Source: a virus. From it: DNA of 56,407 nucleotides. The translations under genes were made by a program, and so were the position numbers. Location: positions 1-56,407 of the IMG/VR virus record IMGVR_UViG_3300046001_003061; one strand, 5' to 3'. The notes beneath the pieces are model-generated. The model made no database searches and had not been told where the DNA came from. It saw only the letters and a program-made list of their open reading frames with translations. Each line of letters begins with the position of its first letter. Within the stretch, counting starts at the first letter, position 1. This document shows positions 1-56,407 of the stretch, one piece after another.

Positions 1-2
1 GA

Positions 3-641
3 ATGCCAAGTCCACTTGCTAACAGGTTTGTGCATTTAGAAATGCGTGTAGACTTTGATAGCTGGTTACAATGGGCTACTGAAAATCGCATTAACAAAGA
101 CGTTATTGGTTACATTAGTTTTGCTAAACAAGATTTGTATGACTTTGATCCAAAAAGTTCAAGTCGTAGTTTTGCAACACCTCGTAGCTGGACGTTTGTT
201 AGTGAGTTGTTAGACGACGGCATGGCAGATAGCACTACTACAGATATTGTAGCAGGTACTATTGGTGAAGGTACTGCTGTTAAGTTTATGGCGCATAGAA
301 AGATTTCTGCTAAAATGCCTAACCCAACAGACATTTTAAATGGCAAGGTTACAGAACTTGCTGTTAAAGAAATTAGTGCTATGTACAGTTTGACAATGAG
401 TATGTGTTACGAGTTGAAAGATGCGTACACTAAGATTGGCAAGGAAGATAATGCTAAATGGCACACTATGGCAGATTACTTCTTTAAGTTTATGATGGAA
501 AACTTTACAACAGAAGTTACTGTTATGGGCGCACGTGTAGCGTTAACAACTTTTAACTTGCCGTTTGTGCCTAACAAGTTGAAAAACTTTGATGAGTTCC
601 ACAAACGCTTTGGCAAGTACGTAGTAGCGGCAGTAGCATAA
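3..641 (+). CDS. MoxR-type AAA+ ATPase, C-terminal part (5' end outside window)
   Basis: The frame is open to the left edge, so the methionine at 3 is probably internal and the gene is cut by the window. The visible part matches the end of the AAA core and the C-terminal lid of MoxR-family ATPases: the segment PSPLANRFVHLEM, then a helical region with FATPRSWTFVSELL, typical of this family. Walker A and B lie outside the window. MoxR ATPases usually work with a von Willebrand A (VWA) partner to remodel or load metal into client complexes. The metallopeptidase-like/VWA gene at 1045 is the obvious partner, separated only by a terminator and one small gene. The gene ends with TAA directly before a strong terminator. 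The family call is from recognition of these motifs; the client is unknown. Confidence 0.8.
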   Translation: MPSPLANRFVHLEMRVDFDSWLQWATENRINKDVIGYISFAKQDLYDFDPKSSSRSFATPRSWTFVSELLDDGMADSTTTDIVAGTIGEGTAVKFMAHRKISAKMPNPTDILNGKVTELAVKEISAMYSLTMSMCYELKDAYTKIGKEDNAKWHTMADYFFKFMMENFTTEVTVMGARVALTTFNLPFVPNKLKNFDEFHKRFGKYVVAAVA

Positions 642-646
642 TAAGG

Positions 647-669
647 AAAAGCCCCGCAAGGGGCTTTTT
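647..669 (+). terminator. Rho-independent terminator
   Basis: AAAAGCCCC, a GCAA loop, GGGGCTTTTT: a five-pair all-GC stem extended by A-U pairs, with a GNRA tetraloop and a T tract. It starts six bases after the stop of the AAA+ ATPase gene, so it ends the upstream transcript. The stem is nearly symmetrical and could act in both directions. Confidence 0.93.
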
Positions 670-676
670 ACATTCG

Positions 677-988
677 ATGAGTGATTTCAAAATAACTAAG
701 ATGGACCGTAGACATACTGGTCACGAACTGTTTAATCATTATATAAATTATAATGTTTATGTTCGACGTGGGTTTAGTAATATATCAGATAACGAATTAA
801 ATTTTCTCAAACACCGTGTTTGGTTTTGGGAGAAGTTTGGTCCAAGCGCCGAACTTGGTAAGTGTCATCGAATAAACAGTCTTACCCACCAAACTCCAAA
901 GTGGGCTTGGCAATCTGATCACCACCTATTAAGAATTTATGTAACGGAAGAAGCATTGGCATTCTTCACCTTGGCACACAGCACTTGA
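677..988 (+). CDS. Small phage protein of unknown function
   Basis: 103 residues, rich in aromatic residues and histidine. It has MDRRHTGH near the N-terminus, RVWFWEKFGPSAEL in the middle and a C-terminal segment RIYVTEEALAFFTL. I recall similar short proteins in T4-like aquatic phages but know no function. The start ATG lies only eight bases after the T tract of the terminator and has no clear Shine-Dalgarno sequence. Expression may therefore depend on read-through or be weak. Its stop codon lies inside the -35 box of the promoter for the next gene. No signal peptide or membrane segment is visible. Confidence 0.65.
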   Translation: MSDFKITKMDRRHTGHELFNHYINYNVYVRRGFSNISDNELNFLKHRVWFWEKFGPSAELGKCHRINSLTHQTPKWAWQSDHHLLRIYVTEEALAFFTLAHST

Positions 989-1013
989 CAAACACCACAT
1001 TTGAATGTATAAT
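985..1013 (+). promoter_or_regulatory. Consensus sigma70-type promoter
   Basis: TTGACA at 985-990, a 17-base spacer, and TATAAT at 1008-1013: both hexamers match the bacterial housekeeping consensus exactly and the spacing is optimal. It lies just upstream of the VWA gene (ATG at 1045), which has AGGAG at 1034-1038. It overlaps the 3' end of the preceding gene. It likely drives the plus-strand block from 1045 rightwards using unmodified host RNA polymerase, so early or constitutive expression is expected. Confidence 0.88.
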
Positions 1014-1044
1014 AGCTGTTATAGTAAACAATTAGGAGCAGGTA

Positions 1045-2319
1045 ATGGCAACAGCAACAACTAGCGCAGAAAAGAAAAAAGTTGTAACAGTAACAGACGC
1101 ACGTATTGATGCGGCTGTACGTGAAAAACTTATTACGGCACGTATTGCGCTATTGCTTAAGGCGCCATTTTTTGGCAACTTAGCAACACGCTTAAAATTA
1201 GTTAACGCTGATGAGTGGTGTAGTACTGCGGCTACAGACGGACGTAATTTTTACTATAACAGTGAATTTGTAAACAAACTGCCACAGAAACAAGTGGAGT
1301 TTTTAGTTGGGCATGAAGTGTTGCATGTAGTTTACGATCACATGGGACGTAGACAAGATAGAGATGCGCAATTGTATAACGTTGCGGCAGACTATTGTGT
1401 TAATGCTGATTTAATTAACAGCAAGATCGGTGAGAAAATTACAAGTGTGCCGATTTTGTATGATAAAAAATATGCAGGAATGAGCTCAGAAGAAGTGTAT
1501 GACTTGCTGTATGAAAACGCTGAAAAAATTAACGTTAATGATTTGCTTAAACAATTGTTAGATGAACACTTAGATGATGATGACGATGCTGGTGAAGGCG
1601 ATAGTGACGGCAACGGCGAGGGCAAAGATGGTCGCCCTGCTAAAATGACTGCTGAAGAAAAGAAAGCATTGCGTGACGAAATACGCGAAGCTGTACTACA
1701 AGCGGCAGAAGCGGCAGGTGCAGGTAACTTGCCAATGGGTGTTAAACGTTTGATTAATAAGCTAACAAACCCACAACTAAACTGGCGTGAACTGATTAGA
1801 CAACAGGTACAGAGTTTAGTACGTGCTGACTTTACCTGGGCACGTATGAATAGAAAAGGGCAACATTTAGATGCAATTTTGCCAGGTAGCAACTTTGCAG
1901 AAACAATTGATGTTAGTGTTAGCATTGATGCGTCGGGCAGTATGAGTGAAGGTATGTTGCGTGATATCTTAAGTGAAGTTAAAGGTATTATGGAGGCGTT
2001 TGACGACTTTAAACTTGATGTATGGTCATTTGATACAGATGTTTATGGTTACGAAAAATTCACGCCAGATAACATTGACGACATTGACACTTACGAATTA
2101 CAAGGTGGCGGTGGTACAGACTTTGAATGTAATTGGGAATTTATGCGTGAAAATGAAATTGCGCCAAAATTGTTTATTATGTTTACAGATGGTTACCCAG
2201 GTGGTGGTTGGGGTGACGAGAGTTACGCAGACACATTATTTGTAATACACGGTACTACTAGTATCGAAGCGCCGTTTGGTATTACAGCTTATTATGATTT
2301 ATCGAAAGGATCCAATTAA
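1045..2319 (+). CDS. Metallopeptidase-like plus VWA domain protein (DUF2201 type), partner of MoxR ATPase
   Basis: 424 residues. The N-terminal half has the zinc-peptidase motif HEVLH at residues 90-94. A central acidic, low-complexity linker (a run of Asp followed by Gly/Asp/Glu, about residues 175-197) leads to a C-terminal VWA-like domain with a MIDAS motif DASGS at 295-299 and a later TDGYPGG strand. This order (peptidase-like, acidic linker, VWA) is that of the DUF2201/VWA-like family normally paired with MoxR ATPases, as here. It is a cytoplasmic protein. Both the HExxH and DxSxS metal sites look intact, so it may bind Zn and Mg. The start is supported by AGGAG seven bases upstream and by the promoter at 985. 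The next gene starts within its stop codon. Role inferred: protein remodelling or activation during infection; the substrate is unknown. Confidence 0.85.
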   Translation: MATATTSAEKKKVVTVTDARIDAAVREKLITARIALLLKAPFFGNLATRLKLVNADEWCSTAATDGRNFYYNSEFVNKLPQKQVEFLVGHEVLHVVYDHMGRRQDRDAQLYNVAADYCVNADLINSKIGEKITSVPILYDKKYAGMSSEEVYDLLYENAEKINVNDLLKQLLDEHLDDDDDAGEGDSDGNGEGKDGRPAKMTAEEKKALRDEIREAVLQAAEAAGAGNLPMGVKRLINKLTNPQLNWRELIRQQVQSLVRADFTWARMNRKGQHLDAILPGSNFAETIDVSVSIDASGSMSEGMLRDILSEVKGIMEAFDDFKLDVWSFDTDVYGYEKFTPDNIDDIDTYELQGGGGTDFECNWEFMRENEIAPKLFIMFTDGYPGGGWGDESYADTLFVIHGTTSIEAPFGITAYYDLSKGSN

Positions 2320-2654
2320 TGTCAGTATATCAAAGTTTTAGTTATAGTCCTACAGAGTTAGCAGAGCAAATGTCTAGTGCTACACACGACACACTTGCTT
2401 ATCTATGGAAGTACAAATACATCACCACCGAACAGTATAATGAATTGTCGGGTAAAATAATGGTTATGGCTGTGCCAAACCGTAAAGGGTTTGGTAAGAA
2501 ATTGTTAGAATACTTCTTTGGTGATAATAAAGAAGAGAATTCTTGGGTTTTTCCTATTGTGGAAGTAGCAACCCACTATAGACCTGCTACTCCAGAAAAG
2601 CCAAAGAATGTAACTCGACTTAAAACCAAACCTAAGTTAGAGGTGGTTGAGTAA
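2319..2654 (+). CDS. Small phage protein of unknown function
   Basis: 111 residues, not recognised. The N-terminal two thirds look folded and helical (EQYNELSGKIMVMAVP, then KKLLEYFFG). The C-terminal 25 residues are basic and proline-containing (TPEKPKNVTRLKTKPK) and probably disordered. Its ATG overlaps the stop of the VWA gene and its own stop overlaps the next start (TAATG), so translation is likely coupled to the MoxR/VWA block. No membrane segment, signal peptide or metal motif is visible. Confidence 0.7.
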   Translation: MSVYQSFSYSPTELAEQMSSATHDTLAYLWKYKYITTEQYNELSGKIMVMAVPNRKGFGKKLLEYFFGDNKEENSWVFPIVEVATHYRPATPEKPKNVTRLKTKPKLEVVE

Positions 2655-3112
2655 TGAGTACAGGTAGGCTAAAAGACCAAAAAGACTTTGATCTTGAACA
2701 GATTATTCGAGTCATTGATTCTGCACTAGAGTCAGACGATCAACGCATTAAGGACTCCTTACGTGCGCTTATGACTATAACTGTGCTGTGTACATCAGAA
2801 CATCCTGATCAAATGCTACGCAACGGTCCGCTAGCACGTGTGTTTGAGGATATGCGCAATCTTAATCAACGATTAGGTCGTTTAGAAGATGATCTAAACA
2901 AGATTAAATGGGATCAACAAAAGCGTCAAGTTGAACCATTTACACCACCATACAATCCGGGCAGTCCGTTTGGTCCGATCGGTACACCAACTACTTCTAA
3001 ACCAACTCCTATGTGGGGTCCAAGTTGGAGTGCCGGTGATGATCCTAACTATAAAGGCGCAAGTTCTGGTATGCTTGCTGAAGACTTCATAAAAGAATTG
3101 GAAAAACGATAA
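2654..3112 (+). CDS. Small phage protein with helical core and proline-rich tail, unknown function
   Basis: 152 residues. Residues 10-90 are helical, with a likely short coiled coil around MRNLNQRLGRLEDDLNKI. The region from about 95 to 135 is rich in Pro, Gly, Ser and Thr (PPYNPGSPFGPIG), followed by a short helix at the end (LAEDFIKELEKR). This suggests an oligomerising helix with a flexible linker and a C-terminal docking helix. The start overlaps the previous stop by one base and the stop overlaps the next start. No known family is recognised. Confidence 0.7.
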   Translation: MSTGRLKDQKDFDLEQIIRVIDSALESDDQRIKDSLRALMTITVLCTSEHPDQMLRNGPLARVFEDMRNLNQRLGRLEDDLNKIKWDQQKRQVEPFTPPYNPGSPFGPIGTPTTSKPTPMWGPSWSAGDDPNYKGASSGMLAEDFIKELEKR

Positions 3113-3558
3113 TGGCCTTAGGTTGGGATGATGTACAGCGTATGAAACGTGTAGAAGCTCGAGCAGAAGAGCTTGGGTTTAAGTTTTCTTCTTCAGCTAA
3201 TTATAACTATGGTGCTAACAACATTATAAGTTATATCTGTTTAAAACCTAAGGAAGATTGTTTACCACACTACAGTCGTGATGCCGATATCTTTATAGGT
3301 ACACTTGAGGAGATCAATACCTGGTTAACTGGCGTTGAATGGGCTCGCGGCTACGAAGAGATGCTTAAACTTGGCAATGATAAGAAACGTAAGGAAAAAG
3401 AACAAGTCGAACGTAATCGGCAATTACTACGCACCATTAAAACTGGTCGTGAAGTTAAAGGCACTGTCGGATGTACCAGTGTTGACGAATGGCGCTTGCA
3501 TCTTGAAGAAGAGTACGATATTGACGACGAAGTTGATTACAGTGCAATACCATTTTAG
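3112..3558 (+). CDS. Small phage protein of unknown function
   Basis: 148 residues. The N-terminal part reads like a small alpha/beta fold (RVEARAEELGFKF, then NNIISYICLKPKED and IFIGTLEEINTWLTGVEWARGYEEML). A strongly charged helix follows (KKRKEKEQVERNRQLLR), and the tail is acidic (EEEYDIDDEVDY). No enzymatic motif is visible. It is the last of three genes coupled by one-base overlaps behind the VWA gene and is followed ten bases later by the HIT gene, with AGGA positioned for that start. Confidence 0.7.
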   Translation: MALGWDDVQRMKRVEARAEELGFKFSSSANYNYGANNIISYICLKPKEDCLPHYSRDADIFIGTLEEINTWLTGVEWARGYEEMLKLGNDKKRKEKEQVERNRQLLRTIKTGREVKGTVGCTSVDEWRLHLEEEYDIDDEVDYSAIPF

Positions 3559-3568
3559 GAAAAATACT

Positions 3569-4024
3569 ATGACAAAAATAATTGAATCATTGCCCTATGA
3601 ATTAAGCGAATGTACACCCGAACAAGCACCGTGGACTACATTAGTAGAAGAAGACTTTCACATTGCTATTTTTAAAGATGGCTTTCCTGTCAGCTACGGG
3701 CACCTGCTGTTTGTGCCTAAGTATAATACCGTAGATGTGTTAGCCGACGCAGTAGCTGATGCCATTGCGCAAGGACAACGTATGGTTGCCGAAGGTAACT
3801 GTGATGGATATAACATTGGCATTAATGTTGGTGAAGCGGCCGGACAAACAGTTGCTTGGCCACATGTACATATGATTCCTCGACGCAAGGGTGATGTCAC
3901 TGATCCACGTGGTGGTGTGCGTAATGTTATTCCTCACTTGGGTAATTATAAGAGCAAAGGAATCGGTGATGCCTACGACGAAGTAAATAAATGGTATAGT
4001 GACTTTGGCGATGCTAGAGATTAA
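3569..4024 (+). CDS. HIT-family nucleotide-binding protein
   Basis: 151 residues from ATG 3569, chosen because AGGA lies eight bases upstream and the preceding in-frame extension overlaps another gene and looks random. The fold signature is clear: FPVSYGHLLFVPK (residues 39-51) and the HIT active-site strand GQTVAWPHVHMIPRRKGD (92-109). HIT proteins hydrolyse or transfer nucleotidyl groups through a histidine triad HxHxH. Here the last two histidines are H99 (the position of the catalytic nucleophile) and H101, but the first is replaced by W97. Catalysis by the nucleophile remains possible, with an altered phosphate pocket. The substrate is unknown; AMP-lysine or dinucleotide polyphosphates are usual in the family. 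Confidence 0.88.
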   Translation: MTKIIESLPYELSECTPEQAPWTTLVEEDFHIAIFKDGFPVSYGHLLFVPKYNTVDVLADAVADAIAQGQRMVAEGNCDGYNIGINVGEAAGQTVAWPHVHMIPRRKGDVTDPRGGVRNVIPHLGNYKSKGIGDAYDEVNKWYSDFGDARD

Positions 4025-4034
4025 GGAAAAATAA

Positions 4035-4205
4035 ATGAATCCAAATGAAAACACTTGGGGAGTTTGGTCCATTACATACAAACATGTTATCTCAACTCCA
4101 GCATACAATATGATGGAAGAAACAACCTGGGCTGATATTTTTGAAGAACAGTTAGACTGCACAGAAGCCCACGCAGAAATTAGTCGTATTATGCAGTTAA
4201 AATAA
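4035..4205 (+). CDS. Very small phage protein (56 aa), unknown function
   Basis: 56 residues starting ATG AAT CCA, with AAGGA at 4023-4027 eight bases upstream. Its stop TAA overlaps the ATG of the next gene (TAATG at 4203-4207). The product is acidic and aromatic (NTWGVWSITYK, EETTWADIFEEQLD) and ends in a helix. The ribosome site and coupled stop/start support it as a real gene, although it is short. No function is recognised. Confidence 0.68.
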   Translation: MNPNENTWGVWSITYKHVISTPAYNMMEETTWADIFEEQLDCTEAHAEISRIMQLK

Positions 4206-4495
4206 TGTTAAAACATAACGAACCTAACCCACTCAATGTACACGGACTAAGACAACTTAGTCATTGCCCGCCTCACTTTACTCCTGTAATATTCGACCTT
4301 GCTGTACAAGACAAGGATCTGGTTGACTGGCTCTATGAGAACTTAGAAGGACGCTTCTACTCTGGACAGATTGATGTCAAGCAAGAGTCTGGTGTTATCG
4401 CACGACAATATTGCATCGCATTTGAATTGGCTAGTGAAGCTAGTTATTTTGCCTTGTTTCTACCTCAACTTAATCAATCTAATATTATGTGGTAA
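4205..4495 (+). CDS. Small phage protein of unknown function
   Basis: 96 residues. The N-terminus is loop-rich (NEPNPLNVHGLRQLSHCPPHF), followed by an alpha/beta stretch (VIFDLAVQDKDLVDWLYENLEGRFYSG, IARQYCIAFELASEASYFALFLPQL). The pattern suggests a compact soluble domain. The start overlaps the stop of the 56-residue gene. It is followed by about 60 non-coding bases. Not recognised. Confidence 0.65.
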   Translation: MLKHNEPNPLNVHGLRQLSHCPPHFTPVIFDLAVQDKDLVDWLYENLEGRFYSGQIDVKQESGVIARQYCIAFELASEASYFALFLPQLNQSNIMW

Positions 4496-4555
4496 TAAAA
4501 TATTTCCACCTGTTAAGACCATGGTAAATAAAGTTATCCCAAGGAGAACTTTTTA

Positions 4556-4807
4556 ATGGCCAAAGCAGAAACAACCGCAACAGAAAATTCAACGCCTGTT
4601 GAATCTAACGAAACACAACAACCACAAGTACCAAGTTTAACAATTCAAGATTTAGTTCTTGTTGCACAAATCATCCAACTTACCTCACAACGCGGCGCAT
4701 ATCGGGCCGAAGAGTTAGCCAACGTTGGCACGTTATACAATAAATTAATTGCATTTTTAGACAGCGTTGGTGCAATTTCTAAACCAGAAACTGCTGCACA
4801 GGAGTAA
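4556..4807 (+). CDS. Small conserved phage protein, unknown function
   Basis: 83 residues, with an AAGGAGA site nine bases upstream of the ATG. The first 25 residues are a Thr/Gln/Glu-rich disordered tail. The rest is a two-helix domain (LTIQDLVLVAQIIQLTSQRGAYRAEELANVG, then LYNKLIAFLDSVGA). I recall this QRGAY/F...AEE...VG...LYN..IAFL pattern from T4-like marine phages, where it has no assigned role. It is followed four bases later by the 233-residue gene. Confidence 0.75.
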   Translation: MAKAETTATENSTPVESNETQQPQVPSLTIQDLVLVAQIIQLTSQRGAYRAEELANVGTLYNKLIAFLDSVGAISKPETAAQE

Positions 4808-4811
4808 TACT

Positions 4812-5513
4812 ATGATTAAGCACGTAGGTAGACACAATAACAAGCGAGTTGTTATTGCATATAGACAAGTACCGGACGAAGATCACATGTGTTTAGTGAT
4901 CTACAGTGAAACATTACCAATGCGCATTCATGATGAATTAATGAAGGTGTTAGAAAGCGACATTGGTCAACAGGCCAATGACTTTGCTGATGCACTATTC
5001 CGTCATACTATGGCAGATGGTCAAAATTGTTTAACTACAATTCACCGCGGTGGGTTGATGTCAAAAGTACCAACTAACCAAGTTATTGTAACACCAACTT
5101 CAGCTAGTTCAGTACGCTTAGATGAATTAAACACTTTACTAAATGAAATTGCTAAAGGTGAAGCCGCAACTGAAAAATTAGCCAAGGCAGATCAAGGGCA
5201 AAGATGGGAAGGTAGAGAGTTAGGTGAGCCGGCAAGAACTACGGCAGAAAGTGTAAATACTACATCAGCTAGTGTTAACACAGATGGTGTATTGTCCGAT
5301 GCTGATATTGCAAATCAACGCATAGCACAGGCCAATAAAATGGAATCTGAAGCTAAGAGTTTATTGGCTGAAGCTAAAAGATTAAAAGAAGAAGCAAACG
5401 CACTAGCACCTAAGGTAACTAAGGCAAAAGTAGCAAAAGCAACTACAACAACAACTCCTGCGAAGAAAACAAATGCCAGAAAACCTACCACAACCAAAAA
5501 AGCCGCGGCGTAA
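4812..5513 (+). CDS. Conserved phage protein with histone-H1-like basic tail
   Basis: 233 residues from ATG 4812, preceded by AGGAG at 4800-4804. The longer frame from 4767 runs into the previous gene and is less likely. Residues 1-100 form a globular domain (MIKHVGRHNNKRVVIAYRQVP, SDTLP-like SETLPMRIHDELM, VPTNQVIVTPT). A helical segment follows (residues about 180-205, repeated Glu/Ala/Lys/Leu, coiled-coil-like). The last 33 residues are Lys/Ala/Thr-rich (TKAKVAKATTTTTPAKK), like histone H1 or bacterial HU tails. Nucleic-acid or acidic-surface binding by the tail is inferred. The 3' end overlaps the next gene by 41 bases in another frame. Confidence 0.72.
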   Translation: MIKHVGRHNNKRVVIAYRQVPDEDHMCLVIYSETLPMRIHDELMKVLESDIGQQANDFADALFRHTMADGQNCLTTIHRGGLMSKVPTNQVIVTPTSASSVRLDELNTLLNEIAKGEAATEKLAKADQGQRWEGRELGEPARTTAESVNTTSASVNTDGVLSDADIANQRIAQANKMESEAKSLLAEAKRLKEEANALAPKVTKAKVAKATTTTTPAKKTNARKPTTTKKAAA

Positions 5514-5829
5514 AGCTACACCAGGCAAGAAACTTAACATGAGTGTTAAGAAACGTTGGCAAGATATTGTTAGAGACGTTGATAAAAAGGAAGTGCCAGT
5601 TACCGTGCTACAACGTATTATCGTTAAGCTCGTTGATGGCACTGACCTTTCAATTGATGTTAAACAATTACTCGATGACGGACAGGACCCAGATGATATT
5701 GAAGATTTGCTCAATGCTAAGTTTCAAGACCTAGACGAGTATATTGAAACTGTAGACTTCTTTATTGACATTGATAAAGTAGTTGGCGCTGTTCAACCCG
5801 AGACAGACAAGGTACTTAAGAACCTATGA
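5473..5829 (+). CDS. Conserved phage protein, unknown function
   Basis: 118 residues if translated from ATG 5473, inside the 3' end of the preceding gene. The start gives a basic N-terminus (PKKPRRKATPGKK). An alternative ATG at 5539 would give a 96-residue protein beginning MSVKKRWQDI and would avoid the overlap; neither has a strong ribosome site. The core is acidic and helical (LVDGTDLSIDVKQLLDDGQDPDDIEDLLNAKF) and ends with VQPETDKVLKNL. I recall this pattern from T4-like marine phages without a function. The stop overlaps the DHFR start by four bases (ATGA). Confidence 0.7.
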   Translation: MPENLPQPKKPRRKATPGKKLNMSVKKRWQDIVRDVDKKEVPVTVLQRIIVKLVDGTDLSIDVKQLLDDGQDPDDIEDLLNAKFQDLDEYIETVDFFIDIDKVVGAVQPETDKVLKNL

Positions 5830-6329
5830 TTATATCAATTTTAGCTTCTACCAATACTGGAGGTATTGGTAACAGAGGTACCTTGCCTTGGCCACATAAT
5901 AAAGAAGATATGCGTTGGTTTGCTCAACACACTACAGGTAATATTGTAGTCATGGGTCGTAACACTTGGGATGATCCTAAGATGCCTAAGCCATTGCCCA
6001 ATCGTGAAAACTATGTTGTTAGTAGCCGACATGTAGCACAACAATATCAACACCTGGTTAAATGGATTCCTAGTAACCCTGTAGAGAATATACTACAGTT
6101 ACAAAAGGATAATCCCTCTAAAGATGTGTATGTTATTGGTGGTCGACAGTTATACGAAGCAACAGAAAGTATTGTTGATAGAGTATTACTTACACGAATC
6201 AAAGGTGCTTGGTTTACTGACACACGTATTCAGTTGGAAAGTATGCTGGCATGCTTTCAAATTAAATCAGTTAAGCCCGGTGACAACTGCACCTACGAAA
6301 CGTGGGATCGAGTAATGTTTTTTAAATAA
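5826..6329 (+). CDS. folA: Dihydrofolate reductase
   Basis: 167 residues, the usual bacterial/phage DHFR length. Recognisable elements are GIGNRGTLPWPHNKEDMRWF with the catalytic acid at D28, the NADPH-binding VVMGRNTWDD (41-50), the YVVSSR strand and VYVIGGRQLYE with its conserved Gly-Gly. The enzyme reduces dihydrofolate to tetrahydrofolate, restoring the cofactor consumed by the thymidylate synthase encoded two genes downstream. The start overlaps the upstream stop (ATGA), and the stop overlaps the SGNH gene start by one base. Cytoplasmic; virally encoded DHFR plus TS is a common way to raise dTTP supply. Confidence 0.93.
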   Translation: MIISILASTNTGGIGNRGTLPWPHNKEDMRWFAQHTTGNIVVMGRNTWDDPKMPKPLPNRENYVVSSRHVAQQYQHLVKWIPSNPVENILQLQKDNPSKDVYVIGGRQLYEATESIVDRVLLTRIKGAWFTDTRIQLESMLACFQIKSVKPGDNCTYETWDRVMFFK

Positions 6330-7024
6330 TGAAAATATTAATTGCAGGCGATTCGTGGGGGTGTGGCGAATGGGGGTGGGGAGCCGGCGAACGGAAGTGG
6401 GAAGATGGTGATGAATTAGATGAGTCTTATATTATTACTCACCGTGGTTTAGAGTACTATCTATTAGAACTAGGTCATGCTGTTACTAATATTTCCCAAG
6501 GTGGTGCATCTAATAAAGAAATATTAGTAAAATTACAACAATTAGAGTTACGATGCTACGATCATATTATATGGTTTCAAACAGATCCTATCCGCGATCT
6601 ACGTCCATATGGAGATAAATGGGTTGATACATTTGAGAATTTACTTACCAAACAGAATAGTCTAATAGATAATACCTATAAAATATTAAATTCATTTGAT
6701 AAAAAAATTATATGCCTAGGCGGATGTAGCAAATTAAATCTAGAATTAATTGAACAGTATACAAATTTATCTCCTGTTATTCCCAGCATACCCGAATTGT
6801 TAATGCCCGCGTTTATTCATCCTAAAATTTGGTTTTCGGACTGGATCGATCAATCCTGGCGGCATTTCGATGTTGACAGCTTGGACAATCTAATATATAA
6901 TAAAACATTACAGGACTCAATTTTTGATAATAAAGAATTATTTTGGCCCGACGGAAGACACCCAAATCGGCATGCCCATCGAAAACTTTTTGAATATCTA
7001 ATTACACATGAAAACATATCTTGA
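6329..7024 (+). CDS. SGNH/GDSL-like hydrolase
   Basis: 231 residues. The N-terminal block is MKILIAGDSWGCGEWGWG, with the nucleophile Ser at residue 9 in GDSW. A Gly-rich second block follows (ISQGGASNKEI, residues about 55-65), and the C-terminal block is DGRHPNRHAH with D208 and H211 as the Asp-His pair. All catalytic positions are therefore intact. SGNH enzymes remove or transfer acyl groups (acetyl, fatty) on sugars, peptidoglycan or lipids. No signal peptide is present, so it acts in the cytoplasm or on nascent glycans. It sits oddly between DHFR and TS and overlaps TS by 17 bases. It is one of four SGNH genes in the window; the substrate is unknown. Confidence 0.8.
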   Translation: MKILIAGDSWGCGEWGWGAGERKWEDGDELDESYIITHRGLEYYLLELGHAVTNISQGGASNKEILVKLQQLELRCYDHIIWFQTDPIRDLRPYGDKWVDTFENLLTKQNSLIDNTYKILNSFDKKIICLGGCSKLNLELIEQYTNLSPVIPSIPELLMPAFIHPKIWFSDWIDQSWRHFDVDSLDNLIYNKTLQDSIFDNKELFWPDGRHPNRHAHRKLFEYLITHENIS

Positions 7025-7886
7025 CGCATTACATACAGTTTTAAATAATGGCACTGTACGAGAAGATCGCACAGGCACTGGCACAATTGGCATATTTGGT
7101 ATGCAACAACGCTATGACTTGAGCAAGGGCTTTCCAGCTGTTACTACCAAAAAACTAGCATTCAAAGCCTGTCTCAGTGAACTACTTTGGTTTATTGAAG
7201 GTAGTGGTGATGAACGCAGACTAGCAGAAATACTACACGGTACACGCGATAGTGGTAAACGTACTATATGGACAGACAATGCAACATCACCATATTGGAA
7301 ACCCAATGCTAAGTTTCCGGGTGATCTAGGTCGTGTATACGGTGTACAGTGGCGTCACTGGCGTACACAATTAAAACGTTGGGTTAGCTCGAGTGAAAGT
7401 GAGCCAGTAGAAATAGATCAATTAGCAGAACTTATTCACAATATCAAAACAGATCCGTATGGACGTAGACACATATTAACTGCGTGGAATCCGGGAGAAT
7501 TAAGCTCTATGGCTCTACCACCGTGTCATTGTTTTGCACAGTTTTACGTAAGTGCAGATAATAAGTTGTCGTGTCAAATGTATCAACGATCATGCGATAT
7601 GTTTTTAGGCGTGCCTTTTAATATAGCGTCCTACAGCCTGCTAACGCATATGGTAGCCCAAGTGTGTGGCCTTGGGGTAGGCGAGTTTGTTCACGTACTC
7701 GGTGACGCACACATATATTTGAATCATGTAGATCAGGTAAAAGAACAACTATCACGTGAACCCTTACCTGCACCACAACTTTGGATCAATCCAGCTGTTA
7801 CTGATATTACTAAATTTACCATGGAAGACTTTAGACTAGATGGCTATAACTCACTTGCACCAATATCAGCACCAATGGCAGTCTAA
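7008..7886 (+). CDS. thyA: Thymidylate synthase (ThyA type)
   Basis: 292 residues, close to the usual length. It has the N-terminal REDRTGTGTIGIFG loop, LSELLWFIEGSGD, GRVYGVQWRHW, the active-site PPCHCFAQF with catalytic Cys173, QRSCDMFLGVPFNIASYSLLTHM with the substrate-specifying Asn205, and the C-terminal ISAPMAV that closes over the active site. Asn at this position favours dUMP over dCMP, so this is not a dCMP hydroxymethylase. It methylates dUMP to dTMP using methylene-tetrahydrofolate. The start lies inside the SGNH gene, and the 3' end overlaps the following small gene by 47 bases. Confidence 0.95.
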   Translation: MKTYLDALHTVLNNGTVREDRTGTGTIGIFGMQQRYDLSKGFPAVTTKKLAFKACLSELLWFIEGSGDERRLAEILHGTRDSGKRTIWTDNATSPYWKPNAKFPGDLGRVYGVQWRHWRTQLKRWVSSSESEPVEIDQLAELIHNIKTDPYGRRHILTAWNPGELSSMALPPCHCFAQFYVSADNKLSCQMYQRSCDMFLGVPFNIASYSLLTHMVAQVCGLGVGEFVHVLGDAHIYLNHVDQVKEQLSREPLPAPQLWINPAVTDITKFTMEDFRLDGYNSLAPISAPMAV

Positions 7887-8136
7887 GACTGAAAACACTC
7901 GACGTGTTCGATTTTTCATCGGCTCAGTGCCTAATAATGAAGCCAGTGAATACGAAATATTTCGTAAGGTGGCAGAAAAATTTAATCTTACGCCGCAGGC
8001 ACAATGGGTAGAAGACAACGGAGTAAAGTTACAGTGGGCTGCTGACGATAATTATATGCTCGATCTAAAACAAATTGTATTCTACGGTGACGTGTCTCAA
8101 ATACAATATACAGATTATGCACTAAGATTTTTATAA
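7840..8136 (+). CDS. Small phage protein of unknown function
   Basis: 98 residues from the ATG at 7840 inside the thyA 3' end. The first 23 residues are read from DNA that also encodes the TS C-terminus, and no good ribosome site is visible, so the true start is uncertain. The domain proper begins at RVRFFIGSVPNNEASEYEIFRKVAEKF and continues through LQWAADDNYMLDLKQIVFYGDVSQIQYTDYAL, an alternating alpha/beta pattern with an aromatic C-terminus. Not recognised. Confidence 0.62.
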   Translation: MAITHLHQYQHQWQSKTENTRRVRFFIGSVPNNEASEYEIFRKVAEKFNLTPQAQWVEDNGVKLQWAADDNYMLDLKQIVFYGDVSQIQYTDYALRFL

Positions 8137-8156
8137 ACTATCTAAGGAATAGAACA

Positions 8157-8318
8157 ATGGCATCACTTAAAGATTTAGTCAAGCAGGCATTAGAAAAGAA
8201 ACAAGCAGAACAAAACATCACTCATACCAACTTAACCGTTGATACTGGCAAGGGCACACCTAAAGGTAAAGTTGCTAGTAACAAGCCTACTAAAAAATCA
8301 GCGGGCCGCGGTAGATGA
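8157..8318 (+). CDS. Very small basic phage protein (53 aa)
   Basis: 53 residues with an AAGGA site at 8144-8148 eight bases upstream of the ATG. The stop TGA overlaps the next start (ATGA at 8315-8318). An N-terminal helix (LKDLVKQALEKKQAEQ) is followed by a Gly/Lys/Thr-rich basic tail ending KKSAGRGR. The ribosome site and the coupled stop/start support it as real. The basic tail suggests binding to nucleic acid or another acidic partner; the function is unknown. Confidence 0.72.
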   Translation: MASLKDLVKQALEKKQAEQNITHTNLTVDTGKGTPKGKVASNKPTKKSAGRGR

Positions 8319-9277
8319 AATATCTTATCACAGGTGGTGCTGGCTTTATTGGGCACAATGTTACACGTTTCTTAGAAGCACTAGGTCATGAATGTGTTGT
8401 AGTAGACACATTTACTAACTACGGTTTTATCCCTACTGCAGAGATTATATACTTGGCTGCGCACAGACGCACTCGCTACACCAGCGAAACGTATAAAATT
8501 GATATACGTGACCAAACACGATTAAACAGCTTGTTTGCTACTGAACAGCCAGATGTGATTATTCATATGGCCAGCTTTCCTAGACAAAAAGTAGTAGAAC
8601 AAGATCCTGCACTAGCCAGTGAAGTTATGACTACTGGGTTGATCAACCTACTAGAATTAAGCAAAGAACATAATATTAAAAAGTTTGTCTATATAAGTTC
8701 TAGTATGGTATACGGTGACTTTACCTCAGATGTTACAGAATCAGCTCATTGTACTCCGCAGGGCCAATATGGTATTATGAAATACATGGGCGAGAAACTT
8801 GTAGAAGACTATAGTCGACGTGGATGCTTTGAGCATGTGATTATTCGTCCTAGTGCTGTATATGGTGAGTGGGATGTCGAAGACCGTGTGGTCAGTAAGT
8901 TCATGCTGGCTGCCATGCGAGGTCAGACTCTTAAGGTGCATGGTCCAGATGAAGTTCTGGACTTTACCTATGTAGAAGATACTGCTCAAGGTATTGTATT
9001 GGCCGCAACACTTGATAAGGCCAATGGTAACATCTATAATATCACACGCAGTGAGCAACGTCAATGGACACTTAAAGATGCTGCCGAACTTGCTATTAAA
9101 ATTGCCGGTCAAGGGCAATTAGTAGTTGGTCCACGAGATTTGAGTTTTCCTAAACGCGGTCAATTAGATATTAGCCGTGCTCAACAAGATTTAGGCTACA
9201 CACCTACAGTAGATGTAGAACAAGGTTTTTACAAATATTATAACTGGTTTATTAATTCTGAGTATTATAAAATATGA
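8315..9277 (+). CDS. NAD-dependent sugar-nucleotide epimerase/dehydratase (extended SDR), copy 1
   Basis: 320 residues. The Rossmann motif TGGAGFIG lies at residues 6-13, the SSSMVYG strand at 128-134 carries the catalytic Ser/Thr region, and the active-site pair is Y152-x3-K156 (YGIMK). The C-terminal substrate-binding lobe is present. The family interconverts or dehydrates NDP-hexoses in the cytoplasm. It is first of a six-gene sugar cassette joined by ATGA-type overlaps. The paralogue at 12875 closes the cassette. Substrate specificity cannot be read from the sequence; GalE/WbpP-like activity on a UDP- or dTDP-sugar is the likely class. Confidence 0.88.
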   Translation: MKYLITGGAGFIGHNVTRFLEALGHECVVVDTFTNYGFIPTAEIIYLAAHRRTRYTSETYKIDIRDQTRLNSLFATEQPDVIIHMASFPRQKVVEQDPALASEVMTTGLINLLELSKEHNIKKFVYISSSMVYGDFTSDVTESAHCTPQGQYGIMKYMGEKLVEDYSRRGCFEHVIIRPSAVYGEWDVEDRVVSKFMLAAMRGQTLKVHGPDEVLDFTYVEDTAQGIVLAATLDKANGNIYNITRSEQRQWTLKDAAELAIKIAGQGQLVVGPRDLSFPKRGQLDISRAQQDLGYTPTVDVEQGFYKYYNWFINSEYYKI

Positions 9278-10329
9278 TTAAATTAAGTGATTTTCATTAT
9301 GAGCGCGAACATAGTTTAGATAAATTATGTGCAGGCACATTAACTAGACAGGACTTTATTTTAGGCAAAGCAGTGCGCGACTTTGAAAGCAACTTTGCCG
9401 CTTATACACAAGCAGAACATGCTATTGCCGTAGGCAATTGCACAGACGCACTACGATTAAGTTTAGATGCAGTAGGTGTTAAGCCCGGCGACAATGTTAT
9501 TACTGTAGGACTTACTTGGTTAAGCTCATACGAAGTTATTGCTAACTTAGGTGCAGAGATACGCCTAGTTGATGTTGATCAATATCTAACCATGAACATG
9601 GATGATGCCTTGGCTGCTGTAGATAGTCGTACCAAGGCCATAATCGGTGTGGATCTGTTTGGTCAGCCATGTGATTGGGATAAGGTTAAGTTTCCAGTAG
9701 CTACTATCAGCGATGCGGCACAGGCCACTGGTGCCAGATATAAAGATCGCATGGTTGGCAGTGTTACTGATCTAACCTGCTTTAGTTTCTATCCTACTAA
9801 GAATTTAGGTTGCTTGGGTGATGGTGGTGCAGTTACTACTAACAATGCAGACTATGCCGCTACTATTAAAAAGCTACGCAATCACGGACAAGAAAGTAAA
9901 TTCAATGTCAGTCATGTAGGATATAATAGTCGATTGGACAGTATACAAGCAGAATTACTTGATAACAAATTACCACATTTAGATCAATGGAACAGTCGTC
10001 GCAGAGAAATATCTGCATACTACGACGAACAATTTAAAAACTTGTTTGAGGTTATTCCGCAATTTGCGCAAGGGTACAATGTACGGCATCAATATATTGT
10101 ATTAAGTGAACAGTCAGAACAAATCGAAGCCGCACTTAAAGCAAAAGATATCGAATCACGTAGATATTACAGCAATCTTGCCTACAAACAGCCTGCATAT
10201 AATATCAATGCTCAGTTGCCTAATACAGAATATTATAGTCGAATGAATTTAGCCATACCTACACATCAGTTTCTAACTGATAGTGAAGTTGAATTAATTG
10301 CCACTACTGTTAAAAGAGAATTCAAATGA
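9274..10329 (+). CDS. DegT/DnrJ/EryC1/StrS-type sugar aminotransferase, copy 1
   Basis: 351 residues. The PLP-binding features are NCTDALRLSLDAVGV near residues 55-69, an Asp in SDAAQ at D147, and the Schiff-base lysine K176 in SFYPTKNLGCLGDGGAV. DegT enzymes transfer an amino group from glutamate to a keto-sugar nucleotide. The preceding epimerase/dehydratase and the following Gfo/Idh oxidoreductase could generate the keto group. ATGA overlaps at both ends indicate coupled translation. A second, clearly related but diverged copy lies at 11820. Confidence 0.9.
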   Translation: MIKLSDFHYEREHSLDKLCAGTLTRQDFILGKAVRDFESNFAAYTQAEHAIAVGNCTDALRLSLDAVGVKPGDNVITVGLTWLSSYEVIANLGAEIRLVDVDQYLTMNMDDALAAVDSRTKAIIGVDLFGQPCDWDKVKFPVATISDAAQATGARYKDRMVGSVTDLTCFSFYPTKNLGCLGDGGAVTTNNADYAATIKKLRNHGQESKFNVSHVGYNSRLDSIQAELLDNKLPHLDQWNSRRREISAYYDEQFKNLFEVIPQFAQGYNVRHQYIVLSEQSEQIEAALKAKDIESRRYYSNLAYKQPAYNINAQLPNTEYYSRMNLAIPTHQFLTDSEVELIATTVKREFK

Positions 10330-11189
10330 AACTAGGCATAGCAGGTGCAGGTTATTGGGGTAGCAAAATTGTTAATAGTGCTAGTAATCAGGCTATTATT
10401 GTCATCATGGATATTAAGAACGGCGACAGTTGGCAGAATAAAACATTAGATGCTGTTATTATTGCCACACCAGCCGATCAACATTACACAATGACCAAAT
10501 GGTATCTTGAACAGGGCATTCACGTATTGTGCGAGAAACCTACTTGTATGAGCGTAGCGGAACAACAAGAATTAAATGAGCTAGCTAGATCACAGGACCT
10601 AGTCTACCAAGCTGGTCATATACTTTTATTCCAACCAAACATAGAATATATGTTAAAACTTGTGTCAACATTAAATGTGCGTCACGTAGAAAGTCGCAGA
10701 CTAAATTGGGGTAGACTACAGACTAATATAGATCTAGCCTGGCACTTGGCTCCGCATGATATCAGTGTAATCGATAAGTTAACCAATAGTTTACCGCTGA
10801 CTATTGACGGGAACGGTACTCATTTAAATAATAGTCCGCAATATGATTATGCACAATTTGGATTGACATATCCTAATAAAGGTGCTACAATAATATTAGG
10901 ATGGCAGTGGCCTACTAAAGTTAGAGAATTTGTTATTACCTGTGATGAATGCCAGATATGGTTAGATGACACAGCGTTGCATATTACTGAAGGCGGGTAT
11001 GCCGAGGGCAATCTTAAAGAAGCAAAGACTTCGGTGGTGCAGCTTAATCCCAAGCAGTCGCCACTAGAAGCGCAGATACAAGACTTTATGCGCTGTGTTG
11101 ATAGTGGTGATAAGCCAAGAGCAGATATGGATCATATGTTAAGAGTAACACAAACGGTAGAATTAATGTCAAGGAAATTAAATGTATAA
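10326..11189 (+). CDS. Gfo/Idh/MocA-family NAD(P)-dependent sugar oxidoreductase
   Basis: 287 residues, on the short side for the family (usually 320-390). The nucleotide-binding GIAGAGYWG is at residues 4-12, followed by AVIIATPADQHY and the hallmark CEKPTCMS with E70-K71-P72. The second domain contains the LAWHLAPHDISVIDKL segment, matching the catalytic His region. Enzymes of this type (for example WbpB) oxidise a sugar-nucleotide hydroxyl to a ketone for a DegT aminotransferase, which fits its place between two aminotransferase genes. Overlaps of 4 and 8 bases join it to its neighbours. Confidence 0.87.
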   Translation: MKLGIAGAGYWGSKIVNSASNQAIIVIMDIKNGDSWQNKTLDAVIIATPADQHYTMTKWYLEQGIHVLCEKPTCMSVAEQQELNELARSQDLVYQAGHILLFQPNIEYMLKLVSTLNVRHVESRRLNWGRLQTNIDLAWHLAPHDISVIDKLTNSLPLTIDGNGTHLNNSPQYDYAQFGLTYPNKGATIILGWQWPTKVREFVITCDECQIWLDDTALHITEGGYAEGNLKEAKTSVVQLNPKQSPLEAQIQDFMRCVDSGDKPRADMDHMLRVTQTVELMSRKLNV

Positions 11190-11823
11190 ACGTATTTTAG
11201 CAGTGGGCGCACATCCAGATGATATTGAATTAGGTTGCTTGGGTACGTTATTAAAATTCCGTGATCAAGGTGCAGAATTTGATATTGTAGTAGCACGTAA
11301 TGACAATGTGCCGCGTCCAAGCGTGTGGCGTGACAAGGATAAAATGGTTGCTGAATATTCAGCAAGTGAACGGGTCATTGGTACTAAGTTTACCTTTCTC
11401 AATAATCGATTAGATGCAACTGGTCGCCCTGTATTGGAATGGGATAGTGCCACTGTAGAACAACTTGATTCCTACATGCAGGGCAAAGAGTATGATTTAG
11501 TCATCACACACAGCCCGGGCGATCATCATCAGGATCATGTAAATACTTTCCATATCGTCAACAGTAGTCTACGTCGTTATCAAGGCGAACTATGGTGCAT
11601 GGAAGGCGGACCTTATACTAATCGTAACAAGGAATTCGTACCTAATATATTTGTAGACATTGCTCCATACATCGATACAAAAATTCAAGCTATCCAATGT
11701 TATGATAGCTACTTTAGTGATACATTACTGCACAATATCAAAGGCCAATCTGCACTACGTGGACAGATGTTGGGTAGTACCTATGCAGAATCTTTCGAAG
11801 TTCGGTATCGTTGTATTAAATGA
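11182..11823 (+). CDS. PIG-L/LmbE-family N-deacetylase
   Basis: 213 residues. The zinc motif AHPDDIELGCLG is at residues 10-21 (H11, D13, D14) and the second metal cluster SPGDHHQDH is at 111-119, both standard for PIG-L/LmbE/MshB deacetylases. These enzymes remove acetyl groups from N-acetyl-hexosamine derivatives. In this cassette the likely role is to expose an amine on a sugar or sugar nucleotide. It starts eight bases before the end of the oxidoreductase gene and ends with an ATGA overlap. Confidence 0.9.
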   Translation: MYKRILAVGAHPDDIELGCLGTLLKFRDQGAEFDIVVARNDNVPRPSVWRDKDKMVAEYSASERVIGTKFTFLNNRLDATGRPVLEWDSATVEQLDSYMQGKEYDLVITHSPGDHHQDHVNTFHIVNSSLRRYQGELWCMEGGPYTNRNKEFVPNIFVDIAPYIDTKIQAIQCYDSYFSDTLLHNIKGQSALRGQMLGSTYAESFEVRYRCIK

Positions 11824-12878
11824 TCAAGCTATTTCAATTAGATCGTATCTGGTCTGAGATCAGACATGCCGCACTTGCCGGTATGGATCTAGTTGCCAGT
11901 CAAGGATGGGCTCAAAAAGGTCCTAGCACTTTAGCGTTAGAGCAGTGGTTATGCGATTATAGTGGTCGCAAGCATGCTATCACAGTTGCTAGCTGTACAG
12001 ACGCCTTACGTTGCATTTTAGAGTACCATTTCCCTGAAGAATCTCTTATAGGTGTACCTAGCTATACATTTATTGCCACAGTTAATGCCATCGAACGAGC
12101 CGGACTAGTTCCTATATTCCTTGATGTGGATGCTAACTATCATGTAAAACTAAATGACATTGGCGGATTAAATGGTATTGTAGGTGTTGACCTGTTTGGA
12201 CTAGCACAAGATTATGATAAGATAGCTGACCTAGACATTCCGTTTGTTATGGATGCTGCACAAAGCATAGAAACGTTTGATAGACAAGGTCGTAGTAGTC
12301 TTGCCCAGGGTATAGCCAGTGCAGTTAGCTTTAGTCCAACAAAAACAATTCCAGCATTTGGCAGTGGCGGTGCAATACTAACAGATGATGATGAATTTGC
12401 TGTGTGGGCACGTAAGTGGCGCACACATGGTAAGAACATCAATAGCGATGTGGCTATTACTGCTGGTGCTAATAGTATGATGAGTAGCCTAGAAGCGGCA
12501 CAGGTGTTGTGTTGTGTCGATCATCATCAACAATGGCGTGACCGTAGACAATCCATAGCAGAAGAGTTTATAATAAACATTACCAGTGATAGACTAATTG
12601 CTCCCACTACTAGAGGTCAACATACCTGGCATAAATTTATTATTCGATGTGCAGATTTAGAAGTTAGACAGCAATTAAGAGATCATTTAACAGCCCACGG
12701 AGTTGATAGTCAAGTGTATTACCAACCACTGGTACACGAAGAAGAATTATATCTGTGTGATGTTGTATTACATAATAGCACATGGTTAAGTGAACGTAGT
12801 CTAGGCATACCCTGTCAACACACATTAACCGATGAAGAAATTAACACTATCACTAATGCATTAAGGACATTCAAATGA
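11820..12878 (+). CDS. DegT/DnrJ/EryC1/StrS-type sugar aminotransferase, copy 2
   Basis: 352 residues. ASCTDALRCILEY marks the N-terminal PLP pocket, DAAQS gives D145, and the Schiff-base lysine is K175 in SFSPTKTIPAFGSGGAI. The copy at 9274 has the same layout but many substitutions, so the two probably act on different keto-sugars or positions rather than being a recent duplicate. It is joined by ATGA overlaps to the PIG-L gene and to the second epimerase gene. Cytoplasmic; glutamate is the usual amino donor in the family. Confidence 0.9.
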   Translation: MIKLFQLDRIWSEIRHAALAGMDLVASQGWAQKGPSTLALEQWLCDYSGRKHAITVASCTDALRCILEYHFPEESLIGVPSYTFIATVNAIERAGLVPIFLDVDANYHVKLNDIGGLNGIVGVDLFGLAQDYDKIADLDIPFVMDAAQSIETFDRQGRSSLAQGIASAVSFSPTKTIPAFGSGGAILTDDDEFAVWARKWRTHGKNINSDVAITAGANSMMSSLEAAQVLCCVDHHQQWRDRRQSIAEEFIINITSDRLIAPTTRGQHTWHKFIIRCADLEVRQQLRDHLTAHGVDSQVYYQPLVHEEELYLCDVVLHNSTWLSERSLGIPCQHTLTDEEINTITNALRTFK

Positions 12879-13861
12879 AAATATTAATTTTAGGCGGACA
12901 CGGCTTTATTGGTAGTCATACCAGTAGTAAACTCAAAGCATTAGGACATACTATCGGTGTAGTGGACTGCTATCATCAATACTATACATTTCCAGACTGG
13001 GAATATAACCCAGTACTGGCACAGCGTATTGCACTAGCTGATGCCGACCAAGTATTCAAAGGACGCATCGAAGATCAGTTGTTTATTAATGGTGTGTTTA
13101 ATGATTTTAAACCAGATGTTGTTATTCATGTGGCAACATATCCCAATGCTAAGATGGTGCACCGTAATCCTGTTGATGCCGCCAATAACATGGTTAGTGC
13201 TACTGCTAACATATTATTAAATTGCACACAACATCACGTTAAACGACTTGTATTTGCGTCTAGTAGTATGGTCTACGGTGAATTTAAAACTGCCGCACCG
13301 GATGAAACTGCTGACTGTGATCCATTAACCCTATACGGTAGTTACAAATTGCAAGGTGAGCGTATGGTTAAGATCTGGGCACAGGATCATGACTTAGAAT
13401 ATGTTATTATGCGACCAAGTGCTTTGTATGGTACACGCGATATGGTAGTACGTGTTATAAGTCAAATGGCTGCAGGTTCATTGCGCAATGGTGCTATCAC
13501 AGTACAGGGTCCAGATAATCGACTAGATTTTAGTTTTGTAGAAGATGTTGCAGGGTATTTTACAGAAGCCGCATTGAATCCGGCAGCAGTTAATCAAATC
13601 TTTAACTGTACACGTGGCCGTGGGCGCACTATTTTAGAAGCCGCTGAACTTGTACAACAAAGATTAGGTGGTGAAATTATTATTAAACCACATGATGCGT
13701 TTTATCCTAATCGCGATACACTTAACAGCGATAAGATTAAACACATGCTAGACTATACACCTGTATGGGATATCGAACAGGGCATTCCTGCATATCTTGA
13801 TTGGTTATTAGCGCAGGATTTTATCGATCAACTTCGGGATACAATTCCGCAAACTGCCTAG
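12875..13861 (+). CDS. NAD-dependent sugar-nucleotide epimerase/dehydratase (extended SDR), copy 2
   Basis: 328 residues. The Rossmann motif is GGHGFIG (residues 7-13), followed by ASSSMVYGEF (128-137) and the active-site Y154-x3-K158 in YGSYK. It shares layout with copy 1, including the unusual SSSMVYG(D/E)F strand and an EDxxG segment before the C-terminal lobe, but the sequences have diverged widely. It is the last plus-strand gene. Its final 41 bases are read in the opposite direction as the end of the 802-residue gene, with no space for a conventional terminator. Confidence 0.88.
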   Translation: MKILILGGHGFIGSHTSSKLKALGHTIGVVDCYHQYYTFPDWEYNPVLAQRIALADADQVFKGRIEDQLFINGVFNDFKPDVVIHVATYPNAKMVHRNPVDAANNMVSATANILLNCTQHHVKRLVFASSSMVYGEFKTAAPDETADCDPLTLYGSYKLQGERMVKIWAQDHDLEYVIMRPSALYGTRDMVVRVISQMAAGSLRNGAITVQGPDNRLDFSFVEDVAGYFTEAALNPAAVNQIFNCTRGRGRTILEAAELVQQRLGGEIIIKPHDAFYPNRDTLNSDKIKHMLDYTPVWDIEQGIPAYLDWLLAQDFIDQLRDTIPQTA

Positions 13862-16229
13862 CTAACCATTCCCATCTAAATGCTTGTTTAAGTGTTTGAT
13901 GGGAATTTTTATTGGCTGAATAAAAGGCAACACCATCGTTGGCACCTTTTAATATCCATTCAGCATTAGGCCCACGGGCTGTGGTTGTCCATGTGTGTAG
14001 TCTATGTTTAGTTTCAATACAGCCAGTTTCTTCATGTATCTGTGCAAGTTTTGCACATTCACGAAATGCACTGCGCCAGGCTTGATACGGAGTTGCGCCT
14101 ATATGTGCAATAGCACTTAGTTTAGGTATAACAGCATGCGGTGCACTCATAGTATAATCAATACCAAATTCAGTCACAGTCTTAACAAGGTTAACATTGT
14201 ATAATATAACTCCTGCATAACCATACTCTAATCCGTTGGCTTCATTGTGTGCATAGAATATATAATGCTTGGGCAATTGAAAGTAATCAGGACTAAAATC
14301 AAATTCAAACCCAGGATGTATTTCTGTTTTAGCAAATACAGCGTAGTACCATTCAGTTTCGCTTAATTCAGCAGCCGCACGTAGAGCATTTTCCATTCCC
14401 TCTACACCATGCAGTCTTTTAGCATTAGGATATTTACTACCTAGCTTGGCCCAGTTAGCATCGGCTTCAACTTCGTCATAACTGATAAAAATAATATCCT
14501 GTTGAGGGCTATAAAACGTCGGTATTTTATCAATATATGGATAATAGTATACTTGTGTACTGATATAGTTTTTGGCCTCTCTCGGTGCCAAAACATAGCT
14601 ATTATCGGGCGTAAACGAGACGATTTTCTTATCTTTTGCGTACCAAATGCTAGGGTTATACACTATACCACGATCTCGTTTACAAAACCAAGTATATGGA
14701 TGTTTAAACTCGTGTTCGCTAACCGCAGTGATTAAATTATCTCCTTGGTAAGTATGCACGGGCATAGGTAGTCTTGGAACACGCTGTTCTTCACAGTAGT
14801 TAATAACGTTGAACCAATCTAACAGAGCAAGTTCAACCATCTGTTGTTTAAATGATTCAACATGTATATAGAATGTATCACCACGAGCTTGGTTAGCACT
14901 AGGAAACACATGTATCATTTCTTTCTGCCAGGGTTCCGGTTGCCAACTAAAGTCAAAGCGTGTATAATCACATAGGCTACTGATTATCCATACATGTTCT
15001 GTTGAAGCAGTTGACATAATACGCTTAAAGGTATCGAGGTAGTTATCAACATAACGAGTTGATTTGATATCGGGGTGTTTCTTTTGCAGTTGTTCAAGTT
15101 GATCATTGTCATTACCGTGATCAACAAAGTATATGTCATGCAGGTCATCAGGAATATACACAGGCTGATCTGTGACAAAATGCAGATTAGGAAACTCTTC
15201 TAGATTCCGAGCCCACGCCCTACAGCGAGTAAATTCACTGCGATTAATTAAGTAGGTATCGCTCCACTTTTGATGCTGTGATCCAAACACATGCATCATG
15301 TGGCCTTGCCAAGGTTCAGCGTGCCAACTAAAGTTAAAGTCTGTGTAAATGTTTTCACTACTGACTATCCAAAACTTACTGGTCTTACTGCGTGTAACAC
15401 ATCGAGCAATAGTATCCATCATTGAATTGGCATAGCGTATCTTTTGTGCATGCGGATATTCATCTACTAACATTTCATAACGCACAGCCGCGCTGGCATT
15501 GCTTTTATCAATAAAGAATATGTCCAAGACCTGTATAGCATTGCCCGTCTTAGTGGGCATCATGTCCACAAACTTGACATCGACTGCACCAGGCACTGTA
15601 TAGGTTAATCCAGAACTCACTTGGAACTCTGAACTAAAGTGATAGATGTAAGGAGGATGGTCAGGATCAGGTCGCCAGGTAAAATCAATATCTTCAGCAT
15701 TAATTTCTTCTGGTACAGTCCATAATTCTAACTGTGGATTAAACTCTGCTGTAAAGTCGTATAGGTATTTTACTTCTGCGGCACCTGGTACGCAATACCG
15801 TGGTCCATCTACTTGCTCGCGCCCCCACTTAACAGGAAACTGATAGATGTAAGGAGGATCCAATGGATCTGGTGCCCACCGTTGATCTACACTAGCAGGG
15901 TCACAGTCACGATAATCCCAATAATCTAAGTTGGGTAGTCGATGTGTATAGGTGTCTGAATGGTAATTATGTATACGATCTTGTATAGTATATTTGTTAG
16001 CAAAATATACACCTCCGTCAACCTGCCATTGATTTGGCCATGTGTGTATTTGATGTTCTTCCCAAGGCACTGCCTGAAAATTAAAATCAAATCCTGTGTA
16101 GTCATTTTGTCCATCAACAAACCAAAAGAACTTGGTACGACTTAAACTAGCAGCTTCCGCTAGTGTATCAGCTGGCAGTTCAAATGGAAATAGTTTAGGC
16201 TTCGGGCCCGTGTAGAACACATCAAACAT
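13821..16229 (-). CDS. Large protein of repeated glycosyltransferase-like units, motifs decayed
   Basis: 802 residues. At least four related units are visible: residues 35-79 (FWFVDGQNDYTGFDFNF), 285-330 (FWIVSSENIYTDFNFSW), 412-457 (VWIISSLCDYTRFDFSW) and 580-730 (ISYDEVEADANWAKLGSKYP, then YGYAGVILY and YQAWRSAFRECAKLA). A shorter motif with DPxxPPYIYxF and VPGA occurs at 121-150 and 188-214. The last unit matches the whole 298-residue protein encoded at 30600, a glycosyltransferase (GT-A)-like family. That protein keeps an Asp-Gly-Asp metal motif; here the equivalent positions read DGQ, SSE, SSL and FAK, so metal-dependent catalysis looks lost. A binding or scaffolding role is inferred. 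It is the last gene of the minus-strand operon and overlaps the deaminase gene by 8 bases. Confidence 0.65.
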   Translation of the reverse strand: MFDVFYTGPKPKLFPFELPADTLAEAASLSRTKFFWFVDGQNDYTGFDFNFQAVPWEEHQIHTWPNQWQVDGGVYFANKYTIQDRIHNYHSDTYTHRLPNLDYWDYRDCDPASVDQRWAPDPLDPPYIYQFPVKWGREQVDGPRYCVPGAAEVKYLYDFTAEFNPQLELWTVPEEINAEDIDFTWRPDPDHPPYIYHFSSEFQVSSGLTYTVPGAVDVKFVDMMPTKTGNAIQVLDIFFIDKSNASAAVRYEMLVDEYPHAQKIRYANSMMDTIARCVTRSKTSKFWIVSSENIYTDFNFSWHAEPWQGHMMHVFGSQHQKWSDTYLINRSEFTRCRAWARNLEEFPNLHFVTDQPVYIPDDLHDIYFVDHGNDNDQLEQLQKKHPDIKSTRYVDNYLDTFKRIMSTASTEHVWIISSLCDYTRFDFSWQPEPWQKEMIHVFPSANQARGDTFYIHVESFKQQMVELALLDWFNVINYCEEQRVPRLPMPVHTYQGDNLITAVSEHEFKHPYTWFCKRDRGIVYNPSIWYAKDKKIVSFTPDNSYVLAPREAKNYISTQVYYYPYIDKIPTFYSPQQDIIFISYDEVEADANWAKLGSKYPNAKRLHGVEGMENALRAAAELSETEWYYAVFAKTEIHPGFEFDFSPDYFQLPKHYIFYAHNEANGLEYGYAGVILYNVNLVKTVTEFGIDYTMSAPHAVIPKLSAIAHIGATPYQAWRSAFRECAKLAQIHEETGCIETKHRLHTWTTTARGPNAEWILKGANDGVAFYSANKNSHQTLKQAFRWEWLARQFAELYPEVDR

Positions 16230-16644
16230 CTAGTTGCTCTACTTCAATCCCCGAAGATTTAAGGAAATTAATCCCGGAATTATCGCGATAAGCATTAGCA
16301 TAGAATACTCGTTTAATACCACTCTGATATATGAGCTTGGCACAATCCAAGCAAGGACTATGAGTAACAAATAAATCAGCATCAAGACCAGACTCAGTAC
16401 TTCTAGCCAATTTCGCAAGTGCGTTAGTTTCTGCATGTAATACCTCCGGTCTAGTTTTAATATTTCCATCTTCTAAATCATATTCACAGTTGTTGTCCCA
16501 TCCACTGGGCATACCGTTGTAGCCAATTGATACAATTCTATCATCTTTAACTACAAGTGCGCCCACTTTAAGTCTACGTGCTGTGCTTAGTTCAGCGTAG
16601 ATATGTGCGGCTCGCATGTGTGCTGTTTGGTGTTTAGGCTTCAT
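16222..16644 (-). CDS. Deoxycytidylate deaminase-like protein (CMP/dCMP deaminase family)
   Basis: 140 residues. The zinc site is complete: H70-A-E72 with the proton-shuttling Glu, and PCLDC with C98 and C101. The N-terminal VGALVVKDDRIVSIGYNGMPSGWDN pattern and the length match phage and bacterial dCMP deaminases. dCMP deaminase makes dUMP, the substrate of the thymidylate synthase at 7008, so a role in dTTP supply is likely despite its place inside the glycan operon. The start overlaps the end of the P-loop kinase gene by 11 bases. Confidence 0.9.
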   Translation of the reverse strand: MKPKHQTAHMRAAHIYAELSTARRLKVGALVVKDDRIVSIGYNGMPSGWDNNCEYDLEDGNIKTRPEVLHAETNALAKLARSTESGLDADLFVTHSPCLDCAKLIYQSGIKRVFYANAYRDNSGINFLKSSGIEVEQLDV

Positions 16645-17035
16645 TTATTTCCTTGGCAATAATAGCTGCCCAACGTGCGGCATCTTGTTCTGTTACCCGT
16701 ATATCGTAATGCTCCGGTGGCTCAAATACTTTATTTGTATCTTCGAATCTACCTAGTTTAATTGTATCTATCCATACAACATAGTCAGCATCAAAGATAT
16801 CACGTATCTCTTTGGTAGGAGCAACAAAGTCACATACAATGTGACCGTTGCTGTCATCGGCTAACTTTTTCATACGTGTTGCCTGACGTAGTCTGCCTTC
16901 TTCAGAAAAATCCCAATCATTATACTTGCTTCTAACTGCATCAGCATTGTACCATATACAATCTATCAATGTTGATAATGCATGTGCTAGTGTAGTTTTA
17001 CCCGAGCCTGGCAGACCACAAATTAATATTCTCAT
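16634..17035 (-). CDS. Small P-loop kinase, adenylylsulfate-kinase-like
   Basis: 133 residues. Walker A GLPGSGKTT lies at residues 7-15. WYNADAVRSKYNDWDFSEEGRLRQATRM and VCDFVAPTKEIRDIF resemble APS kinase (CysC), with the last segment in place of the usual FISPFRxxR. At 133 residues it is shorter than typical CysC (about 170-200). Possible substrates are adenylylsulfate, another nucleotide or a sugar; the sequence does not decide. It overlaps the carbamoyltransferase gene upstream (4 bases) and the deaminase gene downstream (11 bases). Confidence 0.75.
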   Translation of the reverse strand: MRILICGLPGSGKTTLAHALSTLIDCIWYNADAVRSKYNDWDFSEEGRLRQATRMKKLADDSNGHIVCDFVAPTKEIRDIFDADYVVWIDTIKLGRFEDTNKVFEPPEHYDIRVTEQDAARWAAIIAKEINEA

Positions 17036-18531
17036 GATAAAACACGAACTCCGTATAATTCTTCAAAGCGATCTGCGTCAGCGCGATCATTTACCATGGG
17101 CTCGCCTCTGATGTTTAAACTTGTATTAAGCAACATCGGGCAACCCGTCCAAGTATACCATAAGCATAATAGTTCACGTATACCACTGCCATCTCGTGGA
17201 ACAGTCTGTACTCGACTTGTACCATCAACATGTATTATAGCAGGAAATTCATCAGGACGCAAGCATTTTGCAGTTGTCTGCATATATCTGCTTGTGGCAA
17301 AGCCGTTGGGCATTTCAAAATATTCATCGGCGAATTCTTCAAGTATGATAGGAGCAAAAGGTCTAAACTTTTGTCTATGTTTAATTAAGTTAACTCGATC
17401 TTTAATATCATGACCGCGCGGGTCCGCCAATAGGCTACGATTACCCAATGCTCTTGGTCCAAATTCTGCACGACCGCTAGCAACACCAACGATCTTATTG
17501 GTCATTAATTCGGAGACAACATCGGTGACAGGATAAGGGCCACTAATATTATGGCCAAGAAAAGCATTATTCCAATTAAGTCGACCCCCGTGTGCCAAGG
17601 CCGCCGCTCCAAGGCTGCTACCAGCATCACCAGGATTAGGCATAATCCATATTTCATCAAAGTATTCTCCCAAGTCTCTATTAGCACTACAATTAAGAGC
17701 AACGCCACCAGCATATACTAAATTACGGTTAGGTGCTAACTTCATTGCCTTGTACATAATATTATGTATCAATTGTTCCGCTAATGTCTGAGCTGCCGCG
17801 GCAATTTCGAAGTCGTTCCAGCGAGCTCGCATGTCATTCTCGGGCAGGCCGATATGTAGATTGTGTTTTAATGTCAGATCAAACTCGTGATCAACTAACC
17901 AATTAGAAAGTTCGTCACTCAATCGTCCTGTATTTTTTTGTGCCCAACCAGCCATGCCCATTAGAATGTATTCTTCGTCTAAGGGTTTAAGTCCAACTTC
18001 TTTGGTAAACGCACTGTACATCAAGCCGATACTGTGTGGGTATAATTGGCGCCATACTCTTGTATATTGTGCCTTACCATTGACATACTTTGCTGTCCAA
18101 ATACTAATAGTGTCCCACTCACCGATAGCATCAATTACCACAACTGTTGCATTGTCAAACGGACTTGTTTGAAAGCCTGCGGCCGCATGACTTAAATGAT
18201 GATTGTATGTTTTAAGTGGAATGTCTCGATGATTGAACCACGGTGCAGCCTTGGAAATCATATTGCGTACACTCCAGCCTTTGGTTAGCTCACTGTATTG
18301 GCCAGCGTAGAGTTGACGTGTCTTCTTAACCCAAGGTCTTTCATAGTAGGCTATTTGATGTGGATATGCACCCGATTCTAAAATTGCATCTGCTAGTAAA
18401 CTTGAACATAAGTTTGGGTCATGTTTAATTTTGCTGTAGCGTTCACTATGCCCAGCAAATACAATTTCGTCATTTTGAATGACTGTTACAGCTGCGTCAT
18501 GAAACCCAGCCGAGATGCCTAATATATTCAT
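17032..18531 (-). CDS. NodU/CmcH-type carbamoyltransferase
   Basis: 499 residues. The N-terminal Kae1-like domain opens ILGISAGFHDAAVTVI and has ERYSKIKHDP, the HHLSHAAAGF metal/nucleotide site (residues 111-120) and VVIDAIGEWD. The C-terminal domain has GRAEFGPRALGNRSLLADPR and FRPFAPIILEE, both hallmark segments. These enzymes form carbamoyl-adenylate from carbamoyl phosphate and ATP and transfer the carbamoyl group to a hydroxyl on a sugar or antibiotic. No membrane segment is seen. The context (glycosyltransferases, SGNH, sugar-nucleotide genes) points to a glycan acceptor. Its first 35 bases overlap the upstream SGNH gene. Confidence 0.93.
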   Translation of the reverse strand: MNILGISAGFHDAAVTVIQNDEIVFAGHSERYSKIKHDPNLCSSLLADAILESGAYPHQIAYYERPWVKKTRQLYAGQYSELTKGWSVRNMISKAAPWFNHRDIPLKTYNHHLSHAAAGFQTSPFDNATVVVIDAIGEWDTISIWTAKYVNGKAQYTRVWRQLYPHSIGLMYSAFTKEVGLKPLDEEYILMGMAGWAQKNTGRLSDELSNWLVDHEFDLTLKHNLHIGLPENDMRARWNDFEIAAAAQTLAEQLIHNIMYKAMKLAPNRNLVYAGGVALNCSANRDLGEYFDEIWIMPNPGDAGSSLGAAALAHGGRLNWNNAFLGHNISGPYPVTDVVSELMTNKIVGVASGRAEFGPRALGNRSLLADPRGHDIKDRVNLIKHRQKFRPFAPIILEEFADEYFEMPNGFATSRYMQTTAKCLRPDEFPAIIHVDGTSRVQTVPRDGSGIRELLCLWYTWTGCPMLLNTSLNIRGEPMVNDRADADRFEELYGVRVLS

Positions 18532-19147
18532 AAATTTTATCCGCTACTATTGTATGTCCTGCTGCTAAAAAGTGACCGTTTGGTCCTTTGGGAGTGCCAA
18601 ATGTCCACTCCATCATCGATTCATTTGGCCATCCAATAAAATATTGAGTATCGATTCGATTAATCGTAGATGCAAACTTTTCCATGTATGAATCTTCTGA
18701 TAGTTTATTCCAATTAATCTGCGTATTAAGCATAAGCAATTTTTTGCCTAGGTGATCTGCATAAGTTTGTAATAAAATTATATTCAATAGATATTGTTTA
18801 TACAAATATTCATCGTTGTGGTGACGATTTATATAATTTAACAACTCCATTCTATATGCAATATTATTAGTAAACGCCACGCCACGATGTCCGGGCCATG
18901 TATCAAAAATGCCATGCTCGTCGGCAAATTCAATACGGGCAAAATGACTCCAGGCGACGATAATTAAATCATAATCTCTAGCATGTTCTACTACATTTCG
19001 AACCATGCTGGTATTACCTGTAGCAGGCTTTCCTAAATTTGTTAACTCACAGGATAACTTATTTTGTAATACATACGGCCATGCCTGCTGAATATCAACT
19101 AGTTCATCGCCGTAGGTAAAGCTATCGCCAATGGTTAATATTCGCAT
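18497..19147 (-). CDS. SGNH/GDSL-like hydrolase
   Basis: 216 residues. The N-terminal block is ILTIGDSFTYGDEL with nucleophile S9. The second block has Gly in LGKPATGNTSMVRN, and an Asn/Trp-containing strand IIVAWSHFARIEF follows. The C-terminal His block is GPNGHFLAAGHTIVADKI (H192, H198), but no Asp lies three residues before either His, so a dyad rather than a classical triad is possible. It likely edits acyl groups on a glycan. The start overlaps the stop of the 33-residue ORF (TAATG) and the 3' end overlaps the carbamoyltransferase start. Confidence 0.8.
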   Translation of the reverse strand: MRILTIGDSFTYGDELVDIQQAWPYVLQNKLSCELTNLGKPATGNTSMVRNVVEHARDYDLIIVAWSHFARIEFADEHGIFDTWPGHRGVAFTNNIAYRMELLNYINRHHNDEYLYKQYLLNIILLQTYADHLGKKLLMLNTQINWNKLSEDSYMEKFASTINRIDTQYFIGWPNESMMEWTFGTPKGPNGHFLAAGHTIVADKIYEYIRHLGWVS

Positions 19148-19248
19148 TACTTATAGATAAATGGATCACGCTTACGTAATGCTTTTAATTTTTTACGATA
19201 AGTTATTTCTAATTTAATTCTGTTATATAAAGTCTTTAACCAATTCAT
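19147..19248 (-). CDS. 33-residue very basic peptide, possible new small gene
   Basis: Read on the minus strand from ATG 19248, 33 codons end in TAA that shares its bases with the ATG of the downstream SGNH gene (TAATG). The upstream end overlaps the last 26 bases of the 272-residue SGNH gene, and GGAGA lies a few bases before the start. This fills the only apparent gap in the operon exactly. The peptide has about 11 Lys/Arg, a Trp and three Tyr, an amphipathic helix (YNRIKLEITYRKKLKALRK) and a C-terminal DPFIYK. I have seen similar DPFIYK-ending small proteins in marine phage sequences, from memory only. Possible roles: precursor or cofactor peptide for the radical SAM enzymes, or a membrane- or RNA-binding peptide. 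Confidence 0.62.
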   Translation of the reverse strand: MNWLKTLYNRIKLEITYRKKLKALRKRDPFIYK

Positions 19249-20041
19249 TGTAGTTCTCCCGAATATACTTTGCAGCATCAATGTGCGCTGGTTCTAATGG
19301 ATGAGTTGTGGCAAATGGATATTTAAAATCTCGAGCCCATGTAAAAAATCCTTGATTATTCGGAAAGGTTGCCCATCGATCGAAATCAAGTTGATTATAC
19401 AATGTTATTATATTTTCATCATTCATTAGATATGTACAGTTATTTAACAATGCTTCATCAACCATGGAAAATATATATGGTATCTTTTTTAACTGTAGGT
19501 ATTGCTGTAACATAATTATTTCTACTAGTGAATTGTATGTTTCCCAATAGGCAGTTGAACCAACATGTTTGTAAAATGTTTTAGCAAAATCTGCTGTGCC
19601 TGTTTGTTTGGCTCGTAGCAAATGATTAGTATGATGTTGTAATATTGTTGTATTATCAGTTTTAAATTCTTTTTTTATGTCTTCTACATTATCTATTATA
19701 GACCAAGGGTTTAAATTATACCAGTTACCCCATCGTTCTCCTGTGTTATAATCAAATCTAAATTCGTATCTACCAGGAAATGTCCATGTTACTATTACCA
19801 ACCCTACGTCTAACAGACTTTCACAGCTATTCATTACAGTACGTCGAATTGCACTGTTACTAAATCCCGGGTAGGCTGCACATTCATAGTGCATACCAAA
19901 GTCTCGAGCTAGTAGTGCAGGAAAAGTACTCTGACTGACAATCGGGTATGCTGGTTCTGTACCGTTAGGGTCATGTGGCGACACTCCATCAGCAAGTTCA
20001 CTACCATAGGTAAAACTATCGCCGCCGGATAATAAAATCAT
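19223..20041 (-). CDS. SGNH/GDSL-like hydrolase
   Basis: 272 residues. It opens ILLSGGDSFTYGSELADGVSP with nucleophile S9. AYPGFSNSAIRRTVMNSC gives the second Gly/Asn block and VIVTWTFPGRYEFRF the third. THPLEPAHIDAAKYI near the C-terminus carries the catalytic-type His. As in the neighbouring SGNH proteins, no Asp precedes that His at the usual place. The middle of the protein contains a long insertion (residues about 100-200) not seen in the 216-residue relative. It starts one base within the preceding gene's stop. Substrate unknown; an acyl-sugar is the best guess from context. Confidence 0.8.
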   Translation of the reverse strand: MILLSGGDSFTYGSELADGVSPHDPNGTEPAYPIVSQSTFPALLARDFGMHYECAAYPGFSNSAIRRTVMNSCESLLDVGLVIVTWTFPGRYEFRFDYNTGERWGNWYNLNPWSIIDNVEDIKKEFKTDNTTILQHHTNHLLRAKQTGTADFAKTFYKHVGSTAYWETYNSLVEIIMLQQYLQLKKIPYIFSMVDEALLNNCTYLMNDENIITLYNQLDFDRWATFPNNQGFFTWARDFKYPFATTHPLEPAHIDAAKYIRENYNELVKDFI

Positions 20042-21141
20042 TAGGCTATTTGTCCTCGTTTAATCTGTAGTATCTGTTGATCTCGATAATCAGAATCTGA
20101 CCAATTATATTCATAAATGGCAGACGCTTGACTAGTTCTCAACTTATATACGTTTAGATGTAGGCCCAGTTGTGACCATATTACATTATGGTCTTGTGAT
20201 CCGAATGTTCGCTGTAGATCAACCTGTCCTACCTGTGGGTGTCCTATAGTTAATGATTTATCGTCGGGGTCGAATCCATTGTCTATTAACCATTGAGTAA
20301 AATCTGCTAATTCTTTTTTCATCCAATCGTACTGGCCCGGACTAATTGCCCATTCAATATCAAAATCACCTGCTGCTTCTGTTTGCGAGCGCATTGCTGA
20401 TGTAGTCAATTCATCAATCCTATGGCCTGCACCGCCTTCATCACGAAAGACTTCATAATGATGTTTGCCAATAGCTTTATTAACTCCTACAAATACGCCG
20501 CCAGCCGGACGATTTAAACTTTCAATTCCAAATAATTCAAAATCGTCCGCGTCTAATACAAAGCGTGGTGCATTTAACCAACACATCAATTGACTAGGAC
20601 GACGCCATTCGGGTGCATGCACAGCTTTGCGCATGCTTAGTACTAGAGATTCGTATTCGTGACATAATAAATTTAACTGTCGGATATGCCATTTTGTACT
20701 GTCATCAGCTTGATTGTAATAACCCGACATGTGACCGCTAACTCCCTGCAGATCTTCGAAATATCTATGTAGTTGATTTAATTTATCGTGTACTAGTTTT
20801 CCGCCTTCGAGAAATTCGCCAATCTCTCCCGGCACTATGGTATTAGCCACCGTGAAATGATCGTTGATATGATAGCCGAGATTTGCCTGATTAATTGCTG
20901 CAATTGATTGATTAATTTGATCAGTTATATATTCTGCATTACGTTCAGATTCAACAAATCCATGAAAACAAAAATTCTTCTCAAGGTGATAGTTCTTTTC
21001 TATTAGATTGTTTAATGCCGATAACCATTTACGGCCGAGCGAACTGTCAAATACATCAATATATACTGTCAGTAATTCTCCTGTTGCATCATTCTTTAGA
21101 TCAATTTCAAGTTGATCAAGCAATGTTTTGGTACCATTCAT
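20041..21141 (-). CDS. Unknown protein in radical SAM block
   Basis: 366 residues, not assigned to any family I can name. The N-terminal LLTVYIDVFDSSLGRKWLSALNNLIEK looks like an alpha/beta start. A helical central region holds FLEGGKLVHDKLNQLHRYFEDLQGVSGHMSGYY and RQLNLLCHEYESLVLSMRKAV. The C-terminal half has FVLDADDFELFG, GGVFVGVNKAIGKHHYEVFRDEGGAGH and QLGLHLNVYKLRTSQ, with several His and acidic residues that could bind metal. No signal peptide or membrane segment is present. It overlaps the upstream radical SAM gene by 26 bases and the SGNH gene by one. A function with the radical SAM enzymes is inferred only from position. Confidence 0.7.
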   Translation of the reverse strand: MNGTKTLLDQLEIDLKNDATGELLTVYIDVFDSSLGRKWLSALNNLIEKNYHLEKNFCFHGFVESERNAEYITDQINQSIAAINQANLGYHINDHFTVANTIVPGEIGEFLEGGKLVHDKLNQLHRYFEDLQGVSGHMSGYYNQADDSTKWHIRQLNLLCHEYESLVLSMRKAVHAPEWRRPSQLMCWLNAPRFVLDADDFELFGIESLNRPAGGVFVGVNKAIGKHHYEVFRDEGGAGHRIDELTTSAMRSQTEAAGDFDIEWAISPGQYDWMKKELADFTQWLIDNGFDPDDKSLTIGHPQVGQVDLQRTFGSQDHNVIWSQLGLHLNVYKLRTSQASAIYEYNWSDSDYRDQQILQIKRGQIA

Positions 21142-22405
21142 ATACAGCCGGTCTCTCTTTTAATATGTCTGCTAGTGTAAGTGTATCATTACGTATACTT
21201 TCTAGTCGTAGCACACGAGCCTTGCCCTCTGCAAGACTTACTTTGTATATATCGGGCCATTGCTCGTCAAACGTTGGTCGTGATTTTAACTGCACAAGTA
21301 TATCCTGCATTGCTCCAGAAGTTTGTGGGATTAGCTCATCTAACCATGGATGTAATAACTCGCGTGGGAGTGCAAGTGGACTAAGGATAATATCAGGGCT
21401 AAAGCTAAAAACAACCTTAGCCAAGATATCTACGTTTTCTTTTTCAGCAAGCTGGGTAATGTTTGTGACTTCAAACATGCCGGGCAGTGTGAGAGTGAAG
21501 TCAATTCGCATTTGGCGTCTGTGACTTGCAATTCTAACTCCTTCACGGAAGTTTGTAAGCCATGAATTATAGTCAAGTCCTGTTCTAATATATTCTCCAA
21601 TTTCTTGCGTACCATCAAGACTTGCACATATCTGCCAATCACGTAGCCCACTAAGAATATCAGTATACAGATTGGCCCCACGGTAAGTGACACGGCTGAG
21701 GTTTGTGTTGTAACGAGCATAGACATTTTTACCATCTCCTAATTCAACAATGCGTCGCATATAACGCCAATGTTGTTCATACATTAGTGGCTCTCCACCT
21801 ACCCAATATACTTCTTCTACTTGATGATTTTCAACAGCTTCAGCAAACTCTTTTTCAATTTGATTGTCTTGGAATGCTGATATTTGATCTCTTATTTCTG
21901 GTAGCATCCAATTATTCTTTGGATTACTCCAGTTGATCATGTTGTGTTGTCTCTGTTCAGTTTCCCATGCGCTAGACAACATATCACCGCACATACGACA
22001 CTTGAAGTTACATAGATTGCTAAATCGATAATCCCAACTGACTGGGCGCATTGTGGTAGCACCGTCTGCGTCTGTTGTGTCCCATATACTATCATACTTA
22101 TGACCAAACATGCTATCAAAATAACTACGGTAAACGGATGTGTTTAACAATTTGTCATTGCACACTTCGCACTCAGGTAGTGTTTCACCTGCCATCATAC
22201 GCTGGCGCACTGACTTCATGTGCTCGCTATTCCAATGTTCTTCAAGTGTAATAGGAATATACTTACCAGTGCCGGCCTTGGTATCTATATACTGTTCAAA
22301 GTTCTGCGCAGGCTCGCGACTAGCACAACACATACGTCGCTCAGTCTGCGGACTAAGATATGTATGTACCCAAGGTGCTAGACAAAGTGTTTGCGGTTTA
22401 TCCAT
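21116..22405 (-). CDS. Radical SAM protein with N-terminal twitch-type cluster region (class A)
   Basis: 429 residues. The radical SAM motif CNFKCRMC gives C132, C136 and C139, and WVGGEPLMYEQH is the usual GGE strand. Before it, C8 (CLAPWV), C26-C27 and the pair C79/C82 (ECEVC) form the N-terminal Cys set of so-called twitch radical SAM proteins, suggesting an auxiliary iron-sulfur cluster. Enzymes with such auxiliary clusters often modify peptides or sugars by hydrogen abstraction. The C-terminal third has no further Cys cluster. It overlaps the upstream radical SAM gene by 8 bases. Substrate unknown. Confidence 0.88.
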   Translation of the reverse strand: MDKPQTLCLAPWVHTYLSPQTERRMCCASREPAQNFEQYIDTKAGTGKYIPITLEEHWNSEHMKSVRQRMMAGETLPECEVCNDKLLNTSVYRSYFDSMFGHKYDSIWDTTDADGATTMRPVSWDYRFSNLCNFKCRMCGDMLSSAWETEQRQHNMINWSNPKNNWMLPEIRDQISAFQDNQIEKEFAEAVENHQVEEVYWVGGEPLMYEQHWRYMRRIVELGDGKNVYARYNTNLSRVTYRGANLYTDILSGLRDWQICASLDGTQEIGEYIRTGLDYNSWLTNFREGVRIASHRRQMRIDFTLTLPGMFEVTNITQLAEKENVDILAKVVFSFSPDIILSPLALPRELLHPWLDELIPQTSGAMQDILVQLKSRPTFDEQWPDIYKVSLAEGKARVLRLESIRNDTLTLADILKERPAVYEWYQNIA

Positions 22406-23483
22406 TTAAATCCCAATTGGGGAATATATCTGCAAATTTTATTTTCGACGTGGTATCTTCAAGTTTGACTTTGTCAGCTAGTTGAGGTAACAATGATTTA
22501 TCATATACCGTAGAGTTAATGATATTAATTATCTGTTGTTTAAGTGGGTGATCAGTTGCTTGATCAATCCAATTAGTTCGTTGTTCGTCGTTTAATACAG
22601 CTAGTGATAAACAAGGATTATTTCCCACAGGAGTTAAAATTACCGTAGGTTTTTTATCTAATACATACTGTGGCAATGTAGAAAACCATGTGAGAAATTC
22701 ATTAAAGCCCCATATACTAACTGCTGTGACAACATAATTTATTACAATATTGTCGGCGGCAGTCATCCATTGTTCGGCTACCTGTTTTGCAATTTTCCAT
22801 TTAATTGGTCTTCTCTGATATTCAAAATATGACCCGGTGCCGTCTATGCTCAGGGTAATCGACAGGATGTCAAATAATTTTAATTTATCTAATAGACTCG
22901 GATCTAATTTACTTGCATTTGTATTTAGACTAATAGAAATATTTTTTGAGATTCCTTTATTAATATAGTAATCTAAAATTTTATAAGTAGATGGATGTAT
23001 AGTCGGTTCGCCACCGAGCAAAGTCAGCGTCTTGATGTTCAAGTACGGTAAATCATCAATGTTATCGTTAGCACGTTGTATAGTATGAATTTTATGAAAT
23101 TTACTATTATGATGCTTTAACCAATTATTTCGTTTGCTACTAGACATACCATTACATATGATACATTCGGCATTACAATAATTGCCTATGTTAATCGACA
23201 ACTGATTAACTTCTGCCGTAGAATATACATCGTCATCAAATGATAGTTTACCACCAGCGGCGGCATTGAAATCAAGTCTTGGGCTAGGCATCGCATGCTG
23301 TTCGTTATGCCAGCAATACTTACAAGCTAGGGCTTGTTCTCCGTCTATAAATGATTGTTTAAGACCTGCTATGTCTGCTTCAGTTTCAATATTAGTAGTA
23401 AAACAACAAGGTGACATTTCACCGATAGGATTAATATACCTATTCATCCATGGTGCTGAACAAAATGTATTAGATGGTGTCAT
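22398..23483 (-). CDS. Radical SAM protein with N-terminal twitch-type cluster region (class A, compact)
   Basis: 361 residues, the shortest of the five. The motif CNAECIIC gives C103, C107 and C110, and LLGGEPTIHPSTYKIL is the GGE strand. The N-terminal set is C8 (FCSAPW), C26-C27 (PCC) and C54/C57 (CKYCW). The spacing between the N-terminal set and the SAM motif is about 30 residues shorter than in its neighbours. It overlaps the 852-residue gene by 14 bases at the start and the 429-residue gene by 8 at the end. Chemistry inferred from the family only. Confidence 0.88.
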   Translation of the reverse strand: MTPSNTFCSAPWMNRYINPIGEMSPCCFTTNIETEADIAGLKQSFIDGEQALACKYCWHNEQHAMPSPRLDFNAAAGGKLSFDDDVYSTAEVNQLSINIGNYCNAECIICNGMSSSKRNNWLKHHNSKFHKIHTIQRANDNIDDLPYLNIKTLTLLGGEPTIHPSTYKILDYYINKGISKNISISLNTNASKLDPSLLDKLKLFDILSITLSIDGTGSYFEYQRRPIKWKIAKQVAEQWMTAADNIVINYVVTAVSIWGFNEFLTWFSTLPQYVLDKKPTVILTPVGNNPCLSLAVLNDEQRTNWIDQATDHPLKQQIINIINSTVYDKSLLPQLADKVKLEDTTSKIKFADIFPNWDLNG

Positions 23484-26028
23484 GATATCCCATTGCTAGT
23501 GCAATTTCTCTATGTGTGGTTAACATGCTTTGATTACGGTATTGATCAGTTTCCTGCATCTTACGTAGGAATTCAGTGCCATCACTGCCCGAGCCGTTTT
23601 CAATAAACTGAATTATTTTATCGATCTCAACACGATGTTTAACTGTGAATGGATAAGCAGTTAATCGATCTATAACTAATCGTTGCGCCGCAGGTGTCAT
23701 ACGGTTAATACACATAACATGTGGGTCATGTAGCATATTAAAATGCACCATGTCAAAATCCTGGGTATTGACCCAATCACATAGTTCAGGTAGATAATAA
23801 ACATTTTGTATGTTCACAGTCATGCAGACCTGTGTGGCAATTAAATCAGTGCGCATGGCATTAAATTTCACAACATTGGCTGTTACTTCTTCCCACACTG
23901 CGCCATAACGTTCATATTCAAAACGTGCTTCGGTGTTGTCAATGCTAACTGCAATTTCAACATTTCTAAATTTACTCCATAGGGCAACTTCTTCATCGTT
24001 AGGATACACAGTGCCGTTGGTATTGTAATGTATATCAATACGACTACTGTAACCGTGCTCCACTGCATAACGCAATAGTTTAAAGTGTTCTTCAATTAAG
24101 AATGGTTCACCACCAGTGAATTCAAAATACTTAATGTTTGGCAGTAGTGCTTTTAAGTTATCCCAAAATATATCATTGTCTCTGGGCCACGTACCTTCTT
24201 GTAGGAACATGTATGCTCCGTGTTGCTTACGGTCATATCCTTCCACGTCTTTATATTTTATAGCTTCGTAGTCAATTTCTTCCTTGGCCCATTTACTACT
24301 GCTCCAACTGCCGCAGATACGACATTTAAGATTACAAATATTACCCAGTTTAAGATCAATGAACCATAGTTGATCAGGTGTATCATTACGCCAGTCTACA
24401 ATAGGATAAAACTCTTTAAGTCTAATTCTACTGTTGATACGTTTACTAACTATACCAGCATCTTCTTCACTCCAACAACGATTACACGTCGCTGGTTTTT
24501 CACCGCGGCGGAATTGTTGGCGCAGGTCCTGCATGTATTCACTATTATAAATCTCAGCCAATGAACTTTCTCTAAGTTTATACGGAGTACCATCACTCTT
24601 GGTAATTTCGTCTTTGGCTAGACAACATGGACGAGCTGTACCCACTGGACTTGCTTCTATACTAACCCAGGGTAACATACAGATATTATCATGCGTCTTG
24701 TTAATGCCTAAATGATCACGCAACTCTTGATACTCAGGGAATACTTCTTCAAAAGTTTCCTTACGCATCTCGTCTGTTTGATCATTGACCTTAAAGAATT
24801 CTTTTAATAAATGACTCTTATCATCTTGATACATAAATGTGATAATAGCTCGATAACCGGACACTGCTCGCTGTAATTGATCCTGTGGTTCTAGCCATGC
24901 AATATGTTCTTCGACTCGTTGCTTAATACGATCTTTAAATTGTATAGGCAACACGTCAATACGATCACGCTCTGGACTCTGTAAAATGTTTACGTTCCAA
25001 TCCTTGGCTTTAATCAGGCCAAGCTCGACCCATTCTTTATGGAATTCTGTTAAATGCCAGGCATTGAGTATACTGACTGTACTACTAACATAAAAGTCAA
25101 CATTGGGGCAAATTTCAATCATTTTGCGACGATTTTCTACTGTTTCTGCCCAGTCTTGACCCTTGCGAATGTATTCTCCACGAAGATATGAATCATCTAA
25201 ACTAGCACCTACACTTACCACATCAAACAGTTTCCAATACTCAAATACCATCTTATCTTTAAGACGCATATGACTAAAGTTTGTGTTATAGACTAGTCTA
25301 ACATGGAACATTTCACGACGCACTAGTTCTTCTAAGATGCGATAGTGTTCTTCCATGATCAGTGGTTCGCCACCAGCAAAGTATATCTGTTCGAGGTACG
25401 GAATATGCTCCTGCATCTGTTCCCACATATCATTTTTATCTTTACCAGAAAACATAATTTGCGGATGATTTAATTTACCAAACAGTTTAGTTTCTTCCGC
25501 AAACCAACTGCTGCTGAACAAGCTACCGCAGGTGCGGCAACTGAAGTTACATAGATTAGAGAAGCGTATGTCATAGTAGCGTAGTTTAAAGTCATCTAAA
25601 CTGCCATCGGCATTAGTTTTATCTGCCAGGGCAATATGATGGCCAAAGTTTTTGTTTTGACTGTTACGCATACTAAAGAACCCGTTGTCTTCTTGTTCGT
25701 AACAACGAGTACATTCTTTACTCGGCTTGTCTTCAAGCATGTTTATGCGCATCTGTTTATATGGAGTGCCGTTCCATACTTCGGCCATGGTGTTTTCTTT
25801 AAAGTTGCCAATTGGCAAATGCATTTCACCCAGACAGCAAGGGTATGCACGACCGTCAGGGATACTGTGCATGTGTGTCCATGGTATCATACAGAAATGT
25901 TTACTTTCTATTAATTTATATGTATGATCTTCTGTTAAATCATCTTCATGTATATACACAGGTTTACGAGTATTGTAATTGTGATTTTTATGATGTACTG
26001 TTAATTTCTTGCTTGGCTCATCGCTCAT
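23470..26028 (-). CDS. Tandem (two-module) twitch-type radical SAM protein
   Basis: 852 residues made of two complete radical SAM modules in one chain. Module 1 has N-terminal Cys C46, C64-C65 and C106/C109, SAM motif C160-C164-C167 (CNFSCRTC) and FAGGEPLIMEEHYRIL. Module 2 has C450, C468-C469 and C515/C518, SAM motif C565-C569-C572 (CNLKCRIC) and FTGGEPFLIEEHFKLL. Both motif sets look intact, so two [4Fe-4S]-SAM sites plus two auxiliary clusters are expected. No internal start or frameshift separates the halves. Duplication and fusion of a class A gene is the simplest origin. The protein overlaps its upstream neighbour by 4 bases. Confidence 0.92.
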   Translation of the reverse strand: MSDEPSKKLTVHHKNHNYNTRKPVYIHEDDLTEDHTYKLIESKHFCMIPWTHMHSIPDGRAYPCCLGEMHLPIGNFKENTMAEVWNGTPYKQMRINMLEDKPSKECTRCYEQEDNGFFSMRNSQNKNFGHHIALADKTNADGSLDDFKLRYYDIRFSNLCNFSCRTCGSLFSSSWFAEETKLFGKLNHPQIMFSGKDKNDMWEQMQEHIPYLEQIYFAGGEPLIMEEHYRILEELVRREMFHVRLVYNTNFSHMRLKDKMVFEYWKLFDVVSVGASLDDSYLRGEYIRKGQDWAETVENRRKMIEICPNVDFYVSSTVSILNAWHLTEFHKEWVELGLIKAKDWNVNILQSPERDRIDVLPIQFKDRIKQRVEEHIAWLEPQDQLQRAVSGYRAIITFMYQDDKSHLLKEFFKVNDQTDEMRKETFEEVFPEYQELRDHLGINKTHDNICMLPWVSIEASPVGTARPCCLAKDEITKSDGTPYKLRESSLAEIYNSEYMQDLRQQFRRGEKPATCNRCWSEEDAGIVSKRINSRIRLKEFYPIVDWRNDTPDQLWFIDLKLGNICNLKCRICGSWSSSKWAKEEIDYEAIKYKDVEGYDRKQHGAYMFLQEGTWPRDNDIFWDNLKALLPNIKYFEFTGGEPFLIEEHFKLLRYAVEHGYSSRIDIHYNTNGTVYPNDEEVALWSKFRNVEIAVSIDNTEARFEYERYGAVWEEVTANVVKFNAMRTDLIATQVCMTVNIQNVYYLPELCDWVNTQDFDMVHFNMLHDPHVMCINRMTPAAQRLVIDRLTAYPFTVKHRVEIDKIIQFIENGSGSDGTEFLRKMQETDQYRNQSMLTTHREIALAMGYHDTI

Positions 26029-27401
26029 AGTGTGTCGTACCAGTCCGCTAATTGTGTAAATGTATATTTAAAGTCTAGACCACGCCGCTGGTCGTATTGC
26101 TGATAAAAGTTCTTAAAGTCACGTTGTAAAATCTCACGTGATAGTGCTCCACTGTGTGGGCTGTCTACAGTCTGTAAGTACTCAATCAATCTAGTCAATT
26201 GATTATATTCAGATTCGTGTAGTTCACTGTGTGCCGCTTCGCCAAATTGTTGTAGGTCTTCGGCCATTTGTTCACGTATCTCCATAGGCAAGATCAACGG
26301 ACTTTGGAAACTAGGGAATCGTAAGATGTTTAGACTAAAGTTAATTGCATCCTTGCCATAAGTGCGTTTAAGTTTTACTATCATCCATAACAAATCAGTA
26401 AGGCTTAGTAAGCATAGAGCATTGATGGTACACATAACATGTAGGCCTCGCAGTTTCTTGCTATCCAATAGATACTGTACATTGCTAACCCATTGATCCC
26501 AATCCAAGCCATCACGTATATACATTGCATGACGGCCCCACGATTCATTGCTAGTGTACAAATCCAATTCGATACCTTGTGTAGCATCTAATAACCTCTC
26601 TAATTTATCTTTCTCAAATCCTAAATTACTATTGATAGCAAGACGTGTAGTACTTTGTCCTTTGTTCTTTTGAAACCATTCTATTAGACGCCAGGTGTAT
26701 CCTGACATTAACGGTTCGCCACCTGTGATGCGCAGTTCTTTTAACGTCTTGTGCAGGTCTGTTTCCCACCATTTGAAGAACGCTTCGACATAAGGATTAA
26801 CTTCATCGAGCTTAAACAATTGATTGCTATCATGAGTATGAGTAAAGTGGTTACGTCCATCCGACACCAAATCGGTGTAGGCACCGTTATTCCGAATGTC
26901 TTTAACCCAAGTAGTGCTAAATGCAGGGTTACAGTAGCTACAAGCAAACTGACAAGTGCGGTCAAAGGCGATTTCCAAAGTCCGGAGGTTAACATCTTGA
27001 TCCGAAGGTAAATTGTATGCATAGTTTAAATCCTCATCGTTATAAATTACAGTTTTGTACACACGATCACTAATAGGAGTTGGTACATCAACCCCATCAT
27101 ACTTAGGATCTTTATACATGTCTTCAATCTTCCAGCAGTATTCGCATCCGCTAGGACGATCACCTACCTGCATCTGTTTACGCTCTAATTTCTTTTGCGG
27201 AGTGTTATGGATAGCACTGGGATTAGTTTTAATTGCTTCTAGGTCAATAGCATGCGGCAATGGGTGATGACAGCTGGTAGTCTGTCCTGACCCTAACCAT
27301 ATAGTAGCGTTATACCATTTAGCCGCGCAGAATGATTCTGACTTAATGTCAATTACTCTGCGCTTATATTCTAAATCTGTTTCGTTAGCTATTTTCGGCA
27401 T
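26025..27401 (-). CDS. Radical SAM protein, class B paralogue 1
   Basis: 458 residues. The SAM motif CQFACSYC gives C150, C154 and C157, and RITGGEPLMSGYTWRLIEWF is the GGE strand. The N-terminal set is C25 (FCAAKW), C44 (SCHHP) and C86/C89 (CEYCW). Unlike class A, the PCC pair is replaced by a single Cys followed by His residues, which may be cluster ligands. An IHNTPQKKLERKQM segment is shared with its neighbour at 27385. An INFSLNILRFPSFQSPLILP stretch follows the barrel. It overlaps the upstream gene by 17 bases. Substrate unknown. Confidence 0.88.
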   Translation of the reverse strand: MPKIANETDLEYKRRVIDIKSESFCAAKWYNATIWLGSGQTTSCHHPLPHAIDLEAIKTNPSAIHNTPQKKLERKQMQVGDRPSGCEYCWKIEDMYKDPKYDGVDVPTPISDRVYKTVIYNDEDLNYAYNLPSDQDVNLRTLEIAFDRTCQFACSYCNPAFSTTWVKDIRNNGAYTDLVSDGRNHFTHTHDSNQLFKLDEVNPYVEAFFKWWETDLHKTLKELRITGGEPLMSGYTWRLIEWFQKNKGQSTTRLAINSNLGFEKDKLERLLDATQGIELDLYTSNESWGRHAMYIRDGLDWDQWVSNVQYLLDSKKLRGLHVMCTINALCLLSLTDLLWMIVKLKRTYGKDAINFSLNILRFPSFQSPLILPMEIREQMAEDLQQFGEAAHSELHESEYNQLTRLIEYLQTVDSPHSGALSREILQRDFKNFYQQYDQRRGLDFKYTFTQLADWYDTL

Positions 27402-28779
27402 GATATTTGCACTCCTGCCAAAACTCTTTCATTTGTGGGAACGTTTCCAAAAATATTAATCCTCTGCGTTTATCGTATTCATTGAAGAACTTATAAAAGT
27501 CTGCTCTTTGTATTGTAACATAGTCTGCGGCAAGTTCGCAACCTTGTTTCATCCATTCAACATTACGTTCCATACGTTGTATTTCATAATCTTTAAAGCC
27601 TTCGAAGTTATCAGCTGTTTCGTCTGCCTGATTTGCTCGCATAAAGGTAACAACATCTTCTAATATGCGAACATAACTTGCTGGTAATATTTGTAAACTT
27701 TGATATGTTGGACTGCGTAACAACGGTGTATCAAACCATACACGTTGATAGGTCGAACTGTATTTTTTACGCATCTCTAATATCGATTCAAGTAATTGTC
27801 GCAATCCTAGTATGTTTAAATTATTCATTGTGATAATAAACGTTAGACTATTGCGATAAGGAATGTCAGTTAGAAATTGATGCGCATAAGACATACATCT
27901 AAAATAATGTAGACCGTCGCGAATATATTCTGCATGCTCGCTGTTGCCTGTGTCTAGGCTAACATACTGCATAAAATGTTCAATGCGTTCACCTTCACAT
28001 AGTTGCTTAACTTTATCTATGTATTTCTTAAACAGATTACTATCCACACTAAAGTTACTGGTTACGTCAACGTGTAGATCACTCTTAGGCAGGGCAAGTA
28101 TGTAATCAAACACACGATGCGTATTCTTATCCATCAGGGGTTCGCCACCCGTCATACGGAAGTGTTTTAAACTGCCGTACAGTTCTGGCCACCAACGCCA
28201 AAATGCTTCTACATAGGGATTTTCCGCACGTACAGGAATAGGCTTACGTCTGCCTTCAAAATGTTCAGGTGCATTGTGTGGAGTGCTAGTAGGATATGCT
28301 CCCCATCGGTCAATATCTTTGCCCCACTCTGTACTATACTGTGGACTGCAATAGCTACAGGCTAGGTTACAGCCGTGACTGAAGTTTACTTCAACATAAC
28401 TTGGTACAACGTCTTGATCCCAAGGTGCATTTACTATAGTTTCGTAGTGTTCAGCTGCCCATGGCTCACCACTACGATAGTGTCTATCACTTAGTTGCTT
28501 ATTGTCTTCTGCACTCCAACAGTAGCTACATTCTGTTGGACGTTGTTGCTCTAACATAAGTTTACGCTGTTGTTTTTTATGTGCTGTATTGTGTAAGGCA
28601 CCCGGGTTAAACACTAGCGGTGCACTATCAATTTCATGTAACGGTGGATGATAGCAACTATTAGTAAGTCCTGTAGGCAAGTGTAGACTTACCTGTTGCC
28701 ATTTAGCCAAGCAGAGTGCAGGACCTAACTTGTCCTTCATTTCTTCTGCCGTTGACATAAAGTCGCTTTTAGTTTTCAT
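27385..28779 (-). CDS. Radical SAM protein, class B paralogue 2
   Basis: 464 residues. The SAM motif CNLACSYC gives C137, C141 and C144, and FRMTGGEPLMDKNTHRVFDYI is the GGE strand. The N-terminal set is C23 (LCLAKW), C42 (SCYHP) and C84/C87 (CSYCW). It shares with the 458-residue protein the ALHNTAHKKQQRKLM segment, NPYVEAFWRWW, RSPTYQSLQILP and the ending pattern FYKFFNEYDKRRGL. The two are therefore an old tandem duplication with full retention of motifs, suggesting distinct but related reactions. It overlaps the upstream gene by 11 bases. Confidence 0.88.
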   Translation of the reverse strand: MKTKSDFMSTAEEMKDKLGPALCLAKWQQVSLHLPTGLTNSCYHPPLHEIDSAPLVFNPGALHNTAHKKQQRKLMLEQQRPTECSYCWSAEDNKQLSDRHYRSGEPWAAEHYETIVNAPWDQDVVPSYVEVNFSHGCNLACSYCSPQYSTEWGKDIDRWGAYPTSTPHNAPEHFEGRRKPIPVRAENPYVEAFWRWWPELYGSLKHFRMTGGEPLMDKNTHRVFDYILALPKSDLHVDVTSNFSVDSNLFKKYIDKVKQLCEGERIEHFMQYVSLDTGNSEHAEYIRDGLHYFRCMSYAHQFLTDIPYRNSLTFIITMNNLNILGLRQLLESILEMRKKYSSTYQRVWFDTPLLRSPTYQSLQILPASYVRILEDVVTFMRANQADETADNFEGFKDYEIQRMERNVEWMKQGCELAADYVTIQRADFYKFFNEYDKRRGLIFLETFPQMKEFWQECKYHAENS

Positions 28780-29734
28780 AATGCGGAATGATTCTTGTAA
28801 CCTGCTTGTTATATTGTTGAGCTATTAATAACTGACGATTATATTCTATAGTGTGTTGCATTTTAATATTTAACTCTACCAACTCTGCTGTTGATAATTT
28901 TGCCAGACGATCAATTAATTCTAAGATAGCAAGATATCGTGCTTTACCATCTGCGTTATCATATAGCTCGGGCCAATATTCATCAAACGTTTTAAATCCT
29001 ATTTGTTTTAAATAGCCAAGATAAAATTTAGATGCCATGACAATAAAAGGTTTTCTACACAATATTGCACGTGCAATCTTTTCAGTAGGATAAAATGTAT
29101 TACCTAAAGTTGTAGCTTCGACTACAATATCTACAAAAATATTTTTGTATAGGTTATTAAGATCACTATTGTAATCGTAACTACCAGTGGTGTACTCGTA
29201 TGCAGGTATAGGTTGAAAATATTGTTCTTTATTTTGCACCAACTGATCTAATTTAGCTGCGCCAGTTATATCCCAGGCAAATAGTTTTTGTATATCAACC
29301 AACTTGCGTGTATCTTCACTGTCTGTATTAAATCTTAATTGTAATAAACTTTTGTCATTATAATGTTGCGCTAAATGGCCTGCAATGCCAACCCGAGGTG
29401 CACTAGGTCTTCCGTAAAAACATCCAAATATTTTTGTTTGATTCCACGTATAGTCATTTGATGTTTTAAATTTTCTAGATTGTTTTAACCAATATGCCCA
29501 ATTAATAACAATTCTATATCTATCGTGGCATTCAACAGCATTAGCAGTGACAATAGTAACTGAGGTAAATGTAAATAAATCGAGTATTGCATACACTCCA
29601 CAAAATTGCAAGCAATGTGATTCTTGATTTACAATTAACTTAATATCTGTATGTTCGTGATCACGGCAGAATTTAATAAATGGAGTAATATTGTGCAACT
29701 GATCATTTTCTAATTGTAGTGTATACGTATTCAT
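28769..29734 (-). CDS. Glycosyltransferase-like protein (GT-B/GT10-like C-terminal motif)
   Basis: 321 residues. The C-terminal half has the pattern FYPTEKIARAILCRKPFIVMASKFYLGYLKQIGFKTFDEYWPELYD. It resembles the donor-binding part of fucosyltransferase-like glycosyltransferases and the common phage TEK...PF...L..GF.TF domain. KIFGCFYGRPSAPR in the middle is also typical of that group. The N-terminal domain is less clear. Glycosyl transfer from a nucleotide sugar is inferred; donor and acceptor are unknown. It overlaps the SGNH gene by four bases (ATGA). Confidence 0.68.
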   Translation of the reverse strand: MNTYTLQLENDQLHNITPFIKFCRDHEHTDIKLIVNQESHCLQFCGVYAILDLFTFTSVTIVTANAVECHDRYRIVINWAYWLKQSRKFKTSNDYTWNQTKIFGCFYGRPSAPRVGIAGHLAQHYNDKSLLQLRFNTDSEDTRKLVDIQKLFAWDITGAAKLDQLVQNKEQYFQPIPAYEYTTGSYDYNSDLNNLYKNIFVDIVVEATTLGNTFYPTEKIARAILCRKPFIVMASKFYLGYLKQIGFKTFDEYWPELYDNADGKARYLAILELIDRLAKLSTAELVELNIKMQHTIEYNRQLLIAQQYNKQVTRIIPHYEN

Positions 29735-30603
29735 TGCAGTTGCTCTAATAGATAATCAGCCCATACTCGATGACCTTCAGCAAGTGGATGATTGATTCCT
29801 CTAAAATAACAGGAGTCTGATACTAATTGTTTTCGTGTCATTGCTGATTCAGTTAATCCACACATCCACTGCAATAATAAAGTTCGATCTATATCTGGTT
29901 TAAATCCAGTAATGATTCCGGGCAGTTTGTCCAATACCCAATGCGACATAATATAACAATGACCGAGATATTCTTGATTAATTATTTGTTCGCTGTATAC
30001 CTGCAGCCAACTTTTAGATAAGATTGTTATAGCTGGATTCATGCCAATAGGATCAACAAAGTTAGTACCCACTATTACTTTAACGTGTTGATATTTTGCA
30101 GCTAATTCAACTATTGAATCCTGTTGTAGTCCATTATGATATTTTATAATAGAATCAAACTTATCAACTGAATCAAATGTTTGGTTACTAAACCACGTGA
30201 CATAATCGTTGTGTTTGTCAAACGGTCCATCGAATGTTCGACATGCTTCGGTAAATGTGCATATGATTATAATATTAGTATAATCCAATTGCGGAATAAG
30301 GGTGTCTAATTCTGTTATTTTATTAATTATATATAAATTACAAGTACCACTCTGTCCCAGGCTTAAGAAGTCGGCACCCAAGTTAGATGCAACGATGTTT
30401 CCATACATCTTGTCTAATCTTTCCTGAGACATTGCATAATCATCTAGACAAATATCAGCACCAAATGTCCAGCTGTCACCAATGGTAACCACTAATGTAT
30501 TTGAATTTCGATCAATGAAATTATATGGATAAACAGGATAAGTTCGCCAAACTTCTGGGATATATGAAAAATACTTTACTAAATTAGTATCGTGTAATCT
30601 CAT
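29731..30603 (-). CDS. SGNH/GDSL-like hydrolase
   Basis: 290 residues. After a 35-residue N-terminal extension, LVVTIGDSWTFGADI gives nucleophile S44. LSLGQSGTCNLYIINKI is the Gly/Asn block, and INHPLAEGHRVWADYLLEQL is the C-terminal His block. No signal peptide is evident; the extension is aromatic and Pro-containing (YIPEVWRTYPVYPYNF). Like the other two SGNH proteins in this operon, it lacks the Asp that normally precedes the His. ATGA overlaps link it to glycosyltransferase-like genes on both sides, supporting acyl modification of a glycan. Confidence 0.8.
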   Translation of the reverse strand: MRLHDTNLVKYFSYIPEVWRTYPVYPYNFIDRNSNTLVVTIGDSWTFGADICLDDYAMSQERLDKMYGNIVASNLGADFLSLGQSGTCNLYIINKITELDTLIPQLDYTNIIIICTFTEACRTFDGPFDKHNDYVTWFSNQTFDSVDKFDSIIKYHNGLQQDSIVELAAKYQHVKVIVGTNFVDPIGMNPAITILSKSWLQVYSEQIINQEYLGHCYIMSHWVLDKLPGIITGFKPDIDRTLLLQWMCGLTESAMTRKQLVSDSCYFRGINHPLAEGHRVWADYLLEQLQ

Positions 30604-31496
30604 TCTCTCGACATTATACCTTTGTTCTTAAATACGCTCTTGTAGTGATGTTTGAAAAATCTACTCTGCGCCGCTGTAAAATGCGGAGCAGGCAATCCTA
30701 ATTTTACACTTAATGTATGTGACATTTCGTTACATTCTTCTACTAGATTTAATACTTTGTTTTGCTCCCAGATACGATTCAGTGCATCAAAGTCCTGTAC
30801 TTCTCTGTAGTCCCAATCCGTAATCATGGTCATATATGTGCCTAGTTTAGCACCATACATAGCCCAGTCACCATTCTCTACATCCATGCCCACATTGTGC
30901 CATATGCTCAAGTGATCATAGTTGCGTGCGTGTACACGTCGCTCAAATTCACCAAGGCTTGGCTTTGTGCCACGATCCAAGCACATCTTAACACCTTCAC
31001 GGAATCCAGCTCGCCAGGCTTGATATGAACTTTGATTTGGGTATGTTGTACTGTAGCAATCATTCATTGCCCAATAGCGTGGGTCAAAGCAAAACTCGAT
31101 AGCTGTATCATCTGCACCATCACTGGCTTCGTGTGTGCGCATGTTGTTGACAAAGTCCTTGGTCCAACAACTCATGCCACCATTGCCGTACATAAGTCCG
31201 TTGATGTGATTACGAGCCTTCCAACGGAATACTACATCTCGATTGGTATCATCCAGTGTAAGTTGCAGGTTGAAGAATTCTGGATCGGGCAAGTTATCGC
31301 CATCTATTAATACAAAGCGTTCGGTGTCGCTGGCAGCCGCCGCGGCTTTGTGGGCAGCATCACTGCCCTTAACCCCATCTACACGTTTAGCCCACGGAAC
31401 CATGTTTTGAATCTTGATCCAAAATTCTTCTTTCTTAGGTTCATCGTAGCTTAGATAGATGCAGGCTAAATCTGCTATATCAACGATTTGTGTCAT
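30600..31496 (-). CDS. Glycosyltransferase-like protein, GT-A-type family, with intact DxD
   Basis: 298 residues. CIYLSYDEPKKEEFWIKIQ, AKRVDGVKGSDAAHKAA and RFVLIDGDNLPDPEFF are in the usual order, with the metal-binding D65-G66-D67. YGNGGMSCWTKDFV and YQAWRAGFREGVKMCLDRG follow. The same domain, with the DGD lost, forms the last third of the 802-residue protein at 13821. GT-A folds use a DxD motif to hold Mg/Mn and the nucleotide sugar, so this copy looks able to catalyse. Donor and acceptor are unknown. It overlaps the SGNH gene by four bases and the 116-residue gene by 17. Confidence 0.72.
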   Translation of the reverse strand: MTQIVDIADLACIYLSYDEPKKEEFWIKIQNMVPWAKRVDGVKGSDAAHKAAAAASDTERFVLIDGDNLPDPEFFNLQLTLDDTNRDVVFRWKARNHINGLMYGNGGMSCWTKDFVNNMRTHEASDGADDTAIEFCFDPRYWAMNDCYSTTYPNQSSYQAWRAGFREGVKMCLDRGTKPSLGEFERRVHARNYDHLSIWHNVGMDVENGDWAMYGAKLGTYMTMITDWDYREVQDFDALNRIWEQNKVLNLVEECNEMSHTLSVKLGLPAPHFTAAQSRFFKHHYKSVFKNKGIMSRE

Positions 31497-31830
31497 AGTA
31501 TTCTATATCCTGATAGGTGTCAGTTGGTTCTATTAGTATTCCTGCATGTTTCTTTACTGTGGCGTAGCCAGTGGTACTACTAGCTAATTGTACACGATAA
31601 CCAGGGTTGTTGTCAATCTTTTTCAGCTTATTATCTACAATTGTATAACGGAAATAGTTGTCATATTCATCTCGACTAACAACAATATAGTTAGTATCCG
31701 TTGGGTGATTGATCATTGTACACATTGTAATGATTCCAAGTTCATCATAGTGCAATCTATATTCTTTAACTTCTTCTACAATGGGTTTGAGCATGGCCAA
31801 TGCTTTTTCAAATTCACTTAAAGAGTTCAT
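31480..31830 (-). CDS. Small phage protein of unknown function
   Basis: 116 residues from the second ATG (31830). The first ATG at 31836 would leave only one base after AAGGAG, whereas the second has a seven-base gap, so the second is preferred. The product has FEKALAMLKPIVEEVKEYRLHYDELG, NYIVVSRDEYDNYFRYTIVDNKLKKID and a C-terminal ending in YYDTNR, a mixed alpha/beta pattern that I recall from other aquatic phage genomes without a function. It overlaps neighbours on both sides by 17 bases. Confidence 0.72.
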   Translation of the reverse strand: MNSLSEFEKALAMLKPIVEEVKEYRLHYDELGIITMCTMINHPTDTNYIVVSRDEYDNYFRYTIVDNKLKKIDNNPGYRVQLASSTTGYATVKKHAGILIEPTDTYQDIEYYDTNR

Positions 31831-32671
31831 GTTCATACTCCTTGATTAATTCAGGTGTTACCCAGGACTTTTCATGATAGTGTATGGGGTGATATTGATT
31901 GGTGTTGGCAATACGTATCATTGGTAAGTCTGTTTCGCATACAACTAACTCAGGCCAGGGTGTACTGGTCCATGCGTTAATTGCCGGCTTCATATGTACA
32001 AAATTAATAAAATCTAAGCTGGGCAATGTGCAATCTTCTACACCAAGTAACTTTGCAGTTAGAGCATAAACAACATCGGTAGTAGGATTATCATCGCGAC
32101 AGTTAAGTAATACGTTGTCACGTAGATAGGCCCAATTTTTAAATATTTGTTCTGCTAACATAAAGAATTCAGTGGCTTCACGACTGTATCTAAAATACAT
32201 TAGCCCGTTGTAAGTATCGGGCAATTCATTATCGTCGAATAACTTTCTGTATTCTCGTGATGCGCTTAACTCTTGCTGATAATCTCTACATCCTGTGCTT
32301 AGTACAACATTCTTTAATCTAAAAGCAGTCCACCAATGCGCAATACTTCTAGTGAATACAATGTCACTTTCGAGTTTAATTGTTTCTTTGAATGGTGTGA
32401 GATAAAATGCCTGCCATTCATTTGATAACTTCCAAGTTTCGTCTTGGGCTAGGTCATTGTCAATAGTAACTACATAATCAAACACCTTTCGATGTTGTTC
32501 TGTTACCTGTTCAAGTGTATTCTTATCAACTGCTACTGCGTACGAACTGCCAGGCATGGTCAGTTTAATACTCATTGCTTGTACGTAAGCAAGCTGTAAG
32601 TAATCAACCTCTGCTGTATTCTGCGCAATGGTCATAAACCCCTGCTGTGCTTGATGTGGTGTTATGCGCAT
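31814..32671 (-). CDS. Glycosyltransferase-like protein, GT8-like fold
   Basis: 285 residues. TIAQNTAEVDYLQLAYVQAMSIKLT and SYAVAVDKNTLEQV at the N-terminus, then EWQAFYLTPFKETIKLESDIVF, follow the GT-A/GT8-like order of a nucleotide-sugar fold. The metal motif position reads E101-S102-D103, whereas the neighbouring paralogue has DSD, so activity or metal preference may differ. The C-terminal half has DFINFVHMKPAINAW, resembling the conserved His of this group. It overlaps the paralogue by 10 bases. Donor and acceptor are unknown. Confidence 0.68.
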   Translation of the reverse strand: MRITPHQAQQGFMTIAQNTAEVDYLQLAYVQAMSIKLTMPGSSYAVAVDKNTLEQVTEQHRKVFDYVVTIDNDLAQDETWKLSNEWQAFYLTPFKETIKLESDIVFTRSIAHWWTAFRLKNVVLSTGCRDYQQELSASREYRKLFDDNELPDTYNGLMYFRYSREATEFFMLAEQIFKNWAYLRDNVLLNCRDDNPTTDVVYALTAKLLGVEDCTLPSLDFINFVHMKPAINAWTSTPWPELVVCETDLPMIRIANTNQYHPIHYHEKSWVTPELIKEYEHELFK

Positions 32672-33438
32672 ACTGTGTCCACCAATTGATCAAACTTTTC
32701 ACTAAGCAAATAATCTTTATCCATTACGTGTATGTTTTGCAGGGCAATGACATGTGCAGAATTTTCTTCGCGTATAATCATCTTTTCGCCTGTTATTTCA
32801 ATGTTTTTAATTAGTTTATCCAAGGTTAACATGGTAAAAGGTATACTTTGTGTAGTGTTAGTAGTGTACCCATTAATAATGTTGTTGGCAATGGCAAACG
32901 CATAATCATTGCGGAAATTACGTTCTCTTAAGTGATATAGTTTTTGATAGTAAGCATAGTTACGTTCGATACGACCAACTAGATCAAATAACATTTGTGT
33001 TTTATCTGTACGCTTAAATGTTATAGCAGTGGCCCATACATAATCTAAACTTAACTGACCCATGTTGCCCGACATTGACTGTTGAGGGCTTTGGTTGTAG
33101 TGCATTAACTTATAATCGACAGTGGTTTCGAGTATGGTTAATAAACTTGTATCTAACTGTAGGTAGTCACTGTCAAGTAAGATAGTTTCATCATAGGGAC
33201 TAAGTTCGTACGCACGATATCTGCCACCGTTCTTCCATTCTGTGCCGCCAGCATGGCCGGTGCGATAGTTACTTAAACTAGGTACGCCCGGATCTGTGAT
33301 AATGGTAGTAGGTAAGTTTAGAGTATGTTTAATTAAACGTGCGGCCTGCTCAGCGATTCGAACATAATCGACTGTGGCAGTGTTAACAGCAAATAATACA
33401 ACACCTTTAGACTTTGCGGGCACGTCGGATTTCGTCAT
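32662..33438 (-). CDS. Glycosyltransferase-like protein, GT8-like fold, with DSD motif
   Basis: 258 residues. VVLFAVNTATVDYVRIAEQAARLIKHTLNLPTTIITD and YRAYELSPYDETILLDSDYLQ, with D89-S90-D91, give a likely metal/nucleotide-sugar site. YVWATAITFKRTDKTQMLFD follows. The fold order matches the 285-residue neighbour, so the two form a tandem pair. The start is uncertain because the first 32 bases overlap the upstream gene and no strong ribosome site is visible. Glycosyl transfer is inferred from the fold pattern. Confidence 0.68.
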   Translation of the reverse strand: MTKSDVPAKSKGVVLFAVNTATVDYVRIAEQAARLIKHTLNLPTTIITDPGVPSLSNYRTGHAGGTEWKNGGRYRAYELSPYDETILLDSDYLQLDTSLLTILETTVDYKLMHYNQSPQQSMSGNMGQLSLDYVWATAITFKRTDKTQMLFDLVGRIERNYAYYQKLYHLRERNFRNDYAFAIANNIINGYTTNTTQSIPFTMLTLDKLIKNIEITGEKMIIREENSAHVIALQNIHVMDKDYLLSEKFDQLVDTVCA

Positions 33439-33724
33439 ATTGAATATGCCATTCGTTCATAACTTGTTGATAGTGTTGCCGACACAATTCTAAAAATGCT
33501 AGTCGTTGTATTTCTATAGGATTTTCGTAGGTATCTTCAAGATATAAAGTATCAGCAGTCCAAGTTGATAGGAATGCTATAAGTTCCGGTGTTACTTTAA
33601 AGAGTCCATTGTTATACGGAACATGTAAATCCGTTTGTATTTTTTCTTTAAGTATGCGTTTGTTGGTTTGATAATCCGTTGCTTGTTTAATTTGAGCAAC
33701 TAGTTGAGTAATTTCTGTTGTCAT
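33407..33724 (-). CDS. Small phage protein, first gene of the operon
   Basis: 105 residues from ATG 33724. A longer frame from 33757 would begin with TTG inside the terminator hairpin and is rejected. The protein is helical (EITQLVAQIKQATDYQTNKRILKEKIQTDLHVPYNNGLFKVTPELIAFLS), with a charged C-terminus ending in RRARKV. Similar proteins occur in aquatic T4-like phages, from memory, without a function. It is the first gene after the sigma70-type promoter at 33772-33800, about 40 bases downstream, and overlaps the next gene by 32 bases. Confidence 0.72.
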   Translation of the reverse strand: MTTEITQLVAQIKQATDYQTNKRILKEKIQTDLHVPYNNGLFKVTPELIAFLSTWTADTLYLEDTYENPIEIQRLAFLELCRQHYQQVMNEWHIQYDEIRRARKV

Positions 33725-33739
33725 AATAGTAATTAGCCA

Positions 33740-33771
33740 TAAAAATAGGTAAGTCAAAATAACTTACCTAT
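33740..33771 (-). terminator. Rho-independent terminator after the structural genes
   Basis: Minus-strand RNA from the structural genes meets a perfect ten-pair stem ATAGGTAAGT/ACTTACCTAT with a seven-base loop, followed by TTTTTA. The stem has only four GC pairs, so strength is moderate. It lies between the late structural block and the glycan operon and begins directly after the -10 box of the operon promoter. Confidence 0.78.
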
Positions 33772-33800
33772 AGTATAAGACATTTGTATTAAGTTGTCAA
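33772..33800 (-). promoter_or_regulatory. Sigma70-type promoter for the minus-strand glycan/radical SAM operon
   Basis: On the minus strand TTGACA (33800-33795), a 17-base spacer and TATACT (33777-33772). The -35 is a perfect match and the -10 differs from consensus at one position. The predicted start site falls inside the first arm of the terminator hairpin, so its own transcript would lose part of the stem while read-through RNA keeps all of it. It begins right after the stop of the gene at 33801. Confidence 0.82.
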
Positions 33801-34742
33801 CTATGAAATGGTTGGTGTACCCCATGAGTTAGTTGTTAAGTATGTTGATTCTGGGAATACAATATCAACTGCCATTCTGTAGGTTAAACTTAATGTATCA
33901 TCCCAAGTTTTGTCAGCAACAGTGAACACAGTGCGGAAAACTACGTTTAATCCGTTTGAGCCGTTAGTAGTGTCACTACTGCTTGTATACACTTGTAAAT
34001 ACCCAGTGCTTGCTGTGTAACTTGCTGTGGTATCAGTTACTTGCACTATAGTAGCCGGTGTGTTAAGTACGTTAGTTCTATAACCAAGTGCTGTATTGTT
34101 GGTATTTAAGGTAATACCAGACCCAGTGCGACCAGTGTTTGTAGTATTTTTAAATCCAACGCCGCCCAAACCAGTTACTAGTCTAGCAAAACTGTTTTCT
34201 GCTCCACTATCAGCTGAGTTAACTGTACTTAATCTTAAATTTAATTGTCCACCTGCATTAAAGAAATAACGTGCTGCATCCGCACTAGCAAAAGTTACCA
34301 CACGATTCACTGTATAACTACTTAAACCAGTTGTACTAGATACAGTTGCATCAAAGTTAGCACCAGTAGTTGTAGCACCTTGCGCACTGTATAAAGCCGC
34401 ATTTGTATTAATTGTTGTCACCGCAGTTGCTACGTTGGCAAAATATGTAATAGTCTGTCCAGCAGTATAGTTACCACTTAATTGTGCACCTGCACCACTT
34501 TGATGTCCCAATGCGCCATTAAGTAGTGTTAGTAATCCACTCCATTGTGTGGCTGTTACTGTTCCAGCGGCAGAGACTGTATTGATTGCACTAATAGTCT
34601 GTCCGTATCCTGTGGCACCTGTGCCTACACCCATAACATACGCAATGTTTTTAGTAACATTGGTATAGGTACCTTGAGTGCCGCCCCATGCTAGATAGTT
34701 ATAGTCTGTAGCTTGTATTAAGCCAGCCGATGCGTATGCCAT
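33801..34742 (-). CDS. Virion structural protein, probably tail-associated
   Basis: 313 residues, low-charge and rich in Thr, Ser, Ala, Gly and Asn, with MAYASAGLIQATDYNYLAWGGTQ at the start and a beta-rich body (SFARLVTGLGGVGFKN, GYLQVYTSSSDTT, FRTVFTVADKTWDDTLSLTYRMAVDI). This composition and the N-terminal GLIQATDYN pattern are familiar from structural proteins of T4-like marine phages. The ribosome site AAGGAAATA lies at a normal distance. Two late-promoter-like motifs lie upstream. It is the last structural gene before the terminator at 33740. The exact position in the virion is unknown. Confidence 0.72.
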   Translation of the reverse strand: MAYASAGLIQATDYNYLAWGGTQGTYTNVTKNIAYVMGVGTGATGYGQTISAINTVSAAGTVTATQWSGLLTLLNGALGHQSGAGAQLSGNYTAGQTITYFANVATAVTTINTNAALYSAQGATTTGANFDATVSSTTGLSSYTVNRVVTFASADAARYFFNAGGQLNLRLSTVNSADSGAENSFARLVTGLGGVGFKNTTNTGRTGSGITLNTNNTALGYRTNVLNTPATIVQVTDTTASYTASTGYLQVYTSSSDTTNGSNGLNVVFRTVFTVADKTWDDTLSLTYRMAVDIVFPESTYLTTNSWGTPTIS

Positions 34743-34772
34743 TCTTATTTCCTTAACTGTTTACACTTTATG

Positions 34773-34807
34773 TATTTATTATAATATATTATTAAAAAAT
34801 ATTTATA
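34773..34807 (-). promoter_or_regulatory. T4-like late promoter motifs (two)
   Basis: On the minus strand TATAAATA at 34807-34800 is an exact match to the T4 late -10 consensus, and AATAAATA at 34780-34773, followed by CA, is a near match. They lie 57 and 30 bases upstream of the ATG at 34742, in a gap too AT-rich to judge more. Late expression by a phage sigma factor is inferred; that factor is not in this window. Confidence 0.6.
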
Positions 34808-34809
34808 TA

Positions 34810-36075
34810 CTAATTTAATGCTACCCACGCAGAACCGGTATATCCATAAAATGTTGTGCCAGCAGTTACAAATACTTGCATGCCTGCTGTAGGTGAAGTT
34901 ATTGCTGCATCACGTGCAACAGTTGTTGCATATACAGCATTTTTTACGTAGCCGCTGGCAGTTACGTTGGTTGCCGTTACATTTCCTGTTAAATTACCTG
35001 TTACATTACCTGTTAAATTACCTGTTACATTACCTGTTAATGTAGTAACATACATGTTAGCAAATTTAGTGCCACTTGCACCAATATTAATTGTATTAGT
35101 TGCGTTTGGTAATATATGGTTTGATGCAATAGTAATGCCTTGACTTAATGTATAGCCAGTTGTAGTTAAATTACCAGTAACACTTGCTGTACCTTGTGCA
35201 ACTAAACTGCCAGGTAAGGTAACTGCGGCCGTTGTACCGTTAATGCCGATGGCTTTGGTATTTACACCACCTTTATTAACCCATAAATTCAAATCACCAT
35301 TATTTGTTACATTAGTTAAACTAACAGTACCACTAAGAGTGCGAACTTCTAAATCACTACTTACATTCAATCCTGCGGCTACGGTTAAATTCCCAGTAGC
35401 TGTGGCATCAATATCACTGCGTAAGTATGATGAAACACCATTAAGTGTCAGAGCACTACTAGCATTACCGGTAAATTGTACTCCAGTCAATGAAGTTGAA
35501 CTAATTAGATTTAATCCTGGTTTAAGGGTAGTGAATCCAGTAATTGATGTTTGGGGTGTAAATTCACTATCTTTACTCAATACAGCAATCACAGTGTTTG
35601 AAATATAAAATTTAACAACCACATGGCTAATCGAACTGCTGTCTAAGATTGTTTCAACTAGTGCGCCCGATGTTCCTACTGCCGATGTATATGCTGGTCC
35701 GATGGCTACCCATTCTATTCCGCTCCATACCTTGAGTTGTGAAACAATAGTGTCCCACCATAAATCGCCAACATAGTTATCCACTGGAGTTGTAGAACTA
35801 CTTGTACTTGCTGTAAGTGCTTTCCACAAAGAATTTCTACGTAATTTAATTATTTTATTAGTAGAATCATACCATAGTTGACCATCAAGACTGTATGACG
35901 GCTCGGATGTGTTTGCAAAATTTTCAAGTAACTTAACATAATTTTCATTAAGGAACAACCCGTATCCGGCATAGTTTTTACCGATTAAAGTTAAACTAGT
36001 AACGGTATTATTAATCGTACCATCCGTAATACGTGTAAGTGTTGCGCCGGCTGTTGTGGTTACTGTATATGACAT
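34810..36075 (-). CDS. Tail-fibre-like structural protein 1
   Basis: 421 residues. The N-terminal domain (about 1-135) has TSLTLIGKNYAGYGLFLNENYVKLLENFA, LDGQLWYDSTNKIIKL and GDLWWDTIVSQLKVW, a pattern shared with the next gene. The middle is a beta-rich region, and residues about 340-370 hold short GN(V/L)T repeats. The C-terminus VARDAAITSPTAGMQVFVT, GYTGSAWVALN is typical of fibre tips. Receptor contact or a fibre subunit is inferred. The ribosome site is weak (TAGGTAAAG) and a late-type motif lies 20 bases upstream. Confidence 0.75.
   Translation of the reverse strand: MSYTVTTTAGATLTRITDGTINNTVTSLTLIGKNYAGYGLFLNENYVKLLENFANTSEPSYSLDGQLWYDSTNKIIKLRRNSLWKALTASTSSSTTPVDNYVGDLWWDTIVSQLKVWSGIEWVAIGPAYTSAVGTSGALVETILDSSSISHVVVKFYISNTVIAVLSKDSEFTPQTSITGFTTLKPGLNLISSTSLTGVQFTGNASSALTLNGVSSYLRSDIDATATGNLTVAAGLNVSSDLEVRTLSGTVSLTNVTNNGDLNLWVNKGGVNTKAIGINGTTAAVTLPGSLVAQGTASVTGNLTTTGYTLSQGITIASNHILPNATNTINIGASGTKFANMYVTTLTGNVTGNLTGNVTGNLTGNVTATNVTASGYVKNAVYATTVARDAAITSPTAGMQVFVTAGTTFYGYTGSAWVALN
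34985..35040 (-). repeat. 12-base tandem repeat in tail-fibre gene
   Basis: Plus-strand units CCTGTTAAATTA and CCTGTTACATTA alternate 4.7 times. Each unit codes four residues, giving alternating TGNL and TGNV steps. Twelve bases keep the reading frame, so slippage would lengthen or shorten the fibre without breaking it. Confidence 0.85.
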
Positions 36076-36095
36076 TATCTTTACCTATTATGTAT

Positions 36096-36103
36096 TATTT
36101 ATC
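36096..36103 (-). promoter_or_regulatory. T4-like late promoter motif
   Basis: GATAAATA read on the minus strand, with AATACATAATAGG following. It lies 20 bases upstream of the ATG at 36075 and matches seven of eight positions of TATAAATA. Confidence 0.5.
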
Positions 36104-36107
36104 TGTT

Positions 36108-37475
36108 CTAAGCTGTGTATTGGAACCAAAAATCGCCATCGTGTGATCCAGTGTCATTGACTCCGAGCTCAGGTGCATCTGTACTAACAAATTTAGCACT
36201 GCCGTCCCACCATGCTCCGGCTGTTCTTACATATTGTGTAGTTGCAACTGCAGCATTACCTGTACTGGTATATGTCTGTGCCTGCGTTGCTGCTGTTGCA
36301 CCCGCGAGTAAATTTACACCACTTGCACTAGCAGTCATTACACTAGTGCCATCTATTGCTAAATTTGCACTACCTGTTCCACTATCAATAATTTCTAAGA
36401 AACTATTAGCTTGATATATTTTATTTTTTAAGAAACCAGAATTATTAACGACAAATTCTGTAGTAGCAATCGCAGTATTTGCTGTTGATGCTGGCATAGT
36501 AATTGCAGTTGATACTCCTGTTAAAGTTGCATCAACAAAACTACTGTCAACGTAATTTTTTGTAGCAACACCCAATGTTGTAGTTGGGTCAGCAGCCACT
36601 TCAACGACTCCGGTTGCACCATTAACTGTTAGATACGTTGTACTGTTTGTAACTAGATTAATATCACCGTCGGAATTATTTGTTATCGATGCATCTACAC
36701 CAGATACAGATAATGTTAAATCTAATCCTGCACCAATAGTAATGCCACTATCATTTACAATACGTAGATTACCAGTAGTACTATTGTTAATATCTGTACG
36801 GAAATAGTTACTAGCAATAACACCACCTAAGTAACTAGCATTATTAGCAGTACCCCAAAGTGTTTGAGTACTACGTAAATTGTGTCCAGTTTTAATAGAG
36901 GTAAAGCCAGTAATCGCAGTTCCTGGAGTAAATTCACTATCTTGGCTGATAATTGCTGTGCGGGTGCCATCTATGTATAATGATACAACATTATGAATTG
37001 CAGAACCAGTGTCTGTAATTTGTTCCCACAATGCACCACTCTTGCCGTTTACTTTGCTCCATACTGGGCCAACTAATTTCCAGCCATCGACATCATACGG
37101 AGTTGTGCCATCATATACGTATAGTTGTTCAGCATAGGTATCCCACCATATGTCGCCTGCGACTACTGTCGATGGTGCACCAACTATATCACTATTCTGC
37201 GCAGTGGCACTACTGATAATTTTAAAATATGTACCAGTGTATACTTTTAATAATTTAGCCGATGTGTCCCACCACAATTGCCCACTTAATGGATTGCTTG
37301 GTTCAATGTCATAGGCAAAATTTTCAAGTAATGATACTAGGTTATCAGTCATTATCTGACCGTAGTTACTGTAGTTACGACCAACTAATGTTAAACTAGT
37401 CTGCGCAGTATCTACAGTACCATCTAGGATAGTACCAAGTGTTGTTCCGTTTGTTTTTCTTATTATATACGCCAT
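36108..37475 (-). CDS. Tail-fibre-like structural protein 2
   Basis: 455 residues, clearly paralogous to the 421-residue protein in its first 170 residues: TSLTLVGRNYSNYGQIMTDNLVSLLENFA, LSGQLWWDTSAKLLKVY, GDIWWDTYAEQLYVYD and ITGFTSIKTGHNL. The C-terminal half is different, with ATTEFVVNNSGFLKNKIYQ and a second TTQYVRTAG copy, and ends GDFWFQYTA. Divergent ends on a shared base fit two fibre types with separate binding targets. AGGATAATAAA precedes the start; the upstream gap is only 13 bases, so it is probably transcribed with its neighbour. Confidence 0.75.
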   Translation of the reverse strand: MAYIIRKTNGTTLGTILDGTVDTAQTSLTLVGRNYSNYGQIMTDNLVSLLENFAYDIEPSNPLSGQLWWDTSAKLLKVYTGTYFKIISSATAQNSDIVGAPSTVVAGDIWWDTYAEQLYVYDGTTPYDVDGWKLVGPVWSKVNGKSGALWEQITDTGSAIHNVVSLYIDGTRTAIISQDSEFTPGTAITGFTSIKTGHNLRSTQTLWGTANNASYLGGVIASNYFRTDINNSTTGNLRIVNDSGITIGAGLDLTLSVSGVDASITNNSDGDINLVTNSTTYLTVNGATGVVEVAADPTTTLGVATKNYVDSSFVDATLTGVSTAITMPASTANTAIATTEFVVNNSGFLKNKIYQANSFLEIIDSGTGSANLAIDGTSVMTASASGVNLLAGATAATQAQTYTSTGNAAVATTQYVRTAGAWWDGSAKFVSTDAPELGVNDTGSHDGDFWFQYTA

Positions 37476-37488
37476 TTTATTATCCTAG

Positions 37489-38163
37489 TTATGCAGTAGT
37501 ACTTAAATTAGTCAGTGTTTGTATGCGCACCGTGTAATCAATTTGAATCAATCTGTTTAAGGATTTTTGCACCGGACTAAAAATCACGTGTGTCAATAGT
37601 TTACCAAGTCCTTCACCCGACGATGTAAATCCTTTTAGGCCCAGTTCGTCAAAGACAAATTGACCGTTCAAGTCTTGACTGTTGTCAAACACAGCTTGAC
37701 CGCTAGGCTCGCCGTAGTCTAATAAACAACTTACAATAATGTCACTATAGATCTGTCCAGGAGTGTGTATAATTACCATTTTATTACGCAATGGGTCACC
37801 GTTGGCAGCATTTGTGTCATCGATAATCTTAAAATATTGTGGACTATACAAGTCAGCATTTTGTACGTTGGTGTTTGTAGGCAAGTATGTAATAACACCA
37901 GTGGGGTCAACTGTAGTACCGCCATTACCAAAATGCATTTCAGTAATAAATTGTGTGCCTTTATTACTTAAACTTTGTGCAATTGCTTCACTCATATTTT
38001 CATAATGAATAGCGTTGCGTTTGTTTACGTACACTTCATTAGTCTCAGGATCAAATATCTTAATATGACCTTGAAGGTGTATACCACCACGCTCATCAGG
38101 TTGTTTAGCTGGTGCAGTAGTTGTTTGTGTTTTCATTGTTAAATCTTGCATTTTTTTATCCAT
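37489..38163 (-). CDS. Virion structural protein of unknown position
   Basis: 224 residues if started at 38163. ATGs at 38151 and 38136 are also possible, and a late-type motif ends only five bases before the first ATG, so a later start is quite likely. The body has GGIHLQGHIKIFDPETNEVYVNKRNAIHYENMSEAIAQSL and FGNGGTTVDPTGVITY, then a beta-rich C-terminus. I recall this type from tail regions of marine T4-like phages. No enzymatic motif is seen. It sits between the giant baseplate protein and the fibres, suggesting a connector role. Confidence 0.68.
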   Translation of the reverse strand: MDKKMQDLTMKTQTTTAPAKQPDERGGIHLQGHIKIFDPETNEVYVNKRNAIHYENMSEAIAQSLSNKGTQFITEMHFGNGGTTVDPTGVITYLPTNTNVQNADLYSPQYFKIIDDTNAANGDPLRNKMVIIHTPGQIYSDIIVSCLLDYGEPSGQAVFDNSQDLNGQFVFDELGLKGFTSSGEGLGKLLTHVIFSPVQKSLNRLIQIDYTVRIQTLTNLSTTA

Positions 38164-38168
38164 ATACT

Positions 38169-38176
38169 TATTTATT
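38169..38176 (-). promoter_or_regulatory. T4-like late promoter motif
   Basis: AATAAATA on the minus strand, five bases before ATG 38163. If used, transcription would start at or after that ATG, so translation would begin leaderless or at 38151/38136. Confidence 0.45.
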
Positions 38177-38212
38177 TCAATCCTACTAACAGTTATTGTA
38201 TTTACCGTATAC

Positions 38213-41200
38213 TTAAGGTGCGATTAATGTTGCTGTGCTAGCTTTTAAGAATGTCACTTGCTCAGTTGTTGCTCCATTAAATCCTGTCCCATCTGTTGCT
38301 ACTCCGCTACCTAAATTATACCATACGTTGGTTGTATGCAATGATATATTAGCTACAATAGTTACGTTACCGTTGCTATCAACAAATGGGTTGCCAGCAT
38401 CGTTTCTACCAACCGGCACAATACTTAATGGATACACATTACCTGTGCTTGTTCCATTTATTATTATCGCTGAACTAAGTGATACATTGCTAGTTATTGT
38501 AGTTGGATAGATTGCAACATTAGATCCATTAATTGCAATATTACTACCAGCTTTACCAGTAGTTAATGTTGTAATTCCATAGTAACTTAATGAAATGTTG
38601 CTAACATTAGCACCGCTTGTTAATACTGTTAAATTAGCACCAGTCGATGATTGTGTTATATAATCACCAGCAGTTACAGTAACATTTCCACTTAGAGCTA
38701 CATCATTATTTTGATATGTTAGACTATTTGTATTATTGCGTATAACCAACAACACTCTTGCAACTGAATCAATACCAGCTACTGTCATCGACGCACCAGA
38801 TACAGATTGTGTTATTACATCACCAACATTGGCACTTACGTTACCAGTTAATGAAAGATAGTACGAACGAGTTGTTGTTACCGTATATGGTGTAATTGTG
38901 CTAAGTGAAATATTAGAAACTACATTTGGCACAAGTTGATCAATGCTACCATCAGTTATAAGTGTTCCAGCAGTGTAAAGTGCTGGTGTACCTGTACCTT
39001 GTGTGCCTCGACGTATTTGCCCAAGTGTATTTGTTAATAGATTACGTGTGTAATAAGTTATACGTTCACCATTAATAAATATCACGCCAGGGATAGCAAT
39101 TTGTCCTAATCCTACTGTGTCGATAAATGGTGCAGTTAACTTACTTGCATCTGCCACAACAATTGTAGTGTCGGTTATTGCTAAATTAGAAGCAAGTGTT
39201 GTTGCATGTGCATCAGCAATACGTAAATAACTTTCTTCACGCATCATATTACTAAACATTCTATAGGCAATTACATCAACATTACCGTTAATTTTAGTAT
39301 AGACCTGCATGTCTAGTGTGTCAAATACAATACCAGGAACCATTTCTTCTGGAGCATGTGAACTGTATGCATCAACATACGCACCACCGACAACATCGAT
39401 ATCTTCAGCACGTGTACCAAGAGCTAAATCGGTATAGTTACTCTGTATAATTGTGTCAACAGCAGCATCATCTAGCATAGGCAAGCCGTCAACATCGTAT
39501 TGAATATTATCAAACAAGCCGTTATCAAATGGTGTTGCTCCATCAAATTCCGGAGCTTGATTAAATTCGATTCCTTGTACTTGTACCCCCGGATAATCAA
39601 TGCCGCGTAGTAATTGCCCCATATTTCTATAAGATGCAATTAGAACATTGCCCTGAGTTTGTGTTTGGGGGCGTTCTAATTTTAATGCTGTCAGATTAGT
39701 TGCCTGTGGGTAAACGCTAGTAGTTGTGATTGTTGAATTATCAACAATACTAATAACATCGGTTAAATTAAACTCATGCTCAGTTAAGTATGCGCCTACA
39801 CGATATGCATTGGTTATATTTCCAAATATTGCAGGCAGAGTTGTGAGGATCTGTACATTAGCTGTTACAAATACATTTGCCCAATATGATGTAGCAACAT
39901 TGCTAGTAACATTATATATGTTTGATACCCTGGTTTGAGTTAAATAATCACCGACGTTGGCAGAGATATTACCACTTAATAATAATATTCCAGATACTGC
40001 TTCAGTGATTATTGTTGCATTAGCAGAATTACTGCTAATAGTCATATTTTTATGCAATCCAGGAGTGGCTGTTACAAATAATACATTGGAGTTTGTGACA
40101 GAGGCCGCGATTGTAATATCTTTATTAATCGTTTCGATTGCAGGCATGGCAGCAGTTGGTTCGTAGTATCCTACAATACGATCATTTGCATTGGTAAAAT
40201 TAGCCGAACTGTATCGTGTATAATCCTCAGTGTGTACAAACGTAGATCCCGATGTTATGTTTGCATTTACTATAAATGCATGACGAACAGCACCGGCCAG
40301 TGAACCCACATGAGTTACAATATCACCAGCAGTATAAGCAGTGTTAGCGGCCCATTCCTGCACAGAACTAGTGTAACTAACTCTATCAAATTTTAATGTT
40401 GTATTAACACTTCTAACTTGTTTGTTTTTAAGTATTGCATACGCAGTTGCAGGTATAGTGCATCCACCATTAATAATCACGGTCGGTGTTATATAATATC
40501 CACTGCCAGATGTTAAAAGTTCAATGCTAGTTACTGCGCCTGAGTCAAAATCAATAATTGCACGGGCAGTTGCGCCTGTGGCTGCAAGTCCACCATCGAC
40601 AATAGTAACTATCGGTTCTGATGTGTAGCCACTTCCACCGTATTCTACTACGATACTTTCAACACGATGATTTCTATTTGCATACCATTGATTGTATGTG
40701 TCAGTTTGCCATAGAGCCTCGTCTTTGATTACATCTTCACCACTAGGGCTACGGAATATTTTAGTATCCGTATCGTAATATGGAGATAGATCGAAGTCAG
40801 TTACACTGCCTGCAAATTCATCAGTACTGTCATAGTTAATAGAGTATTCACGTATTTTAGTTGAATACGGTTTAACCTCAGTAATATAACTTTCATAATA
40901 CGTTTGATTATCTTTAATATAATTAGGATATTGTAATAGTGAACGCAATTTATGCGATACACTAATAAAACTAGTTTTAAATATCCAGTCAACATATTTT
41001 TGTTCATTGAATAGATAGTTAATCATTACAAAGAATAATTTATTAAATTCTGTGTCTAACTCGCCAACAAAAATATCATCTTTAAGTGCAGTAATTATAT
41101 AACGAATTTCAGTAGTTGGGGTTTTATTGTTAACAAAATTACCATTTGATGTTTTTAATTGAATAGTTCCGTCTTGTATACCGACTACATCAAATTGATT

Positions 41201-44200
41201 ATTGCCATTGAGAACAAGTAAATTCCATCCGCGATTGACTCCGTTGGCAACTCTGACTAAAACATCATCGCCGACTGCTACTGGTAATTTTAATGCATCA
41301 GTTAATGTGTCAACTACATATTCAAGTTGAGTATCTGTACCATAACCGGGCGCATACCAATCAACATAATCCCAATACAAGTCGGTTTTGTAACTTTGTG
41401 TTCTAATAGCGGTCCAAGTTTTATCCGCAGACAATTCATATAATACCCATAAATTATCCTGGGTAGTATCTTGATTTACTAAAACTTTGTATCCTGCGGT
41501 TAATAATGCCACATCGAGATAATCTAATTCTATTTCTGTTTCAATTTTTAAATCGTACTCTCCCAATTTAAAACTAGGCTCTGCTTCAGCTGAACTAATA
41601 GTAGTTAGGTCACAGTTTCTTGTAATCGGTTTAGTTATCAAAATACTGTTAGCATATTCTACTAAGTTAGCATAGGCAGCAATTCTGTCAGCAAATATAG
41701 CCTGACGTGGTCTTGTGCCTAAGCCAAATTTATCAGCAACGCTTAGTGTTGGGTCAGGCACCTCTGCACCCAGTATATCGATACCAGCCAGACTATCAAT
41801 TAATTTATTAATAATCTTAGGAGATATTATACTATCTGCATTTCCTTTTTGTACTAGTTCATATTCACTATGAATAATATTAGTATTCTTAACTGTATTA
41901 TAGTCAAGGTGCAATATAGTAGTTTGCGCAGACAGATAATCAGCTACATTATATACAACAACTGAATTATTCTGTATAACTGCCGCATACGGAATGCCTT
42001 GATTTTTTGGATTTTGTATTATATCCTGTATTGATGTTGTGGTCAATTGTCTAGTTTCGTTAGTTGGATCAACAGTTGTTTTATCTTTGACCCAGTAGAA
42101 ATATTTAATACTAATAATGTTAGTAACTTGATCAACATAAACAAGTTCAACATAAGCACTATCATCGGCATATTTAGGCACGCCATCACCACCGTTGGCA
42201 ACATAAGCACTAGGTAGATATATACTTTCTACCCACTCTAACACTTCCACAGTTGATCCAGGGAATAAATTACCCCAATTAATACTGCGATATGTTAATG
42301 TATCTTGCTCATAATCTATGTAACTAAGTTGACTTAGATTCCACCACACTTCACCAACTTGAGTAGTACTCCAGAATATATTATCGTTTAGGCTAACTGC
42401 GGTGTTTGTTCCGCGATTGTATATTGCCGGATCATAGCCAGTTTTGTATGATATTTCCTGATCTGCACGACCGAGGATTTTGCCTTTGGCAGGATCAATG
42501 AATTCCAATGATGTTAAAATAGTATTTGTTAAATTACTGTATAGATACATTCTAGTAACTGATTCGATGTCTACACGTGGCTCTTGATATCTAATTAAAC
42601 TCCAACCACGACGACCAGTCGGATTGTTAAACAAGTAGATACTGCCACCATTTTCTATAGTAGTATCATCAGTTGGTGCACTTACTACAATATGTCCACC
42701 GATTACATCAAATGCCGCGCCAAATCCGTCGCCTGAGTTTAAATCTGTTGGATCGAGTTGTTGACAGAATGCATAACGTCCTGGATTCTCAACATGGTCA
42801 CGTGGGTCATCATATAATTCATATGTGTAAACACTACCACTTGCTTTAACTTCGTCTAATAGTGCTGTAGAATCATCATCGAGTGTTGTGTTAATATTGT
42901 GCAGTGTGCTAGTTGAATCTAATAGATATTGTTCTGGATTTACTATTAATTCGTTATAGGTTAGACTGGTTGGGTCAGTGTCAATAATATATTCAGGTGC
43001 GTTAGGATATAATAAGTCTGTATGCGCATCAAATGTAGCATAATGTTTTGTTGTTCCACGTTCACTACTAATAACCAGCATGTATGCATTGCGAGCCAAG
43101 ATAACTTTAGTACCAAAATATTCATTGTTACTACGATATGGGTTAACAATAATCTGCATGAACGCAAATATAGCCAAGCCTGCATCTTCATACACTGTAC
43201 CACTGCCTGATAAGACACGTAAGCGATTTTTAGCTACAGTTTTATCACTGTCTAATCTTAAGTATCCATTTTCATTAACTGCGGTGATACCTAATAGGTT
43301 AGCATCATTAATATCTTCGATTAAACTATCTAAACTTGTACCAGTCACAGTAATTTGGAAGTTATCTAGTCGAATTGTATTGCCTGGAGTAAACGTTGGA
43401 TTTTGTGTATAGCCTGTGTTAGTACCGTACAAGGTTCCTCTGTTATGGAATTTCCATACTGCACCAGTATTGTAAATTGTACCGGCATTATAATAAGGAG
43501 CACCAATATAGAATGCGCAGTTGTTTGAACAGATAGTCAGGGCTGTACCAAATCGTGCACCTTCTTGAATAGCATTTAGACTACCATCTAAACTGTCAAT
43601 GCCAATCAATCTTTCTAATAGAGTAAATTCATTTGTTTCAACATTGACAACTTTACCAACACCTAATGGAACATTTAATGTAACTGTATTAGTTCCCGGG
43701 GTTGCAGTATATTCGCTGCGAGGCAATTCAATTCCGTCAACAGTTACTTTATACACAGGTGCAATTGTTTCTACTGTGGTATACACTGTACCAGTTGTAC
43801 TGGTAAATGCTTCGATAACACGATCGTATGCGTATACTGCGCCGGCTTCATCGAGCAAGTCGCCACTAGAGCCAATTACACTGTCAGCTGGTGCGCCAAC
43901 ACCAAGTTGTGCACCGTTTAAACTAGCATCAATACAAAAACCAAATTCACTGCCCGCCGGTCCGTTAATAGTTTTAACTAATGTGTAGTACGGACCTTGT
44001 GAAATTGTTAGTGTACCATTAACATTTCCAGATATAAATGTTATAGTTGTGCCAGATAATGTGTAATCAATATTTGGAATGTATGTACGTGTTGAGCTAG
44101 TCACAACTAGTGCATTTGCATCATTAGTAACTTCGGGTGTAAATGGTACTGTTATTGTAGATACAGAACCAGATGTAGTAACATTTCCCGTAGCTTTAGT

Positions 44201-47200
44201 TACAAAGCGTTGTAAGCCATATACATACACTTTTGGAGTTGCTTCGTACGGAGCGCCAACATACAACCAGTGGCCTAACTCATCAAACGCAAAGCCATAG
44301 CCAAACTGTCCATCGACAGCACTAACATTGCCTGTAATAACCTGTCCTCTATTCCATACAGTTTCGCCTTCAAGTTTATTATAGGTATAGATTAAACCAA
44401 CATTAGCGGCGCCGCCGGCACCAGAACTTGTTGGTGCGTTAACTGCTAACGTTTCTCTTCCGGCAACTCCATCATCAATGAACGGATCAACTGCTGTATC
44501 AATGTGCGAACCGTAAGTAAATGTATTTGCACCATCAGGTGTTATAGTTGTCGATTCAGTATAGACATTTGAAGTATTTTTATCAAATACATTTACTGCA
44601 CCTGTGTTAGTAGAAACAGATAAGTTTGCATACAAAGTGGTACCGACAAAAATAGTTTGCTCGATGTTGTCAATCATTTTTAATGCTTGACCGTAGCCTA
44701 TGTTTGCAGAATATTCATTATTAGTTGTTAATGAAGATACTGTAGTGTTTGCTGGAAATATATTATTAGTACTAACTATCTGACTTGTGCTTACATTAGA
44801 TGCATTACTACTAGTAAGGAAATTTGATATAATGCCCACTGCATTACCTGTAATAGTTGTGATATTAGTCACAGCATTTCCGCCAATGGTTAATGTACTA
44901 GTTGCATTGGCCAGTGCCACATTACTAAATGTAATGTACATATCATTGGTTTTAACTAGACGTTGATCCATTTCCCATGGGTGTGTTTTTTCGTATACTT
45001 TCCATGTACCGCTTGGTTGCGTACCAAATGGCTGGCCTTGTACAGCATTAGTTTCCGCATCTTCATCGATCCAAATCTTTTCACCGACTTTCCATTGATG
45101 CGGCGGCGTATATAAACGTGCAGTTTCCATGTAGTTAAAACGTACACTGTCTAGAATAAACAACATGCCGTCGCCATCTAAGGTAGTTAGTTGTGAAGTG
45201 TCACCTGCGTATCTGACTAATATGTTATCAAGGTCTATTACACTGTCGACTTGATAGAAGCCGTCGAACTCAGTGGCAAAACTACGAACTAAAAATATGT
45301 CGCCAGCAACCAATCCATGAGGATTAGTGGTGGTAAATGTTACATATCCATCTAACGAGTTAGCCACTGATGTAACTGTATTATCAGTTTCTGTTACTCG
45401 ATATACATTCCAGTTTTGCGAAAAGTCTTTTGCACACCATATAGTATAGCCAGTACCGATTGCAGATAATTGATTGTTCAAATCAGTGAAGTTGGCTAGA
45501 TCAAATATAGTAGTATCAACATCATCGATATTTACATATCCAGCAGTAGTGATATCGTTATTGTAATCACTTTGTGCATCTCTATCTAATGCAATAATTC
45601 CGTTATACTGCTCGGTTGATTTATATAATTGTGATTTGTTAAATGTAGTTACACCGTCACTGCTGGAATCAGTTACAAATGTAGCAGTTGCAGGATTAAC
45701 TGAAAATGCTTTTTCATCGAGTGCAATTTCCACGTATGGGTTTGTATCTAATGCACCATATTCGCCCACACGTATTGCCCATTCTTCATAGAAATTTATG
45801 GCACTGCTTAAATTATTAAATTCTGCACTGGTCAATTGATTAATTGCATTAGCAGAACCTTTTTGTTTAATGAATCCTTTGTATAATTCAATTTGTGTCG
45901 TATCACTTAAACCAAGATCTGACAGATATTGACGTGTTTTAAATCCAATTAATCCATGGCTGTAGTTGATTTGATCCGCATCTTTAAAATTTGTATATGA
46001 ATCATAATATACCTGAGATTTAGCAGCAATGGTGGCAAAGTTTGGCAATAGCCCTTTTTTAATTTCACTTGCGGCAATTTGTTTCCAATAAGCAAAGGCA
46101 AATTCAGCATTAGTTGTTTGAGTAACATTATTCAATGCAACATAATATTGATTTTTATATTGTACTAGGTCACCTTTTAAATAATCTTTATTACTGGACC
46201 ACGCATCTATGTTGCCAGAATTGTAGATGAAGCCTGGCGCACTTAAACTGCCATCCCAGTCTGCGGTTTTTTGTCCAATCAATTTTAACCTGTATTGTCT
46301 ATTACCAAGTTCAGGTTTGTAAATGATATCATTAAACACTGTGGTGTTATCAAAAATTAACACATGCTCGTATTGTACTAGATTTAATTCAATATAGCCA
46401 ATAACTGCATCATTGGTCAATGTTAATTTAAATGCAGTTGGGCTACGTAACACATTGTAATTTGTAGTTTTAACCAAGGCAAAATTTTGATCTAATACTT
46501 TTGAACCATGCTGACTATCAGTAATTGCATCAGTGATTGCACCAACTGTAACTGCATTTATTGTGTTAGCCACCGGTGATAATACTAAGATACTGCCCGG
46601 TGCCCAACCTTGCTGTGCCCAGAATAAGAATTCTTTAGTTGATAGTTTCCAGTTGCGTGTTTCGCCTAGTTGTTCATCTGTGTCATTGAAGGTAAAACCC
46701 TGCGCCATTAAATATCTTTCGTAGCTAATTAAGAAATCAGCTATTTGTTGTTGGCTATTAAACTCATACCCATAAGGTACGGTTAATTTTAAGTTTTGAT
46801 AATCTTTAAACACTGTTACTGAATTAGTTAATACAGTAATTTTGTATGCATTTGAATTTATCACACTTGGAATAATAGTAAAGTACGGGTTAGCTAAATT
46901 ATACCCACGTACACTATAGCCATTTGTGGTCTTTTCAATAATCACACCACTGTAGACTAGTTTGTCAACAGGCGTCGATTTATACAAATGTACATTATAA
47001 TTTTCATTTGGTACAATAATACTATCATTTGTACTGGTCGGTGAACTTTGTTCTGCTAAAATTTGTAGATATTTTTGATCACTAAATCCGGCCAGTTTAT
47101 ATGCAAGATTAATTTGATAATGTGATATCAGCGGAGTAATAACAGTAGCAGGATCTACACCTTGATGTATTAAAAAGTCAGCAATCCAGTTTATATAACC

Positions 47201-50200
47201 GGCGGTTCTAACCACAGTGCCAGCTGATGTGTCACCATTGAATGTCAGTGATGTTTGTTTAATGTGATCATTGGTATCAGTTACATATTGCTCCAACATA
47301 GTATTTTTTGAATAACGTGACACATCCATTAATAGACTAAAATACTTGGCTGGTTTAGCCAATGCCAGTGCTTGTTGTACAGCAAACGCAAAGTCACTGC
47401 TGTGGCGCCACGCTGTTTCGACCGGTCCCTGTTGTCCTACTGCCCATGCAGTTGCCGCATGAGTAGCATTAAATGATGCAGTCATTATTGCTGCCGGACT
47501 TAATAAAAATCCGTTTGCATCAACTGGTATAACTTCTGACAATCCAGGGCGTGCAAAGGTTGTATCTATACCTGCGCGAGTACCTTGTTTAATCAATCCA
47601 GCTTCTAGGTCGTCCCATAGTAATTTATTGCCGCCAGTATAAGGTGCAGGACCGTATTCTTCTACCCACCATGATGGCATGGTAGAGAAACCCAACATCT
47701 CCCACGGAGTTAAATGCGGACGTAATGTATCATAGAAATATTGATAGCATGCTCTCCAACTACCTGGTAATGCTTCACTATCAATTCGATCCACAAAACG
47801 GCTGTAATTCCATGTAAAGGGATCATTGCTGTCAAATGTGTCGTTGACTGTGAAATCAATTTTATTATTGCCTATCCATATAAGGAAATTCTTAGACGTT
47901 AATTGATTTATTTCATTTATCGAATAATCATTATTTCTAAATTTACCCGGCATTACGTTATAAATGTCTTGATAGCTACCGATATCACGCAGCGTGATGT
48001 TATTGTATATACGTTTTTCTAACTCTAATAAAAATTCATCTCTATAATCATCAAATGCTGGTGTTATGCTACCGTCGTGGCCGCGAATAACATTAATGGA
48101 TGTACGATAGGTATCGTCTAAAAAGATCTCAGGAATAAATTTAGGATATAACCCTAACTTAGTTGGAGTTTCTGGTACATAAGATCCATTAGTATCTGCA
48201 TATTCTACAATTTTAACATTGTCATCAACTTCCAAAGTAACAGTGTCGGTAAACGTTATTGCTGGACGATCTGTATCAAATGTATAATCTATATCTATTA
48301 TTAACTGTACATCATTTAAATAAACAAGTACTGCTTTATTACTTAATGCACGGGCATCGAATGTTGTAGTAATTTCATATGAACGAACCAATGGGTCAAA
48401 TATTGTATAGCCCACGCCATTGACAATATTTTTTAATGTACCATACGGTATCATGTCACTGTAATACCAAGGGAACGTACTGTTTTTAATCTTATTAATT
48501 TCGGTTATGATTAAATCAACACTGGCCACAGGATCAGTCGGTTGTATGCCAGACAAAGTTACACTTAACTCTAAAAATTTATTTTTAAATCTAGCATATT
48601 CTTGCTGTGCGTAACGAACGGCGTCAATAAAGTTTGTGCTGTCATTTACTAAAAATAATGCTGCATTCGATAAAGGTGCACTGTGTTGTAATATGGTGCC
48701 GCCTTGTGATTTAATCTCAATATCTCTAAGATTACTATCACTGAGTACATCACCCACTAACTCTGTACTATTTTGACTTAGTTCCACTAGGTGATTTCTG
48801 ATTTGACCCAATGTCAATGTTGATAAATCAGTATTTTGTGCATTGAGCTCTAGATTTTTTGGTATCTGGTATTGCCCAAGCGCACTTACTTCATTACTAT
48901 AGACTAGAATGTCGATCTTATCACCTATAGTAGGTGCAGTGGATAATGTCAATGCTCCATTTGTTAAAGTCCATTGAGATGTTTTTAAGAATACATTATT
49001 TTTATAAACTTTAACATATGGTATCGTAACTGCATCTGGTACAGTGACATCAATTTTAAATGGACTATTAATACCATCGTATACATAGGTAATCAATTGA
49101 TATTGATTATTTTTTTCAGTAACTGTATTCCAATTATTTTTTGGTAGTGATGTGTATCTATCTACTATTTGATGTAGGAACCCTGTGGCAATTCGTTCAG
49201 TAAGTTGAGTTTGATTAGCTACATAACTAAACGTATCAGTATCAAAGTAATTGATGAATTCAATATTTCCCTGAGTTTGGAATGATGTGTAAGTCAGCGG
49301 AAAGGCCAATACTGAATCAGAAATAGTGCCGGTACTTGATCTGTTGTAGCCAAATAATCGTGTGCCGGTAAACGTACTCAACGGATAAAGCGAAAAACTC
49401 TGTTCAGCACTATCGTACATGTCAAATAACGGATCTTGTTGTAGGCTAGTTTTTTGCTGACTAGCTATCCAAGTATCACCATTGTACCACCACTGAGTGC
49501 CTTTGTAAACACCATCAGTTATAACTACAGAATCGTAAGTTTCAACTGCACCATCGGCAGCTGGATTTAAATTTATATATTTGGGCCCAGTTAATAATCC
49601 TTCACCATCAATTGCAGTTTGCACTAAATTAAGTACAAAAATTTTATTACGAACCAACGGATCAACATCGTTGGCAAATATAACTCGCATGCCATCAAAT
49701 AATGTGACTCCAAACGCTACAGAAAATACCTGTCCATTCAAATTATTAAATGCATCTTGTGTTGTAGTATCTAATATATCAACTGGTGCTTTTCCAATCC
49801 TGCCGTAATTGAACAATTGCAGGTCTGATTCAAACTGTACAATTGGACGACGTGCGCGAAGGTCTTGGTCAAATATATATTGTTCATTGTTATAGGTAGC
49901 AGTGGCAGTGATTATATCTCGATGGAACCATCGATTATTTCTCGACCATGCATTTAAATCTACACTAGCTCTGTTAATGGTAATATATTCTGGATACACA
50001 GTGTCTCGACGTGTATTGATTACTGATGTTCCGCTGGCAATGCCTGTTCCAGTTATAGCCGATCCATTTACTATTGAAGATACATCGCTCAATGTAACAA
50101 TGTACAAAGATCCAACTGTAACTTCATAATATACTTCAACTTCAATAGTGCCAATGTTAATAACAGTACCTGCAGGGATTACATCTGTAGTAACTGCACT

Positions 50201-51727
50201 TAAACTAATTCTATTCAATGGATAATTAGTGATAATCTCATCATTGTAGGGTTCAGGTGTAACTAATAATGTTGTATCAACTAATTGTATGCCTGTAGCA
50301 GACCCTACTCCTTCTACATAATATTCCTTATCCTGATATGTTGCTGGGATAGCATCAGTACCAAATCTTATTTTCAATCCGCTAGTAAATACCACTCCAT
50401 TGGGACTGGTGTATGTAGTTTTTCCTAAAATATCATTTTCAACATCTATAGACCAGCCAGCGATATCAACTAGTTTAATTGTACCATAGATAGACGGATT
50501 GTTACCATCTTGAAAGTACAAAGTATCTTGTATACTTGATATCACAGGAACAACATGAAAAAATCCATCATAATCTTTAAAGAATTCTTTATTGGCATTA
50601 ACTACACCAGATCTGATATAGACCTTTTCGTTGATTTGTACATCTTGTACACAGGCCAATCGAATTAATGGATCGTTGATATCACCACTGTCTGCAAATT
50701 GTACACGCCAAACTCCGTAACGTTGTGCCTCGGGTATTACCTCGCCGGCATTATAGCCAGACACAATATCACCGTTGCCATCGTAAACATTAGGTACAGT
50801 CCATGCTTCTTCACCACGGTTTGTTAATAAATTTTGATCAATGAATATTGCAGTTTTACCGTTGAGTTGAGTAGCAACACCTGCATAGCCTGGAAACGCA
50901 GCAAGGAATTGACTAACAGTATGATTTTGTATATCAGCATAGGCAAGAGGCACTGCGTACTCTACGTTGGCCACTACATTCATTAACACATATCTGTCTT
51001 GGGCACTTGCCTGCGGCACATTAAATGTAATTGTACCCGAGTCTGCACCGTTGTTAATAACTCCGAATACATCACGTGTACTAACTGTCGGAGTTGCATT
51101 TACTAGACCATCTACACCTAATTCAGTTTGTATCCAGAATTGATTACCCAATTGATCAACTTCAAATGTGTATCGGCCACCACGTGCTAGAGTAAGAGTA
51201 TTTTTTGTCGGGCTAGTAGATGTAAACTCGTAACGAGACGAACTTACATTACGAACAACATTATAGGTTTTTTCTAAATCAACTCCGCTGGTGTTAACAT
51301 CAACAGCGTTTGGACCATCTGCAAGCCAGTAGTATTGACTAAAATTAATAAATTTATCAAATGATATTTGTGGGTCAAAGCTATAATATTCGTCGTCAAA
51401 TAATCTATCATGGTTTGCAGTTAGCCCACCATAATATTCAATTTTGTTTAACAGATCAGTATAACTGGCAAAAAATGTAATTTCTTGTCGATCATTGCGA
51501 ACAACAATACCTGGTTCAAGTTGATACTTTTGTCTTTCAGCTGAATTTTCGATTACATAGCTGTCTTTACTTTTATAAGTTGGAGCAAATGTTCTTCCGA
51601 TATAGCCGTGTATATTTCTTAAATTTGGCTCAGTTACTAACTGATCCATTGTTGCCGACAAAAACTTATTGTTAGTATCGGTTTGAAATATGGTAGGAAG
51701 AAAATTTGAAGTCTTTTTTGTCGCCAT
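38213..51727 (-). CDS. Giant virion structural protein (4504 aa) in the gp7 position of the baseplate cluster
   Basis: One open frame of 13.5 kb. Its place directly after gp6 is that of T4 baseplate wedge gp7, which is about 1000 residues, but I cannot show homology by eye. The N-terminal part contains aromatic repeats such as NFSQYYWLADG. Around residues 1843-1880 and 3790-3840 lie two W-x5-Y-x2-GD-x-V modules like small carbohydrate-binding domains. From about 2470 to 3030 at least five FG-GAP-like repeats (FGYGFAFDELGHWLYVGAP, FGFCIDASLNGAQLGVGAP, FGTALTICSNNCAFYIGAP) suggest a beta-propeller. Near the C-terminus three copies of LxGNxSANVGDxxTQ occur (about 3912, 4289, 4343). No frameshift or stop is present. 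It is probably a combined baseplate/fibre scaffold with adhesive modules. Confidence 0.78.
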   Translation of the reverse strand: MATKKTSNFLPTIFQTDTNNKFLSATMDQLVTEPNLRNIHGYIGRTFAPTYKSKDSYVIENSAERQKYQLEPGIVVRNDRQEITFFASYTDLLNKIEYYGGLTANHDRLFDDEYYSFDPQISFDKFINFSQYYWLADGPNAVDVNTSGVDLEKTYNVVRNVSSSRYEFTSTSPTKNTLTLARGGRYTFEVDQLGNQFWIQTELGVDGLVNATPTVSTRDVFGVINNGADSGTITFNVPQASAQDRYVLMNVVANVEYAVPLAYADIQNHTVSQFLAAFPGYAGVATQLNGKTAIFIDQNLLTNRGEEAWTVPNVYDGNGDIVSGYNAGEVIPEAQRYGVWRVQFADSGDINDPLIRLACVQDVQINEKVYIRSGVVNANKEFFKDYDGFFHVVPVISSIQDTLYFQDGNNPSIYGTIKLVDIAGWSIDVENDILGKTTYTSPNGVVFTSGLKIRFGTDAIPATYQDKEYYVEGVGSATGIQLVDTTLLVTPEPYNDEIITNYPLNRISLSAVTTDVIPAGTVINIGTIEVEVYYEVTVGSLYIVTLSDVSSIVNGSAITGTGIASGTSVINTRRDTVYPEYITINRASVDLNAWSRNNRWFHRDIITATATYNNEQYIFDQDLRARRPIVQFESDLQLFNYGRIGKAPVDILDTTTQDAFNNLNGQVFSVAFGVTLFDGMRVIFANDVDPLVRNKIFVLNLVQTAIDGEGLLTGPKYINLNPAADGAVETYDSVVITDGVYKGTQWWYNGDTWIASQQKTSLQQDPLFDMYDSAEQSFSLYPLSTFTGTRLFGYNRSSTGTISDSVLAFPLTYTSFQTQGNIEFINYFDTDTFSYVANQTQLTERIATGFLHQIVDRYTSLPKNNWNTVTEKNNQYQLITYVYDGINSPFKIDVTVPDAVTIPYVKVYKNNVFLKTSQWTLTNGALTLSTAPTIGDKIDILVYSNEVSALGQYQIPKNLELNAQNTDLSTLTLGQIRNHLVELSQNSTELVGDVLSDSNLRDIEIKSQGGTILQHSAPLSNAALFLVNDSTNFIDAVRYAQQEYARFKNKFLELSVTLSGIQPTDPVASVDLIITEINKIKNSTFPWYYSDMIPYGTLKNIVNGVGYTIFDPLVRSYEITTTFDARALSNKAVLVYLNDVQLIIDIDYTFDTDRPAITFTDTVTLEVDDNVKIVEYADTNGSYVPETPTKLGLYPKFIPEIFLDDTYRTSINVIRGHDGSITPAFDDYRDEFLLELEKRIYNNITLRDIGSYQDIYNVMPGKFRNNDYSINEINQLTSKNFLIWIGNNKIDFTVNDTFDSNDPFTWNYSRFVDRIDSEALPGSWRACYQYFYDTLRPHLTPWEMLGFSTMPSWWVEEYGPAPYTGGNKLLWDDLEAGLIKQGTRAGIDTTFARPGLSEVIPVDANGFLLSPAAIMTASFNATHAATAWAVGQQGPVETAWRHSSDFAFAVQQALALAKPAKYFSLLMDVSRYSKNTMLEQYVTDTNDHIKQTSLTFNGDTSAGTVVRTAGYINWIADFLIHQGVDPATVITPLISHYQINLAYKLAGFSDQKYLQILAEQSSPTSTNDSIIVPNENYNVHLYKSTPVDKLVYSGVIIEKTTNGYSVRGYNLANPYFTIIPSVINSNAYKITVLTNSVTVFKDYQNLKLTVPYGYEFNSQQQIADFLISYERYLMAQGFTFNDTDEQLGETRNWKLSTKEFLFWAQQGWAPGSILVLSPVANTINAVTVGAITDAITDSQHGSKVLDQNFALVKTTNYNVLRSPTAFKLTLTNDAVIGYIELNLVQYEHVLIFDNTTVFNDIIYKPELGNRQYRLKLIGQKTADWDGSLSAPGFIYNSGNIDAWSSNKDYLKGDLVQYKNQYYVALNNVTQTTNAEFAFAYWKQIAASEIKKGLLPNFATIAAKSQVYYDSYTNFKDADQINYSHGLIGFKTRQYLSDLGLSDTTQIELYKGFIKQKGSANAINQLTSAEFNNLSSAINFYEEWAIRVGEYGALDTNPYVEIALDEKAFSVNPATATFVTDSSSDGVTTFNKSQLYKSTEQYNGIIALDRDAQSDYNNDITTAGYVNIDDVDTTIFDLANFTDLNNQLSAIGTGYTIWCAKDFSQNWNVYRVTETDNTVTSVANSLDGYVTFTTTNPHGLVAGDIFLVRSFATEFDGFYQVDSVIDLDNILVRYAGDTSQLTTLDGDGMLFILDSVRFNYMETARLYTPPHQWKVGEKIWIDEDAETNAVQGQPFGTQPSGTWKVYEKTHPWEMDQRLVKTNDMYITFSNVALANATSTLTIGGNAVTNITTITGNAVGIISNFLTSSNASNVSTSQIVSTNNIFPANTTVSSLTTNNEYSANIGYGQALKMIDNIEQTIFVGTTLYANLSVSTNTGAVNVFDKNTSNVYTESTTITPDGANTFTYGSHIDTAVDPFIDDGVAGRETLAVNAPTSSGAGGAANVGLIYTYNKLEGETVWNRGQVITGNVSAVDGQFGYGFAFDELGHWLYVGAPYEATPKVYVYGLQRFVTKATGNVTTSGSVSTITVPFTPEVTNDANALVVTSSTRTYIPNIDYTLSGTTITFISGNVNGTLTISQGPYYTLVKTINGPAGSEFGFCIDASLNGAQLGVGAPADSVIGSSGDLLDEAGAVYAYDRVIEAFTSTTGTVYTTVETIAPVYKVTVDGIELPRSEYTATPGTNTVTLNVPLGVGKVVNVETNEFTLLERLIGIDSLDGSLNAIQEGARFGTALTICSNNCAFYIGAPYYNAGTIYNTGAVWKFHNRGTLYGTNTGYTQNPTFTPGNTIRLDNFQITVTGTSLDSLIEDINDANLLGITAVNENGYLRLDSDKTVAKNRLRVLSGSGTVYEDAGLAIFAFMQIIVNPYRSNNEYFGTKVILARNAYMLVISSERGTTKHYATFDAHTDLLYPNAPEYIIDTDPTSLTYNELIVNPEQYLLDSTSTLHNINTTLDDDSTALLDEVKASGSVYTYELYDDPRDHVENPGRYAFCQQLDPTDLNSGDGFGAAFDVIGGHIVVSAPTDDTTIENGGSIYLFNNPTGRRGWSLIRYQEPRVDIESVTRMYLYSNLTNTILTSLEFIDPAKGKILGRADQEISYKTGYDPAIYNRGTNTAVSLNDNIFWSTTQVGEVWWNLSQLSYIDYEQDTLTYRSINWGNLFPGSTVEVLEWVESIYLPSAYVANGGDGVPKYADDSAYVELVYVDQVTNIISIKYFYWVKDKTTVDPTNETRQLTTTSIQDIIQNPKNQGIPYAAVIQNNSVVVYNVADYLSAQTTILHLDYNTVKNTNIIHSEYELVQKGNADSIISPKIINKLIDSLAGIDILGAEVPDPTLSVADKFGLGTRPRQAIFADRIAAYANLVEYANSILITKPITRNCDLTTISSAEAEPSFKLGEYDLKIETEIELDYLDVALLTAGYKVLVNQDTTQDNLWVLYELSADKTWTAIRTQSYKTDLYWDYVDWYAPGYGTDTQLEYVVDTLTDALKLPVAVGDDVLVRVANGVNRGWNLLVLNGNNQFDVVGIQDGTIQLKTSNGNFVNNKTPTTEIRYIITALKDDIFVGELDTEFNKLFFVMINYLFNEQKYVDWIFKTSFISVSHKLRSLLQYPNYIKDNQTYYESYITEVKPYSTKIREYSINYDSTDEFAGSVTDFDLSPYYDTDTKIFRSPSGEDVIKDEALWQTDTYNQWYANRNHRVESIVVEYGGSGYTSEPIVTIVDGGLAATGATARAIIDFDSGAVTSIELLTSGSGYYITPTVIINGGCTIPATAYAILKNKQVRSVNTTLKFDRVSYTSSVQEWAANTAYTAGDIVTHVGSLAGAVRHAFIVNANITSGSTFVHTEDYTRYSSANFTNANDRIVGYYEPTAAMPAIETINKDITIAASVTNSNVLFVTATPGLHKNMTISSNSANATIITEAVSGILLLSGNISANVGDYLTQTRVSNIYNVTSNVATSYWANVFVTANVQILTTLPAIFGNITNAYRVGAYLTEHEFNLTDVISIVDNSTITTTSVYPQATNLTALKLERPQTQTQGNVLIASYRNMGQLLRGIDYPGVQVQGIEFNQAPEFDGATPFDNGLFDNIQYDVDGLPMLDDAAVDTIIQSNYTDLALGTRAEDIDVVGGAYVDAYSSHAPEEMVPGIVFDTLDMQVYTKINGNVDVIAYRMFSNMMREESYLRIADAHATTLASNLAITDTTIVVADASKLTAPFIDTVGLGQIAIPGVIFINGERITYYTRNLLTNTLGQIRRGTQGTGTPALYTAGTLITDGSIDQLVPNVVSNISLSTITPYTVTTTRSYYLSLTGNVSANVGDVITQSVSGASMTVAGIDSVARVLLVIRNNTNSLTYQNNDVALSGNVTVTAGDYITQSSTGANLTVLTSGANVSNISLSYYGITTLTTGKAGSNIAINGSNVAIYPTTITSNVSLSSAIIINGTSTGNVYPLSIVPVGRNDAGNPFVDSNGNVTIVANISLHTTNVWYNLGSGVATDGTGFNGATTEQVTFLKASTATLIAP

Positions 51728-51757
51728 GTCGTTATAATCTCAAGTGTTATATAGTAT

Positions 51758-54700
51758 TTAAGCCAATACAGTTTGGTTGATTTGCGCTGCGGTGATTGCA
51801 CTAATAATCTGTACATTGTCCACAGTTGCAGCACTTACAATAATTTCATTATAGTTTGCATTGATTTGTAGTAGGCTACCGAATGTGCCAGTTTCACTCG
51901 ATGGAACAATAGTGATACTTGCAATATTAGGTGCAAGCACACTATGCAGGTACGCACTCAATTCACTGAAGTAGAATGTTTCACCAAAGTCCCAGTTAGC
52001 TACATCAAAGTAACTGTTAATTGCATCAATGACTTTAGTTTTAATATCATTATCACTGACCACTATACTTGTATTTTTTACCACTTTAAATGTTGCCTGT
52101 AATGAAATTGCTGCTTTGGCGCCAAATATTGGTTTAAATTTAGCAGGGTTATAAATGATAGTATCTGTTAAATTTTTATAATTTTCCAAACTACTAAACT
52201 CTGTACTCAATGCATCAACGGTTGGAGCCGTTGGCTCAGCGACTACACCTGTAGTATCCTGTATCCATGCAGTATAATCAGTGGCGTATTGTTTTGTTAA
52301 TAGATACAAGTCAATAATATTATTTGGGCTTGGATCGATACGACGATAGTTAGGGCTATTATGACGATATTGGAAATATATATCTTGACGACCAACTTTA
52401 GCAGTATATCCGGTTACCTCAGATAATACGTAGGTTGCATCAGACTGATAAAATTTATTCTCAGCTGCAATATAAAATAATTGTCCAATAGGCCAAGTTT
52501 GACTAACTGCCTGCGCTGCTATCAGGGTTGCATAAGAGGAATTGATAAGATCGTTGCTGACAAGCGTTTGTGTAACAAAATTATCATATCCATAGGTTGC
52601 TTGAAAGTATACATATTTGCTATTGCTATCAACATCCGGGCTAACAATTAATTCAAACAATTCTGGATTATCTAATATACCATTGGTATCTATATCAGAA
52701 AACGTAACTAATATTTTATTAGGATTTTCGTAACCATCAACTTCAATAATATTTTTATAAATGTACCATGTATAATCCAATGCTAGAGGATTTGAATCAT
52801 CGGGATTGGCGTTTACCTTTAATACTTTAATGTTATCATGTACAGTAAGACCTGTTTTAGGGTCAAACACTTTAACTGTATTGTCAAAGTAGAAATTAGT
52901 TTCTTTTACACTTTCAAATACATAATTAAGTCCACGATATAGCACAGTGTAAGTTTGTCCTACTGTTTTAAAACGGATCAACCAACTAGCATCTAAAGCG
53001 GCGCCACTGGTATTTCCTGCATCAGTTAGACTAAAATCACCTGTGTTTAAATTACTAGGTAATATTAATTTCCATGATGTAGTGTCAATATCATAACGCA
53101 GACCAAAATCTTGATATGACTGTACATAACCTACTATGCTATCCACTAGCGCAGTTGAAAATTCAGTATTTAACACCGCATATACTGCAACAGCTATAGC
53201 ACCATCGGGCACTTGTTCGCCCAGGATAATCGGACCAGAGCCATTGGCTAAATTACCCAGGCCCCCATTGGTTCCATCACCAACAATCTGTTGAACTGAT
53301 GCATATATAAAATATTTGTCGCCTGGCTTGCTCGGAGTATCATTATATACAATAGTATTTCGTGAATCAAAATAGTTGCCAGTGCCTGCTGAGAATTTAA
53401 TTATAGAACTTTGTTTTATGTATTTGTTATTATTAGCAACTACATCACCAACTTGTAATATGATGTCTGATGCATTAACTAGATAACCAGTCGATCCGTT
53501 GGCCACTGTTGTTGAATAATGCCACTGTGTGTCACTGATAACGATAGTAGGATATTTACTATAGAAAAAATGTAGTGTTTCTTGTGCTGACGCCACGGGT
53601 TTCACTTTGTTATAGATTGCTTTGTAAATATCATTCTTTGTGTTATAATCAAAGGAAAACGTACCTACAAACGGATCACGATATAATACACCGTCATCTG
53701 CAAAGATGTTAGTACTTGAATATTTTCCAGTTGTATCAATAACATCTAAGTAACGACTAATACCAGAACTTGTACGGTTAACTGCTTTAACTTTAAGTAT
53801 GTTACTGAACAATGTGTAAGGTAAGATGTTGTAATCTTCGCCTGTTACCATACGATCTTGTGTATAGTATTGTTGAGGTGCTTTCTGACGTATTTCTTCC
53901 AGCGATTCACGTGAGCTAGCATTAGCCACAGTGTAGCGCAGGCTAGCACGAATAGTCAAGGTTTCAACTCTGCCACTACGGCTTGTATAATTAACTGGTA
54001 CAACTATTCCCTGCATTTCATCTGGGGTGATTTTATAATCAGCACCATTACTCACACGGTAGTACAGTCTATAATTGCCCTGTGGAATGTTAGCAAAGGC
54101 ACCATCACCAAATACTAGATCAATTTGATCACTGGCTCTAGTGTTGACTTGGAATATAGATTTATTAGTACTTTTATTATAGATAACATTGGTGTTGTTT
54201 ACTGCTGGAACCTGTGTCCATAAGGCATTTGGCAAGCCCTGTGCATTTAAACTGTATAACCATATATCAGTGTTATTGATATTGTCAACATTGACACTAT
54301 ACACACGATTTGGTGTACTTTCTTGGAATGTAAAATCAAGTGATTTTAATTCGCCCTGTTTGAAGTAGGTAAAGAATCCAGTATTTGCACTGGTATTGCC
54401 CAAGTTATCATTTTTGTAAAGTAAATTAAATGGTTGATTTTGACGAGGTGCACTTTCGTATATATAAGTTTTACCGGCACTTGTTGGGCTAGTCATTTCA
54501 AACTTAGTAGTTGTGCCTTCAATTTTAGTTGTAAAACTGTAGGTTGCAATGATGCTTGATACTAAATTTATCTGATATTCGTCATTGATTATACCATTAA
54601 TCAATTGACTGTTGCTAGGTTTACCTATAGATTGAGCTGACATTAATCCTGCATTGATCACCGCGGTAAATTGCTCGTACCAATTGTCATTGGCTGAGTC

Positions 54701-55135
54701 TGCCCACGAAATTACTAAACCGGATAAATTAATACCGTTACTGTCGTAGACAGTTTCAGTTGTACTTACACTGTCAACTTTTAAAAGTCCGCTAGCAGGA
54801 ATATTACGTTTAGGATTATAAGAAATTAGTTTAGCAAGTTTAAGAATACTGTCACGACGTTGTGCAGTGTCCATAAAGTTTTCACGAGCATTTAAATCGC
54901 CGCGGAATGCTAGACTTTGTCCTAAGAATGCAATTAAATCTATTAGAGCAATGAACTCACTTGATTCAATAAAGTCATTGAAATCTTCCGGATAGTATAA
55001 GCGCAAATAATCAATCATCGACTTACGAAGTGTTTCATAATCGTAGCTTTGGAAGTCTGCATTGCGGAAAGTTTGATAGACGCGAGTCCAATCTTCAGCA
55101 ACTAATAAACCGGTTTGTCTTGTGGTAATAGCCAT
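51758..55135 (-). CDS. 6: Baseplate wedge protein, T4 gp6/J-like
   Basis: 1125 residues, against about 660 in T4. The N-terminal half has the gp6 pattern: YLRLYYPEDFNDFIESSEFIALIDLIAFLGQSLAFRGDLNARENFMDTAQRRDSILKLAKLISYNPKRNIPASGLLKV, then GDGAFANIPQGNYRLYYRVSNGA and RESLEEIRQKAPQQYYTQDRMVTGEDYN. The C-terminal half includes added beta-rich sequence (WHYSTTVANGSTGYLV, YFQYRHNSPNYRRIDPSPNNIIDLYLL) before VIDAINSYFDVANWDFGETFYFSEL. It joins baseplate wedges with gp7 and gp53. AGGAAATT precedes the ATG, and a late-type motif lies 20 bases upstream. Confidence 0.92.
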   Translation of the reverse strand: MAITTRQTGLLVAEDWTRVYQTFRNADFQSYDYETLRKSMIDYLRLYYPEDFNDFIESSEFIALIDLIAFLGQSLAFRGDLNARENFMDTAQRRDSILKLAKLISYNPKRNIPASGLLKVDSVSTTETVYDSNGINLSGLVISWADSANDNWYEQFTAVINAGLMSAQSIGKPSNSQLINGIINDEYQINLVSSIIATYSFTTKIEGTTTKFEMTSPTSAGKTYIYESAPRQNQPFNLLYKNDNLGNTSANTGFFTYFKQGELKSLDFTFQESTPNRVYSVNVDNINNTDIWLYSLNAQGLPNALWTQVPAVNNTNVIYNKSTNKSIFQVNTRASDQIDLVFGDGAFANIPQGNYRLYYRVSNGADYKITPDEMQGIVVPVNYTSRSGRVETLTIRASLRYTVANASSRESLEEIRQKAPQQYYTQDRMVTGEDYNILPYTLFSNILKVKAVNRTSSGISRYLDVIDTTGKYSSTNIFADDGVLYRDPFVGTFSFDYNTKNDIYKAIYNKVKPVASAQETLHFFYSKYPTIVISDTQWHYSTTVANGSTGYLVNASDIILQVGDVVANNNKYIKQSSIIKFSAGTGNYFDSRNTIVYNDTPSKPGDKYFIYASVQQIVGDGTNGGLGNLANGSGPIILGEQVPDGAIAVAVYAVLNTEFSTALVDSIVGYVQSYQDFGLRYDIDTTSWKLILPSNLNTGDFSLTDAGNTSGAALDASWLIRFKTVGQTYTVLYRGLNYVFESVKETNFYFDNTVKVFDPKTGLTVHDNIKVLKVNANPDDSNPLALDYTWYIYKNIIEVDGYENPNKILVTFSDIDTNGILDNPELFELIVSPDVDSNSKYVYFQATYGYDNFVTQTLVSNDLINSSYATLIAAQAVSQTWPIGQLFYIAAENKFYQSDATYVLSEVTGYTAKVGRQDIYFQYRHNSPNYRRIDPSPNNIIDLYLLTKQYATDYTAWIQDTTGVVAEPTAPTVDALSTEFSSLENYKNLTDTIIYNPAKFKPIFGAKAAISLQATFKVVKNTSIVVSDNDIKTKVIDAINSYFDVANWDFGETFYFSELSAYLHSVLAPNIASITIVPSSETGTFGSLLQINANYNEIIVSAATVDNVQIISAITAAQINQTVLA

Positions 55136-55155
55136 ACTAATTTCCTGTTATAATG

Positions 55156-55163
55156 TATTTATT
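55156..55163 (-). promoter_or_regulatory. T4-like late promoter motif
   Basis: AATAAATA followed by CATT on the minus strand, 20 bases before the gp6 ATG with AGGAAATT between. Seven of eight positions match the T4 late consensus. Confidence 0.55.
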
Positions 55164-55186
55164 TAAGGAAAAAAGTACGTAGTTTA

Positions 55187-55564
55187 TTAGTTTGCGGTAA
55201 GTGTTCTGCTTTGATTGTTGAATCTTAGATTCATTAGATTTGTTTGATTTGTCTGTAGATAGCGTAGTTCAAGTTCGATTTGAATGCCTGTTTCATACTC
55301 AGTAACAATAACATTATCGATCGACACACGTGGGTCATAGGCAGCAATTGCTTTAATGTCGGCTATGATAGCACTTTTAAGTTCAGGAGTAAACGGATCA
55401 TATAAGACGTTCCATATAATAGTGCCAAAATTAGGATTCATCAGCTTCTCACCTTTGCGGATTTGAAAGTGATTGATTAAATCTTGTTTAATTAACTCAA
55501 AGTCAGTTAGACGAAACTTTTTATTTCTGCCTACTGTTGAGAAACCTTTATATAAAATAGCCAT
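55187..55564 (-). CDS. 25: Baseplate wedge protein gp25 (gpW/gp25 family)
   Basis: 125 residues, close to the 132 of T4 gp25. Typical elements are FRLTDFELIKQDLINHFQIRKGEKLMNPNFGTIIWNVLYDPFTPELKSAIIADIKAIAAYDPRV, followed by a strand pair VTEYETGIQIELELRY. The family shares a fold with phage lysozyme-like and type VI secretion TssE proteins and seals the wedge base. The order lysozyme-like, gp25, gp6 fits a T4-style tail cluster. A late-type motif lies five bases upstream of the ATG, so the message may be nearly leaderless. Confidence 0.93.
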   Translation of the reverse strand: MAILYKGFSTVGRNKKFRLTDFELIKQDLINHFQIRKGEKLMNPNFGTIIWNVLYDPFTPELKSAIIADIKAIAAYDPRVSIDNVIVTEYETGIQIELELRYLQTNQTNLMNLRFNNQSRTLTAN

Positions 55565-55569
55565 AATAA

Positions 55570-55577
55570 TATTTATC
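55570..55577 (-). promoter_or_regulatory. T4-like late promoter motif
   Basis: GATAAATA on the minus strand, preceded by AG so that AGGA could also act as a distant ribosome site. It lies five bases before the gp25 ATG. Confidence 0.42.
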
Positions 55578-55583
55578 CTAGGG

Positions 55584-56405
55584 TTATGTGGATTTAATTG
55601 GTTGATCTAGTGTGGCCATTTTTGGTCCTAGTACTGCAACAGCATATTTGCCTTTGGCAAAATAATTGTCGCCGGTAGTACCAAAAGCATCTGTTTTACC
55701 ACTACCGCCGCGCCATTGTTTAGCACCGCCAGCGCCTAGTAGGTGACTTACTGCTAATAATCCCGCTACATCTTCGAGAGGAGTATCTTTAGTCACAGTA
55801 CCAATATTACATAATGTTTTGTAGTTGCGTTTGGTATAAGCACACATCTCAGCTTCTTGTATGGCTGGACTGTTTAGGAATTTTTCTAAGCTATCAATGC
55901 CGTCTTTGCCAATCCAGTTATTTGGGTTGCGTAACTGTGCATTACTACCGCAGGACATTTTAACATGTTTGGCATCCTGTAATGCAGGATATCCAAATTG
56001 ATATTTCCCCACGAACCCGATACTATTGATACATCGATATCCGCTTTCACCGTTTGCTTGTCCACCACGTCCGGGAGATCCGCTTTCGCTTTTACCTATA
56101 ACTGCATAGTACGCTGTCATTTGTGCAGAAGTTAGACCGCCAATTGAACAGTCAGTGGTAGGTTGATTTCGTAGATCAACTTCGGTGGCTGGATTTTTAA
56201 CTCCTATGCCGGCGGCTGTTTTAGTTGCATCAGTCTTACCTGTATATGTTTCAGCAGGTTGTTGTCCAATTGATTCTGCCGCTGCAAACGGCAATGGCGC
56301 ACTTCGTCTATATGGTTCGTGCGTAGGAGCAACTGTGACTATCGAAGATAAACTACCGGTGCTGGTATATAAGCCAACTGTTGAATTAAGTACCACATCC
56401 GACAA
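55584..56405 (-). CDS. Baseplate-associated peptidoglycan hydrolase-like protein (5' end outside window)
   Basis: The last 273 residues are visible. The frame is open to the window edge and the apparent first codon at 56405 is TTG, so the true start probably lies beyond 56407. Residues about 95-140 have AYYAVIGKSESG with a likely catalytic Glu, then GESGYRCINSIGFVGKYQFGYPALQDA, which matches the GYxxxN...GxYQFG pattern of transglycosylase-like murein hydrolases. Five Cys residues lie close by, unusual for a cytoplasmic phage protein, and could form disulfides outside the cell. Its place before gp25 and gp6 fits the T4 gp5 tail-lysozyme slot. Confidence 0.7.
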   Translation of the reverse strand: MSDVVLNSTVGLYTSTGSLSSIVTVAPTHEPYRRSAPLPFAAAESIGQQPAETYTGKTDATKTAAGIGVKNPATEVDLRNQPTTDCSIGGLTSAQMTAYYAVIGKSESGSPGRGGQANGESGYRCINSIGFVGKYQFGYPALQDAKHVKMSCGSNAQLRNPNNWIGKDGIDSLEKFLNSPAIQEAEMCAYTKRNYKTLCNIGTVTKDTPLEDVAGLLAVSHLLGAGGAKQWRGGSGKTDAFGTTGDNYFAKGKYAVAVLGPKMATLDQPIKST

Positions 56406-56407
56406 AT

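Follow-up and report, generated by a model that had tools for sequence, protein, structure and literature searches.

Five adjacent radical SAM genes in a phage raise the question of whether they form one pathway and, if so, what this pathway acts on. The genes lie in a 56,407-nucleotide stretch (the window) of IMG/VR virus record IMGVR_UViG_3300046001_003061. The window appears to represent the host-recognition region of a phage fragment with a contractile-tail baseplate, and a 4504-aa virion structural protein is followed by structural, glycosyltransferase (GT)-like, and radical SAM genes. The phage is probably T4-like. To our knowledge, known radical SAM pathways seldom involve more than three enzymes of this type. 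A sequence-only reading of the window had proposed a multi-step pathway from six radical SAM domains, each with its own N-terminal Cys set and divided into two subclasses.

Radical SAM domains of the cassette

The genes are all located on the minus strand, and neighbouring ORFs overlap by 4–17 bases. They encode B2 (27385..28779, 464 aa), B1 (26025..27401, 458 aa), an 852-aa protein with two radical SAM domains (23470..26028; A3a at 24721-25905, A3b at 23503-24690), A2 (22398..23483, 361 aa), and A1 (21116..22405, 429 aa). The five proteins passed the curated cut-off (170 bits) of the NCBIfam model NF033640 (N_Twi_rSAM) with 273.5, 286.2, 715.3 (two domains), 199.8, and 285.7 bits, respectively. 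The profile search suggested by the sequence-only reading was positive for each of the six domains at the genome level.

Six CxxxCxxC motifs were found, two of them in the 852-aa protein, compared to none in 31 further proteins of the window that were checked (14,288 aa). Shuffling of the five proteins (10,000 times) gave a mean of 0.02 and a maximum of two motifs, and a chance origin was thereby ruled out. Every CxxxCxxC is followed downstream by GGEP and preceded by a set of four cysteines, which confirms the six complete motif sets described before. The N-terminal Cys set and CxxxCxxC were invariant or nearly so in the 120–136 aligned, length-prefiltered rows per core orthologue, and present in 11/11 rows for A2. 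Because the motifs are conserved in every orthologue group, one working enzyme with degenerate copies was also rejected.

In classical SPASM/twitch radical SAM enzymes, the auxiliary-cluster domain is located C-terminally to the radical SAM domain. This arrangement was found in none of the six domains, as the Cys set precedes CxxxCxxC throughout; a Pfam SPASM match covers residues 46–110 of the 852-aa protein. The two proposed subclasses exist as clades. B1 and B2 grouped together in a quick tree (support 99), but A2 fell outside the other class A rows despite its Cys-Cys pair, on a long branch of unsure placement. The class B feature of a Cys with His as the very next residue applies to B1 (C44-H45-H46), but not to B2 (C42-Y43-H44). 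NF033640 is a subfamily-type model that names no reaction; the window differs in having five fixed orthologous types in one cassette.

Co-conservation of the enzymes and their neighbours

The 80 best relatives were kept from totals of 488 or at least 598, and the counts thus describe closer relatives; loci anchored on B2 were counted apart from those fetched with g30600 or A1. B1, A3a, A3b, and A1 recurred in all B2-anchored viral loci with enough flank (53–59 of 53–59), as did a fibre-like protein and three GT-like genes (59–64 of 59–64). These neighbours, all on the minus strand, are the GT2-like core gene g30600 (30600..31496; 64/64), the mutually homologous GT8-like ORFs g31814 (31814-32671; 61/61, and 9/10 in A1-fetched loci) and g32662 (32662-33438; 60/60), and the fibre-like g33801 (33801..34742; 59/59). 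Upstream of the radical SAM genes on the same strand, two conserved ORFs of small size (118 and 116 aa) behaved similarly: g31480 (31480..31836) was present in 63/63 B2-anchored and 29/33 A1-fetched loci, and the ORF at 33407..33757 in 60/60 B2-anchored loci. Altogether, 11 conserved genes recur as one block. In g30600-fetched loci, B1 was found in 57/60, A3a in 51/54, A3b in 43/45, and A1 in 22/24 cases, with all misses confined to three loci (L203, L223, and L232).

On the other side of the radical SAM genes, g20041 (20041..21141, minus strand) was present in 50/51 B2-anchored loci. The remaining counts were pooled with g30600- and A1-fetched loci and are partly circular: 63/64 A1-anchored loci for a carbamoyltransferase, 59/60 for a multi-domain protein (13821..16229, minus strand), and 53/64 and 48/64 for two minus-strand ORFs (18497-19147 and 19223-20041), which we call SGNH-like from a GDS motif only. 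No family match over the cut-off was obtained for the latter two. The slot at 28769..30603 (minus strand), with g28769 and a further SGNH-like ORF, is variable, being missing or different in many relatives. Extra radical SAM genes also occupy variable slots.

The set is retained in a second clade, centred on contigs from marine MAG bins, whose enzymes share ~44–60% identity with those of the first. "Marine" refers to the MAG names of L248, L249, L250, and L252 and to closeness to L252. As these four contigs carry structural genes of the cassette, they were taken as misbinned phage DNA. The scan of 80 loci yielded 35 + 39 distinct B1 anchors, the rest being duplicates or loci without a full-length B1; part of these 39 anchors come from contigs that also occur in other locus sets. 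Here, g33801 and the ORF at 33407..33757 were each found in 32/32 loci and the carbamoyltransferase in 26/26, but g20041 in 0/26.

Judged by these comparisons, the conserved core consists of five radical SAM domains, to which A2 has been added in a particular lineage. Two core enzymes are fused in the 852-aa gene; A3a and A3b are separate genes in most relatives observed, and 31 fused ORFs were seen among the loci of the pooled counts. In the quick tree, five orthologous groups were common to both clades and to one Bacteriovoracaceae contig. From the fixed set, its partners in two clades, and these five groups, a joint pathway of presumably cooperating enzymes is well supported, possibly with five steps in sequence on one substrate. 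The multi-step proposal is partly supported, for a conserved set of five domains instead of six. Tandem-duplicated paralogues with separate accessory roles are a very improbable explanation: N_Twi matches reach 33 and 53 in single bacterial genomes or bins, and the additional genes in variable slots fit such an expansion, but the five groups predate the clade split and their presence is nearly invariant.

Homologues occurring singly and without common neighbours, which would have spoken against a pathway, were absent as a pattern from the phage loci. In bacterial genomes, single N_Twi homologues do occur, and their sampled neighbours shared no theme. Pfam analysis of 103 neighbours from 12 of 79 bacterial loci (part of 135 neighbours from 14 loci) revealed no glycan enrichment among the first 25 of 162 families; distant carbamoyltransferase relatives (28–31% identity) were found in 5/79 loci (L267, L268, L279, L283, and L284). 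The Bacteriovoracaceae contig carries all five orthologues within a 23-kb stretch, and no homologues of the phage fibre-like or GT-like genes were detected in this stretch. An unrelated PF00535 glycosyltransferase is located ~6 kb away. If the enzymes instead made a small molecule (cofactor, lipid, or nucleotide) that has nothing to do with the fibre, and their neighbours were linked by chance in a late-gene block, this would agree with the bacterial set; we regard it as improbable because two clades with enzymes ~44–60% identical keep identical partners in tight linkage.

Neighbouring genes and the candidate substrate

Glycan or peptide genes had been named as the partners to look for, and among the sampled relatives this co-conservation was strong. 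The best-defined neighbours are sugar enzymes. Strong Pfam matches identify the Nol-like carbamoyltransferase (17032..18531, minus strand; PF16861, PF02543, phrog_1601) and sugar-nucleotide type genes at 8315..13861 on the plus strand (two epimerases, two DegT aminotransferases, GFO/IDH, and a PIG-L deacetylase). One domain of the multi-domain protein is related to g30600 (profile match, E 2.5e-18).

The putative GT8 and GT2 assignments are weak. DGD was invariant in 25 rows of g30600 homologues, five of which matched Glyco_tranf_2_3 (best E 0.0018). g31814 and g32662 matched each other with an E of 3.7e-11, and the g31814 profile matched glycogenin with an E of 0.0097; for the g32662 profile, neither glycogenin nor any PDB entry was matched, and the 22 members searched gave no GT match. 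PDB matches of the g30600 profile (E ≥0.08) and of g28769 alone (E ≥0.28) were taken as unrelated. The candidate acceptor g33801, fibre-like by position and composition only, gave no PDB or PHROG match; two virion structural ORFs precede it on its strand (34810-36075 and 36108-37475, minus strand; phrog_14394).

With a probability of roughly 0.4, we propose that the cassette uses radical chemistry to tailor a glycoconjugate belonging to the tail-fibre apparatus. The GT-like enzymes would assemble a glycan, with either the fibre-like protein or a virion-bound carrier as its acceptor, and the five radical SAM enzymes would then tailor its sugars successively, for example by dehydration, deoxygenation, epimerisation, or oxidation. 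Carbamoylation might follow, and the virion would thereby bear an unusual glycoconjugate shaping adsorption. The sugar substrate, the fibre as acceptor, and the role in adsorption are thus all putative. The proposal draws on the fixed gene order and on the GT-like, fibre-like, and carbamoyltransferase genes that are conserved along with the enzymes in both clades, on the strongly matched sugar genes, and on the five orthologous groups with conserved Cys sets and GGEP in all six window domains. It is also favoured by Fe-S genes in virus records >300 kb (9 among 30 examined), with IscU in 8/9 and an A-type Fe-S carrier in 6/9. Against it count the weak GT calls, the lack of glycan enrichment near the bacterial N_Twi genes sampled, and the Bacteriovoracaceae set without phage partners. 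A bolder version, in which five consecutive radical SAM reactions, each with its own enzyme, install a so-far-unseen modification on a tail-fibre glycoconjugate, by a pathway conserved in two phage clades whose enzyme set also occurs in a Bdellovibrionota bacterium, is doubtful.

Related radical SAM ORFs also stand beside glycan genes in other lineages, which further supports glycoconjugate tailoring. By tblastn against 50,697 phage-collection records, no matches were found for B2 (E 1e-5) or for g30600, g20041, g33801, its marine version, and g31814 (E 1e-3). The 852-aa protein matched six records (five Vibrio phages and one marine virus) and A1 matched 36 Vibrio phage records, both with 22–26% identity. 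Five ORFs of the KVP40-like Vibrio phage K566 and three of phi-pp2 matched a profile built from relatives of the radical SAM enzymes in the window, at ~22–24% identity. In K566, two GT8 ORFs and a weakly GT4-like one are interspersed among four of the five, but K566 GT8 gave no full-length alignment with the GT8-like pair of the window. In a marine virus record, a carbamoyltransferase adjoins SGNH-like ORFs and a related radical SAM ORF that is truncated by the record end.

The structural comparisons bear on a different target, namely the fibre-like (33801-34742) or another virion polypeptide, which could receive cross-links, epimerisations, or side-chain oxidations as from RiPP maturases. The AlphaFold model of B2 (pLDDT 87.7) contains a radical SAM core that aligned with the sugar enzymes BlsE and DesII and the peptide maturases SkfB and SuiB (Z 13.2–14.0, tied within ~1 Z), and weakly with the sugar enzyme AprD4 (Foldseek E 0.0012). 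Unlike in these enzymes, the auxiliary Cys set of B2 is N-terminal, and the alignments begin at B2 residues 100–127. Peptide maturases thus match the core as well as sugar enzymes do. Sequence profiles of B2 and g20041 gave no PDB match. The modelled g20041 resembled cyclophilins best (VIA Z 8.8, rmsd 3.4, 146 aligned residues), just above the tool's common-arrangement warning level, and Foldseek returned nothing under E 0.001; this predicted cyclophilin-like fold hints at a peptide target in the window's clade. Many SPASM/twitch enzymes act on peptides, and the fibre-like ORF is present in 59/59 and 32/32 loci. RiPP maturation systems are defined by a short gene for a precursor peptide next to that of the maturase; the small ORFs noted here are the two conserved ones upstream of the radical SAM genes. 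A polypeptide target is nevertheless somewhat unlikely, as the neighbours with firm assignments are sugar enzymes, the g33801 alignment is without invariant Cys, and the bacterial stretch examined holds five orthologues but no fibre-like protein.

Alternatively, the pathway could remodel the host surface polysaccharide during infection, for superinfection exclusion or receptor change. Such a role, proposed for pelagimyophage GT8 genes (PMC7029224), would suit the adjoining sugar-nucleotide genes. It appears unlikely here, since the cassette lies directly behind structural genes and no eligible locus lacks the fibre-like protein, which both point to the virion, although position alone is indecisive.

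Radical SAM genes in other phages and implications

Phages rich in radical SAM genes are already known. As far as the available text describes them, the T4-like marine virus TARA_ERS488813_N000010 has 12 radical SAM genes and Fe-S related genes, known by gene count without order, orthology, or pathway (PMC5332604), and the Aeromonas giant phage 332-Vera, a member of the Chimallinviridae unlike the window, has eight in a structural cluster with five tail fibre genes (PMC12390700); both are likened by description only. The view that no described phage pathway uses this many therefore needs qualification: such gene numbers are published, but no pathway is assigned in those accounts. The pelagimyophage host recognition cluster, between VrlC and gp14, is a variable island with tail fibres, glycosyltransferases (GT8 being the commonest near fibres), and radical SAM cassettes, again consistent with glycoconjugate tailoring. 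It is called nonsyntenic (PMC7029224), whereas the window's conserved block recurs. No description of the ordered five-enzyme cassette was recognised in the open-licence literature searched.

The outcome is a gene set with defined members, together with g33801 as the candidate acceptor. Many uncultured phages share a fixed five-enzyme set, the largest records mostly carry Fe-S assembly genes of their own, and the cassette might explain reports of radical SAM genes beside phage fibre genes. If the proposal is true, viruses would carry out extended oxygen-sensitive chemistry, perhaps at the surface of the virion itself.

Radical SAM proteins of the window

The 56,407-base window is a virus record and may be a genome fragment. 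Five minus-strand ORFs occupy 21116-28779, namely B2 (27385-28779), B1 (26025-27401), an 852-residue protein with halves A3a and A3b (23470-26028), A2 (22398-23483), and A1 (21116-22405). Their overlaps of 4-17 bases resemble those of a coupled operon. All five proteins passed the cut-off of NF033640 (N_Twi_rSAM), the 852-residue protein with two domains. Six CxxxCxxC motifs were found in these five proteins (shuffled expectation 0.02) and none in 31 other window proteins. Each motif is followed by GGEP, a SAM-binding motif. The N-terminal set reads Cys, Cys-Cys, and Cys-x-x-Cys in class A, and Cys, Cys-His-His or Cys-Tyr-His, and Cys-x-x-Cys in class B. Alignments revealed this set to be invariant or nearly so across relatives, as would be expected for one auxiliary cluster.

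The AlphaFold model of B2 was confident (pLDDT 87.7). Its predicted radical SAM core matched SkfB (Z 14.0, rmsd 3.5, 226 aligned), tied within about 1 Z with SuiB, BlsE, and DesII (Z 13.2 each); the first 100 modelled residues fell outside the alignment in most structural matches listed. The model of the phage protein g20041 (20041-21141; pLDDT 85.4) suggests a cyclophilin-like fold, with a modest match to cyclophilins (Z 8.8, rmsd 3.4, 146 aligned). Elsewhere, the window carries dihydrofolate reductase and thymidylate synthase genes (5826-7886) and, presumably, a cytidine/dCMP deaminase-like ORF (16222-16644, by motif).

Conservation and divergence of the cassette

IMG/VR searches gave 488 relatives of B2 and at least 599 of A1, and the best 80 of each were retained. 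Around B2 (69 distinct proteins, only loci with sufficient flank scored), these best 80 relatives showed B1 in 59/59 loci, A3a in 56/56, A3b in 54/54, and A1 in 53/53. On the other side, the GT2-like g30600 (64/64), the small ORFs g31480 (63/63) and g33407 (60/60), the GT8-like pair g31814 (61/61) and g32662 (60/60), the fibre-like g33801 (59/59), and the virion structural g34810 (55/56) and g36108 (54/56) were found. On the A1 side, g20041 was present in 50/51. In pooled A1-anchored loci of the best-relative scans, a carbamoyltransferase was present in 63/64 and the multi-domain g13821 in 59/60.

A further scan, likewise limited to the best 80 loci, took B1 from the MAG contig L252 as its query. 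A second clade of 35 distinct B1 proteins (75-96% identity to the query) retained B2 (34/34), A3a and A1 (31/31 each), A3b (29/29), five upstream genes (32/32 each), and the carbamoyltransferase (26/26); g20041 was absent (0/26). The other 39 distinct B1 proteins were accompanied by B2 and A3a (35/35 each), A1 (31/31), A3b (30/30), all five genes upstream (34/34 or 35/35), the carbamoyltransferase (27/27), and g20041 (21/27). In reverse, best relatives of g30600 carried a related radical SAM domain in 77/78 new loci, the sole remaining locus stopping ~1 kb behind g30600; L203, L223, and L232 lacked part of the set.

In a quick maximum-likelihood tree of 135 radical SAM domains, B1 (support 99) and B2 (support 91) formed single groups, A1 did so save one Vibrio phage row, and cassette A3a and A3b formed a group each with a few outlying rows. 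Each of the five groups contained rows from the window's clade, from marine MAG contigs, and from Bacteriovoracaceae UBA6144 (L256). A2 fell outside them, and its placement and that of the Vibrio rows are unsure because of long branches. A 23-kb stretch of L256 holds eight N_Twi-like ORFs, all five phage types included (L256:7297-19293), and interspersed with them is a short ORF whose start resembles a signal peptide. Across the four marine MAG contigs, full-length radical SAM enzymes were ~44-60% identical to those of the window, compared with 28-39% for g33407, the two structural ORFs, and the fibre-like and GT-like ORFs. In L252, conservation about equal to that of the radical enzymes was seen for the carbamoyltransferase (52%) and for one epimerase (63%).

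Neighbouring functions and candidate substrates

Of 270 distinct proteins from the variable slot (28769-30603 in the window), 120 were scanned. They included Radical_SAM (34), B12-binding (3), class-III aminotransferase (3), AMP-binding (3), and epimerase (2) matches. A TEK..PF..GF.TF motif, which resembles a fucosyltransferase motif, occurred in 44/120 slot proteins (28769-29734 and similar) versus 0/888 long ORFs of L248-L333. In one locus (L214:8757-10529), the slot encodes an accessory radical SAM protein that weakly matches a B12-binding domain.

Strong matches in the window to carbamoyltransferase, epimerases, DegT aminotransferases, and a PIG-L deacetylase point toward a glycan substrate, as do weak GT2 and GT8 signals. 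In Vibrio phage K566, GT8 genes lie between related radical SAM genes: four such ORFs are interleaved with two GT8 ORFs and one weakly GT4-like ORF (L167:12231-23199), with a fifth farther away. In marine virus AG-345-D19, a carbamoyltransferase adjoins a related radical SAM ORF. Against a glycan, sampled neighbours of bacterial N_Twi genes showed no glycan bias, and the L256 stretch carries the five-enzyme set without phage partners. A peptide is a candidate substrate as well, given the constant fibre-like protein, the partner with a predicted cyclophilin-like fold, and the structural similarity of the B2 model to peptide maturases. For these reasons, action of the cassette on a glycan is proposed tentatively, at a probability of only 0.4.

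Iron-sulphur supply and radical SAM-rich phages

In each of thirty virus records >100 kb, chosen from the relative loci, a search at E 0.001 found between 5 and 15 matches to NF033640, some of which need not be N_Twi enzymes, since 14/14 control genomes also showed matches below the cut-off. IscU was found in 8/30 records (split into two pieces in two of the eight) and an A-type carrier in 11/30; among the nine records >300 kb, the counts were 8 and 6. Neither was found in L008 (177,658 bases, possibly incomplete), a record with cassette proteins that show 100% identity, after rounding, to those of the window. Separately, a Bdellovibrionia MAG (genome of L268) has 33 NF033640 matches, many in a dense ~30 kb array amid unknown proteins (L334-L335, contig 1, ~745-775 kb). 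An Elusimicrobia bin (L264 and other contigs) has 53 scored matches of 114 candidates, many in long ORFs and some with N-termini that read as TPR-like.

Published accounts describe a T4-like marine genome with 12 radical SAM genes (PMC5332604), an Aeromonas giant phage with eight (PMC12390700), radical SAM cassettes and glycosyltransferases, with GT8 the commonest, in pelagimyophages and their host recognition clusters (PMC7029224), and Tasman Sea phage samples in which radical SAM and glycosyltransferase genes are prevalent (PMC7150976); PMC9301287 remarks on one annotated gene. Radical SAM-rich phages are known, and the apparently new element is the ordered five-enzyme radical SAM cassette, of which no report was recognised among the open-licence papers listed. 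The inference that these five enzymes form a joint pathway is well supported.
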